From positions 2,164,001-2,228,000 of the forward strand of contig NZ_CP136520.1 in assembly GCF_032813545.1 (NCBI RefSeq): a stretch of DNA of 64,000 nt, read 5' to 3'. The notes beneath the pieces were generated by a model that saw only the letters and a list, made by a program, of their open reading frames with translations, made no database searches and was not told the origin of the DNA. Source of the stretch: Nodosilinea sp. E11. GTDB lineage: Bacteria > Cyanobacteriota > Cyanobacteriia > Phormidesmidales > Phormidesmidaceae. Positions within the stretch are counted from its first letter, which is position 1. Each line of letters opens with the position of its first letter. Both the position numbers and the translations under genes were made by a program. This document shows, piece after piece, positions 1 to 64,000 of the stretch.

Positions 1-302
1 TTGACATAACCAATGTCGTGGCACACCAGGGAAATGATGAAGTGCATCCAGTCTTTGCAGGTGACGCCCCCCTCCCGAATGTGCTTGCCCCGCAGAATCT
101 CTTGGCCCACCAGGGCCACCAGCACGGTGTGCTCGACGTTGTGGTAAAGGGCGTCGCTGTTGGCGATATTCTCTAGCGCCATGCTGCCCGCCCAGGCAAT
201 GATGTCTTCGTAGTCAGGGTTTTGACCGCCGTAGGTGCGGTGGTAGCCAATCCGGAGCTTCTCTACAAAGTCACTGATGAGGATTTCGGTAGCGTTAAAC
301 AT
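1..302 (-). CDS. HD-domain metal-dependent phosphohydrolase, N-terminal part (cut by window edge)
   Basis: The minus strand is open from an ATG at 302 to the window edge, giving about 100 residues beginning MFNATEILISDFVEKL. The pattern YHNVEHTVLVALVG followed by SLVCHDIGYVK matches the first histidines and the HD pair of HD/PDEase-type phosphohydrolases, which bind metal and cleave phosphate esters or nucleotides. The substrate cannot be told from this piece. It diverges from the RND efflux operon with about 300 bp between them. The remainder, including the distal metal ligands, lies outside the window. Confidence 0.75.
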   Translation of the reverse strand, partial: MFNATEILISDFVEKLRIGYHRTYGGQNPDYEDIIAWAGSMALENIANSDALYHNVEHTVLVALVGQEILRGKHIREGGVTCKDWMHFIISLVCHDIGYV

Positions 303-598
303 TCCCAAGACCTGCCTTTTTGAGTTCGAGCCGCTTGAAGTCGTGCCGCTGGCGTGAGGGTAGCAGTGACGATGGGTGATTGAGGCTCACGCGGGTAGAT
401 ATCTTGCTATTAGACCAAACCTTCCCCGATCGAGGGTGTGATTCAAGTCAGCAAAAATCATGAACTTTGTCGCTCAACCTGGGGAAAGGGCCAATTTTCT
501 GGGTAAAACAAGCGATCCCAAGGACGAGGGGCTTTAAGTCATAATGAGAAAATAAATATTTCGTAACTTATCTGGCCGTTAGCTGAAAGGGTGTGCCT
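303..598. other. Divergent intergenic region between the HD gene and the efflux operon
   Basis: Neither strand carries a convincing gene. The region is more AT-rich towards its right end (about 535-570), as expected of a promoter for the efflux operon. I cannot point to a clear -35/-10 pair. No repeat was noticed. Confidence 0.4.
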
Positions 599-1912
599 GT
601 GCAAAATATCGAGTCCTCTGACCCCTTACCACCAGCGGCTGTTCCAACCGTTAATCAAGATACGATCCACTATAGCGAGGCTACCGCTGGGCGTGAGCCT
701 CGCCGCCGCTGGTCGGGGGTGCTGCTGGGCCTAGGGGCTGGGGTGCTGCTCACCCTGGTAGGCACCCAGCTTTTGGGTGGGCGAGAGACTGCCCCATCCG
801 ACACAACCGAAGCGCCTCCCGCCGTAGCGACCCAGACGGTAACGGTGGCCGCTGTCACCCCAGCGACCGTGGCCGATACCCTGGCCATTAACGGCAGCGT
901 GCAGGCAACGGATTTGCTGACGATCGCCCCTCAGGCCAGCGGCTTACAGATTCGCCAGATTTTGGTGCGCGAGGGCGATGCGGTGAGTGCCGGCCAGGCG
1001 ATCGCCACCCTAGACGACGCCACCCTCCAGGCCGACCTGCGCCAGGCCCAGGCTCAGCTGTCGGTTTCCCAGGCCCAGGTGACTCAGCGGCGGGCGGCGC
1101 TGGCCCAGGCTCAGGCCAGTTTAACGGAAGCCCAGGCCACCCTGGCCCGCAACCAAACCCTGGCCGATCGCGGTGCAATTAGCCAGCAGGAACTGGGTAG
1201 CCTGCGCACCCAGACCGTCACCGCCCAGGAGTCGATCAGTCTGTCGCGGGCGGAGGTGGAGAGTGCCGAAGCGGGGGTGCGATCGCAGCAGGCCGTCATC
1301 GACCGCCTGCAAACCCAGCTCACCCAGACCACCGTGCGCGCGCCTGTCTCGGGCACCGTGGCCGAGCGACTGGCCACCGTCGGCGATGTTTCAGCCACGG
1401 GCAGCCCCATTGTCACGCTGATTCAAAACAACCAGCTGAAGCTAGCTGCCGAAGTCCCCCAAGCCCAGCTCGACCGGGTGGCGATCGGTGCCCCGGTCAC
1501 CATTACCTCCAACGCCGATGGCCGCCTACAGCTCCAGGGCACGGTGCAGTCGATTGACCCAGTCGTGGATGCAGCAACACGGGTGGCGACGGTGAATGTG
1601 TCGCTGCCCCCCAGTGACCTGCTGCGACCCGGCATTTTTCTGCGTGGCGAGATCACCACCAGCTCCCGCCAGGGGCTGACGATTCCGGCGACGGCGCTGC
1701 AACCCCAGCCCGACGGCAATACCCAAGTGTTTGTGCTGGGTGAGGGCAACGTGGTGACTGCCCGCACGGTAGATCTAGGCAACCGGATTGCCGCCAGCGG
1801 CGACCAGGCCGCCCGGGTCGAAATCCTCCAGGGGCTGCAATCGGGGGAACAGGTGGTTACCTCCGGCGTCGGGTTCTTACAAGACGGCGATGTGGTAACG
1901 GTGGTGGAGTGA
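599..1912 (+). CDS. RND efflux periplasmic adaptor (membrane fusion protein, HlyD/AcrA type)
   Basis: This adaptor would link the inner-membrane RND pump encoded next door to an outer-membrane channel. About 437 residues: a short cytoplasmic N-terminus ending in basic residues, one membrane segment (about 38-59, GVLLGLGAGVLLTLVG), a lipoyl-like half motif, a long Ala/Gln-rich coiled-coil hairpin (about 145-245), the second lipoyl half (TVRAPVSGTVAERLATVGD) and beta-barrel/membrane-proximal domains with LRPGIFLRGEI. Two GTG starts are possible. The one at 599 has GAAAGG (585-590) 8 bases upstream, while 593 has it only 2 bases upstream, so I prefer 599. It is followed by the pump gene after a repeat-filled gap. 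Substrate unknown. Confidence 0.88.
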   Translation: MQNIESSDPLPPAAVPTVNQDTIHYSEATAGREPRRRWSGVLLGLGAGVLLTLVGTQLLGGRETAPSDTTEAPPAVATQTVTVAAVTPATVADTLAINGSVQATDLLTIAPQASGLQIRQILVREGDAVSAGQAIATLDDATLQADLRQAQAQLSVSQAQVTQRRAALAQAQASLTEAQATLARNQTLADRGAISQQELGSLRTQTVTAQESISLSRAEVESAEAGVRSQQAVIDRLQTQLTQTTVRAPVSGTVAERLATVGDVSATGSPIVTLIQNNQLKLAAEVPQAQLDRVAIGAPVTITSNADGRLQLQGTVQSIDPVVDAATRVATVNVSLPPSDLLRPGIFLRGEITTSSRQGLTIPATALQPQPDGNTQVFVLGEGNVVTARTVDLGNRIAASGDQAARVEILQGLQSGEQVVTSGVGFLQDGDVVTVVE

Positions 1913-2259
1913 AGAGGTGAAGGGTAGATGAACCCCGTAGGGTACATTCGGCGGCCCCTAACCCCTCCTTCATCCCTGCCCGCCAATGCACCGCCAATGC
2001 CCCGCCTACCCATGCCGCAAAGTCTGCTAATTGCTTGATAACGATGATTCCGGTGCATTGCTTCGCGAATGCACCCTACAACTGACCCACCTCGCCCTTT
2101 TCTGCGAAACGCGCCGCGAACGGGCACCTCTCCCAAGAGGGGACAGGCCAAATTTCCCACCCATCCGCCCCCTTCACCCTTCACCCTTCACCCTTCACCC
2201 CTTCACCCCTTCACTCGTCACCCCTCCCCTCCCCCGCCCACCCAACTACCCCTCCCTCC
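1913..2259. repeat. Intergenic repeats: REP-like hairpin plus C-rich tandem array
   Basis: The gap holds a REP-like hairpin at 2052-2079 (GGTGCATT...AATGCACCCTAC), a diverged relative near 1936 (GTAGGGTACATT), and from about 2168 a tandem array of CCCTTCA-type 7-8-mers. The array continues as C-rich sequence up to the ATG of the pump gene at 2260. No Shine-Dalgarno motif is visible in front of that ATG. Confidence 0.8.
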
Positions 2260-5200
2260 ATGAACCTCTCCGGCTGGTCAATTCGTCGCCCGATTCCTGT
2301 GATCGTCCTCTTCCTGGTGCTCACCCTGGGGGGCTTAGTCGCCTTTGGGCAGTTGGGCATTGATGAGAACCCCAACATCGAGTTTCCGGCGATTACCGTC
2401 ACCGTCACCCAGACCGGGGCGGGACCAGAGGAATTAGAAAACCAGGTAACCCGAAAAATCGAGGATGCGGTGGCGGGTTTGGGCGACATCGACGAAATCC
2501 GCTCCACCGTAAGAGATGGCTCTTCAAATACGGTGATTTCTTTTATTCTGGGCACCGATGTCGATCGCGCCACCAACGACGTGCGCGATGCGGTCACCCG
2601 AATTCGTCAAGATCTGCCCGGCAGCATTCAGGAGCCGGTGATTCGGCGGCTGGAGTTTGGCGGCGGCGTGGTCATGACCTACGCAGTCAATTCTGCGTCG
2701 CGATCGGTGGAAGAACTCAGCGACCTGGTCGATCGCACCATCAGCCAGGAGGTGCTCACCGTGGAGGGGGTGGCGCGAGTGGATCGGGTCGGTGGCGTAG
2801 ATCCCGAAATTCGCGTGGACCTGGACCCCGAACAGCTCGACGCCCTAGGCATCACCGCCACCCAGGTGAACGACCAAATTCGCGCTTTGAACATTAACCT
2901 GCCCAGCGGGCGGGCCACCCTGGGCGGCCAAGAGCAGAGCTTTCGCACCCTGGGCAGCGCCCCCACGGTCGAAGCCTTTCAGGCGGCCCGTATTGCGCTG
3001 CCCAACGGCACCACGGTGCCCCTAACTAGCCTGGGCACGGTCGAGAGCGGCTTTCGGGAAGCGCGGCAGTCGGCCCATCTGGGCAACCAGCCGGTGGTGG
3101 CCTTTCAGATCTACCGCAGCACCGGCAGCATTCTTGTGTCGGTGGAGGAGGGGGTGCAGGCGGCGGTAGCGCGGCTGAATGAGACCCTGCCGGAGGATGT
3201 GACTATCGAGCTGATCTTCACCCGCGCTACGGAAATTCGCGACTCGTACCAGGCTTCGATTGACGCGCTGATCTTGGGCTGCGTGCTGGCGGTGGTGGTG
3301 GTGGGCGTGTTTTTGCGCGACTGGCGGGCCACCCTGGTGACCGCGACGGCGCTGCCTCTGTCGATTATCCCTACGTTTCTGGTGCTGGGCTGGTTTGACT
3401 ACACCCTCAACAGCATGACCCTGCTGGCTCTGACTCTGGCGGTGGGAAATTTGGTCGACGATGCGATCGTCGAAATTGAGAATGTGGAGCGCCACATGGC
3501 CATGGGCAAACGCCCTTTTCAGGCGGCCCTCGACTCCACCGCTGAGGTGGGCCTGGCGGTGGTGACCACCACGGCGACCATTGTGGCGGTGTTTTTGCCG
3601 GTGGCCTTTATGGGAGGCATTCCGGGGCAGTTCTTTCAGCCCTTTGGCTTGACGGTGGTGACGGCGACGGTATTTTCGACCATTGTGGCCCGGCTAGTGA
3701 CGCCAATGATGGCGGCCTATCTGCTCAAGGGCAAGCCAGCGGGAGAGTACGGCGAGTTTAACAGTCACAGCGAGTTTAACGGCAATGGCAGAGCACCGCG
3801 CCGTGGCCCCTACCGCCGCCTGCTGGGCTGGGCGCTGCGACACCGGGGGGTGACCGTGGCCCTGGCCCTGGTGTTTTTTGTCGGCAGTCTGCGGCTGGTG
3901 CCCTACATTCCCACCAACCTGTTTGATGCCAGCGATGCCGGACTCTCGACCCTCTCGGTAGAACTGCCCCCCGGTGCCCCCCTGAGCGACACTCGCCGGG
4001 TGACTACCCAACTCACCGAGGGGCTGCTGGCCAATCCAGCGGTAGCGTCGGTGCTTACCACCGAAGGGGGCGACGACGGCGTCAACCAGGCCACGGTCTA
4101 TGCGCGGCTGCTGCCCAGGGGCGATCGCGACCTCTCCCAGGGCCAGTTTGAGCAGGCGATTCGCCCCCTGTTTGCCGAAGTGCCCGGGGCTCGGATTAGC
4201 TTCCAGAGTCGGGGAGCCGGGGGTGAGAGCAAAGACCTGAGCGTGGTGCTCAAGAGCGACGACCCCCTCGCCCTACGGGAGGTGTCAGACTCGCTAACGC
4301 GGGAAATGCGCAACATTCCTGGCTTGGTGGATGTCAGCTCTAGCGCTAGCCTGGTACGGCCCGAGGTGCAGATTGTGCCCGATATGGATCGGGCGGCGGA
4401 TCTGGGGGTGACGGTGCAGGCGATCGCAGGCACTGCCTCGCTAGCTACCCTGGGCGACACCGACGCTAACCTGGCCGACTTTAATCTGGGCGATCGCCAA
4501 ATTCCCATTCGCGTGCAGATCGACCCCGCCTTTCGCGACGATCCTGAGCTGCTGCAAACCCTGCGGGTGCCCAGCCAGAACGGCGGTCTGGTGCCCCTAG
4601 CCGCCGTGGCCGACGTGCGCTTTGGCAGTGGTCCGGCCCAGATCAACCGCTTTGATCGCTCGCGCCAGGTGACCGTAGGCGGCAACCTGGCGGGCATTAC
4701 CCTAGGCCAGGGGCTGGCGTTGGTAGACGAACTGCCCACCATGCAAAACCTGCCAGCCAGCGTTACCCAGCAGCCCGCCGGCGACGCCGAAATCATGCGC
4801 GATATCTTTAGCCGCTTTGCTTTGGCCCTGGCCACGGCGGTGCTGATGATTTTTGCGGTGCTGGTGCTGCTGTACAACAGCTTTATCTACCCGGTGGCGG
4901 TGATGGCGGCGCTGCCTCTGTCGGTGGGTGGGGCGCTGCTGGCCCTGCTGATTACCCAAAAGCCCCTGGGCCTGTTTGCCCTGATCGGCATTGTGCTGCT
5001 GATGGGTCTGGTGACCAAAAACGCGATTCTACTGGTGGATTATGCCCTGATCGCCTTGAAAGAGGGCAAGACCCGCAAGACAGCGGTGATGGAAGCGGGG
5101 GTAACTCGCCTGCGGCCCATTCTGATGACCTCGATCTCGACGATGGCGGGCATGGTGCCCATTGCCTTGGAGCTGGGAGCCGGGGGCGAGACGCGAAGCC

Positions 5201-5400
5201 CAATGGCGATCGCAGTGATCGGTGGCTTTACCACCTCGACGCTGTTGACCCTGGTGGTGGTGCCGGTGCTGTTTACCTACATTGAGCAGCTGAATGGTGC
5301 GATCGCTAAGCTGTTTGCCCGCTTCCGTGGCCACGACGGCGGCCCCACCCCACCCTCTGCATCAGAAACTTCGCCGAAGGAATATACCTTGAGCAAATAG
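2260..5400 (+). CDS. RND efflux pump, inner-membrane permease (AcrB/HAE1 family)
   Basis: Proton-driven export subunit working with the adaptor upstream. At 1046 residues it has normal family length. TM1 (about 12-30) follows WSIRRPIPVIV. Periplasmic porter segments and two six-helix bundles follow. The proton-relay aspartate pair is present in TM4 (NLVDDAIVEIENVERH, near 399-400), as is the TM10 lysine (GLVTKNAILLVDYA, near 919), so the pump should be functional. No outer-membrane factor gene is adjacent; a TolC-like protein encoded elsewhere is presumed. The cargo (drug, metal, lipid) cannot be predicted. The start is preceded by a C-rich tandem array instead of a ribosome binding site. Confidence 0.93.
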   Translation: MNLSGWSIRRPIPVIVLFLVLTLGGLVAFGQLGIDENPNIEFPAITVTVTQTGAGPEELENQVTRKIEDAVAGLGDIDEIRSTVRDGSSNTVISFILGTDVDRATNDVRDAVTRIRQDLPGSIQEPVIRRLEFGGGVVMTYAVNSASRSVEELSDLVDRTISQEVLTVEGVARVDRVGGVDPEIRVDLDPEQLDALGITATQVNDQIRALNINLPSGRATLGGQEQSFRTLGSAPTVEAFQAARIALPNGTTVPLTSLGTVESGFREARQSAHLGNQPVVAFQIYRSTGSILVSVEEGVQAAVARLNETLPEDVTIELIFTRATEIRDSYQASIDALILGCVLAVVVVGVFLRDWRATLVTATALPLSIIPTFLVLGWFDYTLNSMTLLALTLAVGNLVDDAIVEIENVERHMAMGKRPFQAALDSTAEVGLAVVTTTATIVAVFLPVAFMGGIPGQFFQPFGLTVVTATVFSTIVARLVTPMMAAYLLKGKPAGEYGEFNSHSEFNGNGRAPRRGPYRRLLGWALRHRGVTVALALVFFVGSLRLVPYIPTNLFDASDAGLSTLSVELPPGAPLSDTRRVTTQLTEGLLANPAVASVLTTEGGDDGVNQATVYARLLPRGDRDLSQGQFEQAIRPLFAEVPGARISFQSRGAGGESKDLSVVLKSDDPLALREVSDSLTREMRNIPGLVDVSSSASLVRPEVQIVPDMDRAADLGVTVQAIAGTASLATLGDTDANLADFNLGDRQIPIRVQIDPAFRDDPELLQTLRVPSQNGGLVPLAAVADVRFGSGPAQINRFDRSRQVTVGGNLAGITLGQGLALVDELPTMQNLPASVTQQPAGDAEIMRDIFSRFALALATAVLMIFAVLVLLYNSFIYPVAVMAALPLSVGGALLALLITQKPLGLFALIGIVLLMGLVTKNAILLVDYALIALKEGKTRKTAVMEAGVTRLRPILMTSISTMAGMVPIALELGAGGETRSPMAIAVIGGFTTSTLLTLVVVPVLFTYIEQLNGAIAKLFARFRGHDGGPTPPSASETSPKEYTLSK

Positions 5401-5403
5401 CCG

Positions 5404-5409
5404 TATAAT
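5404..5409 (+). promoter_or_regulatory. Probable -10 box of the tRNA-Gly promoter
   Basis: A perfect TATAAT lies 40 bases before the tRNA 5' end. No good -35 hexamer is seen at the usual distance. The box sits just after the efflux pump stop codon. Confidence 0.5.
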
Positions 5410-5448
5410 AGGAGTCCGTTGGCAACGTGCTTGCCCAGCGGCACCTCT

Positions 5449-5520
5449 GCGGGTGTAGTTCAGTGGTAGAACGTCAGCTTCCCAAGCTGAATGTCGTGAG
5501 TTCGAGTCTCATCACCCGCT
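5449..5520 (+). tRNA. tRNA-Gly (anticodon CCC)
   Basis: A 72-nt cloverleaf. The acceptor stem GCGGGTG/CACCCGC is fully paired with discriminator T. The D arm is GTTC/GAAC with loop AGTGGTA. The anticodon stem TCAGC/GCTGA encloses loop TTCCCAA, giving anticodon CCC for codon GGG. The T arm is GTGAG/CTCAT with loop TTCGAGT. CCA is not encoded. I saw no second copy of its 3' end in the window that would suggest an attachment site. Confidence 0.95.
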
Positions 5521-5564
5521 TTAAAATGAAAATATTTCGGGTTTGATTGCAGAAGGTGAAACTC

Positions 5565-5843
5565 ATGAGTACAGAAACAATTACTCTTGAAGTTTCACAG
5601 GATATGCTGGCGGCTCTCAAGATGGGGGCAACCGATTTAGGAAAGCGGATTCGGTTGCTGGCTGCGATCGCATTTTTTCAAGAGAAGCAGCTCTCTTTGG
5701 GCAAAGCTGCTGAGCTAGCAGGGTTAAATCGCCTGACGTTTATGGATCTTCTGACTCAACGGGGCATTGTGGTCTTTGACTACGATGAGTCTGCCCTTGC
5801 AACCGAGCTGACTAGCATTGCTGGGCTGGTAGACCGTGACTAG
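5565..5843 (+). CDS. UPF0175 family small protein (antitoxin-like)
   Basis: 92 residues. The core GKRIRLLAAIAFFQEKQLSLGKAAELAGLNRLTFMDLLTQRGI is a compact helix-turn-helix-like segment typical of UPF0175 proteins. These are commonly found as the first gene of a toxin-antitoxin pair with a PIN-domain (DUF3368) partner. The ATG at 5565 has AGAAGGTG about 6 bases upstream, better than an upstream TTG at 5547. Downstream (5844-5992) no intact PIN-domain ORF is present, so here it is an orphan or has lost its partner. It starts 45 bp after the tRNA. Confidence 0.75.
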   Translation: MSTETITLEVSQDMLAALKMGATDLGKRIRLLAAIAFFQEKQLSLGKAAELAGLNRLTFMDLLTQRGIVVFDYDESALATELTSIAGLVDRD

Positions 5844-5953
5844 GCACTTGCTCTGCAAACGTCGATCGTACTTCCTTCGGTGAGCCAATCACCCAAGGTT
5901 GCAACCGCCCTCGACTCAGATGGGGATGGGGTTGACCAAGTGCAGGGAATTCA

Positions 5954-5984
5954 GATTCCTGGGTTCTTGAAGAACCCAGGAATC
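5954..5984. repeat. Perfect hairpin, left flank of the ABC/M1 remnant
   Basis: A 31-nt near-perfect inverted repeat with arms GATTCCTGGGTTCTT / AAGAACCCAGGAATC. It is closely related to the hairpin at 6598-6628, and the pair brackets the decayed gene between them. It could act as a bidirectional terminator or be a REP-like element. Confidence 0.75.
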
Positions 5985-5992
5985 CAGTCGGG

Positions 5993-6583
5993 TTAGCTAG
6001 TAGCCTCCGAAACAGCGAAGCGGTTGTCGTCGGGCAGCTTGTCGATCAGCTTATGGAGCGGGTCGATGCCAGCGGAGGTGGGCCGCTCATCGACGGTGAG
6101 GGTAAGGGTGGTGTCACCCGCTCGGAAGCCCTGTTTTTGCAGGTAAAGGAGTTGCGCCCCAAACTGCCATTCCTTCAGGGGGCTAGTGAACAGCAACCCA
6201 TCCATGCTGCTGGTGAAATCCTTCGTGGCCCGTTCGGTAAAAATGCCGACGGTTAGCAGAATGAATAGAAAATTTGCCACCTCAAACACCGTCATAATTT
6301 GCAACGGCGCATTGGCGTAGGGCACCAGTTCCCCCGGTCGCGGGTTTAGGCCCATTGCCTCTCGGATGGTCGGGAAGAACAGCAGATCGCTGCCCAAGCG
6401 GTGCATAGTCACCAGACCGACCACGAAGAAAAAGCCAAAACCCAGCAGCAAAGCACGGGTGCGCAGGCTCTCTTGTAGCTCAAAACGGATAATCTCCCAG
6501 ACGGGTTGCCAGGGGGAGGGGGTGGGTGAATGGGTGGATGGGTGGGCGGGGGGATGGGTGGTCATGGGTGGGGTCAGATGCAT
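5993..6583 (-). pseudogene. Internally deleted ABC-2 permease / M1 aminopeptidase fusion gene (remnant)
   Basis: The ORF encodes 196 residues, but its two ends belong to opposite ends of a much longer family. The N-terminal part (WEIIRFELQESLRTRALLLG..., two membrane segments, then FTSSMDGLLFTSPLKEW) resembles the start of bacterial ABC transporter permease/M1 aminopeptidase fusions. The last ~50 residues (GDTTLTLTVDERPTSAGIDPLHKLIDKLPDDN) match their extreme C-terminus, the usual AGIDPxxKLIDxxPDDN tail. Intact family members are around 1,100-1,200 residues. About 1,000 residues, including all peptidase active-site residues, are therefore missing, with the join near residue 141 (around 6160). 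A C-rich tandem repeat encodes the His/Pro-rich N-terminus (HPPAHPSTHSPTPSP). The reading frame has stayed open, so a short membrane product remains conceivable. Confidence 0.75.
6508..6565. repeat. 8-mer tandem array (GGATGGGT type)
   Basis: Short tandem repeat that is C-rich on the sense strand of the minus-strand remnant. It is located at that gene's 5' end and translated as His/Pro/Thr repeats. Same family as the arrays before several EPS genes. Confidence 0.75.
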
Positions 6584-6597
6584 GGAGGTGGGGATTA

Positions 6598-6628
6598 GAT
6601 CCCAGGGTTCTTTGAGAACCCTGGGATC
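6598..6628. repeat. Perfect hairpin, right flank of the ABC/M1 remnant
   Basis: A perfect 14-bp inverted repeat (GATCCCAGGGTTCT / AGAACCCTGGGATC) with a 3-nt loop. It is related in sequence to 5954-5984. The two copies sit on either side of the internally deleted gene. Confidence 0.75.
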
Positions 6629-6659
6629 TGGGGGAGGCTAGCGATCCAAGGGGTGACGG

Positions 6660-7187
6660 TTAGCAACCGGCATCGCCGATCGCCTCAACCGAGGTCGTCT
6701 GCCCATCGGGGCCAATCACGGTGATGGTGCCGTTGACACCCAGCACTTCTGCGTTTTCCGGTCTGGACGTGACTTCTGAATTGACCTCGGCGGTCAGGTC
6801 GCCTCCAAGGCTGGTAAAGGTTTGCCGATCGAACTGGCCGTAATATTCTTCGCCTTCTCCGCCTGTGCGTTGAAACTGCACGAGGGTGCCATTCACCTTC
6901 ATCCGCATGGGGATTTCAGCGGAACCGCTGGGGGGCTGCATACCGCTAAACAGGTAGACCCCGTCGGCCCGAGGGTCACTGCCTGGAGCCCAGAGCGATA
7001 GGCCACACCCGGCGATGTCAATGTCATCAAAGGTGAAGGTGCCGATCGCAGGAGCAGTCTCCGTCGCTGGGGCTGGGAAGTCGGTGGCGGGGGGATCTGG
7101 GCGATCGCCAGAGGCGGTATTGGCATTACAGGCCGCAAGGCCAAAGGCGCAACAACTGATGACGAGGAACGGCTTCACTGAAGGCAT
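6660..7187 (-). CDS. Predicted lipoprotein of unknown function
   Basis: About 175 residues from the ATG at 7187. I prefer this start to one at 7256 because it places MPSVKPFLVISCCAFGLAAC at the N-terminus, a signal sequence ending in a lipobox (LAAC). A Pro/Thr/Ala-rich linker follows, then a domain with DIDIAGCGLSLW, a segment predicted to be beta-rich and a C-terminal GDAGC. I do not recognise the family. Similar small cyanobacterial lipoproteins often neighbour SH3-type secreted proteins, as here. Expected location: membrane-anchored, facing the periplasm. Confidence 0.6.
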   Translation of the reverse strand: MPSVKPFLVISCCAFGLAACNANTASGDRPDPPATDFPAPATETAPAIGTFTFDDIDIAGCGLSLWAPGSDPRADGVYLFSGMQPPSGSAEIPMRMKVNGTLVQFQRTGGEGEEYYGQFDRQTFTSLGGDLTAEVNSEVTSRPENAEVLGVNGTITVIGPDGQTTSVEAIGDAGC

Positions 7188-7278
7188 ATTGCTGAAATTC
7201 CGATGGTTTAAACGTACGGATTCCCTGAGTAAATGCTGGTACGGGTTTTCAGCCATACACCTTTACAGCTCTAAATTC

Positions 7279-7626
7279 CTATGGCCGCCCCTGCTGGTAG
7301 CCGTCGACATAGCCCCGGGTATATTCTCGCGAGAGGTTGGAAGGCAGGCCATGGCTACCGGCTACCGGATCGTAGGTGCTACCAGCACGGCCATCTTCCA
7401 GGCAGTGCTGGTAGCCATCATCGTAGTAGCGCTGGAGACCAGAGGGATTGCCTGGACGACCGGCAGTGTAGCCATCGGCATAGCCTCGGGTAAAGGCGCG
7501 GGCATCAGCATCGGAGAGATTGCGGCTACCGCCTACCGGGTCATAGGTGCGGCCCGCCTGGGCATCGGCTAGGCCCGATTGGTAGCCCGTGTCGTAGTAG
7601 GAAGCCGAGGGCTGGGAATCGCGCAC
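7279..7626 (-). pseudogene. C-terminal GY-repeat region, out of frame with the SH3 ORF upstream
   Basis: About 115 residues if read from a GTG at 7626, two bases after the stop of the SH3 ORF. The protein is two tandem ~49-residue repeats: YYDTGYQSGLADAQAG...TRGYADGYTAGRP and YYDDGYQHCLEDGRAG...TRGYVDGYQQGRP. There is no signal peptide of its own, although the SH3 ORF immediately before it on the same strand has one. The simplest reading is one ancestral secreted SH3-plus-repeat gene split by a frameshift at the AT-rich stretch around 7630-7645. Translational coupling from the overlapping stop/start is the alternative. The repeat's function is unknown. Confidence 0.5.
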
Positions 7627-7628
7627 CT

Positions 7629-7916
7629 TTAAATTAAATAAACCCCAGAAACCCGGCCTTCCTGCTGGGGATAGCCACTGGTCATCGGGACAATCCGATA
7701 CCAACTGTCGGCTCCATCACCATACTGACCGGTGATACGGACAACGGTATCGCGGTGAAGCACGTAGAGCACCGGACGATCGGTGCCCGCCCCATCTCTC
7801 ACGTTGAGATCGTTGGGAATTAAGGTGCCGTAGAGCTGCGCTTGGGCCAGCAGTTGGGGTGGTTGCAGGGCTAGGGCAGGGGCGATCGCCACACTGGGCA
7901 GCAATCCCACCATCAC
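7629..7916 (-). CDS. Secreted SH3-like domain protein, probably 5'-truncated
   Basis: About 95 residues: a short hydrophobic leader (MVGLLPSVAIAPALALQ) and a bacterial SH3-like domain (NDLNVRDGAGTDRPVLYVLHRDTVVRITGQY...SWYRIVPM). Such domains usually bind peptidoglycan or other cell-wall ligands. The leader lacks the usual basic N-region. Basic residues RRLW lie just upstream in frame, but no ATG is found before a stop. The 5' end therefore looks cut near 7925-7935, where a plus-strand gene fragment begins. The C-terminus runs into a frame break before the GY-repeat region. Confidence 0.5.
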   Translation of the reverse strand: MMVGLLPSVAIAPALALQPPQLLAQAQLYGTLIPNDLNVRDGAGTDRPVLYVLHRDTVVRITGQYGDGADSWYRIVPMTSGYPQQEGRVSGVYLI

Positions 7917-7928
7917 CCACAGCCTACG

Positions 7929-8197
7929 CGACCAACATCTATCGAACTGGAGACCCTGAAGCCCCAGGCAGTGGGCTCACTATGCGAATCTATTCCCGCG
8001 CCGATCGCATCACCTTCTTCAATACCGAAGCTAACCGTGCCCCTAACCCTGAGGGTCACACCTACAGCAACATTCGTGGCGAGCGTCAGTGGGAGTTGTT
8101 TATTCCTAACCAGGGCAGCACCTGCACCTTGTCCCGCAATGGCACCATCATCGATCGCGGCACGGTAACCCGGCGCGAACCCTCTAGCGGCGACTAA
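7929..8197 (+). pseudogene. 5'-truncated fragment of an unidentified gene
   Basis: The plus-strand frame from about 7929 to the stop at 8197 reads TNIYRTGDPEAPGSG...MRIYSRADRITFFNTEANRA...GHTYSNIRGERQWELFIP...CTLSRNGTIID. Its composition is protein-like and it has no antisense competitor beyond 7930. Upstream of 7929 the frame runs antisense through the SH3 leader and gives implausible sequence, so the real 5' end seems missing. An ATG at 7982 could still give a 71-residue product. Family not recognised. The gene remnant and the truncated SH3 gene meet head-to-head, suggesting a rearrangement junction. Confidence 0.45.
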
Positions 8198-8211
8198 GAT
8201 TGGGCTCTAGT

Positions 8212-8838
8212 CTACGGGCAGCGGATAGCGGTGATATCTTCGATCTGCCCGTTAGCGCTAGTTTCAGTGACCCAGCCAACGCTGCCGTCGAAAATTCTGA
8301 CCTGTAGCCAGGTGTGGCCATTGCCTGGGGTTTGCCGAGTCGGTGGGTTAGTTGAGGCGTAAACGGTGTCCCCCACGGTGTAGTTGGCGAGAATGCCCGC
8401 GTTGGTGGAGGGGGCAGTTCTCACCGAGAGGGGTAAGTTAGCTCTAAAGCAGGCCCTAGCGGTGGGCGGTGGGCTACCGCCACAGCCGGTCAAAAATCCA
8501 GCGCTGACCCACCCCACAGGCTGGGACGACGACAGCCCGTTAAAGTTGCTGGGCAGAAAAATTTGCGCCCGCCCCTGCACCACCACCCCAGTCAGGCTGA
8601 CCCGAGTGCCCGCCGGTAGGGTGCCCAGGCGATTGGTCACGGGCCCCAAGCTAGTATTGTCAAATACTTGGGCAGTTTGGTTTATCTGTCGGCACTGACG
8701 AATTAGGCCCTGGTTTTCTTCTAACCCTTGAACGACGACCCTAGACCCCTGGGCCAAGGCGCTCGGGGCTAACCCAACTCCTGCAACTAGCACAGTTGCT
8801 ATCCCTAGTCTTAGGCAGTGCGGTACGGTCAGCTTCAT
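8212..8838 (-). CDS. Secreted protein with two SH3-like regions
   Basis: About 208 residues from the ATG at 8838, which has GAAGGGAG just upstream; an upstream start at 8865 lacks this. A signal peptide (MKLTVPHCLRLGIATVLVAGVGLAPSALAQ, described in two parts: basic start, then hydrophobic core ending ALAQ) precedes one SH3-like module (QVFDNTSLGPVTNRLGTLPAGTRVSLTGVV...VGWVSAGFL) and a second (LPLSVRTAPSTNAGILANYTVGDTVYAS...WLQVRIFDGSVGWV). Expected in the periplasm, binding cell-wall material. It is the intact member of the local group of SH3 proteins. Confidence 0.7.
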   Translation of the reverse strand: MKLTVPHCLRLGIATVLVAGVGLAPSALAQGSRVVVQGLEENQGLIRQCRQINQTAQVFDNTSLGPVTNRLGTLPAGTRVSLTGVVVQGRAQIFLPSNFNGLSSSQPVGWVSAGFLTGCGGSPPPTARACFRANLPLSVRTAPSTNAGILANYTVGDTVYASTNPPTRQTPGNGHTWLQVRIFDGSVGWVTETSANGQIEDITAIRCP

Positions 8839-8865
8839 CGGTGCTCCCTTCACAAATAGCGACAT

Positions 8866-9182
8866 GAATGGCTAAACGGCCTAGTTAAGGTTGATTGGCG
8901 AACTATCGCCCATTTTCAAGCATCTTTAGCGGTGATAAGCCGCTATCCTACCACTGTCAACCCGATGAACCCCAAGAGGGAGAGCTGCTCTCGCAGCGGC
9001 GAGTATCGATCGGGAGGCCGCATAACCGGCGGTTTTTAAGTATATGACCCACCAGCGCCCCCGTAGAGACGAAACTCACTTGGGAGCAGACTGTAGATAA
9101 ACATGGCTACAGCGATCTAATGTCATCCATCTACCGATAGATTTTAGATGGGTATATCTTCTGTAGCTATTTAACACGAACA
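8866..9182. other. Intergenic region (divergent promoters)
   Basis: No gene seen. A small hairpin TAGCGG...CCGCTA lies near 8930-8948. The rest presumably carries divergent promoters for the SH3 gene and the AAA gene; none stands out. Confidence 0.35.
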
Positions 9183-10607
9183 ATGGCCGATTTTTCCTGC
9201 CTGCCGTTAGTTCAACGGGCTCTACAACGATCGCTAACTCAGCTAGAGCGGCTGGTTGTGCGAGGGGCTTGGCAAGGCCAACGCTACGGGCAGATGGCTC
9301 AAGCATCGGGCTATGGCGAAGAAGACCTCAAACAAGTGGGGGCTCAGTTGTGGGCAGAGCTCTCTGACAAGCTGGGCACAGCTGTCACTCAAAAAAATCT
9401 GCGGATGCTGTTAGGCCACACTGTCGCACCAGCATCGACCAAGGTTTTGCCGTTATTCACCGCCCGCCCGTCGGTAGCTTTGGTGCGGACTAACGCCAAC
9501 ACCGAGCCTGGTCGAGTCACGACTTGGCCACCCGGCAGGGTTGACTTTCCATCGGGGCCATTGCCGCTGACATCGCGGTTTTACATTAACCGCCCTCCTG
9601 TAGAAGAGGCGGCTCTGGCCGAAATTACCCACGCGGGCTGTCTGCTCTACATTAAAGCGCCCCGCCGGTATGGCAAAACGTCGCTACTGCAACGGGTGAT
9701 CGCCTACGGGGAAGCCCTGGGCTACCGCCCCTGCCAGATCGATTTGCAGGAGGCCGACGCCACTGTTTTCAACAACCTCGATGCCCTAGTACGCTGGTTT
9801 TGCCGCCGCATGGTGCGTACCCTGGGATCTGAGGTCGAGGTCAATGACCACTGGGATCTAACAATGGGCAGCAAGGTGAATGCGGGCCTCTGTTTGCAGA
9901 GCATTTTGGCCCAGAGCGATCGCCCCCTGCTGCTGACCATCAATGCCCTAGAGCAGGGGTTTGCTGACCCAGCGATCGCCCGCGACTTTCTCTCAATGCT
10001 GCAGCTGTGGTACGAGCGCTCCAAAGGCGACACCCTGTGGCAACGGCTGCGGCTGGTGCTGGTCTACAGCACCGATTACTATAGGGCGCTAAACCTGGAG
10101 ACAGCGCCCTTGACGGTAGGCCTTTCGCTACGACTGCCCTCGTTTACGCTGAATCAGTTTTTGGCCCTGGGGCGCTGCTACGAACTGCCAATCATCGATA
10201 GCGATCGCCACCGACCCGCCCTAGAAAACCTCTATCGGCTGATTGCCGGACACCCCTACCTAGCCAGTTTGAGCTTTTACGCCCTGGCCGAGGGGCAGCA
10301 GTTGCCCAACCTATCTGCCCTAGTCAACGGTATCTTTCGATCGCATCTGCAAGAGCTGTGGGTGCAGCTGCGGCAAAACCCAGCTGCCCTGGCGGCCTGG
10401 CGGCGAGTGATGGATGGCACAGGGGTACCCCTAAATGCGATCGACACCTTACAGCTAGACAACCTAGGACTCATTCGCACCGAAGCAGGCCTGACCTACC
10501 CTATCTGTGAGCTGTATCGGGGCTTTTTTGCCGCCCAGGTGAACCGGCCATCGGCGGAGGTCATCGCTGACTTTACCAGCGCGTTTTGTCCCCGGTGCAA
10601 GATTTAG
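9183..10607 (+). CDS. AAA-like domain protein with vMAP-type N-terminal domain
   Basis: 474 residues. Residues 1-85 (LVQRALQRSLTQLERLV...QGQRYGQMAQASGYGEEDLKQVGAQLWAELSDKLG) resemble the N-terminal helical/HTH domain called vWA-MoxR-associated protein N-terminal in cyanobacteria. From about 130 an AAA-like (AAA_35 type) domain starts with SRFYINRPPVEEAALAEI and a P-loop APRRYGKTS (159-167). The hydrophobic strand LLLTINALEQ occupies the Walker B position, but with N rather than D. Proteins of this type are assigned by comparative genomics to signalling or conflict (defence-like) networks in multicellular bacteria. Stand-alone here, next to a response regulator on the opposite strand and 2.7 kb from a NACHT gene. 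Partner and effector are unknown. Confidence 0.72.
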   Translation: MADFSCLPLVQRALQRSLTQLERLVVRGAWQGQRYGQMAQASGYGEEDLKQVGAQLWAELSDKLGTAVTQKNLRMLLGHTVAPASTKVLPLFTARPSVALVRTNANTEPGRVTTWPPGRVDFPSGPLPLTSRFYINRPPVEEAALAEITHAGCLLYIKAPRRYGKTSLLQRVIAYGEALGYRPCQIDLQEADATVFNNLDALVRWFCRRMVRTLGSEVEVNDHWDLTMGSKVNAGLCLQSILAQSDRPLLLTINALEQGFADPAIARDFLSMLQLWYERSKGDTLWQRLRLVLVYSTDYYRALNLETAPLTVGLSLRLPSFTLNQFLALGRCYELPIIDSDRHRPALENLYRLIAGHPYLASLSFYALAEGQQLPNLSALVNGIFRSHLQELWVQLRQNPAALAAWRRVMDGTGVPLNAIDTLQLDNLGLIRTEAGLTYPICELYRGFFAAQVNRPSAEVIADFTSAFCPRCKI

Positions 10608-10746
10608 AAACCGGTCTAGTATTAGTATTAACCAATGCCCTAGATTGCTCGTTGAGTATCACCGTAGTACACCCTACAGCACCGTTTACAGAAATCGGGG
10701 TTATGTCCGTTGGATTTGGTCTAGCTATACCTGCCCTCCAAACGCG

Positions 10747-12495
10747 CTATACAAAAGCTTGTAGAGCACAGTTCTTAACAAAGGCGACTATCCCCTCAGT
10801 CTGCATAGGCTTAGCAAATATAAAACCCTGTACAGTAGGGCATTTTTGAGATCTCAGATAGGCAAGTTCTTCTTCGGTTTCAGCCCCCTCGGCAATGACG
10901 CCTAAATTGAGCTTAAGGGCCATATCAATCAGTGAAGAAACAATTCTTTGATTGATAAGATGATGATGAATATCCTGAATAAATAGCCGATCAATTTTGA
11001 TGGTGTTGCAGGGCAAAGTGCTTAAGTAGCCTAACCCAGAGTAGCCTGACCCAAAATCATCAATAGCTATTTTAACCCCCATTTTTTTGATATTTCGCAA
11101 AATATCAATGGCAATTTCTTTGTGCTCAATAATTGCGGTTTCAGTAATCTCTAAATGCAAAAGCTGAGGCTGAAGCCCAGTTTGATTTAAGATAAAAGCA
11201 ACCGTATCAACCAACTTTCTATGGCCCAATTGTAGCGACGAGAGGTTAACAGATACACTGATAGGCTTGGCCATAACTTTCTGCCAATCTTTAGCCTGCT
11301 TACAGGCAGTCCAGATCATCCAGTTAGTGATTTCATCAATAACTCCTATTTCTTCGGCAACCGGAATAAATTTCGTCGGTGATAGATCACCTAATTGAGC
11401 ACTGTGCCATCGCATCAGCGCCTCTACACCAATAACTTGACCCGTCTCCAGATCAACCTGGGGTTGATAATAGGCCTGCAACTCGCCATGCCTAATAGCA
11501 TAGTGCAGGGCATTGGCAATATTGAGTTTTTCAGCAGCATTGAGCGTTAGCTCTCGCCGGTAAAAGCCGAGACTTTGACTGCCATTTTGCAGCTGATAGT
11601 TCAGAGTATTTATAGCGTCTTGAGCCAAATTATCAGGGGACGAGGCATCGAACTCATGTCCATCAATTACTTGGGTCGAAGCAATGCCAACACTGGCTGT
11701 AATATTGATCGTCTGACTGATCAGTTTGTAGGGTTTCTTCAGGACATCTGTTATGTAGCGTGCCACTTTGGTTAAAGCCGCAATCGAGTTATCGGTTGAC
11801 TTGAATAACAGAGCAAACCGGTTGTGCTCTAGGCGAAAGAGTTCTACCGAAGCTGAGATTGAGGAGTGATTAAAGTTGATTGCGATCGACTGCAAGCGCT
11901 CAGCCACCAGTTTGAAGACATCGTCATTTTCAGCTAGGGTTAGGGCACTGCTTAAAAGGCTGAACTGGTCTACCGCAACCACCATCAGGGTCAGGGTCTC
12001 GTCCTGGATCTGGGTACGATCGGCTAACAGTGCCAGTCTAGAGTTAAGCGAGAGCCGATTGGGCAATTGCGTAGCGGGGTCGAGTTGGGCCAGCTTATTC
12101 TTTTCGGCATAGACTCGGGCAAAAACATCTTGCTTGTGCAACTGAGTGCGCACAGCCTGAACTAGCTCAGCGGGAGAAAAAGGTTTGGTTAGATAGTCAC
12201 TGGCACCGAGGTTCATGCCCTGCCGAAAGTCAACTTGGGTAGATTTAGCCGTCAGAAAGATGAAGGGTACGCTGGCTAAACTCTGATTCCTACTCAAGTT
12301 TTTTAACACCTCGTAGCCATCCAAATTAGGCATCATCACGTCGCAGATAATGAGATCGGGCTGCTGCTGCTGAGCCAGTTCTAGTCCTTGCAGACCATGG
12401 GCAGCAGCAATCGTTTCAAATCCTTCTAACTCAAGGATTTCGTTAATGTTTTCCCGAGCAGAATCATTATCTTCAATGATTAAGATTTTTGACAT
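10747..12495 (-). CDS. Response regulator with degenerate GGDEF and intact EAL (c-di-GMP phosphodiesterase)
   Basis: 582 residues. The N-terminal receiver (1-120) has acidic pair ED, phosphoacceptor D52 (IICDVMMPNLDG) and KPF lysine. The central GGDEF-type domain has lost its signature: RLEHNRF stands where RLGGDEF is expected, so cyclase activity is unlikely. The EAL domain keeps EALMRW, the N of SVNLS, LEITET, DDFGSGYSGL, KID, AEGAET and QGF, so it should hydrolyse c-di-GMP when activated by phosphorylation. The degenerate GGDEF may serve as a regulatory nucleotide-binding site, as known for other GGDEF-EAL proteins. Monocistronic, with a long upstream region. Cognate kinase unknown; the hybrid kinase at 15.5 kb is a nearby candidate. 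Confidence 0.88.
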   Translation of the reverse strand: MSKILIIEDNDSARENINEILELEGFETIAAAHGLQGLELAQQQQPDLIICDVMMPNLDGYEVLKNLSRNQSLASVPFIFLTAKSTQVDFRQGMNLGASDYLTKPFSPAELVQAVRTQLHKQDVFARVYAEKNKLAQLDPATQLPNRLSLNSRLALLADRTQIQDETLTLMVVAVDQFSLLSSALTLAENDDVFKLVAERLQSIAINFNHSSISASVELFRLEHNRFALLFKSTDNSIAALTKVARYITDVLKKPYKLISQTINITASVGIASTQVIDGHEFDASSPDNLAQDAINTLNYQLQNGSQSLGFYRRELTLNAAEKLNIANALHYAIRHGELQAYYQPQVDLETGQVIGVEALMRWHSAQLGDLSPTKFIPVAEEIGVIDEITNWMIWTACKQAKDWQKVMAKPISVSVNLSSLQLGHRKLVDTVAFILNQTGLQPQLLHLEITETAIIEHKEIAIDILRNIKKMGVKIAIDDFGSGYSGLGYLSTLPCNTIKIDRLFIQDIHHHLINQRIVSSLIDMALKLNLGVIAEGAETEEELAYLRSQKCPTVQGFIFAKPMQTEGIVAFVKNCALQAFV

Positions 12496-13283
12496 GTTAA
12501 TTGCCTAAGAAGAGCAGCTGGGGGCAGGCTGAAGTTGGCAAAAAGCTCGGCATTGGGCTAAGCAACTAGCCTTGCTTTTATATACTGAATTATCGCTTAA
12601 GACTCAGGAAACACAGATCAGTAAATACGGCTAAATTAGAACTCCGTATCTCTGCCAGACTCCCGAGTCATCTAACATCTAGCTTGTCTGTATTTCTACT
12701 AAGGTTTTTCGAAGGCCGGCGATCGGAGGTGGCATTGATACTAGCTCCGACGGTAGACCAAGCGTTGCTGTGTCAGGGTTTAAAGCCCTAACCCCGCAAA
12801 GACTCCCGTGTCCGTAAATTTACACAACTACGACGCAACCGCTGCCGAAGATTCTCTAAGCCAAATCGGCAGAGCACCCTTGGCTTCTTAGGGCCAAGCC
12901 ACACAGCGGCCAGGGTCTTCAGGCTTTTCATAGAGTCTAAGGCAGCCCTATCCAGCTGCTAACCTGCCAAGTCGTGTCTTCAGTCCGCTTTAGCAGACTT
13001 TTGCTATGAGTGAGAGAAGTCACTACCTGCGGATTGTGGTTGCTGGCCAAATGCAACCGTAGAAAAGTCAAGAGTTATTAAACCAAGGGCACAGATATCA
13101 GGTGTTTACACCTAAGAAACTAGGCCAAAATAGCTATCTAGCCAATTAGTACTCTTCTTTTGTCCGTAAGACTACGTAAATTTAACGTCTCCTGGCTTTT
13201 TTTCCGGTTTTTAAGAGTTACACCTGGAAAACTTTCTTAGATGGAAATCAGCTTGAGACAGCTGAAAATATCAGGGAAAGACC
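12496..13283. other. Long intergenic region between divergent signalling genes
   Basis: 788 bp, AT-richer than its surroundings, with no ORF worth calling on either strand and no tandem or palindromic repeat noticed. It separates the minus-strand phosphodiesterase from the plus-strand NACHT operon, so it must contain both promoters. A small RNA is possible but I see no terminator-like hairpin that would support one. Confidence 0.4.
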
Positions 13284-15542
13284 ATGGCAAAACGATCGCT
13301 TCAAGCTTCGCAAGATGGCATTACTAGAGCTAAGCGAGCCTTTGACAGACGAGGATGGACGCAGGAGTATCTAGCGGCTGAGGTGGGTCTGCAAACCCGG
13401 CAGTCGGTGTGGAAGTTTTTTTCGGGGCGTCCGGTTGAGCGGCATATTTTTATCGATCTCTGTTTTACCCTTGACCTAGATTGGGAAACGATTGTCGATC
13501 GCACAGCGTTTGCCCCCGATGGCGATGACTTGGTTGCCGATGCCCCCGCCGCCGTAGATGGTCAGGAGGGTGGCCACGACCTCTCAGCAGCGCGATCGCA
13601 CCTGATCGCCCTGGCCAATGCCCAGTGTCAACTGCTCGAACTGCCCCTCGACTTGCACCAGCCCCTCACCCTGGCCCAACTCTATACCGACGCCTATGTG
13701 CGCCCCTACCAACGGCTAGGCCGCCCGGAAAACACCCCTAAAGCTTTGGCGACAGCGGCAGTGCAGCCTCATTCTCGGGTACTCATTCTGGGGCAACCGG
13801 GGGCCGGTAAAACCACCCTGCTACAACATTTAGCCCTAGAGATCGGGGCGAACCGGCTGCCGGGCCAGGGGCAGACCTACCTGCCGGTCTTTCTGCGACT
13901 GCGACAACTGGCCCTGGTGTCTACCGCCGAGCTAAACGTGCAGGCCTACCTCAACCAGCGCTGGCTGGCCGCCGGGCTTTGCCAACCTCACATTGATCAG
14001 CTCTGGCAGCAAGGGCAACTCTGGCTCCTTCTAGATGGATGGGATGAGTTGCCGGCTGAACACCACCGAATTGTGACCCAACAGCTTCAGGCGCTGCTCG
14101 ACACCTATCCTGGCCTGCGCGTCTTGATGTCAGGGCGCAGCGGCGGCCCCATGCCTCAGCTCAACGGGCTGATCACCCTGGAGCTGGCAGAGTTTGCCCC
14201 CCAGCAGATCAAAACCTTTGTGCATAAATGGTTCGCTGCCAATGCCCCCAACCAGGGCAAAACCTTTGCCCAACAGTGCTTGCAAGCGCTGAATCACCCC
14301 GAAAATGACCGTCTGCGGGAGATGGCGCTAACCCCAATTCTGCTGCACTTAATGTGTCTGGTATTCCAGAACTCCGGGCAGTTTCCTGGCCAGCGCAGCA
14401 AGCTGTATCAGCAGGCGCTCGATCTACTGTTGGGTCAGTGGGACCAGCAGCGAGGCATTCACCGCCACCAACCCCTGCAACAGCTTTCCAGTACCGACCT
14501 CAGTGGCCTGTTGGGTGAGATCGCCGCCCACAGCTTTGAGCAGGGTCGGGTGATGCTCGAAACCGCCGAATTGCTAGGTCTGATTGCCAAAAGCCTGGTG
14601 CGACGCGGTGCCCAAGCCGATGGGCTAGAACGTCTCTGGGCCGATAGCCGGGCGGTTCTGCAAGTGTTGATCGAGCACTACGGCATGCTGAGCGAGCGAG
14701 AATTGGGCAGCTATGCCTTTGCCCATCTGAGCTTTCAGGAATATCTGGCCGCCCGCTACTGGGCGCTGGCGGCCCTAAACAAACCCCAGCCCGAGGACTG
14801 GGCCGAGTTGGCCAGCCACCTGCCAGACCCTCGCTGGCAGGAAGTGATTGTGCTGACGGTGGAAATGGTGCCCCAGGCAGAGGCCCTCTGGCAAGCCCTT
14901 TGGCAAGAGAGCCAGCGCTATATAGCGGTCCAGCCCCAGCTATTGCCCCTGCTAGACTGGGCTCAACGCCAGGCAGAAAGGACAGGGGTAGACTATAGCC
15001 CGGCGGCGCTGCGTGGGTTTTATCTGGGCCTGGGGCTAGAACAGGGGCTCGACCTGGCAACCGCTTTAGATGCCCGTTTGGCGGTTGACTTACCCCCCAG
15101 CCTAGCTCTAGATCAGGCCCTCATTCACCTGCTACACCACAGTCGGCAGTGGCTCCAGAGCCCAACGCTGCAAGGCGGTTTTGATCTCCTGTTTGGGCTA
15201 GATCTGACCCAGCGCTTTGCCCTGACCGATGAGTTTACCGCTGCCCTAGAACGGTTGCAGTCGCAATTGCTAGATGCCCTGGAAGACGACTGTAATGTGT
15301 CAACCTGGTGTGAGCACTACGGCCTGGGCTGGTTTGAGGCGCTTCAGCAGGCGATCGCAGGCGATCGCCTATGGCCTATCGAGGGGCTAAAGCTAGCCCC
15401 CAGCCCTTCACTGCAACATTATTACCGCATGCAGCGGCTGCTGGTCGATTGTCTACGTCACAACCGCACCTTCGCCGCTGCCACGGTACAGAGGTTTGAA
15501 CAATGCCTGTTCGTCCGGGAGGTGCACTATGAACATGCCTAG
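13284..15542 (+). CDS. NACHT-family STAND NTPase with N-terminal HTH
   Basis: 752 residues. The N-terminus (about 5-70: AKRAFDRRGWTQEYLAAEVGLQTRQSVWKFFSGRPVERHIF) is the XRE-like HTH module common on cyanobacterial NACHT proteins. The NACHT core has Walker A ILGQPGAGKTTLLQ (about 167-180) and Walker B LWLLLDGWDELPAE (about 244-257). Winged/helical regions follow (HYGMLSERELGSYAFAHLSFQEYLAARYW). The C-terminal ~200 residues are all-helical, with no LRR, TPR or WD repeats. Bacterial NACHT proteins include anti-phage effectors and signalling switches; which role applies here is unknown. AGGGAAAG precedes the ATG. Its 3' end overlaps the start of a hybrid histidine kinase by 14 bp, implying coupled translation. 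Confidence 0.85.
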   Translation: MAKRSLQASQDGITRAKRAFDRRGWTQEYLAAEVGLQTRQSVWKFFSGRPVERHIFIDLCFTLDLDWETIVDRTAFAPDGDDLVADAPAAVDGQEGGHDLSAARSHLIALANAQCQLLELPLDLHQPLTLAQLYTDAYVRPYQRLGRPENTPKALATAAVQPHSRVLILGQPGAGKTTLLQHLALEIGANRLPGQGQTYLPVFLRLRQLALVSTAELNVQAYLNQRWLAAGLCQPHIDQLWQQGQLWLLLDGWDELPAEHHRIVTQQLQALLDTYPGLRVLMSGRSGGPMPQLNGLITLELAEFAPQQIKTFVHKWFAANAPNQGKTFAQQCLQALNHPENDRLREMALTPILLHLMCLVFQNSGQFPGQRSKLYQQALDLLLGQWDQQRGIHRHQPLQQLSSTDLSGLLGEIAAHSFEQGRVMLETAELLGLIAKSLVRRGAQADGLERLWADSRAVLQVLIEHYGMLSERELGSYAFAHLSFQEYLAARYWALAALNKPQPEDWAELASHLPDPRWQEVIVLTVEMVPQAEALWQALWQESQRYIAVQPQLLPLLDWAQRQAERTGVDYSPAALRGFYLGLGLEQGLDLATALDARLAVDLPPSLALDQALIHLLHHSRQWLQSPTLQGGFDLLFGLDLTQRFALTDEFTAALERLQSQLLDALEDDCNVSTWCEHYGLGWFEALQQAIAGDRLWPIEGLKLAPSPSLQHYYRMQRLLVDCLRHNRTFAAATVQRFEQCLFVREVHYEHA

Positions 15543-18462
15543 CCTGTTTGGAAAATCCAATTTTTTGGACCTGGTATCCACTGCGGCCCTGCGGCTGTAT
15601 CAAGCCGACAGCCTGGATGACATCTTGCAAAATACGGTTGACGACGTGCAACGGTTGCTAGAAATCGATCGGGTGGTGATTTACCGACTCAACTCGAAGC
15701 AGCAGGCCCAGCCCGTTGCGATCGCCGAAAATAGGGCCTTACCATCCCTGTCAAACCAATTGATTGATCTTTCCCAATGGCTCAGGGAGGCCCCGTTAAA
15801 GCAGCCCCGAGTGATCCATAATGTTGCCACCGCCGACCTTTCGGCCTGCGAGCGCAGCCTGCTCGGGACGATGGGCATTGAGGCCAGCATTTTAGTTCCC
15901 ATTTACCAAAGTTTTGATTGGCAACAGGTTTCCTCCTGGCACGGCAATACCCAACATCTGGAGGTGTGGGGGTTTTTGGTCGCTCAGCAGAGTTGCCCGC
16001 GCCGCTGGAGCCCGCTAGAAGTGTCGTTTTTGCGTCAGCTTTCCCAGCATCTGTTTCACTCCATTCATCAGATGCAGCTGCGTCAATTTTCAGACCGGCT
16101 GATCGAAAGCGCTGTAGACGGCATCATTGTCTTAGATACCAACTACCGCTACCAGGTCTGGAATGGACCGATGGAGAAACTTTCGGGGTTGTCAAGACAA
16201 GCGGTGATTGGGCAGGTGGCCTGGGAGGTGTTTCCCTTCCTCAAAGACACCGGCGAAGACAAACTCATGACCATGGCCATGGCGGGCCATTCAATTGTCG
16301 CCCAAAATCGCGCCTTTACCGTGCCCAAAACCGGCCAGAAAGGGTATTTTGAAGCCCGCTACAGCCCCATCACCGACCCCTCGGGCAAAGTGCTGGGCTG
16401 TCTGGGGCTGGTGCGCGACATTACCGAGCAAAAGCAGGCAGACTTTCAGCTCCGGGCGGTAACATCACGGCTGACTACGCTGATTCAAAACCTGAAGGCT
16501 GGGGTTTTAGTCGAGGACGAGAACCGTCGCATTTTGCTGGCTAATGAGACCTTTTGCGAAATTTTTCAGCTGCCGATGTCAGCCGAATCGTTGAAGGGGC
16601 CAGATTGCGACAACCTGCTCAGACAGGCAGTGGCCCTTTTCCGCGATCCATCGGCGGTGATCGCCGACATCACCACGACGTTGCAAAATCGCCAGCCCAC
16701 CATTGGGCAGGAAGTAGAACTGGTGGACGGGCGAGTTTTGGAGCGCGACTATATTCCTATTTTTATCGATAACGACTACCAGGGGCACCTTTGGCAGTAC
16801 CGTGACATTACCCAACGCAAGCAGATTCAGCAGCAACTCGAAGCCGCCATTCAAAAGGCAGAAGCAGCTAATGAGGCGAAATCAAATTTTTTGGCCACGA
16901 TGAGTCACGAAATTCGTACCCCTCTCAACGCCATCCTGGGCTTCACCGATCTGCTGCGGACCACTCAGCTCAACGATGAGCAGCAAGACTTTGTCGATAC
17001 GATCCACAACAGCGGATCGATGCTGCTGTCGCTAATTAACGATATTCTCGACTTTTCTAAAATTGAGGCCAACAAGCTAGAGCTAGAGCGGCGGGTGTTT
17101 GATCTGCATGGCTGTGTGCAGGAGATCGCCAACCTGATGAAGCCCCTGGCGGCAGAGAAGGGGTTAGTGGTGCGATCGCATATTCATCCCGATGTGCCTC
17201 AACAGGTGGTTGGCGATGTAACTCGGCTGCGGCAGGTGCTCTTAAATCTGGTCAGCAACGGCGTCAAATTTACCCAAAAAGGCAGTGTCACCATTGAAGT
17301 GCACCGGCAACCACCGGTTACGCCGCTAGATAACCGGGTTCACCTTCATTTTGCCGTCATAGATACAGGAATTGGCATTCCCCCTGAGAACTGTGACAGC
17401 TTGTTTGACGCCTTTAGCCAGTTAGATGCCTCGGTAGCCAGGCGCTACGGTGGCACGGGGTTGGGACTGGCAATCTGCAAAAAACTGGTGACCGCCATGG
17501 GAGGCACCATTGGGTTTACAACCCAGTCGGGAGCGGGCACAACGTTCTATTTCACCCTTGAGTCTCACCTGCTGCCCGCCACGTTATCCCATCACGAGGC
17601 AAACCCCGATCACGGTAGCCAGCCGCCAGCCATCCTGGCCACTCATCTGCCGCTCAACATTTTGGTAGTCGATGATCTGCTGGTGAATCAAAAGGTGGCT
17701 ACCAAAATGCTGCAATGTCTGGGTTATGCGCCCGACTGCGCGGTTGACGGCATTACCGCTATCGACCTGATTCAGCAAAACCCCTACGACCTGGTGCTAA
17801 TGGATGTGGAAATGCCAGGTATGGATGGCTACGAAACCACCGAACTGATCCGCAAATTGCCCTCGGCAACCGCAGAACGCCCCTGGATTGTCGCCATGAC
17901 GGCCCATGCCAACCAGGAACATCGCCGACTCTCGCTGCAAAGTGGCATGAATGATTTTCTGGGCAAACCTGTTTTACTAGCCGCCCTCAAAGATTGTTTG
18001 GTGCGCTACGGTCGCACCTACTATCCCGATCGCATCGGCCAGCGGTCGGCACCTCCAAAACTCGACGGTTCTACCCCACAGCTGGGAGCATCCCCGACTC
18101 CGCCCATCCTTGACCTGACGATGATCACTAGCATTGTCGAGATGGCTGGAGCCGACGCCAACATGCTGCTGGCTGAGTTGATCGACAACTTTCAAGAAGA
18201 CGCCACCCACTGCTTGCAGCAGCTACGCCAGGCGATCGCCCAACAAAACCCTGACCAAATTCGGCACCAGGCCCATGCGCTGCGATCCATGAGTTTAAAT
18301 TTGGGTGCGCTGGCCTTGGGTAGTCTCTGTCAAGACTTGGAACTCTATCATCATCACCTATCGCCGGCAGAGCATCAGACGGCTCTAGCTAACATAGAGC
18401 ACACCTGTACTGCGGTAATGGTGGCGCTGCGATCGGCTGTTGCTCCCTACTCCCATGCTTGA
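15529..18462 (+). CDS. Hybrid sensor histidine kinase (GAF-PAS-PAS-HisKA-HATPase-REC-HPt)
   Basis: 977 residues from the ATG at 15529, preceded by GGGAGG at an 8-base spacing; an upstream ATG at 15496 would overlap the NACHT gene more. Domains in order: GAF (about 10-190, LEIDRVVIYRL), PAS (about 195-310), PAS (about 315-435), HisKA with FLATMSHEIRTPLNAILGF (phosphoacceptor His near 459), HATPase (NLVSNGVKFT, DTGIGIP, GGTGLGLAI), receiver (ILVVDDLLVNQ; Asp near 758 in LMDVEMPGMDGY) and HPt (His near 915 in HQAHALRSM). A full phosphorelay on one chain, soluble with no membrane segment. The downstream receiver-only protein overlaps it and is the likely phosphate acceptor. Confidence 0.9.
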   Translation: MNMPSLFGKSNFLDLVSTAALRLYQADSLDDILQNTVDDVQRLLEIDRVVIYRLNSKQQAQPVAIAENRALPSLSNQLIDLSQWLREAPLKQPRVIHNVATADLSACERSLLGTMGIEASILVPIYQSFDWQQVSSWHGNTQHLEVWGFLVAQQSCPRRWSPLEVSFLRQLSQHLFHSIHQMQLRQFSDRLIESAVDGIIVLDTNYRYQVWNGPMEKLSGLSRQAVIGQVAWEVFPFLKDTGEDKLMTMAMAGHSIVAQNRAFTVPKTGQKGYFEARYSPITDPSGKVLGCLGLVRDITEQKQADFQLRAVTSRLTTLIQNLKAGVLVEDENRRILLANETFCEIFQLPMSAESLKGPDCDNLLRQAVALFRDPSAVIADITTTLQNRQPTIGQEVELVDGRVLERDYIPIFIDNDYQGHLWQYRDITQRKQIQQQLEAAIQKAEAANEAKSNFLATMSHEIRTPLNAILGFTDLLRTTQLNDEQQDFVDTIHNSGSMLLSLINDILDFSKIEANKLELERRVFDLHGCVQEIANLMKPLAAEKGLVVRSHIHPDVPQQVVGDVTRLRQVLLNLVSNGVKFTQKGSVTIEVHRQPPVTPLDNRVHLHFAVIDTGIGIPPENCDSLFDAFSQLDASVARRYGGTGLGLAICKKLVTAMGGTIGFTTQSGAGTTFYFTLESHLLPATLSHHEANPDHGSQPPAILATHLPLNILVVDDLLVNQKVATKMLQCLGYAPDCAVDGITAIDLIQQNPYDLVLMDVEMPGMDGYETTELIRKLPSATAERPWIVAMTAHANQEHRRLSLQSGMNDFLGKPVLLAALKDCLVRYGRTYYPDRIGQRSAPPKLDGSTPQLGASPTPPILDLTMITSIVEMAGADANMLLAELIDNFQEDATHCLQQLRQAIAQQNPDQIRHQAHALRSMSLNLGALALGSLCQDLELYHHHLSPAEHQTALANIEHTCTAVMVALRSAVAPYSHA

Positions 18463-18922
18463 CGCCAACCCTACTCCACCGTCAATTCTGATCGTCGATG
18501 ACGAACGCAATCTGCGCCGTCTGCTCACCCACGCCATGACCAGCGAAGGCTACCGGGTCGAAACCGCCAGCAACGGTGAAGCCTGCCTGGGGTTTTGTCA
18601 GCAGCACCTGCCCGACCTGATTTTGATGGATGCCATGATGCCGGAAATGGACGGCTTTACCTGCTGCGCCACCCTGGGGGCCAACTTTGGCGATCGCTGT
18701 CCACCCATTCTAATGATCACCGCTCTGGCAGATACCCCCTCGGTGGAACGGGCCTTTGCCGTCGGTGCAGTTGACTACGTGACCAAACCAATCCACTGGG
18801 CTGTGCTGCGCCAGCGGGTACAGCGCATTCTCCAGACCCATTTGCTCAACCAGGAACTGCATCAGGCGCGATCGACCATTGCCAGGCTGGAGGCGACGCT
18901 GCGGGATGGTCAACGCGGTTAG
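18455..18922 (+). CDS. Stand-alone response regulator receiver protein
   Basis: 155 residues from the ATG at 18455, which overlaps the kinase stop by 8 bp (an upstream TTG at 18440 is less likely). A single receiver: ILIVDDERNLRRLL, phosphoacceptor Asp59 in LILMDAMMPEMDGF, threonine/alanine switch LMITALAD, lysine in YVTKPIHW. A C-terminal coiled-coil tail (LLNQELHQARSTIARLEATLRD) replaces an output domain. It probably receives phosphate from the HPt of the kinase upstream and acts by protein contact. Its receiver closely resembles the receiver fused to the glycosyltransferase at 55.5 kb (shared DAMMPEM, FxCC and PILMITAL patterns). Confidence 0.88.
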   Translation: MLDANPTPPSILIVDDERNLRRLLTHAMTSEGYRVETASNGEACLGFCQQHLPDLILMDAMMPEMDGFTCCATLGANFGDRCPPILMITALADTPSVERAFAVGAVDYVTKPIHWAVLRQRVQRILQTHLLNQELHQARSTIARLEATLRDGQRG

Positions 18923-19174
18923 TAATACCAATCGTCCATATCGCCAAGACGACACCCCCAACGATGAAAATTGTAGGGTGCATCCGCGCAGCGATGCACC
19001 GTTTCAGGGTTATTTTTAGAGCAAATCCGAGTCACATAACCCCGATTCCCAAAAGGCCAAATCGTAGGGACAAACGGTTGTTTGCCCCGCTGAATCGGGG
19101 GCATTGCAGTGTGCAATGCCCCTACGGGGTATCGGGTTTTTGTGTACTCAACCTACGGATTTCAGCTTGACCTG
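18923..19174. repeat. Dispersed repeat element with three REP-like hairpins
   Basis: From 18926 the sequence matches, in inverted orientation, the element at 37345-37483: TACCAATCGTCCAT, then 23 variable bases, GATGAAAAT, the hairpin at 18973-19000 (GTAGGGTGCAT...ATGCACC), and TTTTTAGAGCAAAT. Two more hairpins follow: 19064-19088 (GTAGGGACAAAC...GTTTGCCCC) and 19098-19122 (GGGGCATTGCA/TGCAATGCCCC). The region separates the convergent receiver gene and EPS cluster and could terminate both. Confidence 0.7.
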
Positions 19175-19957
19175 TTACACATCAGCGTTGAGGTCACGGT
19201 GTGATTTAGCCTCAAGCAGCCGAATCGATAGAATCAGCTCCGCCACAATGCGCTGGAAGGCGTAGTGCCACCCCGCCCAGCCGTCTAAAATGCCGCCTTT
19301 GAGAATGAGGCAATAGACCAGGATGATGGGAGCCGAAAGCCCCGGAACGCGACGGATGCGATCGCTCCAGCCCAGCCGTTCTGACGGGTTCTCTAGCTGC
19401 TTCTGCACCTCTAGCAGAGCATAGCGATCCTGAGCCCAAAGCCAGCGGTTTAGGGGCTTGCGATCGTCGTGGAGGATCGGCTGCTGGAGGGCGGCCACGG
19501 TGCCCCAACAGTTCAGCAATTGGGTGTGGCCGTCGTCGATATAGGTGGCCTTGGCCAGGCGAAACAGGGCGGCTCGCGGCGGCAGAATTGTCCCCCGCAG
19601 GGGTTTGCCAAACACACAATACTTAAACGAAATCGTGTAGCAATCCGCTCCCCCGTGGGGGTCGAGGGTGGTTAGCTCCTCGACCAGGTCATCGCTGAGG
19701 CTGTAGTCGGCATCTAAAGACAGCGCCCAGTCGGTGGTGACCAGCGACAGGCCATAGTTCCACTGAGTGGCGTGGGTGTCGAACGGGCGCTGATAGACCT
19801 CGACTTGAGGGTAGCGGGCCAAAATATCGAGGGTTTCGTCGGTGCTAAAGCTGTCTACGACCACGATGCGATCGGCCCAGGTGAGCCGCTGAAGCGTGCG
19901 ATCGATATTGGCGGCTTCGTTGTAGGTGAGGATGACTGGCGTGATCGAGGCCAGCAT
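19175..19957 (-). CDS. Family 2 glycosyltransferase
   Basis: About 260 residues from the ATG at 19957. An in-frame start at 19996 would only add residues encoded by a tandem repeat (TPTLTPTPTPT). The GT-A fold signature is clear: ITPVILTYNEAANIDRTL, then IVVVDSFSTDETLDI, and a DxD-type ALSLDADYSLSD. The resemblance is to the LPS-core/EPS family with an HTQLLNCWG-type segment. Cytoplasmic, transferring a sugar to a lipid-linked EPS precursor; sugar unknown. Last gene of the minus-strand EPS cluster, preceded by a C-rich array and no ribosome binding site. Confidence 0.85.
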   Translation of the reverse strand: MLASITPVILTYNEAANIDRTLQRLTWADRIVVVDSFSTDETLDILARYPQVEVYQRPFDTHATQWNYGLSLVTTDWALSLDADYSLSDDLVEELTTLDPHGGADCYTISFKYCVFGKPLRGTILPPRAALFRLAKATYIDDGHTQLLNCWGTVAALQQPILHDDRKPLNRWLWAQDRYALLEVQKQLENPSERLGWSDRIRRVPGLSAPIILVYCLILKGGILDGWAGWHYAFQRIVAELILSIRLLEAKSHRDLNADV

Positions 19958-20044
19958 GGTGGGGGTGGGGGTGGGGGTGAGGGTTGGGGTGAGCATTGGG
20001 GTGAAGGGTGAAGGGGTGAGGGGTGGGGGTGAAGGGTGGGGGGG
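19958..20044. repeat. Tandem array upstream of the GT2 gene
   Basis: Purine-rich on the plus strand (GGGGGTGGGGGTG, GGGTGAAGGGTGA), C-rich on the sense strand. It touches the GT2 start codon on one side and the stop of the upstream GT4 gene on the other. Confidence 0.8.
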
Positions 20045-21289
20045 TTAGTTCAGGGGTTGGAAGGAGGGGGAGGGGAGGGGGGTGTTTTTGAGGGGGGCAG
20101 GCGATAGGGAAGCGTATTGCTCAATGAGGCGGGTGGCTTGGGTGGGCCAGCTAAATTCGGTTTCCATCAGGGTGCGACCGCGTTGGCCGGCCTGGCGGGC
20201 GGCGGTGGGCTGTTGCAAATAGTGCTGAATGGCCTGGGCTAGGGCGGGGGGCTGGGCCGGGGTGACTAGGCCGGTTTGGTGCTGTTGGATCAGGGGTGCG
20301 ATCGCCACTTCGGGCGTGGTGATCACGGGCAGACCTGCCGCCATTGCCTCTAGTAAGGCAATGCCAAGGTTCTCAGAGTAGGAGGGCAGCACAAACAGGT
20401 CGGCCCCCTGGAGGAGGGCGGTTTTTGCCTCGCCGCTGACGAAACCCACCTGGCGCACCCGCTGCCCTAGACCTGCGGCCTGAATGCGCTGGGCGATCGC
20501 GGTTTCGTAGGCTGCGTCGCCACTGCCTGCCAGCACCAGGGTGAAGGGCGCATCGCCCAGGCTGGCCAGAGCGTCGATTAGTGGCTCAAGTCCTTTTTTG
20601 GGGTGCAGCCGCGAGAGAAACAGCAGCACCTGATGGTCGGCAGGAATCTGCAACTGCTGGCGCAGGCGTTGGCGAGCATCGGCGATCAGGGCTGGGATCT
20701 GCACCCCGTGGGGCAGCACGAAATTGGGTCCAGCAAACCCAGCCTCCTGGGCCTCTTGCCGCTCCTGGGAGGTGGTGAAGTGCAGGGCGGCGCAGCCTTG
20801 CAGCAGCTTGCGGCCACCGCTTTGCAGGTAGATCTGCTTTTTGGCGCTGCCCTGTTCTAGAGACCAACGACACAGTGAGCCCAGAGGCCGCACCACGTAG
20901 GGCACTCTTCTGGCTTGGGCCATGGCCATGGCCACGGTGGTGGGGTAGTTGAAAATGGCGTGGATGTGAACCAGATCGACCTCGGCCAGGTGGTGCCACA
21001 GCCAGGGGGCTAACGCCGGAGCCACGGCAAACTCCCGCAGGGCCGCCACCTGGGACAGCACCCGTGGAAAGATGTAAACCGGCACCGATGGTCCCACCAG
21101 TTCTGGAATCGAGCCGCTGATGATGAGCTGAGCGTAGGGGGCGGTAAAGGTGCCGTCTCCGTGGTCGTTGGTGGCCGCGATCGCGACGTCAAGCCCCTGC
21201 TGGCGCTGGGCCTGCACCATTTCTAAAACGGCCTGGCTAGGCCCCCCCCGCAGGGGAGACAGCGAGGGAATCAGGTGGAGAATTCTCAT
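20045..21289 (-). CDS. Family 4 glycosyltransferase
   Basis: 414 residues with a two-domain GT-B fold. The N-terminal acceptor domain begins MRILHLIPSLSPLRGGPSQAVL. The donor-binding domain has LLFLSRLHPKKGLEPLIDAL and the GT4 stretch ADLFVLPSYSENLGIALLEAMAAGLPVI, containing the E-x7-E pair. It would add a sugar from a nucleotide donor during EPS repeat assembly. The ATG overlaps the stop of the preceding GT gene (ATGA, 4 bp). Linkage and sugar are not predictable. Confidence 0.87.
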   Translation of the reverse strand: MRILHLIPSLSPLRGGPSQAVLEMVQAQRQQGLDVAIAATNDHGDGTFTAPYAQLIISGSIPELVGPSVPVYIFPRVLSQVAALREFAVAPALAPWLWHHLAEVDLVHIHAIFNYPTTVAMAMAQARRVPYVVRPLGSLCRWSLEQGSAKKQIYLQSGGRKLLQGCAALHFTTSQERQEAQEAGFAGPNFVLPHGVQIPALIADARQRLRQQLQIPADHQVLLFLSRLHPKKGLEPLIDALASLGDAPFTLVLAGSGDAAYETAIAQRIQAAGLGQRVRQVGFVSGEAKTALLQGADLFVLPSYSENLGIALLEAMAAGLPVITTPEVAIAPLIQQHQTGLVTPAQPPALAQAIQHYLQQPTAARQAGQRGRTLMETEFSWPTQATRLIEQYASLSPAPLKNTPLPSPSFQPLN

Positions 21290-22458
21290 GGGAGTGAGGG
21301 GTGAAGGGTGGGGAGAGAGGGAACCAGCTCGGCGCTGAATTGGTTCACCAGATGCCGGGTCAACCCTCGCTGGAAGGCCTGGGGGCCAAAGGCAGCGATC
21401 GCGCTCTGCCGCAGCGCCTGGGGTTGGTAAATCAGCGGGTTGGGGTATTGGCCGGTCAGCATGACGATCAGGGTCTCGGCAATGGCATCGATCGCTTCGG
21501 GGTCGACCAGCGCTCCTAGGTCGCCGTGCTGAAGGGCATCTTGGCCACCGTCGAAACCAGCTAGAACGGGTTTGCCGCAGGCCATCGCCTCCAGGTAGAC
21601 AATGCCAAAGCCCTCTAGCTGGCTGGGCATGGCAAACACATCGCAGAGGGCGTAGTGGTCGGGCAGGTCGGTATCGGGCACAAACCCGGCCAGGGTGACG
21701 CAGTCTTGCAGGTGACGCTCGGCGATCAGCTGCTCTAGACGGGGGCGATCGTCGCCTTTGCCCACGACCAGGTAGTGCACATCGGGCAACACTCGGCGAA
21801 TGGCGGGCAGCGCAGCCAAAATTTGGTCGTAGCTATGGAACGGTTCCCCGGCGGCTAGCCGATTAACGGTGAGAATGACCGGCTGGTCGGGCCGCAGCCC
21901 GTAGCGCTGGAGCAGATGGGTTGGTTTGGCCAAGACTTGAAAGCGGTCGGCATCGAAGGTGTTTGGTAAAACGCCGAGGTTGGTAAGGCCCTGGGACTGA
22001 CGGATGCGATCGCGGGTAAACCCACTCACCGCCAAAATTTGGTCGGCCTTGGCCATGCCCCGCCGCACCGGGGGCTTCTCTACCTCCCAGGCCTCAAAGC
22101 CGTGGGCGATCGCCCAGTAGGACAGACCCGCCAGCTGCTTGAGGGCCTGGGCTACGGGCGTAAAGTTGACGTGGGTGGTGATGATCAAGTCGGGGCGATC
22201 GGCTAGGGCGGCCTGAAAGGTCTGAGCCGCAAAGGCGGCAGTTCGCAGACGGGGATGGAAATTGCCGGTGGTGTGGTAGCTGATTTGGGGCGAGGCGGCG
22301 GGCGGCAGGGTCGCCGAGCGATCGTGCAGGGTAAAGACGCGAATGCGGGCGGTGGGGAGAACGGCCTGCAAACCTTCCAGTAGAAAACCAGAGTAGGTTT
22401 GGATACCGCCTTTGAAATCGAAGAGGCCGGGGGTCCAGAGGTGGAGGGTGGGTGGCAT
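21286..22458 (-). CDS. Family 4 glycosyltransferase
   Basis: 390 residues from the ATG at 22458. The frame stays open 71 codons further upstream, but that stretch is only translated tandem repeat (HPSPLHPSTLHPSP...) and is not credible. GT-B fold: LWTPGLFDFKGGIQTYSGFLLEGL at the N-terminus, TVNRLAAGEPFHSYDQIL, then ALCDVFAMPSQLEGFGIVYLEAMACGKPVL with the E-x7-E pair. The C-terminal tail is repeat-encoded. A 4-bp overlap with the next gene indicates an operon. Confidence 0.86.
   Translation of the reverse strand: MPPTLHLWTPGLFDFKGGIQTYSGFLLEGLQAVLPTARIRVFTLHDRSATLPPAASPQISYHTTGNFHPRLRTAAFAAQTFQAALADRPDLIITTHVNFTPVAQALKQLAGLSYWAIAHGFEAWEVEKPPVRRGMAKADQILAVSGFTRDRIRQSQGLTNLGVLPNTFDADRFQVLAKPTHLLQRYGLRPDQPVILTVNRLAAGEPFHSYDQILAALPAIRRVLPDVHYLVVGKGDDRPRLEQLIAERHLQDCVTLAGFVPDTDLPDHYALCDVFAMPSQLEGFGIVYLEAMACGKPVLAGFDGGQDALQHGDLGALVDPEAIDAIAETLIVMLTGQYPNPLIYQPQALRQSAIAAFGPQAFQRGLTRHLVNQFSAELVPSLPTLHPSLP
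21290..21320. repeat. Short tandem array overlapping a coding end
   Basis: A small GGGTGAAGGGTG array lies immediately before the ATG at 21289. It is translated as the C-terminus (SLPTLHPSLP) of the upstream glycosyltransferase, so the same repeat family is part of a coding sequence here. Confidence 0.6.
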
Positions 22459-22568
22459 GGGGGTGAGGGGTGGAGGGGTGGAGGGGTGGAGGGGTGAAGG
22501 GTGAAGGGTGGAGGGGTGGAGGGGTGAAGGGTGAAGGGTGGAGGGTGAAGGGTGGAGGGGTGAAGGGG
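22459..22568. repeat. Tandem array (GGGGTGGA / GGGTGAA units)
   Basis: About 110 bp of 7-8-mers filling the whole gap between the WecA-type gene stop and the GT4 start codon. C-rich on the sense strand. One of the longest arrays of this family in the window. Confidence 0.85.
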
Positions 22569-23615
22569 TTATTGGGTGAGGGTGGGTAGGCTCATGGCTG
22601 GGGTCGCTGTGGGGAGCCAGAGAGAGCGCATGGTGAGGCTGAAGAGGGCTAGGTCGGCACTGAGCAACCACCAGCCGAGGGGGCTGTGCAGGAGCAGCAG
22701 GGCACTCAGGCCCGACAGCAGGGTGAGGCTATAGATAGACCAGACCACCGTGGCTTTAGGAAAATTGGCGTGCATGAGCCGGTGGTGGATGTGGCGCTGG
22801 TCGGGGAAAAAGGGTGACTTGCGATCGCTCAGCCGCGCCCCAATCACCAGAGTCATATCCAGGACAGGAATCAGCAGCACCAGAAAAGGAAGCAGCGCTG
22901 TGGTGATGGAACCGTCGTGGGGCAGACCGACTAGGGCGATCGCCGCCAGAGCAAATCCCAAAAAGTAGGAGCCGCCATCCCCCATGAAGATGCGAGCTGG
23001 AGCGGCGTTGTAGCGGAGAAATCCTAGGGTGGCTCCAGCTAGACCCAGGGCCATACCGGCGATCGCGGGCTGGGTGGGCCAGGCCAAGGCGGCTAAGACG
23101 ACGGCGGCGACTGTAGCGGTACCGGCGGCTAACCCATCCATACCGTCTAGCCAGTTGATGGCGTTGGCCATACCCGCCAACCACAGAAAGGTCACCAGCA
23201 GGCTCAGCCAGGCGGGCAGGGCAGCGGTCAGACCGGGCAGCGGCAGGGCATCGAGCCGAATCCCCAGGTGCCACACTCCGGCAGAAAGCAGGGCCTGTAT
23301 ACCCAGTCGGGCAAAGGGCGATAGATCAAATAAATCATCCATTAGGCCAGTGGCAAAAAAGCCAATGCCGCCCAATAAAAGGGCTAGAAAAATAGAGCTT
23401 TCGGCGGCGGTCGCCATGAGCTGATCGGTTAAAATCCAGCTCGTAAAAGTACCAATAAAAATGCCTACACCGCCAATGCGAACAATGGGCTGACGATGAA
23501 TTTTGCGGGCGTTAGGTTGATCGATATAGCCAAATTTGAAACCGATCTTTTGCACCAGTGGAGTCAGCCCCACTACCGTTAGGGCCGCAGCCCCAGGAAC
23601 TATCCATGGAAACAT
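22569..23615 (-). CDS. Undecaprenyl-phosphate sugar-1-phosphate transferase (WecA/MraY family)
   Basis: 348 residues, about ten to eleven membrane helices. Polyprenyl-phosphate N-acetylhexosamine-1-phosphate transferase motifs are present: the Asp pair in LMDDLFD (93-94), NAINWLDGMDGLAAG (151-165), FMGDGGSYFLG (210-220) and the His motif HIHHRLM (275-281), which points to the WecA rather than the MraY side of the family. It would start glycan assembly by loading a GlcNAc-1-P-type sugar onto undecaprenyl phosphate at the inner face of the cytoplasmic membrane. It lies in the middle of the glycosyltransferase cluster, fitting an initiating role. Confidence 0.88.
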   Translation of the reverse strand: MFPWIVPGAAALTVVGLTPLVQKIGFKFGYIDQPNARKIHRQPIVRIGGVGIFIGTFTSWILTDQLMATAAESSIFLALLLGGIGFFATGLMDDLFDLSPFARLGIQALLSAGVWHLGIRLDALPLPGLTAALPAWLSLLVTFLWLAGMANAINWLDGMDGLAAGTATVAAVVLAALAWPTQPAIAGMALGLAGATLGFLRYNAAPARIFMGDGGSYFLGFALAAIALVGLPHDGSITTALLPFLVLLIPVLDMTLVIGARLSDRKSPFFPDQRHIHHRLMHANFPKATVVWSIYSLTLLSGLSALLLLHSPLGWWLLSADLALFSLTMRSLWLPTATPAMSLPTLTQ

Positions 23616-23879
23616 GAGTCTTATCTCGTGAGGAGTTTGGATAGTTCTCAGTTTCGAGGGACGGAGTCTGCGATCGCGTCGAGGATAGTTTTTTTAGATG
23701 TACGACTTTGCTGCGATCGGGGCTAATATCGTATACATTGGTTTGCGCTAGTATTCAACCAAAATAATTGCGACAAGCTCTAATGGTTGGGGTTCACGGT
23801 GTACGGCTCACGGCAGACCTAAAACCGTACACCCGCACGAACCTGTTACTTCTGGTTTAACAAATTACTAGCCAGGGCT

Positions 23880-25094
23880 TTAGTAAACAGAAATTAGCTG
23901 TTGCAATTCACGTTGCCAACCGTTATTTTGAGCCGCCAAAGCCCTCCACAACCCGCTGGCAGCCGCGCCATAGCTGTAGTGCTGAATATGGTGTTGGCCG
24001 GCCTTTCCCCAGCGTTGTAGTGGTTGGGAAGAGTCACTAAAGGCTTGCTTCAGGCAGTTCGTTAGCGCATCGACATCGCCCGCAGGAAAGACCAGTCCCG
24101 TTTCGCCGGGTTTAACCAAGTCAGCGGCACAGCCCACCTGATCGCTAACGATTACCGGCGTGCCAAGGCACATCGCTTCGTTAATCGCCAAGCCCCAGGT
24201 TTCACCCGAACCATAGCTCGGCAATACCAGCACATCGCCAGCGGCGTAGGTGCGAGGCATCTGACTCTGGTTCTGAAATGGGGCAAAATAGATGTGGGCA
24301 TGGCCCGAGGCCTGGGCCTGCTGTCTAACGGCCTCTTCTAAACTGCCAGAGCCGACAAACAATAGCGAAACCTTGGGTAAATCGGCCCGTAAAAAGGCTT
24401 GCAGCAGGTCAAGCGGTCGCTTTTTAGGAATCAGTTTTCCGGCGAATAAAATCACCTGATGATCTGCCGGGATACCGAGATCTCGTTTCCACTCAGCGGC
24501 CTCGCGATCGGCAGCGGGGGCCTGAGCCATAAACCGATGGTTGTCGATCGCATGGGGTGAGAAAAACAATCGCTCATCGGCCACCCCGTGATAGCGAAAA
24601 TACTCGCGGTTGGCCTGACCCACATACAAGCAGGCATCAAAGCGCTGATAGAGCTGCGTAATCCACTGGCGTTTGAGGGCCGCTTTCACCCCTACTTCTG
24701 GTACCAACCGATGGGAATCTCCCCGAAACAGCAATGGGGTATCGCGCCAGCTCCACAAAAATCGGTAGAGGCTGGCGTAGTTGTAGTTCATCAACAACAC
24801 CGCATCGGGTTGAAATGATTGCACCTGGGCCATCAACGTCGGATTTTGCAAACCCCAAAAATGGCTGGTGCCCGGTCGTTGGCTGGTGTTGGACACAAAC
24901 TCATGGTCGTACCCCTCCAGCAAAGGAATATCCCACTGAATCGCCTGATTAAACTGACGATCAGCCTGCTGGGTAATGCCAAAATCCCACAGATAAAACA
25001 CCCGCAAGGTTAGATCAGTGGTAGCGCTTAAATGTTGAAACCAAGGAGCGTAGTACTGAATGGGATGGGACGTAATAATGGCGAGGCGCAGCAT
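23880..25094 (-). CDS. Family 4 glycosyltransferase
   Basis: 404 residues. Opens MLRLAIITSHPIQYYAPWF. The donor domain contains ILFAGKLIPKKRPLDLLQAFL and a GT4 segment AAGDVLVLPSYGSGETWGLAINEAMCLGTPVIVSD with the E-x7-E pattern. It has a proper ribosome binding site (AGAGGAAAA before the ATG), in contrast to the array-led genes nearby. Flanked by repeat-bearing spacers of 264 and 279 bp, so it may have its own promoter. Confidence 0.87.
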   Translation of the reverse strand: MLRLAIITSHPIQYYAPWFQHLSATTDLTLRVFYLWDFGITQQADRQFNQAIQWDIPLLEGYDHEFVSNTSQRPGTSHFWGLQNPTLMAQVQSFQPDAVLLMNYNYASLYRFLWSWRDTPLLFRGDSHRLVPEVGVKAALKRQWITQLYQRFDACLYVGQANREYFRYHGVADERLFFSPHAIDNHRFMAQAPAADREAAEWKRDLGIPADHQVILFAGKLIPKKRPLDLLQAFLRADLPKVSLLFVGSGSLEEAVRQQAQASGHAHIYFAPFQNQSQMPRTYAAGDVLVLPSYGSGETWGLAINEAMCLGTPVIVSDQVGCAADLVKPGETGLVFPAGDVDALTNCLKQAFSDSSQPLQRWGKAGQHHIQHYSYGAAASGLWRALAAQNNGWQRELQQLISVY

Positions 25095-25373
25095 GGTTTT
25101 CCTCTAATTTAGGGAATTTAACTTTTGCAAATCGTTAGAAGCACGAGCCCCGTTCAACCGTAGGGTGCATTAGCGAAGCAATGCACCGCAAAAGGGCCTT
25201 TAAAAACTATTACCTAGGTGAACATAATTAAATGCTGTCATCCCGACCAAAGGGAGGAATCTCTGGACTCTACCAACGACCGAGATGCCTCGACTTCGCT
25301 TCGCTTCGTTACTCCGTTGAAGTCGCTGCGCAGCATAACAGAACTCCTTATTATTAATGCTGATCTACTCAAG
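25095..25373. repeat. Intergenic spacer with REP-like hairpin and a second repeat
   Basis: Contains the hairpin at 25160-25187 (GTAGGGTGCATT...AATGCACC), the same family as 2052, 18973 and 37409. From about 25236 there is a different repeat-like segment (TCATCCCGACCAAAGGGAG, then short direct repeats CTTCGCTTCGCTTCG). No gene. Confidence 0.65.
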
Positions 25374-26894
25374 TCAGTTCGTCGATCGCTCCGGAGATAA
25401 CGTATGTTTGGGCTGTACGAGATAGGGATAAGACTGTCCATCAAAAGGTGATTTTTCGTACCTGCCGCTTACAGTCTTAGGCCGATAAATTTTCATAAAT
25501 GCGTACTTAATGCCGACAATGGGCACCGACGATTGAAACAGCGTGGCAGCATAGACTCCGGCGGTCCATTCTGTAGAAGCCAGGGCCAGACTCATGATCA
25601 AGACACAAAACATCATACGGGCCGAGAAGGGGGGCGTACCGATCGCAGCCAGGGTGATCGTGCCGTAAAAGGCACCCATAATTCCTCCAATTAAAATGCA
25701 GCCGAAGTAGCCAAAATTGGCGTAGGCCTCGGGCAATAATCCCCAGGCGATGGTAGTTTTCCAGGTTTGCTCGTAGGTTTGTCGCCGCACGTGTACATTT
25801 AGCATGTGGGTGCCCTCATGACTGCGCAACTTGTTAGGGTTAAGAATCCTCGGTACGATTAGACCGGGGATGATGGCATAGGTTTTGCCCTCCAAGTAGG
25901 GATAAGGTTCTGGAATTTTGGCCTGGGCCATCATCAGCATGTGAATGACGCTCGATCGCTCCACAAAAGACTCTTTTTCTTCTACCTTTTCCCATCGTTC
26001 AGGCACGTGGTTTTTATTTTTCTCAGCGTAGCCCTGCCACTCTTTGAACCAGGCCGGATATTGCCAGGGCTGCACGTAATGGGGAGTTTCGCCTTCCCAA
26101 TATTTGTGGCGCATTTCGTGTTTGCCGTGGTGCAGGGGCAGCAGCAGAAAAATTCCCATCAGTAGACCCACAATGGGTAACCGTCTACCCCCAATTACAA
26201 ACGCCATAATCGACAGCAGAAACAGCGTTAGCGATGTTTTTAGAATCAGTCCGGCAGCGGCAGTCACGATATTGGCTACCAGCGCCCAAAAAAAGATGTA
26301 CTGCTTCGGGCGCGGCATAGAGTTTTGCCCAGCCCGATAGGCCAACACAAAAATTCCCAAAAAACTCAGCCCCAGAATGATGCCCCGCACGATGGTAAAT
26401 AGCTTGTCGGGAATGCCGCTCCAGCCCCCCACCACGTACATATTTAAAAATGCCCCCGCCGCCACCATAGAAATGAATACGTTGTCGGCGGTGGCGGTTT
26501 TGAGGGCACGAAAGGGCTTTTCAACCGTTTTCGGAGTTCTAACAATTTGTAGCCAGATAACGGTGCCGCTAGCTAAAAACAGCACGGTCGACAGCGCTCC
26601 CCGCAGATGGGCCTCTGGGCTGTAAGACAACACGTTGGGGTTGGCACTCAGCAGCGGCAGGCAAAAGGTCCATAGATAGGTCAGCGAAAAAAACGGAAAC
26701 ACAGGCAGCCCCTGCACCTGCCCCGCACACCACAAATACACCGGATACATGCTGGCCACCCCAATCAGCAGAGCACCGATCGCAGTCGGCTGGGGCGCAC
26801 TACGCAGACTGTCTAGGTTAGAAAACAGCAGCGCCGCCATTCCGGCCCAAAACAGGAGGGTCATGGCTTCGGATTTTTGGCCAGGGGGAGACAT
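25374..26894 (-). CDS. Wzy-like polysaccharide polymerase (membrane protein)
   Basis: About 506 residues from the ATG at 26894. The open frame extends 93 codons further up, but only through translated repeats. About ten to twelve hydrophobic segments are visible, with one large hydrophilic loop (roughly 300-410: HHGKHEMRHKYWEGETPHYV...WEKVEEKESFVERSSV) and a later conserved-looking stretch (LRSHEGTHMLNVHVRRQTYEQTWKTTIAWGLLPEAYANFG). This topology and the EPS context fit an O-antigen/EPS polymerase that joins lipid-linked repeat units in the periplasm. The family is poorly conserved, so the call rests on topology and neighbourhood. Confidence 0.7.
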   Translation of the reverse strand: MSPPGQKSEAMTLLFWAGMAALLFSNLDSLRSAPQPTAIGALLIGVASMYPVYLWCAGQVQGLPVFPFFSLTYLWTFCLPLLSANPNVLSYSPEAHLRGALSTVLFLASGTVIWLQIVRTPKTVEKPFRALKTATADNVFISMVAAGAFLNMYVVGGWSGIPDKLFTIVRGIILGLSFLGIFVLAYRAGQNSMPRPKQYIFFWALVANIVTAAAGLILKTSLTLFLLSIMAFVIGGRRLPIVGLLMGIFLLLPLHHGKHEMRHKYWEGETPHYVQPWQYPAWFKEWQGYAEKNKNHVPERWEKVEEKESFVERSSVIHMLMMAQAKIPEPYPYLEGKTYAIIPGLIVPRILNPNKLRSHEGTHMLNVHVRRQTYEQTWKTTIAWGLLPEAYANFGYFGCILIGGIMGAFYGTITLAAIGTPPFSARMMFCVLIMSLALASTEWTAGVYAATLFQSSVPIVGIKYAFMKIYRPKTVSGRYEKSPFDGQSYPYLVQPKHTLSPERSTN

Positions 26895-26992
26895 GGGGGT
26901 GAGGGGGTGAGGGGGTGAGGGGGTGAGGGGGTGGATGGGTGGATGGGTGGATGGGTGAAGGGGTGAAGGGGTGAAGGGGGGAAGGGGGGCCT
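26895..26992. repeat. Tandem array of three successive 8-mer types
   Basis: Reading the plus strand, four GGGGGTGA-type units are followed by GGATGGGT units and then GAAGGGGT units. The array touches the start codon of the Wzy-like gene. The blockwise change of unit suggests successive slippage expansions. Confidence 0.85.
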
Positions 26993-27009
26993 GAGTCGAG
27001 CCGTAGAGC

Positions 27010-27175
27010 CGTAGGGTGGGCACTGCCCACCAAACCTCAGGTGAGCGACATTCCAATTGGCCCAGCCGCTGTAGAGTGGCAGTGCCCACCACTGGAGAAA
27101 CTGCTTTCTGGAATTTACCTAAAGTGGGCACTGCCCAACAAACCTCAGGTGAGCGACATTCCAATTGGCCCATTC
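27010..27175. repeat. Duplicated ~48-bp repeat with TGGGCA hairpins
   Basis: Two near-identical direct copies (27016-27063 and 27125-27172) read GTGGGCACTGCCCA...CAAACCTCAGGTGAGCG...CATTCCAATTGGCCCA, with one visible difference in the hairpin arm. Between them lies a third hairpin (27071-27090, GTAGAGTGGCAGTGCCCACC). The set is related to the element at 53845-53870. It lies between a glycosyltransferase stop and the Wzy-like gene's array. Confidence 0.8.
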
Positions 27176-27210
27176 CTCTTTAAAAGGCTTTGGCTACGGG
27201 CCAAAGCGGT

Positions 27211-28593
27211 TTATTGCTTGAGCGGTTGGACACAGCGATCGAACACCTGGCAGAGCGTTTGGGTCATGGCGCGGGCGGTGTAGGGGGAGAATGCCTCCCA
27301 ATCGGTGGCGGGTGGGGTGTTTTGGGGCTGGGCCAGCAGGGTTTGCAGCGGGGCGGTGAGCTGGCGGGCGAGCTGCTCTGGGGTCGTATGGGCGTCGAAG
27401 GTGACGACGGTGCCCGCCTGGGTCTGGTGCAAAATATCGACGACGGAGCTGGCGGCGTGGAAGACCGCGAGGATCGGCTTTTTCGCCAGCACTGCCGGGT
27501 ACAGTTTAGAGGCCGTGTATTTGGGGTCACTGGAGCCGATTAGTAGCACGGCGTCGCTGTCGGTCAGCAGTTTTTGCGCCTCGAAGTAGGGCACCCGCTG
27601 GGGGTGTTCGGTCACCAAGTCGGCAACCCCGCAGGCGGTGGCAATGGGGGCAATGGTTTCGATCGCTCGTCCGGCGGGGGCGTAGCTAGTGCCAATAAAG
27701 TGCAGGTGGACTCGGTCGGCCAGGTCGGGATGCTGCGATCGCACCTCCCGTAACCCCAGCAGCAACCCTCGCACCGCCACCGCCATATCTGGCCCGCCTC
27801 GGCCCACGTAGACCCAGTGGTGGCGGCCATCGCTGGGGTCAAAATGGGTTTGCTGAATGGGCCAGTGGGGCAGCTGGGCAAAGTCGGCCTCCGGTGCCCC
27901 AAAGGGCAGCACCGTGAGCTGCTCAGGCCCCAGCCAGGGGTAACGAGCCTGCAAGGTCTGCGTATAGGCCGCCGACACAGCCACCACCTGGCTTACCCGC
28001 TCCATTACCCTGGGTTCCCAGAAGGCAGCCAGGGCTTTGTCGAGAGCATACTTGAGCCTGCCGCCAGGGCGATGCTGTCCAGCCGGGGCAGCCTCCACCC
28101 GCCAGGGATCTTGAAAATCGACCGCGAAGGGAACGCCAAACCGCCGCTGCCAGTAGGGGCCAAGAATCATCACCGGAAAGAGGGTGGTGGAGAAAAAGAC
28201 CAGGTCGAAGGACTGCTCGGCTAGGAGGCGATCGCCCAGTCGGGCCAGGTAAGGCAGACACCGCCAGCCCACATGGCCCAGGCCCACCAGCCGGGTCAGC
28301 GATCGGGGCAGCGCCTCAGCCTGGTGAATGGGCAGCGCCAGAGGGAGCGATCGCCGCAGCCAGTCATCCTGGGGGTGCGCCACTTCCTCGGGGTTGACGG
28401 TGAGAATCTCGGCCTCCCATCCCAATTCCTCCAGGTAGGGAAGGGCCGTGCGCAGGCGCTGATGGTCGGGCGCATTGACCGGCGGAAAGTGGGGGCTGAC
28501 CATCAGCACACGCCGCCGAGTAGGAGGAGCAACGGCTGCTACAGCAACCGTTCGCTGGGGAGTGGGCCGGGGGGAGACAGCAGGCATGGGCAT
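27211..28593 (-). CDS. Glycosyltransferase, GT-B fold (family 4-like)
   Basis: About 460 residues; GTG at 28596, ATG at 28593 and ATG at 28587 are all possible starts. After a Pro/Ala-rich N-terminal tail, RRVLMVSPHFPPVNAPDHQRLRT starts the acceptor domain, followed by LVFFSTTLFPVMILG and FAVDFQDPWRVEA. The donor domain has HHWVYVGRGGPDM, LHFIGTSYAPAG and KLLTDSDAVLLIGSSDPKYTASKLYPAVLAKKPILAV, with a K-rich motif in place of a canonical E-x7-E. Enzymes of this shape are common in cyanobacterial EPS clusters. It begins 14 bp after the previous GT stops. Confidence 0.8.
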   Translation of the reverse strand: MPMPAVSPRPTPQRTVAVAAVAPPTRRRVLMVSPHFPPVNAPDHQRLRTALPYLEELGWEAEILTVNPEEVAHPQDDWLRRSLPLALPIHQAEALPRSLTRLVGLGHVGWRCLPYLARLGDRLLAEQSFDLVFFSTTLFPVMILGPYWQRRFGVPFAVDFQDPWRVEAAPAGQHRPGGRLKYALDKALAAFWEPRVMERVSQVVAVSAAYTQTLQARYPWLGPEQLTVLPFGAPEADFAQLPHWPIQQTHFDPSDGRHHWVYVGRGGPDMAVAVRGLLLGLREVRSQHPDLADRVHLHFIGTSYAPAGRAIETIAPIATACGVADLVTEHPQRVPYFEAQKLLTDSDAVLLIGSSDPKYTASKLYPAVLAKKPILAVFHAASSVVDILHQTQAGTVVTFDAHTTPEQLARQLTAPLQTLLAQPQNTPPATDWEAFSPYTARAMTQTLCQVFDRCVQPLKQ

Positions 28594-28606
28594 CACCGAT
28601 GCAACG

Positions 28607-29701
28607 TTATTCCCAGCTTGGAGGCCGGGTGTTTGCGATCGCGTTTGCGGAGAGAGGTATCGCCGTCGCCCCCGCGCGACACTGCACCTGGTAAAGCTTC
28701 TCGTACTGGCTCACAACTGCCTCGGCGGAAAAATGGCTTTCGACCCGCTGGCGGCAGTGGCGGCGATTGATCGCAGGCAATTGCTGAATTGCCACCACCA
28801 CCTCATCAACCGGATTGACCAGAAAGCCATCGACCCCAGGCCGCACAATCTCGGGCAATGATCCTCGGGGTGTGGAAATAACCGGCGTGCCACAGGCCAG
28901 GGCTTCGGCAAACACAATCCCAAACGGCTCATCCCACTCGATGGGCACCACCATAGCTGCCGCCTGACCCAGCAGCTCATTTTTTTGGCGGTCATCCACC
29001 GGGCCAACGTACTCGATGCCGTCTTTGCCCAGGTGGGGGGCAATTTGGCTTTCCCAGTAGGCCCTCCCTTCGGGCGACTCGACCTGGTTGCCCGCAATCA
29101 GCAGGCGGCGGTTGGTGTGCTGGGCCGCCGCGATCGCATTGTGAGCCCCCTTAATTGGATCCAGACGACTGAGAAACACCAGCGGCGCATCCTCGGCCAC
29201 CCGGGGCTGAAAGGTGAACTTCTCTAGCTGCACACAGTTGTGGATGGGGTGCCACTGTCCCCCGGCGGCCCGTCCCTGACGACAGATATGCTCGCTACAG
29301 CCGGTAAAGGTAAGGCTGCGGCCTGCCAGCTTAGCCGCCCAGCGCACCGTGCGCTCCGTGGGCTGGCGCTGGTACGACATCACCTTTGGCAGCGCCGTGG
29401 GTAGCAGCGGCAGCAGGTACTGCAACCGCGAAAAGCTGTGCAGCACATCGGGCTGAAACTGCTGCGCCGCCTGCCACAGGGCCGCAGTGTTGCGCAGCGT
29501 GTCTGAGGCCGAAGCTGAACTCAGCCCTGGCCAGGGGTAGAAGGCATCTACCGCACAGGTAGAGTCACGATGGGCCACTAAGCCAACCCGATGGCCCCGC
29601 TGACGCAGGCCCTCGATTAGCAGGTCGATGATGCGTTCGATGCCGCCGTAGAGAGTCGGCGGTACGGGGAGTTCGGGGTCGGCGGTTAGGAGGATGTTCA
29701 T
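28607..29701 (-). CDS. Family 4 glycosyltransferase
   Basis: 364 residues from the ATG at 29701. The frame is open for 61 more codons upstream, but these are translated tandem repeats. Motifs: PTLYGGIERIIDLLIEGLRQRGH at the N-terminus (GGxE loop of GT4), LVFLSRLDPIKGAHNAIAAA, and VPIEWDEPFGIVFAEALACGTPVI containing the E-x7-E pair. Cytoplasmic EPS assembly enzyme, sugar unknown. A C-rich array sits directly before the start codon. Confidence 0.87.
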   Translation of the reverse strand: MNILLTADPELPVPPTLYGGIERIIDLLIEGLRQRGHRVGLVAHRDSTCAVDAFYPWPGLSSASASDTLRNTAALWQAAQQFQPDVLHSFSRLQYLLPLLPTALPKVMSYQRQPTERTVRWAAKLAGRSLTFTGCSEHICRQGRAAGGQWHPIHNCVQLEKFTFQPRVAEDAPLVFLSRLDPIKGAHNAIAAAQHTNRRLLIAGNQVESPEGRAYWESQIAPHLGKDGIEYVGPVDDRQKNELLGQAAAMVVPIEWDEPFGIVFAEALACGTPVISTPRGSLPEIVRPGVDGFLVNPVDEVVVAIQQLPAINRRHCRQRVESHFSAEAVVSQYEKLYQVQCRAGATAIPLSANAIANTRPPSWE

Positions 29702-29808
29702 GGTGGATGGGTGGATGGGTGGATGGGTGAAGGGTGAGGGGTGAAGGGTGAAGGGTGAAGGGTGAGGGGTGAGGGGTGAGGGGTGAAGGGTGAAGGGTGA
29801 AGGGTGTA
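29702..29808. repeat. Tandem array (GGATGGGT then GGGTGAA/GGGTGAG units)
   Basis: Three GGATGGGT-type units then more than ten 7-mers alternating GGGTGAA and GGGTGAG. The array abuts the start codon of the GT4 gene at 29701 and is C-rich on the sense strand. Confidence 0.85.
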
Positions 29809-30194
29809 GATAGCGGGGTATTTTTCTGCAAAGTCGAGGGAAGCGCAAAGGAAGGCTGTAGGGTGCCGTTAGGCCTGGGGCCAACTCAGTCGATTACAGA
29901 ATCACCTCCCTATGGCCGTAGCGCACCGCCGAAGTAGCCTAAATCGACGTGAGTTCGGTGAAATCCCAAGAAGCGGAAGCATTGGCCGCATCCCCTCCGG
30001 GGAGGGGTGCCCGGAGGGCGGGGTGGGTCGCAATGGTGGGAGTGAATGGGTTTCTGAGTACGGAATCAAGGTGGAGGAACCCACCCCTGCCCCTCCCAGG
30101 AGGGGAGCACCCCTGCCCCTCCCAAGGAGGGGACGGTTAGACGGCGTCACCCAAGACTTTTCTGATGCAGAACTCAAGTTAAAGCGGGAAAATC
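29809..30194. repeat. Dispersed element B (plus-strand copy) and spacer
   Basis: From about 29950 to 30140 the sequence matches an inverted copy in 41115-41375. Both contain AGTTCGGTG, GCCC(G)CATCCCC, GGAGGGGTGCCCGGAGGGC and GAACCCACCCCTGCCCCTCC followed by AGGAGGGGA. Here the terminal sub-repeat is present about one and a half times. No gene is seen in the gap. Confidence 0.65.
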
Positions 30195-31487
30195 TCACGA
30201 TTCGACCAATTGCCTTGGGGCTGGGACGAGAACGGTTTCGGGTCTGTTGACGCCAGATCGAACCGCAGTCAAGGCTATTTCGGCGGCGGAGAGTAACGTT
30301 TTCTCTTCGACTTCCCAGCAAAAGCGGGTTTGAGCGGCGGTGCGGGCGGCGGCTTGGGCGGCTTGTAGCTGGGCCGGATTACGCACCAGATCTTCAATGG
30401 CATGGGCGATCGCGATCGCATCTCCCGCTGCCACCAAATGCCCGATCGCGGGGGCCTGCTCAAACACCTCCCGCTGACCGGCGGTATCGGTGGCAATCAC
30501 CGCCAGCCCGGCCTGCAAGTACTGAAATAGCTTGTTAGTCACCGTCAGATCGCGGCTGGGCGGATCGCTCAGCTCCAGGGCCAGGCCAATGTCATTCTTG
30601 GCGATGCAGGCAGCGAGTTCATGGTTAGGCACGGTGGGGTGAAGGTAGACCCGATCAACCCAGCCCGGTGGCAGTTGCTGCACCAGCCAGCGCTGGGTTT
30701 GGGCCGAGCAGTGTCCCCGCAAATGCACCTCTACATCCACGGTGAGCTGGGCGAGGGCGGTAAACAACAGCTCTAGCCCCCGCCCAGGGCCAATCGTCTG
30801 AGAGAACCAGTGCAGCCGCACCGGGCGACTCCCTAGCCCAGCCGATCGTTCGGCGGTAGAGCTGGGCAAGTCTTCCTGGGGAAACACGTTGTAGACCACC
30901 GTGGGCGGCGGTACCTGGTAGTGATGGGCGATCGCATTGGCCATGGCCTGAGACGTCGTCAGGCGGTAGTCGCAGTGGTGCAGCAGGTCCGCTTCTAGCT
31001 CGGCAATCCACCGGGTGGGGCGCTGCTGGCGGGCCGAGGGCAGCAGATCTTGAGAAAACCAGTCTTCAAAATCTACCCCCACAGCGTAGCCCTGGTGCCA
31101 GAGCCGCTGCCCTACCCATAGCCCGGCTTCGGAGTGAACGAGGGTCAGATCCGCCCGGTAGGTCTGGGCAAACCGCAGCATGGGCCGAGCGCCGTAGCCC
31201 AACAGCGCTGGGGTAGCCATGCCAAACCGACCAAACAGCCGTCGGGCCAGGTTGGCCTGCAATCGCACCCCCGGGCGGCTGGGCCGACCGGGGCGAAAAT
31301 CGAGCACCGGGCAAAACGTCCAGGCCCGATCCTTCAGTAGATCTTGGTCTCGGCGCACCAGCTCGGGGTCAAACCAGACCCCCGCCACCGTCACTTCGTG
31401 ACCAGCGGCGGCCAGGGTGTCGGCCTCCTTTTGGGGCCGGGGGGCGGTGCAGCAGTGGCCCCCAATCAAAATCAGGATTCTTGCCAT
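30195..31487 (-). CDS. Family 4 glycosyltransferase
   Basis: 430 residues, GT-B fold. N-terminal RILILIGGHCCTAPRPQKEADTLAAAGHEVTVAGVW. The donor-binding half has VRLHWFSQTIGPGRGLELLFTAL and KNDIGLALELSDPPSRDLTVTNKLFQYLQAGLAVIATDTAGQ, a variant GT4 signature with TNKLFQYLQAG. The start overlaps the stop of the upstream GT2 gene by 16 bp, implying co-translation. Likely adds one sugar of the EPS repeat. Confidence 0.85.
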   Translation of the reverse strand: MARILILIGGHCCTAPRPQKEADTLAAAGHEVTVAGVWFDPELVRRDQDLLKDRAWTFCPVLDFRPGRPSRPGVRLQANLARRLFGRFGMATPALLGYGARPMLRFAQTYRADLTLVHSEAGLWVGQRLWHQGYAVGVDFEDWFSQDLLPSARQQRPTRWIAELEADLLHHCDYRLTTSQAMANAIAHHYQVPPPTVVYNVFPQEDLPSSTAERSAGLGSRPVRLHWFSQTIGPGRGLELLFTALAQLTVDVEVHLRGHCSAQTQRWLVQQLPPGWVDRVYLHPTVPNHELAACIAKNDIGLALELSDPPSRDLTVTNKLFQYLQAGLAVIATDTAGQREVFEQAPAIGHLVAAGDAIAIAHAIEDLVRNPAQLQAAQAAARTAAQTRFCWEVEEKTLLSAAEIALTAVRSGVNRPETVLVPAPRQLVES

Positions 31488-32521
31488 TGGGGCTCCTCCT
31501 GTAGGGGTACACCGTCATCGCTTTTGCCCTGTTCGCCGTTAGGTTTCGGCACCATGCGCCCCAGGGCAACCCGGCGATAGCCCCACTGATTAATGAATAG
31601 CTGAGCATAGCGGGCCTGCTGCCACCCCAGCCACCGGGCCGCTAGCTGAAAGCAGGGGCCACCCATGGGCTTTTCGGTGGCTCCTCCTAGCTGGCGCACC
31701 TGGCGCGCAGCCAGATTGCGCAACGATGGCACAGCGGGAAAGACTTCGTAGATAAAACGCTGCATTAAATTGGCGCAAACCTGCCGGGTGCGATCGCTGT
31801 CCTCTGCCGCCAGCAAATGCTGGCACTGCGAGGAAATCGCTCGATACTGCGAAGCCCAGGCCTCAGCACTCTTGCGCCCGCTGAGGCTGCTGCCGTTGCC
31901 CGATCGGTAGTAGCTGCGGGCCGCCGAGCAAAAGCGGATTCCCTGACTCGCCAAGATGACACGGGCAAAGTATTCGCCATCGTCATTTAGGGATAGCGAC
32001 TCCTGCCAGGGGCCAGCGGCTCGAATCAGGCGGCGCGGTACCAGCCAGGCGGCGGGGTGCATCATCCAGTGGCCCGACCAGGCACATACTAGCCAGTCCA
32101 CCGGGTCCATGTCCTGCCAGAGCGGTTCGGGGGTGAAGATAGCCGTCTGGGGCTGGTGGCGAAACCTGGCCCAGGCCCCAGCGATCAGACAGTCTGGGTG
32201 AGCCTGCACCAGCGCCATCTGCTGCTCAATTTTGTCGGGGGCCAGCAGGTCATCGGCGTCGAGGAACTGAATCACCTCGCCCTGGGCCAATTCCAACGCG
32301 CAGTTGCGGGCGGCGGCGGCCCCCCGGTTGCGCTGGGCAACAATGCGCAACCGGGGGCAATCGAACTGACTGGCCACGGTCAGGGTTTCATCGGTCGAGC
32401 CGTCGTCTACTAAAATGACTTCGAGATGGGGCCAGGTTTGGCTCAGAGCCGAGTCTAGGGCCTGGGCCAGCCAGGGCGCGGCATTGTGGCTGGGAATCAG
32501 AATTGAAACGAGGGGTTTCAT
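31472..32521 (-). CDS. Family 2 glycosyltransferase
   Basis: 349 residues from the ATG at 32521 (MKPLVSILIPSHN); an upstream ATG at 32530 would add only three residues. Classic GT-A signature: SILIPSHNAAPWLAQALDSALSQTW, VILVDDGSTDETL, and the metal-binding VIQFLDADDLLAPDKIEQQM. A C-terminal helical region follows. It overlaps the next GT4 gene by 16 bp. Function inferred from fold and position in the EPS cluster. Confidence 0.9.
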   Translation of the reverse strand: MKPLVSILIPSHNAAPWLAQALDSALSQTWPHLEVILVDDGSTDETLTVASQFDCPRLRIVAQRNRGAAAARNCALELAQGEVIQFLDADDLLAPDKIEQQMALVQAHPDCLIAGAWARFRHQPQTAIFTPEPLWQDMDPVDWLVCAWSGHWMMHPAAWLVPRRLIRAAGPWQESLSLNDDGEYFARVILASQGIRFCSAARSYYRSGNGSSLSGRKSAEAWASQYRAISSQCQHLLAAEDSDRTRQVCANLMQRFIYEVFPAVPSLRNLAARQVRQLGGATEKPMGGPCFQLAARWLGWQQARYAQLFINQWGYRRVALGRMVPKPNGEQGKSDDGVPLQEEPQWQES

Positions 32522-32630
32522 AACAGGCAACCCAGGGAGGGGGTGGACTGTGTTTACTGTGGCTGCCCTGGGTTAGTGAACGGGTATGCGATCGCTAGCG
32601 GCAATGTATACGATCGGGCCAGTTTATTCC

Positions 32631-33857
32631 TTACGCCTGAGTACTAACGGGCGGAATGGGCTGGGAGACACAGTAGCGGTTGCGCCCTTCTGCCTTGGCC
32701 TGATATAGCATTTTGTCAGCGCTGGTAATGAGGGTGGCAATCGCCATATCGACCTGGGGCACCAGACAGGCGACCCCCAGGCTAACGGTGATGCGATCGC
32801 TGATGGCAGACTGGGCGTGGGGTATGTTGAGCCGATAAACAGCGTCTAGAATGCGCTGGGCCAGGCGGGCCGCCCCCGCCAGGGTAGTGTGGGGCAGCAT
32901 GATCACAAACTCTTCTCCGCCGTAGCGGGCGATCAAATCAGTCGGTCGTTTGATGGTGGTTTCGAGACAGCGCGCCAGCTGCTTTAAACAGTCATCTCCC
33001 GCCAGGTGGCCGTAGTGGTCGTTGTACTGTTTGAAATAGTCCACATCCATCAAAATCAGCGCCAGAGGCTGCTGCTGCTGGGTCAGGATCGGCCACTGCT
33101 CTTGCCAGTACTCATCAAAGCGATGGCGATTCGCCACCAGGGTGAGGCCATCTAAGGTGGCCAGGCGTTGCAGCTGCTGGTTGGCCTCTGACAGGGCGGC
33201 GGTGCGATCGGCCACCATCACCTCCAGGGTATGCATATACTCTTGCAGTGACTGCTGGCTCTGTTTAAGTTGCTCTAGGGTTTCATTGAGTTCTATCCGC
33301 TGCTGCTCAATGGTAATAATGTCGCGATAGGCCCGCAGGGCAGCGATCGCCGTCGTCAGCAGCTTTTGGCGGGTCAGCTCAACTTTAAGCTTATAGTCGT
33401 TAATGTCGTAGTCTAAAATGACCGATTCTTCTGGGGCCTCGCCGGGATGGCCGGTGCGAAGAATGATCCGGATTTTTTGGTTTTTCAGTTCATTGCGAAT
33501 GTATTGAACCATTCTTAGCCCCGCATCGTGGGTTTCCATCACCACATCGAGAAAAACTAATGCGGTATCGGGGTGAATGGAGGTAATTAAATGCTTGCCT
33601 TCCTCTCCCGAATAGGCAGAGAAAAAAAGTAGTGACTTGCCCTCAAACTGAAAGTTTTGTAGCGCTAGCTGGGTGGCACGGTGAACATCTGGTTCATCGT
33701 CGATAATGGCGATCTTCCAGCCCTCTGAAGGCGTTGACTGGGGGGAGATGGCAGCTTCAGACCCAACGGGGCGATCGCCGTCTTCCTCCTCGGCAAACTC
33801 GACGAGATCATCTCCGCTGATCAATTTATCCGTAGCACGACGATTGACTGAGTTCAA
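32631..33857 (-). CDS. Response regulator diguanylate cyclase (REC-GGDEF)
   Basis: About 408 residues. The receiver (about 47-165) has IAIIDDE, phosphoacceptor Asp104 (LVFLDVVMETHDAG) and Lys156. A coiled coil (about 185-232) leads to a GGDEF domain with YGGEEF (GGEEF at 313-317) and an inhibitory-site RPTD (304-307) exactly five residues before it, so it should be an active, product-inhibited c-di-GMP synthase. No ATG exists at the 5' end; the start must be TTG at 33857 or TTG at 33824, both with weak ribosome binding sites. It lies downstream of a FIST protein and histidine kinase, within the EPS cluster. Confidence 0.88.
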   Translation of the reverse strand: MNSVNRRATDKLISGDDLVEFAEEEDGDRPVGSEAAISPQSTPSEGWKIAIIDDEPDVHRATQLALQNFQFEGKSLLFFSAYSGEEGKHLITSIHPDTALVFLDVVMETHDAGLRMVQYIRNELKNQKIRIILRTGHPGEAPEESVILDYDINDYKLKVELTRQKLLTTAIAALRAYRDIITIEQQRIELNETLEQLKQSQQSLQEYMHTLEVMVADRTAALSEANQQLQRLATLDGLTLVANRHRFDEYWQEQWPILTQQQQPLALILMDVDYFKQYNDHYGHLAGDDCLKQLARCLETTIKRPTDLIARYGGEEFVIMLPHTTLAGAARLAQRILDAVYRLNIPHAQSAISDRITVSLGVACLVPQVDMAIATLITSADKMLYQAKAEGRNRYCVSQPIPPVSTQA

Positions 33858-34017
33858 TTTTCAGGAACTGGTAGAGGACGATCTTAATTGAAAATTAGAG
33901 GCCGCTCCTGCTGCCTATTTGGAAAGTTGTCTGGTACGGGTAAGGGTCTGAGTAGGGCCATTGTTCCGGTGATTGGACAACTTAATCAGGGTGGATATTT
34001 TGGGAAATAGAAAGCCA

Positions 34018-35022
34018 TTATACCTGGGACTGGGAATGGACGGAAATGGGAAGCAACAGGGTAAATTCAGTCCCCTGCCCCTCTACGCTGCGGATCTCAA
34101 TTTGCCCCTGCAATCGTTGCATCACTAAGTTGTAGGCAATATGGAGCCCTAAACCACTGCCACCCTTGTCGCGGGCAGTGGTAAAAAACGGATCAAAAAT
34201 TTTGCCGATGATCGCCTCTGGAATACCACAGCCATCGTCGGAATAATTCACCACGACCTGGTCCTGGTGCTGACTGACATCAAACCGGAGGTGCCCCCTT
34301 GCCTCACAGGGATAGGCATGGGTGAGAGAATTGGTCACCAAATTGGTGGCAACCTGGGCCAGGGCACCGGGGTAACTGCTTAAAACAACGCTGTTATCAC
34401 CGGTCACCGTTAGGCTGTGGCCGGTGTGTTTGATCTGGGGAGAAAGGCTAGTGACAACTTCCTCTAAGTAGGGTTTGACGGCAAATCGACGTTTTTCTGC
34501 GATCGTTTGATCTACGGCCACCTGCTTGAAGCTTTGCACCAGTTCTCCAGCCCGATTGAGGTTATTCAAAATTAGGCTGGTGCTCTCTTCGGCGATTAAT
34601 AAATAATGGTCTAGGAGCGATCGCCTCAGAGGGCCAGCCGCTACAGCCTGCATGAGCTTTTGGGTCTCATCCATCAGCGTCGAAGCCATGGTAATGCTGA
34701 CGCCCACTGGCGTGTTGATCTCATGGGCCACTCCAGCCACCAGACCGCCCAGAGCCGCCATTTTTTCGGCCTCGACCAGCTCCGTTTGCATGGCCGTCAG
34801 TTTGGTTACCGCCTGCTCAAGATCCGTACTTTTGCGCTCCAGAATGCTTTGGGATTCTTGCAATTCACAGATCACGCGTTTCAGCAGCGATTCTTTGGTG
34901 CGGTTGGTATTCTCCAGGCGAATGCGGTCTTTTTCGGAGCGCTCTAGCTGCTTTTTTAAGATGCGCAGTTCTTTAGCGAGCTGCTTGATCTCAAGGTCGT
35001 AATCGTCAGGGGTGCGGCTCAT
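34018..35022 (-). CDS. Soluble sensor histidine kinase
   Basis: 334 residues. An N-terminal coiled coil (1-90, rich in K/E/L) leads to a HisKA domain with AALGGLVAGVAHEINTPVGV (phosphoacceptor His100), then HATPase motifs NLVTNSLTHAY, DDGCGIPE and GGSGLGLHIAYN. There is no sensory or membrane domain of its own, so the signal presumably comes from the FIST protein encoded upstream, whose stop overlaps its start (ATGA). The receiver-cyclase 160 bp downstream is the natural phosphate acceptor. Confidence 0.9.
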   Translation of the reverse strand: MSRTPDDYDLEIKQLAKELRILKKQLERSEKDRIRLENTNRTKESLLKRVICELQESQSILERKSTDLEQAVTKLTAMQTELVEAEKMAALGGLVAGVAHEINTPVGVSITMASTLMDETQKLMQAVAAGPLRRSLLDHYLLIAEESTSLILNNLNRAGELVQSFKQVAVDQTIAEKRRFAVKPYLEEVVTSLSPQIKHTGHSLTVTGDNSVVLSSYPGALAQVATNLVTNSLTHAYPCEARGHLRFDVSQHQDQVVVNYSDDGCGIPEAIIGKIFDPFFTTARDKGGSGLGLHIAYNLVMQRLQGQIEIRSVEGQGTEFTLLLPISVHSQSQV

Positions 35023-36170
35023 GACCGACTGCCCAGCAGCAGCGCGACAAACGTTGTGTTGTGAAAGAAGGTTTTGCCCTGATGCTGGAAGGGGGCAATT
35101 TCACCGTAGGTGTAAAACCCACAGCTTGAGATCGCCGGCTTAAGCGATTGGTGAATTGCTTGGTATTCCTCAGGGGCTCGCGTACCTAAAATTTGCCGCC
35201 GCCACGCGCAGGAAAAGAACAGAGCAGCGTCGGGCTGCCCCCCAGGGTAGTGGCTGAGGGCGTCAACAAAAGCCGTTTGCGATGCGGCTACTACGTCATC
35301 GAGGGAGGCATCGGTAATTTGTACCGTCGAGTTTTCGGGGACATCGCCCGAGACAGTGATGCTGCCTGAACCCGCGTCGTAGCCCACGGCTCCGCGCAAA
35401 AAATATCGGGTCTCACCGGGGGGAAAGACCGCAAGGGGGTAGATCGCATCGGGCTCCGAGTCGTTCAGATAGTAGTGGTAGAACGTTAGGGCCGGCTGGT
35501 GGTCAATTTCGTAAATAACGTTTCTATCGACTTTGGTCACCTGGCTCGGTTTGCCGATCGGGTGCCACCCCCCCGCCACCCCATGGGAGAAGACCAGATT
35601 GCCTGCCCACAGCAGGAAGGGCACCGCATCGCTGAGCACCTCCGTTTTGTAGAACTGGTAGGTCTGTCGATATTGCCACTGGTCAGCGGTGGCACCGCCA
35701 AAGATGGGCACCGCTCCGAGGGCTGACTCCAGCCCCTGGAGAATGGCTACGGTGCTCGTGGTAAGGCTTTCGGGCAGGGCAATGCACAGTTGCACGGGCT
35801 GGGTGAGGTGGTGCTGGGCATCGATGACGGCCTGGTGGGCGATCGCCACCGGATCGGCTGAGATCTGTCGCCCTACCCCCGCGCACATCTCAATGTCGTC
35901 GGAGCTAAACAACATCAGCGTGAGGGAATCTTGCTGAAATTGCAGCACCGACGAGAGTTCGCCATCGGTGGTGCCCCCAATCAGCTCTAGCCCAGGAAAC
36001 CGCTGATCAATCTGTCGCAGGATTAGCTTGTGGTCAAACTCAAGGGCGGCAAACAGCAGCCCAGCCTGCGGTTGATACTCGCCTAAGTCAGCAGAACACT
36101 GGGCTAATACTTCATTGATAGCTTCTAGGGAATCGGGATCATGACTATGTCCAACAGCGACCTTCAGCAT
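35019..36170 (-). CDS. FIST domain sensor protein
   Basis: 383 residues: FIST N (about 25-215: LLFAALEFDHKLILRQIDQRFPGLELIGGTTDGELSS...LPIFGGATAD-like VPIFGGATADQWQ) and FIST C (about 225-360: NVIYEIDHQPALTFYHYYL...AALFFSCAWRRQILGTRAPEEY, SSCGFYTYGEIAP). FIST proteins are soluble sensors thought to bind small ligands such as amino acids, usually paired with kinases or c-di-GMP enzymes. It is the first gene of a three-gene unit with the kinase (4-bp overlap) and the diguanylate cyclase. The ligand cannot be read from the sequence. Confidence 0.9.
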   Translation of the reverse strand: MLKVAVGHSHDPDSLEAINEVLAQCSADLGEYQPQAGLLFAALEFDHKLILRQIDQRFPGLELIGGTTDGELSSVLQFQQDSLTLMLFSSDDIEMCAGVGRQISADPVAIAHQAVIDAQHHLTQPVQLCIALPESLTTSTVAILQGLESALGAVPIFGGATADQWQYRQTYQFYKTEVLSDAVPFLLWAGNLVFSHGVAGGWHPIGKPSQVTKVDRNVIYEIDHQPALTFYHYYLNDSEPDAIYPLAVFPPGETRYFLRGAVGYDAGSGSITVSGDVPENSTVQITDASLDDVVAASQTAFVDALSHYPGGQPDAALFFSCAWRRQILGTRAPEEYQAIHQSLKPAISSCGFYTYGEIAPFQHQGKTFFHNTTFVALLLGSRS

Positions 36171-36253
36171 CGGGAGTCTAGTCTGGGTCTAGAATTCAGC
36201 AGGCTTAATGTACCCAGTGCTGAGGCGGGTTTAACAGCCAGACCCTTCTGAAA

Positions 36254-37264
36254 TCATCCCCGGTCAAGGCTTGGGAGAGTCTCTGATGATGCAGTGCATC
36301 CCTCCAGGATGTGCTGCCAACCATAGCGGAAGTACCAGGGTTTTGAGTCGGCGACATAGTGGTGCAGAGCCGCCTGGGGGGCGATCGCCTCGGCCTCGCT
36401 GGGCATAACCACATAGTCTTCAGCGGGCATCACGCAGCAGTCCGATTGGGCCATCACCATGGCGATCAACCCCTGCTCCTGGTAGTAGTGGGAACCCACC
36501 TGCTCGATCTGGGTGCGGCACCAGTGCTCCAGCTCGTCCCAGTCGAGGGATTCACTCTGTAGCCCCGTAATGCCAACATTGATACGCTCTGGGATGGGCA
36601 CTCCAGCCAGCTGCTGCATTAGCTCGGAGGGATACCCATAGGCGGTCTCCACATCCACCATGTGGCAAGGGGTTTGAGGATTTTGCAGCCAGTTCAGCAG
36701 GGCCGTGGGCGGACGAAAAAAGAGCATGTCGGAGTCGAGCACCAGCTTCCAGCCGGTGGTACCGGCGTGGATATCGGTGAGTTTGCGCAGGTTGGGGTAT
36801 TCTTGGCGGCGCGATCGCAGGGTCGGATAGCGGTCCGCTGGCAGCACGGTATCCAGGCGAGCCTGAATTTCCGCCGCCAGCACAAATCGCACCCCAGGAC
36901 AGCTGCGCCGAATCAGGTTCTGATAGCGGCGGGACAGGGTACCATCGTCTACCACCACGAGCTGCACGTTGAGATCGGTCTGAATAGCCAGCGAATAGAA
37001 GCAAAACACGGTCTGGTACCAGAACTTGCGTCCGCTGAGGTAGTAGACCTCTAGCGGTGGCCCCGACCGGGGGGCCAGGGGCGGCAGGGCGGCGGCGGCC
37101 CGCTCCATCTGCCGCTGGTCGTGGGCTAGGTCGGCCAGGGTACCAAGCCCCACCCTGCGCCAGCGCTGCACAAACTGGCGCGGTTGGTGGTAGAAGCGAT
37201 AAAGCGCCACCCCAAGGCCCAACTGCTTGGCCCAGTGATTGGCATGGGAAGTCAACGATGTCAT
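36254..37264 (-). CDS. Putative glycosyltransferase, GT-A fold
   Basis: 336 residues. A GT-A-like core is visible: LEVYYLSGRKFWYQTVFCFYSLAIQTDLNVQLVVVDDGTL, then WKLVLDSDMLFFRPPTALLNWL with the DxD-type metal motif DSD, and later HHYVADSKPWYF, which resembles the conserved His region of GT8-type enzymes. I would not assign the sugar. It is separated from the FIST operon by 83 bp and from the upstream GT2 by the dispersed repeat at 37.3-37.5 kb. Confidence 0.75.
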   Translation of the reverse strand: MTSLTSHANHWAKQLGLGVALYRFYHQPRQFVQRWRRVGLGTLADLAHDQRQMERAAAALPPLAPRSGPPLEVYYLSGRKFWYQTVFCFYSLAIQTDLNVQLVVVDDGTLSRRYQNLIRRSCPGVRFVLAAEIQARLDTVLPADRYPTLRSRRQEYPNLRKLTDIHAGTTGWKLVLDSDMLFFRPPTALLNWLQNPQTPCHMVDVETAYGYPSELMQQLAGVPIPERINVGITGLQSESLDWDELEHWCRTQIEQVGSHYYQEQGLIAMVMAQSDCCVMPAEDYVVMPSEAEAIAPQAALHHYVADSKPWYFRYGWQHILEGCTASSETLPSLDRG

Positions 37265-37317
37265 AGCGCTACCAAAGTTAAGACTGATACTGAATCCTGA
37301 ATGAATACCCTCGATCT

Positions 37318-37345
37318 GTAGGGGCGTAGCATGCTACGCCCCTAC
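37318..37345. repeat. Perfect 28-bp palindrome, GTAGGGG family
   Basis: Arms GTAGGGGCGTAGCA / TGCTACGCCCCTAC with no spacer. It shares its outer GTAGGGG/CCCCTAC bases with the hairpins near 19064 and 58124 but has a different interior. It forms one end of the dispersed element extending to 37483. Confidence 0.85.
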
Positions 37346-37485
37346 GGGGTTCATGATTATCAACCGGGGTTTACTAAATCAAATTTGCTCTAAAAATGAC
37401 CCTAAGAAGGTGCATTGCTTCGCGAATGCACCCTACGATTTTCATCCTTCGGGATGCCACGCCAGCGGCATGGACGATTGGTATG
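37345..37485. repeat. Dispersed repeat element (minus orientation) overlapping a coding end
   Basis: Inverted relative of 18926-19060: it contains ATTTGCTCTAAAAATGACCC, the hairpin 37409-37436 (GGTGCATT...AATGCACCCTAC), ATTTTCATC and ATGGACGATTGGTA, with equal spacing of the blocks. The GT2 gene on the minus strand reads through it and stops at 37402. Confidence 0.7.
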
Positions 37486-38421
37486 AGAGGACGACAAACG
37501 GGCCTGTCCGGCTAAAATGCCGCAGATGCCGCGCCAGCGCACGTAGGCCGCCGCACTTTGCCAGGGGCGCAACCGCAGCCAGGCCTTAGCCTGTCGCAGG
37601 CGCACTGTCCAGGGGGCAATGGCGGGCCACAGCCGAATGCCGTGCAGATCGAGCACCTGTACCCAGGATTGGCTGGCGGCAAAGTTGAGTCGGGCCAGGT
37701 AGTCGGGTTGCAACCGTCTAGCCGCAATCAGGTGGATGAGCTGAAGCTGCGGCAGATAGGCCCCATCCCAGCCCCGGTTGAGCAAGGTCAGCACAATATC
37801 GTTATCTTCCCCAGACACCAGGTTTTGCCCTGTGCGCCCCAGCGCCAGACGCGCGGCGTCATCCCCCAGGCTGGCCCAGTAGTCGGCAAAGGCGGCCCGC
37901 CGCAGCGCCATCCCCGCTCCCGCAGGGGCCTGGTCGGGATAGTGCTGGCAGGGGCTACAGCCGGGGATCAGGGTAGTGGTGTCGCCAAAGTCACGCAGGG
38001 CCAGCATTGAGTAAAACTCTGGCAGCCAAGCGGGGGGAGCCGCTTCAAACTCGGGCAGGGCCTTACCAGCGGCCACCCCCAACTGGGGATGCTGGCTAAA
38101 GGCCTGCTGTACCTGCTCTAAGTAATCGGCGGCGAGCAGGTTGTCGTCATCGACATAGACCAAAATTTCGGCCTGGGCCTCCCGAAACCCCCGTTGGCGG
38201 GCACGGGTGAGGCCTAGGTGGGGTTCGGGCACCACTCGCCCTTGAGGATGCCAACTTAAATCGAGGCGAGGGGCGAGGGGTGCGGTACTGGCGTTGTCGA
38301 TGACGACCAGTTCCCACTGGCTGAGGGCCAGGGTTTGCCCTTGCAGTGCCGCCAATACCCGTTGCAGGTAGTCGGGGCGGGGGTTGTGGGTGCAAAGAAT
38401 GACGGTGAGCTGAGGCGACAT
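37402..38421 (-). CDS. Family 2 glycosyltransferase with repeat-encoded C-terminus
   Basis: 339 residues from the ATG at 38421 (MSPQLTVILCTHNPRPDYL); a start at 38478 would overlap the previous gene and adds an unlike tail. GT-A motifs: VILCTHNPRPDYLQRVLAAL, LVVIDNAST, EILVYVDDDNLLAADYL and the later GEDNDIVLTLLNRGWDGAYLP. The last ~28 residues (SSSHTNRPCRWRGIPKDEN...SNAPS) are encoded by the dispersed element at 37402-37485, so the natural stop was probably lost when the repeat arrived. Catalytic core intact. Confidence 0.87.
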   Translation of the reverse strand: MSPQLTVILCTHNPRPDYLQRVLAALQGQTLALSQWELVVIDNASTAPLAPRLDLSWHPQGRVVPEPHLGLTRARQRGFREAQAEILVYVDDDNLLAADYLEQVQQAFSQHPQLGVAAGKALPEFEAAPPAWLPEFYSMLALRDFGDTTTLIPGCSPCQHYPDQAPAGAGMALRRAAFADYWASLGDDAARLALGRTGQNLVSGEDNDIVLTLLNRGWDGAYLPQLQLIHLIAARRLQPDYLARLNFAASQSWVQVLDLHGIRLWPAIAPWTVRLRQAKAWLRLRPWQSAAAYVRWRGICGILAGQARLSSSHTNRPCRWRGIPKDENRRVHSRSNAPS

Positions 38422-38431
38422 GGCGGTAGCC

Positions 38432-39754
38432 CTAGAGTCCTTGGGGTGAGGGTGACGGGGTGGGGTCTGCGATCGCATCCATCCAGGCCATCTCGGCAGT
38501 AGTGCGATCGCTTACCGATCGCGTACCGAGGGCCTGCCGACGGGCGATCGCTCGCCGGTAGCTGGCCTCCTGAAGTGCTCCGATCGGCTCCAGGGAGTAG
38601 TGGCTGAGAACGCGATCGCGGGCGGCTCGGCCCAGCTCCTGGCGCTGCTGAGGATGATCGAGCAGGTCGATTACAGCCCGAGCCAGGGGAGCGGGGCGAC
38701 GGGGTGGCACCAGGCGGCCCACCCGGCCCTGATCCAGCAGTTCGGCCATGCCCCCTGCCGAGCTAGCCACAATGCCTCGCCCCGCCGCCATCGCCTCGGT
38801 ACACACCAGGCCAAAACTCTCCCAGCGGCTGGGAAAGACGCAGATGTCGGTGGTGGCCAGGTAGTGGGGAATGCGATCGAGGGGAACCCCGCCGGTAAAC
38901 TCCAGGGCCGAACGGTGGCGCGGCAGGGTGCGCTCCAGGTACTGCTGCATGTTCAGGCCGGGGCGGGGCGAGTTCCAGGCTGGCCCTACAAAGCGAAACT
39001 TCACCTGGGGATGGCGGCGGCGAATGGCGGGTATGGCTTTACCCAGTTCGACCACCCCCTTGCGCAGCTCCAACCGGCCCAGAAAGGTGACCACCTGGGT
39101 ATCGGTATCGAGAGGAATGGCCAGCAGGTCGGGGCTGGGCAGGTAAGGATAGGGCACCGACGCCACCAGGGCCGGATCCAGCTTCCAGTCAGTCAAAATT
39201 CGCTGGCCGATCGCCTGGGAGGGAGCCGCAACTTCGTCGGCCTCGTGGGCGTGGCGACATTCTGGATCGGCGGCGGGGTCGTAGGGGGGGCGGCGCTTGG
39301 GCCACTGCCCCCGGCGCAGGGCTCCTAGAGTCATGCGGGTTTTGGCCTGCCAGGTTTGCAGCGGGTTGCCCAGCAGTTCCAGCACGTACTGGGGGGTGTG
39401 CAGCTTCAGCACAAAGGGCATGTCGGGCACGTAGCGGAGGGCCACGGCGGCCTCGGCCCCACAGTCTGGCCCTTCTAGCACATCAAACTGAAGGGCACGG
39501 TGGCGATCGCAAAACACCCGCCCCACCCGCGCCGGAAACCCGCTGCGGTCTACCCCCTGGAGCCGATGCACCATCACTCCCGCCTCCAGGGTGGTGTGGG
39601 TAGTCAGCGGGCCATCAGACTCGCGGCCACCGGCAAACACTTCTACCTGGTGGCCCCGCTGGCTGAGCATACTGGCGGCCTGGCGCACGTAGGTGGCAAT
39701 GCCCCCAAAGGCCGTATCGGGGGGGTATTCGTAGCTGATAAAGGCAATTTTCAT
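38432..39754 (-). CDS. Family 4 glycosyltransferase
   Basis: 440 residues. GT-B fold: MKIAFISYEYPPDTAFGGIATYVRQAASML, MPFVLKLHTPQYVLELLGNP, VVTFLGRLELRKGVVELGKAI, and TTDICVFPSRWESFGLVCTEAMAAGRGIVAS with the E-x7-E pair. It is followed 10 bp later by a GT2 gene and begins 5 bp after the Wzt-like ATPase stops, so all are one transcription unit. Likely an EPS assembly enzyme. Confidence 0.88.
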   Translation of the reverse strand: MKIAFISYEYPPDTAFGGIATYVRQAASMLSQRGHQVEVFAGGRESDGPLTTHTTLEAGVMVHRLQGVDRSGFPARVGRVFCDRHRALQFDVLEGPDCGAEAAVALRYVPDMPFVLKLHTPQYVLELLGNPLQTWQAKTRMTLGALRRGQWPKRRPPYDPAADPECRHAHEADEVAAPSQAIGQRILTDWKLDPALVASVPYPYLPSPDLLAIPLDTDTQVVTFLGRLELRKGVVELGKAIPAIRRRHPQVKFRFVGPAWNSPRPGLNMQQYLERTLPRHRSALEFTGGVPLDRIPHYLATTDICVFPSRWESFGLVCTEAMAAGRGIVASSAGGMAELLDQGRVGRLVPPRRPAPLARAVIDLLDHPQQRQELGRAARDRVLSHYSLEPIGALQEASYRRAIARRQALGTRSVSDRTTAEMAWMDAIADPTPSPSPQGL

Positions 39755-39759
39755 AGCAG

Positions 39760-41016
39760 TTAGTAGGTGACGAGGGTGCCAGATTGAGAAACGCGAACAA
39801 TGCCGTGGTCGGGGCGATAGGCCGACATCGCCTCGTGCACAATGGCCGGATGCACCTCAAAGCTGAACACGTCCTCCGCTTCCAGGTAGGTCTCCGGGTC
39901 GTTGGCGCGAAACATAAAGACGCTGGCCCGATACTGACCGGGCAGCAGTTGCAATCGGTCCAGGTTAAAGGTGACCTCCACCATCGATTGAATCGGGAAG
40001 GGATCGATCCCCTCCTCGGGGCTGCAAATGCTGGAAATCAAGGTGCCCAGGGCGTCATAGATGCGGACGACCACGGCGGCGTCAGACATCGGTTGCTGAG
40101 CCCGAAACACCAGCCGCAGCCGATAGTCGCGATCGAACACTGGGGCCTGGGTGCGTCCACCCTCGGCATCCTGGAGGGCCATCTCCACCAGCGAAATGCC
40201 GTGGCGGCTCACCTGCCCCAGACGGCTGCTCTCCGTCGGAGCGGCGTTGAGGTAGCGGCTCACCACCTGCTCGGCACTGCCCGCCAGCAGCAGTTCGCCC
40301 TGCTGCATGTAGAGAGCTGAGGTGCACAACTGCCGCACCGCCGCCATGTTGTGGCTGACAAACAGTACTGTGCGACCGCTGTGGGCCACATCCTGCATCT
40401 TGCCCAGGCACTTGTTCTGGAACTGGGCATCGCCCACCGCCAGCACCTCATCCACAATCAAAATTTCGGGCTCCAGGTGGGCCGCCACCGCAAAGGCCAG
40501 CCGCACGTACATACCCGAGGAATAGCGCTTGACGGGGGTATCGAGAAACCGTTCCACCTCGGCAAAGGCCACAATCTCGTCAAACTTGCGGCGAATCTCG
40601 GCTTTGCCCATGCCCAGAATGGCCCCGTTGAGAAAGATGTTCTCCCGCCCGGTCAGCTCTGGGTGAAAGCCGGTGCCCACCTCTAGCAGACTGGCCACCC
40701 GGCCCCGCATGCGAATCTGCCCCGCCGTCGGTTCAGTAATGCGGCTAAGAATCTTCAGCAGGGTAGATTTGCCCGCCCCGTTGCGCCCGACAATGCCGAC
40801 GCGATCGCCCTGGTTGATCTCAAAAGACACATCCTGCAAAGCCCAAAAGGCTTCCTCAGGCTCAGCGGTGCGGCGACGGCGCGGGGAAAATCGCTGCCTC
40901 AGCCGACGACCACCCTGACTAAGGGTGTCCCGCAGCGACTGGTACTTTTCCCTCTGGGAACGGCCCAGGACATAGCGCTTACTCAGATTTTCGACTTGGA
41001 TGACAGGGTAGGACAT
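39760..41016 (-). CDS. Polysaccharide ABC exporter ATPase with Wzt-type C-terminal domain
   Basis: 418 residues. ATPase domain with Walker A GRNGAGKST (77-85), signature VKRYSSGMYVRLA (SSGM near 166-169), Walker B ILIVDE (185-190) and the switch FVSHNMAAV. Residues from about 250 onwards form a beta-sandwich of Wzt C-terminal type (YRLRLVFRAQQPMSDAAVVVRIYDALGTLIS...LDRLQLLPGQYRASVFMF), which in known systems binds the finished glycan end. Pairs with the permease upstream to export a lipid-linked polysaccharide. Preceded by a C-rich array and a 357-bp spacer, unusual between subunits of one transporter. Confidence 0.92.
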   Translation of the reverse strand: MSYPVIQVENLSKRYVLGRSQREKYQSLRDTLSQGGRRLRQRFSPRRRRTAEPEEAFWALQDVSFEINQGDRVGIVGRNGAGKSTLLKILSRITEPTAGQIRMRGRVASLLEVGTGFHPELTGRENIFLNGAILGMGKAEIRRKFDEIVAFAEVERFLDTPVKRYSSGMYVRLAFAVAAHLEPEILIVDEVLAVGDAQFQNKCLGKMQDVAHSGRTVLFVSHNMAAVRQLCTSALYMQQGELLLAGSAEQVVSRYLNAAPTESSRLGQVSRHGISLVEMALQDAEGGRTQAPVFDRDYRLRLVFRAQQPMSDAAVVVRIYDALGTLISSICSPEEGIDPFPIQSMVEVTFNLDRLQLLPGQYRASVFMFRANDPETYLEAEDVFSFEVHPAIVHEAMSAYRPDHGIVRVSQSGTLVTY

Positions 41017-41094
41017 GGGGGGGGATGGGGAGTGGATGGGTGGATGGGTGGATGGGTGAAGGGGTGAAGGGGTGGATGGGTGGATGGGTGGGCG
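41017..41094. repeat. Tandem array (GGATGGGT / GAAGGGGT units)
   Basis: Three GGATGGGT-type units, two GAAGGGGT-type units and two more GGATGGGT units. The array abuts the start codon of the Wzt-like gene and is C-rich on the sense strand. Confidence 0.85.
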
Positions 41095-41114
41095 GTTTTA
41101 GGTCTCGGGTTTCT

Positions 41115-41373
41115 GGATCCCCTCCTGGGAGGGGCAGGGGTGGGTTCTTTGGGTTTTGAGATCCCCTCCTGGGAGGGGCAGGGGTGGGTTCTTTGGGTTG
41201 TGGGATCCCCTCCTGGGAGGGGCAGGGGTGGGTTCTTTGGGCTAAAAAGTGGTGATTCTGTATTCAAAAACTCCCTTAGCAAATCCTTTCTGGCCCACCC
41301 CGCCCTCCGGGCACCCCTCCAAGGAGGGGATGGGGCCAACTCGTCTGCTTTAGGAAATTCCACCGAACTGTCC
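41115..41373. repeat. Dispersed element B (minus-strand copy) with three 44-bp tandem units
   Basis: Three copies of a 44-bp unit begin at 41116, 41160 and 41204, each GATCCCCTCCTGGGAGGGG followed by CAGGGGTGGGTTCTTTGGG. Beyond them the sequence matches element B at 29950-30140 in inverse orientation, down to ACCGAACTGTCC at about 41365. It fills the spacer between the permease and ATPase genes. Confidence 0.8.
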
Positions 41374-42201
41374 TCAAATCACATCCGCAAACGTCCGTTC
41401 GTAGGCGCGGAAGTAGCGAATGCCATACCAGAGCAGGAACAGCACAAAGCCGACGGACAGGCTAAAGCCGGGCAGGTATAGGGCAGAGTCGCCGAGGATG
41501 GCCCAGCGGAAGCCGTCGATCACGCCCACCATCGGGTTGAGGGAGTAGAGCCAGCGCCACTGTTCGGGCACCACAGAGCTGCTAAAGCCGACCGGGGAGA
41601 TGTAGAGGCCAAACTGCAAAATGAAGGGAACCACATAACGAAAGTCGCGGTATTTGACGTTGAGGGTGGCCAGCAGCAGGCCGGCCCCCATGGCGGCGGC
41701 GAAGGCAATGGCGATGAAAAAGGGCAGGGTAATAATCCGCCAGCTGGGCACGAAGTCGTAGACCACCATTAGCCCCAGCAGAATAATGCCAGAGATAAAG
41801 AAATCGACCAGGCTGACAATTACGGCGCTGGTGGGTACTACCAGGCGGGGAAAATACACTTTAGAAATTAAGTTGGCATTAGAAATTAAACTATTGCTGC
41901 TCTCCGATAGGGCGTTGGCAAAAAATTGCCAGGGCAGCATGCCTGCAAACACCAAAATCGGATAGGGCACGCCGTCGGAGGGCAGTTGGGCAATTTTGCC
42001 AAATACCACGGTAAACACCACCATGGTCAAAAACGGGCGAATTAAGGCCCAGATAATGCCAATGGCCGTTTGTTTATAGCGCACTAAAATATCGCGCCAG
42101 GCCAAAAAATAAAACAGTTCTCGATAGCGCCAGAGGTCTTGCCAGTACTGGCGCTGGGTGCGGCCAGCGGCAATTACAAGTTCGGCAGCAGGGTCACGCA
42201 T
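41374..42201 (-). CDS. Polysaccharide ABC exporter permease (Wzm-like, ABC-2 family)
   Basis: 275 residues with six membrane segments. The amphipathic start WRYRELFYFLAWRDILVRYKQTAIGIIWALIRPFLTMVVFT is the hallmark of polysaccharide/polyol-phosphate exporters of the ABC-2 family. LNVKYRDFRYVVPFILQFGLYISPVGFSSSVVPEQWRWLYSLNPMVGVIDGFRW is the conserved second half. It forms the membrane channel with the ATPase downstream. First gene of the minus-strand EPS cluster; its promoter must lie in 42202-42578. Confidence 0.92.
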   Translation of the reverse strand: MRDPAAELVIAAGRTQRQYWQDLWRYRELFYFLAWRDILVRYKQTAIGIIWALIRPFLTMVVFTVVFGKIAQLPSDGVPYPILVFAGMLPWQFFANALSESSNSLISNANLISKVYFPRLVVPTSAVIVSLVDFFISGIILLGLMVVYDFVPSWRIITLPFFIAIAFAAAMGAGLLLATLNVKYRDFRYVVPFILQFGLYISPVGFSSSVVPEQWRWLYSLNPMVGVIDGFRWAILGDSALYLPGFSLSVGFVLFLLWYGIRYFRAYERTFADVI

Positions 42202-42578
42202 AGGAAGGGGCCAGGAGAGGAATCTAGTCCTACGGTGAGGGGGGGATGATTGCGATCGCGTTTGCGCTAGAGTCCACGTTCAGAACCCGTTTAATTACCA
42301 CCTATCGTCTCCGCGAATCTACGGAAATTAGGGGATTTAAGCGGATCTACGGTCTCTCTTTTAGAAGAGAGAAGTAGGCCAAATCTGCGGAGCTTTTTAA
42401 GGTCTTAACCGCCGCTTCTAGGCCCGGCCATTATTCCGAGGGGGTTGTCAAAGCTTGATTATGTATTGCCCGTTTCTGCTTCGCCGACGCCCCGTAACTC
42501 CAGCCCGCTAGTTTTTGCCCTCGGCCCAAACTATGCCCTGGGTGCGATCGCCTTGCTATGTAGCTTCTAAATTGCTCT
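42202..42578. promoter_or_regulatory. Divergent regulatory region between the EPS cluster and the export genes
   Basis: 377 bp between the ABC permease (minus) and the Wza-like gene (plus). It has no ORF and is AT-richer than its surroundings. Both EPS transcription units must start here. I cannot identify a convincing -35/-10 pair or operator, though a short imperfect inverted repeat CTCTTTTAGAAGAGAG lies near 42356-42371. Confidence 0.4.
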
Positions 42579-43733
42579 ATGACGTGTCATCTTCTCCAAG
42601 CTTTCTCACCGCTCCGGCCCAGGCTAGCCCTAGCGCTGTGCTGTGCTCCCCTGATCGGCCTCAGTGGCGGTTTCACGACCCCTAGCCTTGCCACCACCAT
42701 GGGGGCCGCCACGGCCCCAAGCCAACCCCTCAACCCCAGCCGCCCCAACCTAGACCAGAGGGCACTGCCCTTTCAGCCCGACCCGACCAGTGGGCCGGTG
42801 TACCCCCTCGATGCCTACCGCCTGACCGTGGGCGACATTGTTTATGTGATCGTTGCCAATGTGCCCGACTACAGCGGCACCTTCCAGGTCATGCCCGATG
42901 GGTCTCTAAACCTACCGGTGCTCGGACGCGTGGAAACCTGGGGCAAGACTCTGACCGAAGTTGAGCAGGCCATTACTGAAGGCTATGCCGCCAGCCAAAT
43001 CTTGGTGGAACCGCGCATCACCGTCACCCTGTCTCAGCTCAGCCCGCTGCGCATCGTGGTGATTGGCGAAGTTAGTCGGCCCGGTGCCTATTCTCTACCG
43101 CCCGATAAGGGGCGACTCCCCACCGTGGCTATGGCCCTAGATGTTGCTGGCGGCATTACCCAGCGAACCGATCTGCGAGCCATTCAGGTGCGGCGGGTGA
43201 GCCCCGACAACCTCCAGGAAGCGACTATCACCGTCAGCCTGTGGGACCTGCTCACCCAGGGAGCCCGCAATCAAGATATTCCCCTGCGAGATGGGGACAC
43301 TATTATGGTGCCCCAGGCGGAGCCGGTCCCGATTCCCACGGTCCGTGAACTAGCCCGGTCTAGTTTTTCGAGCGGGGCGATTCGGGTCAATATCGTCGGC
43401 GAAATTGCCTCCCCCGGTGTGATGGAAGTGGCCCCAGACACCTCGGTCTCTGAAGCGCTGCTGCTAGCGGGCAGCTTTACCCGCCGATCGCGCCAGACAG
43501 AGGTACAACTGCTGCGGCTTAACCCCGATGGCACCGTCACCCAGCGATCGCTGCCGGTAAATTTTGCCAACGCCATCAATGACGAAACCAACCCGCTGCT
43601 GCAAGATCGCGACGTGATTTTAGTGGGTAGAAACTGGTCTGCCTCAGTGGGCGACACCATGGGCACGGTGCTGCAGCCCTTAAATGGTGTTTTTTCTCTC
43701 TTTAATTTGTTTTTGCCTTTCCTCCTGTTTTAA
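42579..43733 (+). CDS. Polysaccharide export protein (Wza-like, SLBB domains)
   Basis: 384 residues. N-terminal signal sequence (about 1-40, LALALCCAPLIGLSGG) without a lipobox, a Pro/Asn-rich linker, the polysaccharide export domain (YRLTVGDIVYVIVANVPDYSGTFQVMPDGSLNLPVLGRV...TVTLSQLSP) and two SLBB-type repeats (RIVVIGEVSRPGAYSLP; RVNIVGEIASPGVMEVAP). Forms the periplasm-to-outer-membrane export channel. The C-terminus ends hydrophobic (VFSLFNLFLPFLLF), which is atypical and could be a membrane anchor. Followed by the Wzc-like gene 34 bp downstream, as is usual for this pair. Confidence 0.9.
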   Translation: MTCHLLQAFSPLRPRLALALCCAPLIGLSGGFTTPSLATTMGAATAPSQPLNPSRPNLDQRALPFQPDPTSGPVYPLDAYRLTVGDIVYVIVANVPDYSGTFQVMPDGSLNLPVLGRVETWGKTLTEVEQAITEGYAASQILVEPRITVTLSQLSPLRIVVIGEVSRPGAYSLPPDKGRLPTVAMALDVAGGITQRTDLRAIQVRRVSPDNLQEATITVSLWDLLTQGARNQDIPLRDGDTIMVPQAEPVPIPTVRELARSSFSSGAIRVNIVGEIASPGVMEVAPDTSVSEALLLAGSFTRRSRQTEVQLLRLNPDGTVTQRSLPVNFANAINDETNPLLQDRDVILVGRNWSASVGDTMGTVLQPLNGVFSLFNLFLPFLLF

Positions 43734-43767
43734 GCCAGTCAATCCTCAGGTAACTCCCCCATCTACC

Positions 43768-46053
43768 ATGACCCACGATCTAGACGTTACTTCAGACACC
43801 CCCACGGCCCCGCCCCGCTCTCTACCGGCGGGGGGCGATCCGGGCTCTAGCGTAGGCATCGTTCTAGGCGTTATACGCCGCAAGTTCTGGCTGATGCTGG
43901 CGCTGGGGATGGCCGCCGGGGCCTTCTCTGTGGTCAAAAACGCACAGGTGGTGCCGGTCTATCAGAGCAGCTTTCGCCTGCTGGTAGAACCCGTGCGCGA
44001 GCAACGCAATCTCGCCCGCCTCACTGACAGCCAACAGGGCACCAAGCCGCAAGAGCTAGACTACATCACCCAGGTTGAAGTGCTGCTCAGCCCCGAAGTT
44101 TTGACTCCCATTCTGGCGGAGGCCGGGAATCGCTATCCTGAGGTCAGCTATGACAGTGTGATCGGTCAGCTCAATGTGTACCGCCTGGGAGAAACCAAAA
44201 TTCTGGAGGTCAAATACAGCAACAACAACCCCGAAAAGGTTAAGGCGCTGCTAGAGGTGATTGCCCAGGGCTACCTGAAATATAGTTTGGAGTCGCAGCG
44301 ATCGCAGTTGCTCCAGGGCATCGCCTTCATCGATGAGCGGCTGCCCCTGATCGAGAACCGGGTCAACAGCCTGCACCAACAGATTCAAGATCTACAGGAA
44401 AATTACCAATTTTTAGAACCCGATGACTTTGCCACCGAGCTGTTTAAACAGACCGCTCAAATTGACCAAACCCGCCTGATGCTGCGGGACGAATTTATCA
44501 CCCTAGAGTCTCAATACAATGCCCTGCTTGACCAGGCCAGCGTCTCAGCCGCCTTGCGCCAATCCGAGGCCTACGAGACTCTGCGCCAAGAGTACCAGGT
44601 GTTGCGCCAGCAGCTAGCCATTGAGTCGGCCCGGTTTGGCCCCAACAGCCCGACCATTCAGCTCATTCAGCGGCAGCAGAGCAACCTGGCCCCCCTACTG
44701 TTTGAAGAGGCCGATCGGGTGATTCAGGCCCAAGTGGCCCAGGTGATGGATGCCATGGCCGTGATCTCTGACCGAGATGCAGAGTTGGCCGCCCGCCAAG
44801 CTGCTCTCAATCAAAAGCTTCAGGCGGTGCCCAGTGTCACGCGCAGCTATCAAGAACTCCAGCGAGAACTGCTGCTCGCCACCACCAGCATGACCCGCTT
44901 TCGCGAAACCAAAGAGGTGCTGCAAATTCAAGCATCCCAAAATGAAATTCCCTGGGAGTTAATTACTCCTCCCACCAATGCCCGTCGCACGCCGAGCACC
45001 AGTCCGTCTAAATCCCTGGTGACTGGCTTTTTGATGGGTGCAATTCTGGGGTTGGCCCTGGGCTACCTGATCGAAAAATTGGCCAATACTTACTACACCC
45101 TTGAAGACATTAAAAGGCGAGTGCCCCTCCCGGTGCTGGGGGCGATTCCTCTGCATCCAGAACTGATCGACGCCGCCCCCGAAGCCCACGTGGTAGACCT
45201 TCGAGCTGGGCCTGTCGCCACCTCGCTATCCGCCGATGCGGAGGTCTTAAAAACCCAGCTGAAGACCATGATCAGCCCCAAGCTAAATAACTGGCAAGAC
45301 TACGTCCTGCAGGCCAAAACCACCAGCCCCTCAGCCCTGGCCCCCGACAACTATGCGGCCAATGGTCACCAGCCCACCGCTCCCGAGGCTAACTCCCCCG
45401 CCGAACGCTGGCTGATGGAATACGACAGCTATGGGTTTTTAGAAGCCTTTCGAGCACTCCATGCCAACCTAGAGACCTTTTCGCCGCGATCGCTCGTGGT
45501 GACCTCGGCCTTGCCCGGTGAGGGGGCCACTACCGTCGCCGTCCACCTAGTCCAGGCCGCCGCTGCCATGGAGCGCAGAGTGCTGCTGGTGGATGGTCAG
45601 TTTCGCCGGGGCGGCACTCGTCTGAGTTCATTGCTAGGTATTGAGTCAGAGCCGGGCCTAAGCGACTACATCAACGGTAAAGCTACCCTCAACGACATCA
45701 CCCAGCGCCTATCGTGGGAAGCCAACCTGTTTGCCATCAGCTCGGGCACCGAGGCCTTCGACCCCACCCGATTGCTGTCATCGGCCCGCATGAAAGACCT
45801 GATGGCGCGGATGGAGAAAAACTTTGACCTGGTGGTCTACACCATGCCACCGCTGATGGGGCTGGCCGATGTTGGGCTAGTAGCCGCCAAGACCGATGGC
45901 GTGCTGCTGGTCACCTCCCTCGGTCGCCGCCACATTGCCGATGCCCTCAACCGCACCCTAGAGCGCATGCAGGTCGCCCGCGTCCCCGTGATTGGGCTGG
46001 TGGTGAACCAAGTGAAGAACTACGCGGTCGATTTCTACGCTAAGTCAGCCTAA
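43768..46053 (+). CDS. Wzc-like chain-length/co-polymerase protein with degenerate kinase domain
   Basis: 761 residues from the ATG at 43768. N-terminal Wzz domain with a membrane segment (about 35-55, FWLMLALGMAAGAFS), a long periplasmic coiled coil (about 150-390) and a second membrane helix (about 420-440). The cytoplasmic domain resembles BY-kinases, but all three nucleotide motifs are altered. Walker A is LPGEGATTVA (near 582-592, no Lys), A' is LLVDGQFRR (near 607-616) and Walker B is VVYTMPPL (near 690-696, no Asp). The C-terminus (NYAVDFYAKSA) lacks a tyrosine cluster. It probably acts as a structural co-polymerase rather than an active tyrosine kinase. Confidence 0.87.
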   Translation: MTHDLDVTSDTPTAPPRSLPAGGDPGSSVGIVLGVIRRKFWLMLALGMAAGAFSVVKNAQVVPVYQSSFRLLVEPVREQRNLARLTDSQQGTKPQELDYITQVEVLLSPEVLTPILAEAGNRYPEVSYDSVIGQLNVYRLGETKILEVKYSNNNPEKVKALLEVIAQGYLKYSLESQRSQLLQGIAFIDERLPLIENRVNSLHQQIQDLQENYQFLEPDDFATELFKQTAQIDQTRLMLRDEFITLESQYNALLDQASVSAALRQSEAYETLRQEYQVLRQQLAIESARFGPNSPTIQLIQRQQSNLAPLLFEEADRVIQAQVAQVMDAMAVISDRDAELAARQAALNQKLQAVPSVTRSYQELQRELLLATTSMTRFRETKEVLQIQASQNEIPWELITPPTNARRTPSTSPSKSLVTGFLMGAILGLALGYLIEKLANTYYTLEDIKRRVPLPVLGAIPLHPELIDAAPEAHVVDLRAGPVATSLSADAEVLKTQLKTMISPKLNNWQDYVLQAKTTSPSALAPDNYAANGHQPTAPEANSPAERWLMEYDSYGFLEAFRALHANLETFSPRSLVVTSALPGEGATTVAVHLVQAAAAMERRVLLVDGQFRRGGTRLSSLLGIESEPGLSDYINGKATLNDITQRLSWEANLFAISSGTEAFDPTRLLSSARMKDLMARMEKNFDLVVYTMPPLMGLADVGLVAAKTDGVLLVTSLGRRHIADALNRTLERMQVARVPVIGLVVNQVKNYAVDFYAKSA

Positions 46054-46060
46054 GGGGGGC

Positions 46061-46117
46061 GGTGCAAGGTTTTAGGGGTCGGGTGTCGGGTGTCAGGTTT
46101 GCGGCAGACCTTGCACC
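46061..46117. terminator. Inverted repeat between convergent genes
   Basis: A perfect 10-bp inverted repeat, GGTGCAAGGT (46061-46070) and ACCTTGCACC (46108-46117), spans the short gap between the convergent Wzc-like and exosortase genes. A bidirectional terminator is plausible, although there is no T-run. Confidence 0.4.
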
Positions 46118-46130
46118 TTGCACCCCGTAA

Positions 46131-47006
46131 CTAATCAGACCCATCATTGCTCTGCTGCGATCGCCCCAGACCTAAATAGCTCAGAATCGCCAGGGCCAGT
46201 AAAGTGAAAATCTGTCCCCCGCCTGAGCCGTGCCAAAACTGAAACACAGCATCATCGCCTACCGATACGGTCATAATGGCCACGCGAATAACGCTGAGCA
46301 AGGCGGCGATCGCCACGGAGAAGCCCATCAACCGGCCCACTCTCTGCCCAGGGGTAATAGCGGCTAACAACACCGAAATCTGCATCAACAGGCCCAAAAG
46401 TGCCGCCCCCGTGCAGGCAAACTCTACATCTACGGTGCCTGCGGGCAACTGAATAAAACTGCCCTGCTGCACCACCTCAAACCCTAACCAGTGGAGCCCA
46501 AACGCCGCGATCGCTGCCGTTGTTACCCGCAGGGGCATCCCCACAACCGTTTCTAGTAGCAGCGGCAAGGTCCTAGGCGGCACCGACAGCGCCACTACCA
46601 ACGCCCAAACCTGCCACCCACACCACCCCCGCCACCCCCGCACCAGCAGCGACCAACCGGCAAAGGCAAACAGCGGAAACAAGCGCACAAAGGCCGTGGC
46701 TGTGCCGTAAAGTGGCCCTGCCACCAGGCCGAGCAGCGCGAGCAACCCTGCCCCCCAGATTTGGGCTGAAGGCGATCGCCGCTGGCCAAGCGATAACTGC
46801 GGCTGCACCTGAGTTGCGATCGCCCCCCAAAACAGCAGGCTGAGCACCACCTGATCTACGTTCCCCGTCACCGCCATAATTAGAGCCAGATGCAGGCCAA
46901 CCAGCCCCAGGCCAACCAGCGGCAGAATACGCAGTCTAGAAACAGTCGCAGTCGGAAAGAATGGATTGCGCATGCCAGCAAACGAGGTAACCAACGCAGA
47001 AAGCAT
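46131..47006 (-). CDS. Exosortase family transpeptidase (cyanoexosortase-like)
   Basis: 291 residues, about eight membrane helices. The three exosortase active-site positions are visible: Cys198 in VEFACTGAALL, Arg241 in SVIRVAIM and His259 in FWHGSGGG. Exosortases recognise C-terminal PEP-CTERM-type signals and are thought to cleave and transfer proteins in EPS-producing bacteria. A candidate substrate with a PFE motif is encoded at 54.6 kb. HpsJ is encoded just upstream on the same strand and the EPS export genes converge on it. A MITE-like element ends 3 bp before the ATG and supplies the only ribosome-binding-site-like AGGA; an in-frame ATG at 46973 is the alternative start. Confidence 0.85.
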   Translation of the reverse strand: MLSALVTSFAGMRNPFFPTATVSRLRILPLVGLGLVGLHLALIMAVTGNVDQVVLSLLFWGAIATQVQPQLSLGQRRSPSAQIWGAGLLALLGLVAGPLYGTATAFVRLFPLFAFAGWSLLVRGWRGWCGWQVWALVVALSVPPRTLPLLLETVVGMPLRVTTAAIAAFGLHWLGFEVVQQGSFIQLPAGTVDVEFACTGAALLGLLMQISVLLAAITPGQRVGRLMGFSVAIAALLSVIRVAIMTVSVGDDAVFQFWHGSGGGQIFTLLALAILSYLGLGRSQQSNDGSD

Positions 47007-47009
47007 TTA

Positions 47010-47130
47010 ATGCCAAATCCTATCTGTATACCCAATCGGTCAACCTGTAGGAGCGTTGGCATAGCCTGGCCGGAGGCCTTACGGCGGTTTGCCCAGGGGT
47101 ATCGGGGGTTAGTCAAGTAGGATTTGGCAT
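47010..47130. mobile_element. MITE-like element with 13-bp terminal inverted repeats
   Basis: 121 bp bounded by ATGCCAAATCCTA (47010-47022) and TAGGATTTGGCAT (47118-47130), a perfect 13-bp terminal inverted repeat. It is too short to code for protein. It lies between hpsJ and the exosortase gene, 3 bp from the latter's start codon. No clear target-site duplication was identified. Confidence 0.65.
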
Positions 47131-47215
47131 AAGGCATCTAGGGGGCAAACCCGTTGTTGCCGGGTCTTTAAAGCAACACCCACCCGTGCCCAAGGTAAAG
47201 ACCATCGATCGCCCA

Positions 47216-48079
47216 TTAACGAATTCGATGCTGCATGCGCTTGGGGCGGCGGCCCAGCATGCGGCTGACGCGGCGGCCAAAAGCGGTGGCCGGATTGTGC
47301 TGAGGTTGATCAGCGGTTGTCAAGGTGCCCTTACCCCGTCTCGCCCAACCGCTGATCAACCAGGCATAGAGGAACAAAAAGCTGCCCAAAAAGCTTTCTG
47401 AAACCAGCTTCAGACTGTTTTTAATCAGATTTTGCTTCACATTGGCACGGGCTTGTTCAGCCCTAGTGTCAGCCTGTTCCTTAGCTTGGTTGAGGTTATT
47501 CAAAATTTGGGCACGGGCATCTTCTGGACTAAGGGCCGCATTGGGAGAGGAAAGTAGGTTTAGCAACTGCTGAGGAGTAGCCTGTTGCAGCTCGACCTGA
47601 TTGGATTCAATCTGCTGACGCTGCTGGTTTACCTGAGTACTAATCTGCTCATTATTAAATTGATGAATCCGCAGCGTGTTCGCCACCGTTAAGGGAATCA
47701 GGAAAAACAAAATTATGCTCAAAATAAGGGTCAGCCAAGAGAAAAACTTGAGCAGGGGCCATTCAATCTCCTGCCGCTCAACCCCATCCCCGGCAAAGAC
47801 CAACGCCAACGCCAGCAAGGGAATCGGCACCAGCTTAATCAAGTTCCCGACAAACTGGTATTCCCACACCGGATCCATAAATTTCGCCGGTATCAATACA
47901 TAGAGAAAATCAATGAACGATATCAGCAGTAGACCATAGCCCAGCACTCGGGCGAGGCGAAATAAGTAGCCCGTCGCCATCGGTTGGGCGCTAGCCTCAG
48001 CGGGTGGGGCGATCTCTTCCAACCTCTCTCTGGGTGGAATTTCTCTCGGCAGAGCATTTGACCTAGCAGATGAAGCCAT
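47216..48079 (-). CDS. HpsJ family membrane protein
   Basis: 287 residues from the ATG at 48079, with AGAAG upstream; a start at 48109 is possible. After a Pro/Glu-rich N-terminus come membrane segments (LARVLGYGLLLISFIDFLYVLIP; LVPIPLLALALVFAG; WLTLILSIILFFLIPLTVA), a Gln/Asn-rich coiled coil (about 155-225) and a final hydrophobic stretch (SFLGSFLFLYAWLISGWAR) with a basic tail. This layout and the opening FMDPVWEYQFVGNLI match the HpsJ family, named from hormogonium polysaccharide loci. Its biochemical role is unknown. Position next to an exosortase is consistent with EPS/surface export. Confidence 0.78.
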   Translation of the reverse strand: MASSARSNALPREIPPRERLEEIAPPAEASAQPMATGYLFRLARVLGYGLLLISFIDFLYVLIPAKFMDPVWEYQFVGNLIKLVPIPLLALALVFAGDGVERQEIEWPLLKFFSWLTLILSIILFFLIPLTVANTLRIHQFNNEQISTQVNQQRQQIESNQVELQQATPQQLLNLLSSPNAALSPEDARAQILNNLNQAKEQADTRAEQARANVKQNLIKNSLKLVSESFLGSFLFLYAWLISGWARRGKGTLTTADQPQHNPATAFGRRVSRMLGRRPKRMQHRIR

Positions 48080-48405
48080 AGCAGTCTTCTCATAAATAGC
48101 TAAGGCCACCCTAGCCAGAGAATGTTTGCGTTCTAGTCTGTTTTAGAGCGATTTGAGACATTACCTAGCAGCCCCCGACAATTGCCGTAAAGAACCGTAA
48201 AGAGAACCCCCTATCGTCATTCCTAGATAGGAATACTGAGGGAAGATTCTAAGATCAAGATAGTTTGCGAATCGCACGCGCTTTTAGAGGTCACCTATGA
48301 ACGTCAGCTGGGAGTAACTCTGTCAATTTGGGTACAACAAAGGCACCCTGTAGAGCAAGAGGCTGATATATCAAAAATAAGAGAGACCCTAGGGCTGTTT
48401 TGGCG
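48080..48405. promoter_or_regulatory. Divergent intergenic region (hpsJ / large GGDEF-EAL gene)
   Basis: 326 bp with no gene. AT-rich towards 48365-48385 (GATATATCAAAAATAAGAGA), where the promoter of the large sensor gene may lie. No repeats noticed. Confidence 0.35.
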
Positions 48406-51400
48406 ATGAAAATTCTTTTTTTAGAAAGTGCTGGCTGGGATGGGGCGGCATTGAGTCAGGCGATCGCGGCCTTAAACTGGCCCTCACCCCTCACCATTCA
48501 AATAGCCAGTCCAGCTGCGATCGCCGCCAACGCCCTAGCCACCTACGACGTTGTTTTTTTGCCCCTAGAGACAGCAACCAAAATAGTTACAGTGGCCCCT
48601 CTAGCCCTGGGAGAAAAGACCCCCTACTGGGTTGTCTTAGCCAACGGCAACGCCCTAGACAGCCTTGCCCCAGAGATGCCACCCTACGGATGGGACTACC
48701 TAACGCAAGACACGGTAGCCCAGCATCGCTTACCCCTGGCCTTAACGCGAATTTTAAATGCAGCCCAACGGGAACAGCAATTACAGGCGTTAGCCAGCGA
48801 AAATCATTTGCTCAAGACCGCTAGTAATCTGGTGCCCAATCAGATTTTTATGCAAGATCCGGAGGGGCGCTACTGCCTGGTCAACCGAGAGGCCAAAGCC
48901 CACAACGCCACCCCTGAAGCCCTGCCGCTTGGGTTTACTGGCGTCAGCGTTGATATCAGCGATCGCAGACGCCTTGAAGCAGAACCCACCCACCCACCCA
49001 GTTTCCTGGCCAGACAGCAAGAAATACTTGAACTGATCGCCCTGGGAACGCCACTACCAGAGGTGCTTGACCGCCTGATAAAAAATTTAGAATCCCAAAC
49101 CGAGGGCATGGTGGGCTCGGTGCTACTGCTGCATGATCACCGGCTCTGGCATGGCGCTGCACCCAGCTTGCCAGACCAGTACCAGCAGGCCATCAACGGC
49201 ATGGCGATCGGTCCCCAGGAAGGGTCTTGCGGCACCACCGCCCACCGCAAAAAACCTGCCATTGTGACCGACATTGCCACCGACCCCCTGTGGGAAAACT
49301 ATCGACATCTGGCCTTACCCCACGGGTTAAGAGCCTGCTGGTCAGTGCCGATCGTCTCCCGCACCGGCCGAGTGCTGGGCACCTTTGCCCAGTATTACCA
49401 AACCCCGCGCGCACCCAGTGCCCAAGACTGGGATCTAATTAACGCCGCCGTTAAGCTGGCCAGTCTGGCCATTGAGCAGCAGCGCAGCGACGAAGCCCTG
49501 CGGGAAAGCGAAGCGCGCTTTAGGGCCATTTTTGAGCAGGCGACAGTTGGCATCTGTCAGGTTTCCTTGGAAGGTCGGTTTTTGCGAGTAAACCAGCAGT
49601 TTTGCCGGTTTTTAGGCTACACCAGGAAGGAATTGTTAACTCACACCTTTCAAGAGGTGACCTACCCAGACGATTTAGGCACCTCTCTGAAGGGTTATCG
49701 CCATCTGCTCATGCAAAAGTTCTCGACGTTTACCCTAGAGCAACGCTACATCCGCAAAGATAGAACCGTTGTTTGGGGCAGCGTGAGCGCCACACTCATG
49801 CAAGATGGCAGCCAATCAAACCCCTGCTTTATTGCCGTCGTCGAAGATATTACCGCTCGCAAACAGGCCGAAATGGCCTTGCAGAACTTGGTTGAAGGTG
49901 CTGCCGCTGTCACCGGGCAAGACTTTTTCCCGGCTCTGGCGGCCTATCTGGCCACGGCCTTGCAAATTCGCTATGTCATCATCTCCAAACAGCTGGGGGA
50001 AACCTACACGTCCCATGCCTTTTGGGCCGATGGCCACATTCGGCCCAAAATTTCTGGCCGTTTAGCCAACACCCCTTGCGGTGTAGCAATTCGTGAAGGC
50101 TTTTTTGCCTGCTCCCAAAACCTACAGCAGCAGTTCCCCGACTATGGGTTGCTAAAAGAGCTGGGGGCAGAAGCCTATATTGGCGTCAGGCTGACCAATT
50201 CAACCGGCGACAGTATCGGGAGCCTGTGCATTTTGGATGATAAGCCGATCGAGCATCTGCAACGGGCTTCGAACATCTTGCGAGTGTTTGCGGCTAGGGT
50301 AAGTGCCGAGCTCGATCGCCAGGCCGCCACCGATGCTCTCCAGCAGTTCAACCAAACCCTAGAAAGCCAGGTCGAAGCCCGCACCGCCGAACTCCAGCAG
50401 ACCAACGGCCAGCTTCAGCAGTCTCTGGCCGAACGGCAACTGCTGGTGGCCTTGGTGGAAAACAGCACCAGTTTTATCATCACTGCCACCCCAGCCGGTC
50501 AGATCACCTACCTCAACCGGGCCGGGCGGCAGCTGGTGGGCTTGGCAGAAACCACGGATATCTCCCGCTACACCGTGGCTGACTTTCATTTCCCCGCCGA
50601 CTGGCCCAAGCTAGCAAAGACGGTACTGCCGCCCCTACGACGAGGTGGAACCTGGCAGGGCGAAGTTAACCTGCGGCATTTTCAGACCGGGGCGGCGCTG
50701 CCTATGACACACAACGCCTTTGCCATCAACCATGCCCAAACCGGCGAACCCATAGCCTTCGCTGGCATTCTGCGCGACATCACCGACCTCAAACAAAAAG
50801 AAGCCCAGCTCGAACAACTCTCCCAGCGTCTTACCCTGGCTGTGCAGTCGGGCCGGTTTGGCATTTGGGAGTACGGCACGGCCCAAAACCGGCTGCTGTG
50901 GGACGATCGCATGTGCGAACTCTACGGCATTGCCTCCGCCGACTTTAGGGGTACTCTCGCAGACTGGGAGCAGCGGGTTCACCCCGAGGATCTAGCCCAG
51001 GCCCAGGCGGTATCCGATCGGGCGGTCAGGGGAGAATGCCTCTACGATACTGAATTTCGGGTTGTGCACCCCAATGGAGACATCCGCCATCTGAAGGCCT
51101 ATGCCTTCTATGAGCGTAACGACACAGGAGAGGTGACTCGGGCCATTGGCGTCAATTTTGACATTACCGATCGCAAACGAGCCGAAGCGGCGCTGCGGGA
51201 GAGTGAATCCCGGTATCGCCGCCTGATGGATGGAGCCAGTGACGCCATTATCATGGCCAGCAGCGACGGCAGGGTGGTGGACGTAAACCAAAAAGCGCTG
51301 ACCCTGCTGGGCTATAGCTACGACGAACTGTTGGGCATGCACGTCTTCCAGCTGCATCCGCCCGAATTGCTGGAGCAAGATAGGGCTAACTTTACTGATC

Positions 51401-53724
51401 TCATCACGCACGAGCATTCTCCCCCCATGCTCACCCAGGTGCTCCGCAAAGATGGCCAGCGGCGGCCCGTAGAAATTACCGCTGCGATCATCGAAATCAA
51501 CAGCCAGCCCATGGCCCAGAGCATTTTTCGAGACATTAGCGATCGCCAGCAGGCAGAGCGCGAAATGCAGCAGCTGCGGGAGCGCCTTCAGTTTTTGCTG
51601 TCGGCCAGCCCAGCGATCATTTACACCTGTGAGCCTTCCGGCCAGTTCTCCTGCACCTACATCAGCGAAAATGTTGAGCGAATTTTGGGCTATACCCCAG
51701 CCGAATGGCTGGCTCAACCTGGGTTTTGGGTCCGCTGCCTGCACCCAGACGACGCTGAGCAGGTTTTGACGGCGCTAGAGATGCTGTTTAACTTCGGCAC
51801 CTACGCCCATGAATATCGTCTGCGGCACAAGACCGGCCACTACTACTGGGTCCACGACGAACTCAGACTGATCCGCGATCCTCAGGGCAATCCGGTCGAA
51901 ATAGTGGGATACGTCGCCGATGTCAGCGGTCGCAAACAGGCCGAACTCGCGCTGCAACAGCTCAACGAAGATCTGGAGTCGGTGGTACACCAGCGCACCA
52001 CCGAACTGCGTGACCAGGCCAACCTGCTGGAGACCATCCTCAACAGCATGGGCGATGGGGTGCTGGTGGCGAACCAGGCCGGTGAGATCATTCTCTATAA
52101 CCCAGCGGGCCAGCAGATCACCCAAATTGAACAGCTTCCCCATGCAGATCCGGCGGTTTGGCAAACCCACTGGGGCCTCTTTTTGCCCGACAACCAGCCC
52201 TGCCCCCTCGATCAAATTCCGCTATGGCGGGCGCTACAAGGAGAATCCTTTGACCGCACCGAAGTTATTGTGCGCCATCAGCACTGCCCTGAGGGACGCT
52301 ACCTAGAGGTTTCGGGTCGCCCCCTAAAAGACGATGCCCAGCAATTGATCGGCGGACTGGCGGTTTTTCGCGATGTCAGCGATCGAAAACGGAGCGAAGA
52401 CCAGCTGCGCTACAACAGCCTGCACGACAGCCTAACCGACTTACCCAACCGCTACTTTTTGACCCAGCACCTCGACCAGATGATCGTGCAGGGGCACCAT
52501 GCTGAGCAGGCCGGGTTTGCCGTGCTATATCTCGACCTCGACCACTTCAAGGTGATCAACGACAGCCTCGGCCACGCCGTCGGCGATCAGGTGTTGGTGC
52601 AAATTGCCCGCCAGCTAGAAGCGCTGCTCCCCCCAGCAGGCCTAGCGGCCCGTCTGGGCGGGGATGAATTTGTCGTGGTGCTGCCGCCTGTAACCGAGGC
52701 CCAGTCGCCGACGGCGATCGCCCAGCAGATCTTGCAGATGTTTCAGCAGCCTTTGGCGATTGGCGAACGAGAAATATTTGTCAAAACCAGCATTGGCCTG
52801 GTAGTGGGGCTCACGCCCTACCAGACCGCCGCCGAAATTCTCCGCGATGCCGATATTGCCCTGTACCAGGCCAAAGGTCAGGGCAGAAATCAGTATGCCC
52901 TGTTTAATGAAGCCATGCATATCCATGCCCTGGAGCGTTTGCAGCTAGAGCACGACCTGCGCAACGCCCTGGTCAACGAAGAGCTGGTGGTCTACTACCA
53001 GCCCATCATCGACATCCAACGCCATTGCGTCAGTGGATTCGAAGCCCTGGTGCGCTGGCAACACCCAACTCGGGGGTTTGTCACGCCCGATAAATTTATT
53101 CCCCTGGCGGAAGAAACCGGTTTGATTGCCCCCCTAGACCGCTGGGTGCTACAGACGGCCTGCCGTCAGCTGGTAGCCTGGCAACAGCAATTTCCCGACT
53201 ACGGCGACTTGACCATCAGCACCAATCTGGTGGTTACCGATTTGATTTACCCCGATCTACTGAGCAGCATCGATCGCATTCTGATCGACACTGGGCTCGA
53301 CGGGCGACACCTAATTTTAGAGATTACAGAAAGTATGCTGATCGAGCAGCTGCAACCCATGGCCCAGGTGCTAGAAAAGCTCCAGAGCCGAGGCATTCGC
53401 ATCAGCATTGACGACTTTGGCACGGGCTACTCGTCGCTCAGCTACCTTCACCAGCTGCCGGTCAACGCGTTTAAGATCGATCGCTCCTTCGTCACGCAGA
53501 TGGAATCCAGCGACAAAAATGCCGAAATCGTTAAAACGATCATTACCCTCAGTAAGCGCTTGGGCTTAAAGATCATTGCCGAAGGCGTAGAGACAGACGC
53601 CCAGCTGCAATACCTCAAGGCGTTGAACTGCGATCGCGCCCAGGGGTACCTGTTTGCGCCGCCGCTGCCCGCCGCCGCTGCCGCCGACTTTTTGACCCAT
53701 TTCAGGGACAGATTTGTGAATTAG
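48406..53724 (+). CDS. GAF/PAS multidomain diguanylate cyclase-phosphodiesterase
   Basis: 1772 residues from the ATG at 48406; a TTG at 48400 is less likely. Order: a receiver-like N-terminus lacking phosphorylation residues (1-125), a shortened PAS remnant (about 140-195), GAF (about 210-360, GSCGTTAHRKKPAIVTDI), PAS (about 370-495), a second GAF (about 500-645), then five PAS domains (about 680-1310), GGDEF (about 1340-1500, RLGGDEFVVVL) and EAL (about 1520-1765). The GGDEF lacks an RxxD inhibitory site (PPAG at that position). The EAL keeps EALVRW, TNLV, LEITES, DDFGTGYSSL, KID, AEGVET and QGY, so both activities are possible. Cytoplasmic, no membrane segments. Ligands unknown. Confidence 0.9.
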   Translation: MKILFLESAGWDGAALSQAIAALNWPSPLTIQIASPAAIAANALATYDVVFLPLETATKIVTVAPLALGEKTPYWVVLANGNALDSLAPEMPPYGWDYLTQDTVAQHRLPLALTRILNAAQREQQLQALASENHLLKTASNLVPNQIFMQDPEGRYCLVNREAKAHNATPEALPLGFTGVSVDISDRRRLEAEPTHPPSFLARQQEILELIALGTPLPEVLDRLIKNLESQTEGMVGSVLLLHDHRLWHGAAPSLPDQYQQAINGMAIGPQEGSCGTTAHRKKPAIVTDIATDPLWENYRHLALPHGLRACWSVPIVSRTGRVLGTFAQYYQTPRAPSAQDWDLINAAVKLASLAIEQQRSDEALRESEARFRAIFEQATVGICQVSLEGRFLRVNQQFCRFLGYTRKELLTHTFQEVTYPDDLGTSLKGYRHLLMQKFSTFTLEQRYIRKDRTVVWGSVSATLMQDGSQSNPCFIAVVEDITARKQAEMALQNLVEGAAAVTGQDFFPALAAYLATALQIRYVIISKQLGETYTSHAFWADGHIRPKISGRLANTPCGVAIREGFFACSQNLQQQFPDYGLLKELGAEAYIGVRLTNSTGDSIGSLCILDDKPIEHLQRASNILRVFAARVSAELDRQAATDALQQFNQTLESQVEARTAELQQTNGQLQQSLAERQLLVALVENSTSFIITATPAGQITYLNRAGRQLVGLAETTDISRYTVADFHFPADWPKLAKTVLPPLRRGGTWQGEVNLRHFQTGAALPMTHNAFAINHAQTGEPIAFAGILRDITDLKQKEAQLEQLSQRLTLAVQSGRFGIWEYGTAQNRLLWDDRMCELYGIASADFRGTLADWEQRVHPEDLAQAQAVSDRAVRGECLYDTEFRVVHPNGDIRHLKAYAFYERNDTGEVTRAIGVNFDITDRKRAEAALRESESRYRRLMDGASDAIIMASSDGRVVDVNQKALTLLGYSYDELLGMHVFQLHPPELLEQDRANFTDLITHEHSPPMLTQVLRKDGQRRPVEITAAIIEINSQPMAQSIFRDISDRQQAEREMQQLRERLQFLLSASPAIIYTCEPSGQFSCTYISENVERILGYTPAEWLAQPGFWVRCLHPDDAEQVLTALEMLFNFGTYAHEYRLRHKTGHYYWVHDELRLIRDPQGNPVEIVGYVADVSGRKQAELALQQLNEDLESVVHQRTTELRDQANLLETILNSMGDGVLVANQAGEIILYNPAGQQITQIEQLPHADPAVWQTHWGLFLPDNQPCPLDQIPLWRALQGESFDRTEVIVRHQHCPEGRYLEVSGRPLKDDAQQLIGGLAVFRDVSDRKRSEDQLRYNSLHDSLTDLPNRYFLTQHLDQMIVQGHHAEQAGFAVLYLDLDHFKVINDSLGHAVGDQVLVQIARQLEALLPPAGLAARLGGDEFVVVLPPVTEAQSPTAIAQQILQMFQQPLAIGEREIFVKTSIGLVVGLTPYQTAAEILRDADIALYQAKGQGRNQYALFNEAMHIHALERLQLEHDLRNALVNEELVVYYQPIIDIQRHCVSGFEALVRWQHPTRGFVTPDKFIPLAEETGLIAPLDRWVLQTACRQLVAWQQQFPDYGDLTISTNLVVTDLIYPDLLSSIDRILIDTGLDGRHLILEITESMLIEQLQPMAQVLEKLQSRGIRISIDDFGTGYSSLSYLHQLPVNAFKIDRSFVTQMESSDKNAEIVKTIITLSKRLGLKIIAEGVETDAQLQYLKALNCDRAQGYLFAPPLPAAAAADFLTHFRDRFVN

Positions 53725-53799
53725 CTCAGATAAGTCAGACATTAGCGCAACCGCGATCGCAACCCTACCTGCCCAACAGTAGAAACAGGTTTAGGAGAT

Positions 53800-53894
53800 T
53801 TCTAGAAAAGAAGATCCCCGCTGTATCCGGCGACTGTAGCCACCGTAGGGTGGGCAGTGCCCACCATTGGGGAGAAAGTTTTCTAGAAGTCGCC
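53800..53894. repeat. Inverted-repeat element enclosing a GTAGGGTGGGCA hairpin
   Basis: Outer arms TTCTAGAAAA (53800-53809) and TTTTCTAGAA (53879-53888) enclose the hairpin 53845-53865 (GTAGGGTGGGCA/TGCCCACC). A second pairing GGCGACT (53829-53835)/AGTCGCC (53888-53894) is possible. The core is related to the repeats at 27010-27175. It lies about 30 bp before the YdcF gene. Confidence 0.65.
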
Positions 53895-53921
53895 TTAGTT
53901 GTCTCACCTCAGGATGCTTGA

Positions 53922-54524
53922 ATGTCGGCTGTTAGTCCCTCTGTGTATCGGCAAAGCCCTAGTCTGTGGCAGCGCTGGAAACGCTTTTTCTGGCGGTGTC
54001 TACTCAGCAGCACCTGCCTGCTGTTGCTATACGGGCCAGTCAACCTGGCGATCGCCCACTGGCTATGGCCCCAGCCCGACGGCATCCTAATTTTGGGTGG
54101 TCAGCCCGATCGCGAAGGGGTTGCGGCTCGCCTAGCCAAAGTTCAGCCCGATCTACCGCTCTGGTCATCGTCCGGATTAGGCCCCGATCAGGCCTATCCC
54201 ATCTTTGATGCGCTTGGGGTTAGCCGCGATCGCATCACCTTCGACTACAGAGCAGTCGATACTGTCTCCAACTTCACCACTTTGGTGAAAACCTTTCAGC
54301 AGCAAAACCGGCATCACCTCTACCTGATCACCTCCGACTACCACATGCCCCGCGCCCGTGCGATCGCCACCATCATCCTGGGCAGCCACCATATCGCGTT
54401 TACCCCCGTTGCAGCCCCTTCTACCCAGCCCGCCGAATCGCCCTTTCGCATTGGCCGCGACATGGTGCGCTCCTGGCTCTGGCTCACCACCGGCTGGAGC
54501 GGTGCAGCGATCCGCAACGGTTGA
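53922..54524 (+). CDS. YdcF/SanA/ElyC family (DUF218) membrane protein
   Basis: 200 residues. One membrane segment near the N-terminus (about 26-45, LLSSTCLLLLYGPVNLAIA), then the DUF218 fold: DGILILGGQPDREGVAARLAK, SSGLGPDQAYPIFDALGV, VSNFTTLV and HLYLITSDYHMPRARAIAT. Family members affect cell-envelope glycan metabolism; the enzymatic activity is not settled. A ribosome binding site (AGGA) is 7 bases from the ATG. It precedes the candidate exosortase substrate by 90 bp, and YdcF-family genes frequently accompany EPS/exosortase loci, so a link is plausible. Confidence 0.82.
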   Translation: MSAVSPSVYRQSPSLWQRWKRFFWRCLLSSTCLLLLYGPVNLAIAHWLWPQPDGILILGGQPDREGVAARLAKVQPDLPLWSSSGLGPDQAYPIFDALGVSRDRITFDYRAVDTVSNFTTLVKTFQQQNRHHLYLITSDYHMPRARAIATIILGSHHIAFTPVAAPSTQPAESPFRIGRDMVRSWLWLTTGWSGAAIRNG

Positions 54525-54614
54525 TCTCCTGTCAAAGGGCTTGCCCACTCCCCTATCTAGGGAAGGGGTGCCACCGCTCCCCTTCCTGTCTACATCCTTT
54601 ATTCTTTACCCGTC

Positions 54615-55367
54615 ATGTCTCTATCTGTTGGCACCATTGAAACCTACTCTACTGAGTCTGATCAAATTCAATACGATGGCTTAAACACCCAAGAAAGTAA
54701 CTCACTAACCCTGTCAGACAGCAACCTTTGGCTGGTAGATACGACCGGCCTCAGCGATCAAACCACGGACAGTTTCAGTCTGTACACCTCCACCAGTCTC
54801 TATAGCGATGGGGAAGGCTACCTGGCCCCCATGGCAAGCACCAACATGGAGTCCACCACGGGGGGGATCACCATGTATACTCGCGACCCCAACGCCGACA
54901 ACATTCTGTACACCAGCGATCCTTCCCTAGAACTGAGCGAGAGCGCTCCACTCCTGGCGATCGAGGGCGATACCCAAGGTGGCTCCTCCCTAAGCGCCAG
55001 CAGTGGAACCTTTGGCTCTAGCACGACAGATAGCGACTTTACCCTGACCAACTTAGACGCTACGACCTCAGACTCCTTTGCCTCAGGCTCCCTCGCGCTG
55101 CCCGGTAGCAGCGGTGGAGAAGGCAGCACAGCAGAAGGCAGCGCAGTAGCAGGCAGCACAGCGACAGCGATCGAGGTCACCGAGGTTGCGAGCAACGACC
55201 TCGCATCCGCCGCCGATATTAAAGCCGCCCCCTTTGAAATCCACAGTGCCATTGGCCTGTTAGTCTTGGGCGCTATGATCGCAAGTCGTCGATGGGGCTG
55301 GCGGCGTCAGACATTCATGCCTCAACTCAGCTCTGCTGCGTCCTCTACACCGCTGCCATCTAGCTGA
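54615..55367 (+). CDS. Ser/Thr-rich protein with PFE-CTERM-like sorting signal (candidate exosortase substrate)
   Basis: 250 residues, strongly enriched in Ser, Thr, Gly and Asp, with low-complexity stretches (EGSTAEGSAVAGSTATA). Near the C-terminus is a tripartite signal: PFE motif (206-208, in KAAPFEIHSAIG), a hydrophobic helix (GLLVLGAMIA) and a basic cluster (SRRWGWRRQ). This is the arrangement of PEP-CTERM-type exosortase targets, and the PFE variant is the cyanobacterial form. Two oddities: no N-terminal signal peptide is visible (MSLSVGTIETYSTES), and about 15 residues follow the basic cluster. Probably surface-exposed and possibly glycosylated. No known homologue recognised for the main body. 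Confidence 0.65.
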   Translation: MSLSVGTIETYSTESDQIQYDGLNTQESNSLTLSDSNLWLVDTTGLSDQTTDSFSLYTSTSLYSDGEGYLAPMASTNMESTTGGITMYTRDPNADNILYTSDPSLELSESAPLLAIEGDTQGGSSLSASSGTFGSSTTDSDFTLTNLDATTSDSFASGSLALPGSSGGEGSTAEGSAVAGSTATAIEVTEVASNDLASAADIKAAPFEIHSAIGLLVLGAMIASRRWGWRRQTFMPQLSSAASSTPLPSS

Positions 55368-55483
55368 TCTGTCTATTTTTAGTCCACAAACCCGATCGCA
55401 GACCTCCCCCTCGTAGCTTGAGTTTATGGGCTACATGCCCCGGTGGCTCTGGCTGCCCTTATCCATCCTTAGCGGTTCTCACC

Positions 55484-58000
55484 ATGGTCAATTTCTTAGC
55501 CCGCCGCGCTCAATCCCTCTCTCCTGCAGACCAGAGCGCTCGCGCCATTCGCCTTTCCATCGTGACCCAGTTTTTTCCGCCCGACTTTGCGGCCACCGGG
55601 CAATATATGGACGAACTGGCCACTCACCTAGGGCAGCAAGGGTTTGAGGTCCAGGTTTTTACTGGCCAGCCCAGCTATGCCTTCGAGGTGGCCGAAGCCC
55701 CCGCCACAGAAGACAAAGGCCCGGTTCACATCACCCGATCCAACTTTCTGCGCAACCGCTCCCGCCGTATGACCGGGCGCACCCTCAGCAGCCTGGCCTT
55801 TTGCCTGCATACTGCCTGGCATCTGCGGCACCAGCGCCATCGGGGCGATATCACGCTATTTGTTAGCGAACCGCCCTACGTTCAAGTCGTTGGCTTTTTG
55901 ATGAGCTGGCTCTTTGGCACCGCCTACGTCTCATTGGTCTACGACCTGTACCCTGATGTGGTCACAGGGCTGGGCATGCTGCCCCCGCACCACTGGATTG
56001 TGCGCCTGTGGGATGCCATTAACCGCCGCGTGTGGCAGCGAGCCGAGGCGATCATCGTGCCCTGCGAAACCATGAAGGCCCGCATCGTGGCCAAACACCC
56101 CACCCTGGCAGACCAGATCACCGTCATCCACAACTGGTCTGACCCAGAGGCGATCAAACCTCTGGCCAAGGCCGACAACAGCTTCGCCCAAGAGCATGGC
56201 ATTCAAAACACCTTCACCATCCTCTACTCGGGCAACATGGGCCGCTGCCACGACATGGAGACCATCATCGGGGCAGCCCAGGCCCTGGCCGACGAGCCGG
56301 TTCAGTTTTTGTTCATTGGCGGCGGGCCGAAACGAGAGGCTACCCAACAACAGGTGGAAAGCCTGGGCCTAACCAATTGCCGCTTTCTGCCCTACCAAGA
56401 CAAAGCCCTACTGCCCCAATCGCTCACCGCTTGCGACCTGCATTTGATCAGCATCGACACCGATATGGAAGGGTTGGTTGCCCCCAGTAAATTTTATTCG
56501 GCCCTGTCCTCGGGCAAACCCGTAGCGATTATCTGTGAACGCCATTCTTACCTGCGGGGGCTAGTGTCAAAGGCCAACTGCGGAGCGGCCTTCAGCAACG
56601 GCGACAGCCAGGGGTTAGCCAGCTTCATTCGCTACCTGATGAAGGATGGCGAAATCAACCAGCAGCTGGGCCTTTCGGGGCATCGGTTTATTCGAGAAAA
56701 CTATACGGTGCAGGCGATTAGCCGCCAATATTATCGGTTGATTCAGCGGGCGGTGGTCAAAAATGTCGACCTCTACCGGGCGCTAGACAACAACGAATTT
56801 GAACTCTATTACCAACCCATCGTCCACTTGGGCAATGGGCGAATTGATACCCTTGAGGCGCTCGTGCGGTGGCACCACCCCCAGCGGGGCCTGCTAGAAC
56901 CAGGCGATTTCATCAATGCCGCGAAGGACACCGACTTGATTATTCCCCTGGGCTGGTGGGTGCTGGATACCGCCTGTCGTCAACTCGCCAACTGGCATCA
57001 ACAATTTCCTGAAAAGCGCTGCCGCATCAGTATTAACTTAGGCACTCAGCAATTTCTTCATCCCGAGTTGATCTCTCGCCTTGACCAGGCACTCATGACC
57101 CACAAACTGCGGGGAGAAGACCTGGTGCTGGAAATTAAAGACCACACCATCATGGTCGATACTGCTGCAACAACTGGGTTATTGATGCAGCTGCAAGCTC
57201 GGGGTATTCGAGTCTGTATTGACGACATGGGCAGTAACTATACGTCGCTCAGTTTTCTGCATCGGTTTCCGGTCAGCAGCCTCAAAATTGATGCCAAAAC
57301 CATTAACCGGCTAGATATTGACACCAAGCTGGCGGAGTGGCTAAAGAGCTTGATTGTCATGACCTATGACCTCCAGATCACCCTGGTTGCCATGGGCGTA
57401 GAAACCGCTTTTCAGCACCGACGCACCCGCGAAATGGGCATTGCCTACGGCCAGGGCTACGGTTTTTCGAGGCCTGAACCAGCGGCAAACATCACCCGTT
57501 TTTTGGCTCACCACAACCCGTTTTCTTTTTTGCTCGAGCCTCTACCTACAGCATCTGCCATGCCCCACGCTGACAACACTCCCCTGGTGCTAGTCGTCGA
57601 TGACGATCGCTCGCTTCGCAAATTGCTAACCATGGCCATCAAGCAATCTGGCTACCGCACGATTGAAGCCACCAATGGCCGAGAAGCCTTAGAACTGTAT
57701 CAGCAAGAATCTCCCGATCTCGTGTTGCTCGATGCGATGATGCCAGAAATGAACGGGTTTGCCTGCTGTCGCCAGCTTCGACTGTTGCAGTCGGCTCAGG
57801 TGCTCGCCACGTCACCCCTAGATCAAAGCGCGTCGTCTATTCAATCTAATGATGAGTTTCCCATCTTGATGATCACGGCCCTAGACGACGACCATTCGGT
57901 AGAAAGTGCGTTTGCTGCCGGTGCCACAGACTACATTACGAAACCTGTGAACTGGTCAATTCTAAATCAGCGGCTCAAGCGGCTACTCAAGCAAGACTGA
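55484..58000 (+). CDS. Glycosyltransferase family 4 - EAL - receiver fusion protein
   Basis: 838 residues from the ATG at 55484; an upstream TTG at 55418 would add implausible sequence. Part 1 (about 1-423) is a WcaI/WbuB-like GT4: RLSIVTQFFPPDFAATGQYM, LVYDLYPDVVTGLGML, FTILYSGNMGRCHD, VAPSKFYSALSSGKPVAI. Part 2 (about 428-680) is an EAL domain with LEALVRW, ISINLG, VLEIKD, IDDMGSNYTSL, LKID and GQGY, but the AEGVE motif reads AMGVE, so hydrolysis is doubtful while c-di-GMP binding may persist. Part 3 (about 698-838) is a receiver with VLVVDDDRS, the phosphoacceptor in LLDAMMPEMNGF and the lysine in YITKPVNW. No frame disruption is seen at the joins. It suggests a sugar transferase controlled directly by c-di-GMP and/or phosphorylation. 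Confidence 0.88.
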   Translation: MVNFLARRAQSLSPADQSARAIRLSIVTQFFPPDFAATGQYMDELATHLGQQGFEVQVFTGQPSYAFEVAEAPATEDKGPVHITRSNFLRNRSRRMTGRTLSSLAFCLHTAWHLRHQRHRGDITLFVSEPPYVQVVGFLMSWLFGTAYVSLVYDLYPDVVTGLGMLPPHHWIVRLWDAINRRVWQRAEAIIVPCETMKARIVAKHPTLADQITVIHNWSDPEAIKPLAKADNSFAQEHGIQNTFTILYSGNMGRCHDMETIIGAAQALADEPVQFLFIGGGPKREATQQQVESLGLTNCRFLPYQDKALLPQSLTACDLHLISIDTDMEGLVAPSKFYSALSSGKPVAIICERHSYLRGLVSKANCGAAFSNGDSQGLASFIRYLMKDGEINQQLGLSGHRFIRENYTVQAISRQYYRLIQRAVVKNVDLYRALDNNEFELYYQPIVHLGNGRIDTLEALVRWHHPQRGLLEPGDFINAAKDTDLIIPLGWWVLDTACRQLANWHQQFPEKRCRISINLGTQQFLHPELISRLDQALMTHKLRGEDLVLEIKDHTIMVDTAATTGLLMQLQARGIRVCIDDMGSNYTSLSFLHRFPVSSLKIDAKTINRLDIDTKLAEWLKSLIVMTYDLQITLVAMGVETAFQHRRTREMGIAYGQGYGFSRPEPAANITRFLAHHNPFSFLLEPLPTASAMPHADNTPLVLVVDDDRSLRKLLTMAIKQSGYRTIEATNGREALELYQQESPDLVLLDAMMPEMNGFACCRQLRLLQSAQVLATSPLDQSASSIQSNDEFPILMITALDDDHSVESAFAAGATDYITKPVNWSILNQRLKRLLKQD

Positions 58001-58280
58001 ACCGAGAAACTCGCCCTTGACTCTGCCCTTAGGACGCAAAAGCCCCTCTGAACACCCTCTGAACAACTGGGCGATCGCGGCCAAAGGTCGGCGGCAGGTA
58101 TAAGCAAACCTGCATTATCTCTTGTAGGGGCAAACGGTTGTTTGCCCCTAACCCAATCCATGCTTCAACTTAGCAACAATCAGAATAAGGGCTTTAGGCA
58201 CCTGCAAAAGGGATGCACCCGCCAGGCACCAGTTCCGAGCCGTAGTGGCGCAGCAGATGGCTCAACCAAGCCCTACCCAG
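58001..58280. repeat. Intergenic region with GTAGGGGCAAAC hairpin
   Basis: Convergent gap between the fusion gene and the HMA-like gene. It contains a hairpin at 58124-58150 (GTAGGGGCAAAC / GTTTGCCCCTA), the same arms as at 19064-19088. No gene. May terminate both units. Confidence 0.65.
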
Positions 58281-58481
58281 TTATTCGGGCACGATATTGT
58301 GGCCCGCAGCCACAATCAGTTGCTTAAAGGTTTCTTCAGAGGCTTCGGAGTCAATGGTGACGGTCTTAGCCTGAGAGTTGACGTCGACATTGGCCTCGGG
58401 TTCGGAGGTCAGAATCAGTTTCTTCAGCTCTTGCGCCGATTCTTGATCGCCCAGGGTGGGAACTTGAAATTTCAACGACAT
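58281..58481 (-). CDS. Small HMA-like (ferredoxin-fold) protein without CxxC
   Basis: 66 residues from the ATG at 58481, with GGAGA 7-8 bases upstream. MSLKFQVPTLGDQESAQELKKLILTSEPEANVDVNSQAKTVTIDSEASEETFKQLIVAAGHNI has the beta-alpha-beta-beta-alpha-beta pattern and the SEPEANVDVN...KTVTIDS heart of heavy-metal-associated domains. The metal-binding CxxC loop is absent (TLGDQESAQ instead), so it is unlikely to bind copper in the classical way. Similar small proteins are widespread in cyanobacteria; function unknown. Confidence 0.72.
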   Translation of the reverse strand: MSLKFQVPTLGDQESAQELKKLILTSEPEANVDVNSQAKTVTIDSEASEETFKQLIVAAGHNIVPE

Positions 58482-58748
58482 ACTGGTTTCTCCAGGTTCA
58501 TGCACTTAATGGCTACAGCCTAGTGAATGGATCGCGGTGTTGCCGTCTATAGAAAGGCTAATGTTGCCTTGTCGCTGAGTGTAGCTACGGCCTGGCTGGA
58601 CAGGGTCGAGACCAATGGCTGACATCACCGCCAGAGGTCACCGCTAGCGGTCATCGCCAAAAGAAATCGCCAAAACTAGGATGACTCCCTCATTTTTGAG
58701 TTAGAAGAAAGAAGAGGTATCACCGGCCCTTAGCAAAGACAGACACCC

Positions 58749-59939
58749 ATGGCAGACGCTCCCCAATCCATTTGTATTCTCGGCGGCGGCTTTGGCGGCC
58801 TCTATACTGCCCTGCGCCTGAGCCGACTGCCCTGGGAGGGCACCCCGCCCACCATTACCCTGGTAGACTGCAACGATCGCTTCCTATTTCTACCGCTGCT
58901 CTACGAACTCGTCACCGACGAGCTACAAACCTGGGAGATTGCGCCCCCCTACGCCGAGCTGCTAGCGGGTACACCGGTACAGTTTCGCCAGGCGGGCGTC
59001 ACCGCCATTGACCTCGACCAGCACCGGGTCAATCTCAGTGATGGTCTCACCCTCACCTACGACTATTTGGTGCTGGCCCTGGGCGGCACCACCCCCATGC
59101 ACCTGGCTCCTGGTGTAGCCGAGCATGCCCTAGCCTTTCGAACCCTGCAAGACGCCTACCAGCTCAAAGAACGCCTGCGCCTGCTAGAGGCCTCCGAGGC
59201 TGACAAAATTCGCGTGGCCGTGGTGGGCGGCGGCTACAGCGGAGTTGAGCTGGCCTGTAAGGTGGCAGAACACCTGGGCGATCGCGGTCGGGTGCGGCTG
59301 GTCGAACTGAGCGACACTATTCTGCGCACCTCCCCAGAACACAACCGCGAGGTGGCCCAAACAGCGCTCTCTGATCTGGGCGTGTGGGTTGACCTCGAAA
59401 CCGCCGTCGATAACGTCACTGCCGACACCATCAGCCTCACCTTTCGCGAACAGACCGATATCTTGCCCGTCGATTTGGTGCTGTGGACCGTGGGCACCCA
59501 GGTCAACGAGGCGATCGCCCACCTGCCCCTCAAGCACAACGAGCGCCAGCAGGTGGTGGTGCAGCCCACCCTAGAGGCGATCGATCGCCCCGGTGTCTAT
59601 GCTCTCGGCGATGTGGCCGACTGCCGCGACGCCGAGGGCCAGCAGGTGCCTGCCACCGCCCAGGTAGCCCTGCAACAGGCCGACTTTGTCGGGTGGAATA
59701 TCTGGGCAGCGATGGGCGATCGCCCCCAACTCCCCTTCCGCTATACCCCCATGGGCGAAATGATGACCCTGGGCACCAGCCGCGCCACCCTCACCGGGCT
59801 GGGCCTTCAGCTCGACGGCGAACTGGCCTATGTGGCTCGTCGCCTAGCCTACCTCTACCGCATGCCCACCTTCTCGCACCAGGTGCGGGTCGGGCTCAAC
59901 TGGATGACTAAGCCTCTGCGGGATATTTTGTCGGCCTAG
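58749..59939 (+). CDS. ndbB: NdbB-like demethylphylloquinone reductase (type II NAD(P)H dehydrogenase family)
   Basis: 396 residues. Two dinucleotide-binding folds: FAD site ICILGGGFGGLYTALRLS (about 8-25) and NAD(P)H site VAVVGGGYSGVELACK (about 157-172), plus ALGDVADCRDA near the FAD ribityl contact. The stretches FLFLPLLYELVTDELQTWEIAPPYAELL, PVDLVLWTVGTQV and YLYRMPTFSHQVRVGLNWMTKPL match what I recall of Synechocystis NdbB, a type-II-like enzyme that reduces demethylphylloquinone in vitamin K1 (phylloquinone) synthesis. Peripheral membrane enzyme. No neighbouring phylloquinone genes. A general type II NADH dehydrogenase is the alternative. Confidence 0.8.
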   Translation: MADAPQSICILGGGFGGLYTALRLSRLPWEGTPPTITLVDCNDRFLFLPLLYELVTDELQTWEIAPPYAELLAGTPVQFRQAGVTAIDLDQHRVNLSDGLTLTYDYLVLALGGTTPMHLAPGVAEHALAFRTLQDAYQLKERLRLLEASEADKIRVAVVGGGYSGVELACKVAEHLGDRGRVRLVELSDTILRTSPEHNREVAQTALSDLGVWVDLETAVDNVTADTISLTFREQTDILPVDLVLWTVGTQVNEAIAHLPLKHNERQQVVVQPTLEAIDRPGVYALGDVADCRDAEGQQVPATAQVALQQADFVGWNIWAAMGDRPQLPFRYTPMGEMMTLGTSRATLTGLGLQLDGELAYVARRLAYLYRMPTFSHQVRVGLNWMTKPLRDILSA

Positions 59940-60183
59940 GGGACGGGCGTGCAGCGCAACGGTTATCCCTCCGACTCAATTTCCGCCAGCGATGGGGATG
60001 GTCAAAACCAGTACAGTGCTCTGCTAACAGCGGCAGTGCCACTTTGAGCAAGCGTCTATTGCCCACCCATTCTGCCCCAAGCCCCAGGGCAAGATTAACG
60101 GTAGTGATCGCTACAGGGCTCGCCGTTGGTGACGGCAGCTCACGACCCAGCGGTTGCCCTCCACTCTTTGCCTACGCCGTGCT

Positions 60184-61050
60184 ATGCAACGCAGATGTCT
60201 TCCCCTGACCGCGTTTGTTCTCATCGCTGCTTTTGGGTGCAGCACCCCATCGTCACTAGCTCCAGGGGGTGATGCCCCTAACTCTCTGCCGACCGTCGTT
60301 CGCATTACTGGTGGGCACAGTTTGGTGGTGCAAGACCAGGGCCAGGCTGTGGCCACCACACTGGCCTGTATTGCGGTGCCCGCCCAGGCAGATGCGGCGA
60401 CCGATCGGCTGACGAGCCTGCTGCCAGCGGGGCAGGCAGTGCAGATGCGACGAGTGGCCGATCGGGACGGGCAAACCGTGGCCGAACTGTTCCTGGGCAA
60501 TCAGTCGGTGGGCCTGGGGCTGGTACAGGCAGGAGTTGCAATTGTCGATTCAACCGCGACTACCGACTGTGCCAATACCACCGAGGGCTACTGGCAGGCC
60601 CAGATCGACGCCCAGCAAAACCGCCGGGGTCTCTGGGCTGACTACGACCTGGCGATCGCAGCCCCCATGGATCTAGAGCCCAACCTGGCCTTGCCCGTGC
60701 AAACCGACTCCGGCCAGTGCCCAGAATCTTTAGATCTATGGGCCTTTCGCAACGGGTTTGAGGGCGGGGCCAACCACATTGTGGTGGTCGATATGCCCCA
60801 GATCGCTACGGCCTTGGCCCAGCAGGTAGCGACCACAGCGGATCAGGTGGTGTTCACCGCTCCGCTCCGCCCAGAGTTTAGCCAGTGCTCGGGCAGCGCC
60901 AGCTCTGAGCAAATGGCCATGTACCAAGCCGAGTTTGCCGCTGGCCAGGTGCGCTTTACCCTCAATCTAACCGGCGATGGCACGCGGGAAGTGCTGGCCT
61001 CTGGGGTGTCTGTAGATCGCCCCTACGTATTTTGGCGCGCGGCTGAATAG
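60184..61050 (+). CDS. Lipoprotein with degenerate SNase-like (thermonuclease) domain
   Basis: About 288 residues from the ATG at 60184; this start gives MQRRCLPLTAFVLIAAFGC, a lipoprotein signal, and is preferred over 60154. Residues about 35-165 follow the staphylococcal-nuclease-like fold (VVRITGGHSLVV, TTLACIAVPAQADAATDRLTSLL, VGLGLVQAGVAIVDS, AQQNRRGLWADYD). However, the expected DGDT and VRLxGIDAPE motifs read TGGHS and TTLACIAVPA, so catalysis is unlikely. The C-terminal half is unrecognised. Probably membrane-anchored and facing the periplasm. Confidence 0.7.
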   Translation: MQRRCLPLTAFVLIAAFGCSTPSSLAPGGDAPNSLPTVVRITGGHSLVVQDQGQAVATTLACIAVPAQADAATDRLTSLLPAGQAVQMRRVADRDGQTVAELFLGNQSVGLGLVQAGVAIVDSTATTDCANTTEGYWQAQIDAQQNRRGLWADYDLAIAAPMDLEPNLALPVQTDSGQCPESLDLWAFRNGFEGGANHIVVVDMPQIATALAQQVATTADQVVFTAPLRPEFSQCSGSASSEQMAMYQAEFAAGQVRFTLNLTGDGTREVLASGVSVDRPYVFWRAAE

Positions 61051-61114
61051 ACCTGTTGAATAGACCCCGCGATCGCGCCCTCCCCTCGTTACAACCCCTC
61101 ATTCTCTGGCCACC

Positions 61115-63343
61115 ATGATTCGCCCTATTCAGTCGGTTTTGTTGTTGAGTCTGCTGGCGATCGCCCCTTTGGAAAACGCCATCAACCCCATTTATGTAGC
61201 TCAGGCTCAGACGGCGGCTAATGCCGTTTGCGACCCCAATGCTCCCCTGCAAAACCGGCTGGCCATAGCGGAGGACCAGGCGCGGTCTGCCCTGGAAAGC
61301 GCCCAACTCGATACGGCCCTGTCATCGTTACAGGAGACGTTGACGATCGCTGGGCAACTGCAAGACGGGCGGCAGCAGGCAGATCTACTACAGCAGTGGT
61401 TGCTAGATACTAACCAGGGCTACCCAACAACGCGGTGGCAGCGATTGACCCAAGGCGATCAGGCAGCGCGTTGGCGTAGCCTCCCGGAACGGGAATCGCC
61501 CCAGCTTCGGGCCACCCTGGATCAGTTTTTGGTGTTGGCCAATCAGCTGCCCTCGGGCTACAGCCACGTCAAAGCGCGATCGCTGGCGGCGATCGCCCGC
61601 TACTACACCGTGCTAGAGCAGAGCGAAACCCCGACCGCCAGGCAGGCCCTAGAGCAGGCGCGGCAGGCAGTAACCCTAGTTCGTGGCAACGATTTTACCG
61701 CCAGCGCGCTAATCGACATTGCCGAAACCTATGCCCTGATGGGTGACACGACCTCGGCGCTGGTGGTGCTGACCCAGGTGGGAGGTGCAGTGGAGCAAAT
61801 TCCGCCTGGTGTATCCCAGCGACTGAAGCTGACTGTTTTGCAGCGGATGGCGACTACCTACGCTCAGATTGGCCCCTTTGCCCAGGCCGAAGCCATCGCC
61901 GCCGAGTTGCCCGATGAGTATGAGCTGAAGTCGATCGCACTTCGGGGCATTGTTGAGGGGGCCATTGCCGTACAAAGCTTGAGCGCGGCAGAGGCGACAG
62001 CCCAAGCCATCCCCGCCGCAACCCAGCGCATTTTGGCCCTGGGCAAGGTGGCGATCGCCTACCACAACGCCAACCAGCCTGCCCAAGCTGCTGGGGCGAT
62101 CGCCCAGGCCAGGGAGCAGGCCGAATCGGCCACAGGCCTTCTAGATTCAGAGTTTGTCTTTAGAACCTTAGTTGACACCTACCTTCAGCTGGGGCAACGG
62201 GAAGTCGCCCTGGAGCTGGCCCAAACTCAGCTCAAGGTCACTCAACGGGAGGCGATTAAATCGGTAATGGTGGCCTATAGCCAGGCCGGGCAGCAGGATG
62301 TGGTTGAGGCGTGGCTGTCAGACCAGTTGAGTGACCTTCAGGCGATCGCTGACCCCTGGGAACAAAGCTCTTCCTTGGGAAGCCTGCTGGAACTGGCGAT
62401 CGACATTCAACAGTTGGACTGGATTCGCCAATCCTGGAGCCAGCTTGCGGCCATCGGCTACGGCCTTCAAGATGAGCAAATAGTCAATGTCGTCACCGCC
62501 TACGCGGCCACGGGGCAATACGACCAGGCGGCGGCGTGGGCCAAACAGTTGCCCCTGGCCAATCGGCCTGTCTTGCGGGTGCGGCTGCTAGCGGCGATCG
62601 CGCTGAGTGCCCATCAGGCCGGTCAAACCACCTGGGCCAACACTTTGCTCCAGCAAACGTTGGAGAGCCTAGACGGCCTGGTCGCCACCTATCAGCGCCA
62701 GTTCCCCGAAGAGGTGACGCAAAGCGCGGCGATCGAGCCCGGTGCCCTCGCCGCCATTGCCGTTGTCTATGCCCAAATGGGGCAAGCCGACCTCACCCGC
62801 GACCTGCTGCAGCGGGTCGGCATCATCGAACAACCCTTTGAGGTATTTATGACGGCGAGGCAGTATGTCGGGGCGCTACAGCTGGCCCAGGCTAACTCTT
62901 CCTCGGAGACGCGCCTTGGGCATTTGCAGAGGAGTGCAACGGCTCTGCTGCAGCAAAACCGCTTTGACCTGGTCCTGCCCGTAGTCGATGAACTCACAGA
63001 GCCCAGCGGGCGGGCGCAGCTCCTGCTGGCGATCGCCCAACGCTACGGCGACCTAGGGCAGATCGAAGCGGCGCTGCCCATTCTGGCCCAGGCCTTTCAG
63101 GTCGCACAGACCATCCCCGGCGAAGAATCTCAGGTCGATCGCCTGGGGGCCGAGGGCTACACCATCATCGATAGAGAAGACGATCGGGGCAGTGTGCTAG
63201 AGGCGATCGCCCTGCAATATGCCCAGCTCGGGCAGGGCGACCAGGCCCGCCAGGTGGCCAATCAGCTTCAGTCAATTCCCCTGCGCCAGCAGGTTATAGA
63301 ATCCATGCGCTGTGTTCTATTCGTTCGCTGGGGTCTGTCATAA
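61115..63343 (+). CDS. Secreted helical-repeat (TPR-like) protein
   Basis: 742 residues. N-terminal signal sequence (SVLLLSLLAIAPLENA, cleavage perhaps after VAQAQ). The rest is built of degenerate helical repeats of roughly 34-40 residues, for example IADAYALMGDTTSA-like units (ETYALMGDTTSALVVL; TYAQIGPFAQAEAIAAEL; AYHNANQPAQAAGAIAQA; AVYAQMGQADLTRDLLQRV; QRYGDLGQIEAALPILAQA; LQYAQLGQGDQARQVANQL). These act as protein-interaction scaffolds; the partner is unknown. Follows the nuclease-like lipoprotein by 64 bp and may be co-transcribed. Confidence 0.78.
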   Translation: MIRPIQSVLLLSLLAIAPLENAINPIYVAQAQTAANAVCDPNAPLQNRLAIAEDQARSALESAQLDTALSSLQETLTIAGQLQDGRQQADLLQQWLLDTNQGYPTTRWQRLTQGDQAARWRSLPERESPQLRATLDQFLVLANQLPSGYSHVKARSLAAIARYYTVLEQSETPTARQALEQARQAVTLVRGNDFTASALIDIAETYALMGDTTSALVVLTQVGGAVEQIPPGVSQRLKLTVLQRMATTYAQIGPFAQAEAIAAELPDEYELKSIALRGIVEGAIAVQSLSAAEATAQAIPAATQRILALGKVAIAYHNANQPAQAAGAIAQAREQAESATGLLDSEFVFRTLVDTYLQLGQREVALELAQTQLKVTQREAIKSVMVAYSQAGQQDVVEAWLSDQLSDLQAIADPWEQSSSLGSLLELAIDIQQLDWIRQSWSQLAAIGYGLQDEQIVNVVTAYAATGQYDQAAAWAKQLPLANRPVLRVRLLAAIALSAHQAGQTTWANTLLQQTLESLDGLVATYQRQFPEEVTQSAAIEPGALAAIAVVYAQMGQADLTRDLLQRVGIIEQPFEVFMTARQYVGALQLAQANSSSETRLGHLQRSATALLQQNRFDLVLPVVDELTEPSGRAQLLLAIAQRYGDLGQIEAALPILAQAFQVAQTIPGEESQVDRLGAEGYTIIDREDDRGSVLEAIALQYAQLGQGDQARQVANQLQSIPLRQQVIESMRCVLFVRWGLS

Positions 63344-63377
63344 TAAACATTGGAATTTTGGGGGCTAGAACGGGCCT

Positions 63378-64000
63378 GTGAAAATTAACGGCGAGCCGAC
63401 AAGAACCATTCGTCTACACCCAGACAATCCTCGCGTGGTGCAGGTGATCGACCAGCGCCAGCTGCCCCACCAGCTCACCTGGATGGACCTGACCTCGGTA
63501 GATGAGGCGGCCTACGCCATCAAAGATATGGTGGTGCGTGGTGCCCCACTGATTGGGGCCACTGCCGCTCTGGGCATGTACCTGGCGGCCCTGGACGCGG
63601 TGGCTGAGGCAGACTTTCGCGAGGTGTTGCAGCGGGCCGCCCACACCCTGGGCCAAACTCGCCCCACGGCGGTCAATTTGCACTGGGCGCTGACCGCCCA
63701 GCTAGAGGTGCTGGGACAGGTAATAACGGCCTCGGACGCCATTGAGCGCCTGCGGCAAAACGCCGAGGCCATTCTCGATGCCGACGAAGAACAGTGCCGC
63801 CAGATCGGGCTGCACGGCGTCAAGCTAATCGAAGATATCTACGCCCGCACCGGGCAGCCGGTCAACATTTTGACCCACTGCAACGCAGGCTGGCTGGCCT
63901 GTGTCGATTGGGGCACCGCCACCTCGCCCATCTACCACGCCCACGATCGCGGCCTGCCCGTCCACGTTTGGGTCGATGAAACCCGCCCCCGCAACCAGGG
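63378..64000 (+). CDS. mtnA: S-methyl-5-thioribose-1-phosphate isomerase, N-terminal part (cut by window edge)
   Basis: About 207 residues from a GTG at 63378 to the window end. Converts methylthioribose-1-phosphate to methylthioribulose-1-phosphate in methionine salvage. Recognisable signatures: IDQRQLPHQLTWMDLTSVDEAAYAIKDMVVRGAPLIGATAALG, RPTAVNLHWAL and NILTHCNAGWLACVDWGTA (catalytic Cys region), followed by VHVWVDETRPRNQG. The fold is eIF2B-like. The catalytic Asp region lies beyond the window. Soluble cytoplasmic enzyme. Confidence 0.92.
   Translation, partial: MKINGEPTRTIRLHPDNPRVVQVIDQRQLPHQLTWMDLTSVDEAAYAIKDMVVRGAPLIGATAALGMYLAALDAVAEADFREVLQRAAHTLGQTRPTAVNLHWALTAQLEVLGQVITASDAIERLRQNAEAILDADEEQCRQIGLHGVKLIEDIYARTGQPVNILTHCNAGWLACVDWGTATSPIYHAHDRGLPVHVWVDETRPRNQ

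Follow-up and report, generated by a model that had tools for sequence, protein, structure and literature searches.

A cyanobacterial GT4 glycosyltransferase fused to a degenerate EAL domain and a receiver in cyanoexosortase-linked polysaccharide loci

Results

A single open reading frame in the window (the whole 64,000-nucleotide stretch of Nodosilinea sp. E11 DNA analyzed here) encodes an 838-aa protein in which a WcaI-type GT4 glycosyltransferase (GT) is followed by an EAL domain and then by a receiver (Table 1). With moderate confidence, we read this protein as a response regulator whose output would be an exopolysaccharide glycosyltransferase, with an XssS-type kinase as the probable phosphodonor and the signal passing through a non-catalytic EAL domain. 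What the sequence offers for this reading is one chain, intact GT motifs, an apparently dead EAL domain, an intact receiver site, a probable single origin and the locus context. On this reading, a sugar-transferring enzyme itself, and not its gene alone, may come under the direct control of a sensor kinase.

Domain composition of the fusion protein

The frame has an alternative start, a TTG at 55418, 66 bases upstream of the ATG. Pfam matches above the gathering cut-offs placed the N-terminal half of the GT4 part at residues 39-222 (PF13579 and PF13439), its C-terminal half at residues 236-396 (PF00534) and the EAL domain at residues 429-664 (216 bits), while the Response_reg match begins at residue 702 (91 bits) and is split into two stretches by an insert; PF13692 likewise exceeded its gathering score. 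The uninterrupted GT4, EAL and receiver frame proposed in the sequence-only reading is thus confirmed. The WcaI family NF007640 covers residues 26-423 with 159.9 bits, under its cut-off of 276, and TIGR04007 (wcaI) gave the GT part 84 bits against a cut-off of 800; since these cut-offs are missed, we class the GT part as WcaI-like only. In a comparison of 8 fusions with 34 standalone proteins, the GT motifs were concordant. MshA, BshA and GlgM were returned as GT4 fold neighbours by the fold search, and a comparison of the GT part alone with solved structures found nothing at E <= 1e-5. The AlphaFold model of the fusion protein (pLDDT 87.8, pTM 0.67) came without inter-domain confidence, so we make no claim about domain arrangement. 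Promoter and terminator scans gave a signal no greater than in shuffled sequences.

Table 1. Features of the window around the fusion gene
Feature	Position	Strand	Basis or remark
XssQ homologue, NACHT/STAND protein	13284-15542	+	tblastn to pSYSM 57972-60257, 340 bits, 36%
REC-GGDEF-EAL protein	10747-12495		Pfam
XssS homologue, hybrid histidine kinase with receiver and HPt, candidate phosphodonor	15496-18462	+	pSYSM 61313-64342, 507 bits summed
XssR homologue, single-receiver protein	18440-18922	+	Pfam; pSYSM 60780-61199, 137 bits, 49%
Glycosyltransferase block, same polysaccharide cluster	19175-39754	-	Pfam
FIST / histidine kinase / REC-GGDEF set inside glycosyltransferase block	32631-36170		Pfam
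REC-GGDEF protein	32631-33857		Pfam
Export block	39760-46053	mixed	NCBIfam best matches, under equivalog cut-offs
Wzt	39760-41016	-	Part of export block
Wzm	41374-42201	-	Part of export block
Wza-like protein	42579-43733	+	Part of export block
Wzc-like tyrosine kinase	43684-46053	+	Part of export block
Exosortase, nearest cyanoexosortase A	46131-47006	-	TIGR03763 90.6 bits, below cut-off 150; PF09721 89.8 bits, above cut-off
HpsJ-like protein, cyanoexosortase A-associated	47216-48109	-	NF050013 231.5 bits, cut-off 140
PAS-GAF-GGDEF-EAL protein, adjoining; intact EAL control	48400-53724	+	Pfam; catalytic set intact
DUF218 protein, conserved neighbour	53922-54524	+	Pfam; also near the fusion in other loci
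Ser/Thr-rich 250-aa protein, C-terminal APFEIHSAIGLLVLGAMIASRRW, PFE-CTERM-like sorting signal	54615-55367	+	NF050011 14.8 bits, below cut-off 24
GT4-EAL-REC protein, 838 aa	55484-58000	+	ATG start; open frame, Pfam, homologues
GT4 glycosyltransferase part, residues 1-423, WcaI/WbuB-like	55484-56752	+	Motifs match standalone relatives
EAL domain, residues 428-665, catalytically degenerate	56765-57478	+	Met637 (codon 57392-57394) in place of the AEGVE glutamate
Receiver, residues 700-836	57581-57991	+	Predicted phosphoacceptor Asp750 at 57731-57733

Distribution and origin of the fusion

A genome search found the full-length GT4-EAL-REC architecture in at least 16 of 388 cyanobacterial genomes (two candidates scored per genome, E <= 1e-150), distributed over five families, with the most distant homologues still 46-47% identical to the window protein. 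Because the full-length frame recurs in this way, the fusion is more than a chance event. A stop or frameshift between the domains, which the sequence-only reading had named as one possible refutation, is absent, and the open frame in all 16 genomes rules out a frameshift or assembly artefact. In one genome that is 68% complete (G313), the fusion is broken into three overlapping pieces; it was excluded from the counts, and its receiver alone was used, in the receiver tree. No description of the architecture was found in the texts available from one open library; it does, however, recur beyond this genome.

In the GT tree, the 16 fusion GT domains form one clade against 79 standalone rows (SH-aLRT 100; 79 of the 99 loci examined yielded a standalone row under a motif filter), with a support of 100/99 when seven outgroup rows are included. 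The fusion therefore probably arose once. The idea that an EAL domain and a receiver are elsewhere encoded separately next to a standalone GT was rejected, with 0/73 standalone loci having either within 3 kb. Descent of the EAL domain from the adjoining GGDEF-EAL gene was not supported: EAL domains of the same genome reach at most 42-43% identity, and the neighbour, at 42%, is no nearer than the others. None of the 5000 matches listed by a plasmid search reached 80% coverage of the query. The collection scan used six short peptide patterns and took in the best 80 of 106 loci.

Within the genus, dN/dS is about 0.06-0.23 for all three domains, with many dS values above 1 and near saturation. Identity to the window protein there is 84-93% for the GT part, 77-90% for the EAL domain and 68-80% for the receiver. 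Inside the genus, the receiver has thus diverged more than the other two domains, a point that counts against our preferred reading.

Catalytic state of the EAL domain

The catalysis and metal set of the EAL domain, which we take to be E458, N518, E550, D580, D581, K601, E637, E640 and Q657, is complete in none of the 16 fusion proteins, and both control EALs, from ordinary EAL proteins encoded in the window, keep it intact. The AEGVE glutamate, reportedly essential for catalysis from work on RocR, is Met637 in the window protein. The claims that AMGVE replaces AEGVE and that a catalytic residue has been lost are therefore upheld, with E458, N518, D580, D581, K601 and Q657 all present. In addition to these six, R462 is retained in the window protein and in its closest relative, and both lack just the glutamates of AEGVE and TE. 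Across the family, D581 is lost in 13/16 domains and E637 in 11/16, K601 is replaced by Asp or Glu in 5/16, D580 and E550 are each altered in 4/16, R462 in 3/16, Q657 in 2/16 and N518 in 1/16, and the letters E-A-L themselves are changed in 5/16. Eleven of the domains have lost E637 and kept K601, five have lost K601 and kept E637, and none has kept both.

G025, G039 and the window protein largely keep the contacts to c-di-GMP; in G112 and G195 (Lyngbya confervoides) they are lost, with K601, Q657, D581 and R462 all gone together. Because each clade has lost its own residues of the catalytic set, the c-di-GMP contacts are not what selection is keeping across the family. The suggestion that the EAL domain is a c-di-GMP sensor with kept contacts is thus not supported as a family property, the contacts decaying at different sites across the 16 members. 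Since the window protein's own clade keeps most of them, c-di-GMP binding by this protein is possible, and so is c-di-GMP sensing in that clade. E458 is kept in 16/16 domains and Q657 in 14/16, which is more than a pure spacer would need and counts against our preferred reading. Among the fold matches of the EAL domain are active phosphodiesterases (5m1t and 3n3t, for example).

The receiver and its relatives

The receiver site (D706, D707, D750, T798 and K820) is intact in 15 of the 16 fusions, including the window protein, for which an intact phosphoacceptor site had been claimed. In G112, the phosphoacceptor is Glu and one residue of the acidic pair is Asn (the set reads D, N, E, T, K); phosphorylation is therefore dispensable in this protein, a point against our preferred reading. 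The group to which the fused receivers belong was found in 242/388 genomes at E <= 1e-30; it includes XssR, REC-GGDEF regulators and other proteins, and some members outscore Synechocystis XssR with a model built from the fusions. Judged from these matches, the group reaches beyond the Xss relay, which also counts against our preferred reading. A receiver tree of 41 rows, from which short-match rows and duplicate loci had been dropped and to which receivers from the class-wide search were not added, placed the 17 fusion rows and seven rows labelled XssR (one of them a REC-GGDEF protein) in a clade with a support of 100/99, without a resolved inner order. The reading of the fused receiver as specifically an XssR is weakened by the class-wide search. 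Its nearest relatives in its own genome are a REC-GGDEF protein beside a hybrid kinase and the XssR homologue of the window.

Genomic context

Fusion genes reside in cyanoexosortase/HpsJ/PFE-CTERM polysaccharide loci, which bears out the proposed link with exopolysaccharide synthesis. In the window, an exosortase, an HpsJ-like A protein and a CTERM protein, the combination that marks a cyanoexosortase A system, occur together; the HpsJ-like A protein scores above its cut-off, the exosortase above that of PF09721 only and the CTERM protein below its own. Other fusions are likewise preceded by PFE-CTERM-like counterparts, of which two exceed the NF050011 cut-off, and a PFE-type signal was found in 13/16 fusion loci (read by eye, from a pattern list that held spurious lines too). 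Exosortase and HpsJ are present within 8 kb in 9/16 fusion loci, compared with 2/73 and 1/73 standalone loci, 50 of the 73 having both flanks of at least 7 kb. An XssQ/S/R homologue occurs within 8.2 kb in 5/16 fusion loci versus 0/73 standalone loci; each fusion locus also has an XssR marker match at about +1 kb, which comes from the fused receiver and was left out of this count. Distances were taken edge to edge for standalone loci and centre to centre for fusions. Fisher tests of fusion versus standalone loci gave 8e-7, 2e-7 and 1e-4, with relatedness ignored. No sulfotransferase was recognized by Pfam among the window genes scanned.

The hybrid kinase with an HPt that had been noticed at 15.5-18.5 kb is real, with HisKA, HATPase_c, Response_reg and Hpt domains in Pfam, and as an XssS homologue it is a candidate donor. 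The kinase beside the fusion in G149 finds this kinase as its best match in the genome of the window (559 vs 340 bits). Several observations count against our preferred reading: the Xss homologues of the window lie 38-42 kb from the fusion, 11/16 fusion loci are without an Xss homologue within about 8 kb, and the G039 and G195 loci have neither exosortase nor PFE-CTERM nearby.

Discussion

Proposed mechanism and alternatives

The phosphorylation, its donor, the direction in which it acts and the part played by the EAL domain are inferred as follows. The GT4 part would transfer a sugar during repeat-unit assembly of a cyanoexosortase-linked polysaccharide. Asp750 of the C-terminal receiver would accept a phosphoryl group, the probable donor being an XssS-type hybrid kinase with an HPt like the one that this cluster encodes. 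The signal would then be relayed through the EAL domain, acting after the loss of phosphodiesterase catalysis as a folded transducer (by dimerisation or as a partner surface), and sugar transfer would go up or down, or the enzyme would be recruited to the export machinery.

It is conceivable, though we think it less likely, that the degenerate EAL domain binds c-di-GMP without cutting it and, together with the receiver, sets GT activity in the manner of FimX and LapD with a glycosyltransferase as output. The nearly complete contact set of the window protein and its closest relative would fit this, as would the c-di-GMP enzymes encoded in the cluster itself (PAS-GGDEF-EAL, REC-GGDEF and REC-GGDEF-EAL) and the c-di-GMP control of BcsA and PgaC/PgaD (PMC12564702) and of HfsJ (PMC8846402); however, the family as a whole does not keep these contacts, with changes at K601, D581, R462, Q657 and the E-A-L letters, and in G112 and G195 the four named residues are lost at once. 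Of the direct control by both c-di-GMP and phosphorylation envisaged in the sequence-only reading, the phosphorylation half keeps its intact receiver site, and the c-di-GMP half is not borne out family-wide. We regard it as unlikely that the EAL domain and receiver form a scaffold that holds the GT with the export or sorting machinery and leaves its catalytic rate unchanged: an EAL domain that is degenerate yet under purifying selection, the tight link with the exosortase, HpsJ and PFE-CTERM set and the Glu of G112 agree with a scaffold, which would not need the five phosphorylation-site residues that persist in 15/16 proteins at identities down to 46-47%. An active phosphodiesterase lowering c-di-GMP beside the GT is highly improbable, since the strong Pfam score and the fold matches to 5m1t and 3n3t are set against a catalytic set that is whole in no member.

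Extending the response-regulator reading, we tentatively suggest that one phosphorelay might set both the making of exopolysaccharide (from XssS/HPt to XssR to XssQ, by transcription) and the working of the GT (by the fused receiver), with an EAL domain that was once active and was inactivated by different routes in each lineage, its fold being used rather than its chemistry. Should the response-regulator reading hold, a sugar-transferring enzyme of polysaccharide assembly would be a direct target of two-component phosphorylation, whereas in the comparison cases here such control runs via transcription or c-di-GMP binding. A c-di-GMP enzyme domain would also have been repeatedly stripped of its chemistry yet retained, with the steps from enzyme to transducer legible in living members. 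A single testable locus would bring together the Xss relay, polysaccharide synthesis and the sorting of proteins by an exosortase, and the culture-collection strain Nodosilinea nodulosa PCC 7104 (L025) carries the fusion.

Comparison with known systems

Standalone cyanobacterial GT4 proteins of the WcaI/WbuB type (NF007640) share motifs and about 50% identity with the fusion GT domain, but they end after it (about 420-460 aa), where the fusion continues into the EAL domain and receiver. Their genes adjoin Wzc and Wzm/Wzt, rarely an exosortase (2/73) and never, within 8 kb, Xss homologues (0/73). FimX and LapD resemble the fusion in having an EAL fold without the full catalytic set, and FimX also has a receiver (PMC12564702). 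The output of the fusion, however, would be an enzyme on the same chain, its contact residues decay within the family, and its receiver is intact in 15/16 proteins, whereas that of FimX is degenerate (PMC12564702).

Control of polysaccharide glycosyltransferases by c-di-GMP is established for BcsA and PgaC/PgaD (PMC12564702) and for HfsJ (PMC8846402). BcsA with PilZ, PgaC/PgaD, HfsJ and BgsA all tie a polysaccharide GT to c-di-GMP-type signalling, as suggested for the fusion, but an EAL domain or receiver on the GT chain is not described for them in the available portions of PMC12564702 and PMC8846402, and the fusion has a soluble GT4 fold. Homologues of all three regulators of the sulfated exopolysaccharide synechan of Synechocystis PCC 6803 (XssS, XssR and XssQ) are found in the cluster of the window. 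In Synechocystis, these regulate glycosyltransferase genes by transcription, through XssQ (PMC8205485, PMC13125312), whereas in the fusion a receiver of a related type is placed on the glycosyltransferase itself. PleD-type REC-GGDEF and RocR-type REC-EAL proteins have a receiver that controls an enzyme on the same chain, as proposed here, and the fused receiver is of the type present in cyanobacterial REC-GGDEF proteins; the fusion differs from both in its C-terminal receiver and its putative glycosyltransferase output.

Architecture and distribution of the fusion protein

The GT4-EAL-REC fusion is encoded by a single uninterrupted frame from an ATG to a stop codon, and the Pfam models of all three domains match it above their cut-offs (see table). 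The sequence-only reading had proposed exactly this three-domain chain, and its coordinates and the AMGVE sequence were confirmed by residue comparison. The motifs of the glycosyltransferase (GT) are intact according to motif comparison, and its closest NCBIfam family is WcaI, with a score below that family's cut-off.

Coordinates of the fusion gene and of features discussed in the text
Feature	Location	Strand	Remark
GT4-EAL-REC fusion	window 55484-58000	+	838 aa
GT4 glycosyltransferase	residues 39-396	+	Pfam
EAL domain	residues 429-664	+	Pfam
Receiver	from residue 702	+	Pfam
Cys578	window 57215-57217	+	directly before the EAL DD loop
NACHT protein	window 13284		
Hybrid kinase	window 15496		
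Single receiver	window 18440-18922		
FIST sensor protein, histidine kinase, REC-GGDEF	window 32631-36170	-	within the polysaccharide cluster
Standalone GT paralogue	G000:C7:1688527-1689735		49% identical
Second XssS-like kinase, then REC-GGDEF	G000, L177:7414-11360		
Exosortase-GT-EAL-REC frame	G025, L101:10118-13708	-	1196 aa
Truncated second GT start	G025, L101:5155-5730	-	87% over ~157 residues
Transposase-like frame	G025, L101:8766-9965		named by eye
Substituted receiver	G112, L143:1586-1966	-	
Split fusion gene	G313, L144:6660-9324		three overlapping frames

Following the suggestion to search cyanobacterial genomes for this architecture, a profile built from 11 fusion proteins was run against 388 genomes of the class. 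It matched 108 of them at E <= 1e-150, and 16 of these, spread over five families, contain the full-length fusion. Carriers include Nodosilinea nodulosa PCC 7104, Phormidium sp. FACHB-1136, Elainella saxicola E1, and Lyngbya confervoides BDU141951. A 17th genome, G313, which is 68% complete, has a broken fusion; the split gene may reflect either true decay or an assembly error.

When 95 GT domains were placed in one tree, a branch with SH-aLRT 100 separated the 16 fusion GTs from 79 standalone relatives, which end after the GT domain; in a reduced tree with seven standalone outgroup rows, the support for the fusion branch was 100/99. A single joining event is the simplest account of these trees. 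The 6.1 Mb cyanobacterial host genome (G000) contains a standalone paralogue, and its nearest relatives of the fused EAL are only 42-43% identical (33 matches).

In one carrier, G025, a cyanoexosortase C (361.7 bits vs a cut-off of 225) lies in frame with GT-EAL-REC, and the whole frame may be a candidate exosortase-GT-EAL-REC single chain. A PTPA-CTERM-like protein is encoded upstream of it. A truncated second GT start was detected ~5 kb away from the full-length gene and close to a transposase-like frame.

Conservation of the EAL and receiver domains

Ten active-site positions of the EAL domain, with roles taken from work on RocR and other proteins, were compared among the 16 fusions and, as controls, two proteins from the window with ordinary EAL domains. 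The set is whole in both controls and in none of the fusions: D581 is lost in 13 and E637 in 11, E553 is replaced by Asp in 11, and position 601 is Asp or Glu instead of Lys in five. D580 and E550 are changed in four each, Q657 in two and N518 in one; E458 is retained in all 16. The E-A-L letters themselves are altered in five fusions. One clade of 11 members has lost E637 and kept K601, two clades (five members) have Asp/Glu at 601 and keep E637, and no fusion has both K601 and E637. It is likely that the EAL was inactivated by more than one route, the number of events not being fixed because two K601 losses and one loss plus one regain are equally costly on the tree. Within the genus, dN/dS is 0.06-0.23 for the GT, 0.08-0.19 for the EAL, and 0.09-0.17 for the receiver (15 pairs, many with dS near saturation), which argues that the catalytically dead EAL is still constrained. 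Cys578 is present in all 16 fusions and in neither control.

The receiver residues D706, D707, D750, T798, and K820 are all intact in 15 fusions. In the exception, G112, the phosphoacceptor is replaced by Glu and one residue of the acidic pair by Asn, substitutions that could mimic permanent phosphorylation. Among 128 receiver matches in the host genome, the closest after self is a REC-GGDEF protein (109.9 bits) encoded immediately after a hybrid kinase; second comes the window's single receiver (two pieces of 71.4 and 51.3 bits), and the next other scores 63.8. That kinase is a second XssS-like one, 52% identical over the core to the kinase of carrier G149.

Seven receivers, including one from Synechocystis plasmid pSYSM and the REC-GGDEF, scored 133-164 bits with a model derived from the fused receivers of all 16 proteins, and the others tested scored at most 86 bits; the seven group with the fused receivers in a 41-receiver tree (100/99). 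Class-wide, 242 of 388 genomes have the same receiver type, which is found in REC-GGDEF and other proteins (some up to 174 bits). This spread argues against a narrow assignment; the fused receiver is a member of a cyanobacterial group common to XssR and REC-GGDEF regulators.

Genomic context

The fusion gene is the last of the window's polysaccharide cluster, which also encodes glycosyltransferases, Wzt, Wzm, Wza-like and Wzc-like proteins, an exosortase, HpsJ-like A, DUF218, and a CTERM-like protein. The suggested association with EPS loci was also found elsewhere: the region within 8 kb of the fusion encodes exosortase and HpsJ homologues at nine of 16 loci (excluding the window's own, ~10 and ~9 kb off), compared to two and one, respectively, of 73 standalone GT loci. 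Wzc is located within 3 kb at 46 of the latter. No exosortase was seen at the G012, G039, G298, G109, G149, and G195 loci, some of which are on short contigs. A PFE-type C-terminus, judged by eye, is encoded within 4.5 kb upstream at 13 of 16 loci (a PYE variant in G184). The NCBIfam PFE-CTERM model matches six of eight such proteins tested, two above its cut-off; the window's CTERM-like protein is below it. The FIST/kinase/REC-GGDEF set is a possible local c-di-GMP source.

The window's NACHT, hybrid kinase, and receiver genes have adjacent pSYSM genes of the same kinds as top plasmid matches. Excerpts of the published description place the synechan regulators xss on pSYSM, where XssQ is a STAND protein and XssR and XssS form a two-component pair (PMC8205485); on that description the three plasmid genes are taken to be XssQ, XssS, and XssR. 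Homologues occur within 8.2 kb of the fusion at five of 16 loci (S, R, and Q in G175 and G149; S and R in G298; S in G109; R and Q in G209) vs none of 73 standalone loci. A short XssR-kind receiver is on the same contig, 29-46 kb off, in G000, G025, G012, and G002, distant from the fusion in G009, and on other contigs in G005 and G039. Since the same excerpts report the Xss set close to gene clusters for sulfated polysaccharides in many cyanobacteria (PMC8205485), this closeness may reflect a common cluster, not direct partnership.

Possible mechanism

Based on the intact GT motifs, dead EAL, intact receiver, and locus, we tentatively favor a receiver-controlled glycosyltransferase, in which the receiver would control GT activity on the same chain and the non-catalytic EAL would pass the signal between them. 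The sequence-only reading instead had the EAL as a c-di-GMP-binding sensor acting with the receiver on EPS sugar transfer. That role is kept as a less probable alternative for the window's clade because the window protein retains most contact residues; as a property of the whole family it is not supported, given the loss of D581 in 13 of 16 fusions and of K601 in five. A scaffold role without catalytic control appears rather improbable, and an active phosphodiesterase is very hard to reconcile with an active-site set that no fusion keeps whole. For the favored receiver-controlled glycosyltransferase, the sign of the effect is not predictable from homology, because in Synechocystis, as excerpted, XssS removal gave more polysaccharide and XssR removal none (PMC8205485).

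No GT-EAL-REC fusion was found named in open-access titles and abstract openings, with subscription papers mostly outside this search, and the consulted parts of related c-di-GMP/GT and Xss papers describe none. The fusion unites three known kinds in a new arrangement: response regulators whose output is an enzyme, effectors with a degenerate EAL, and glycosyltransferases under c-di-GMP control.
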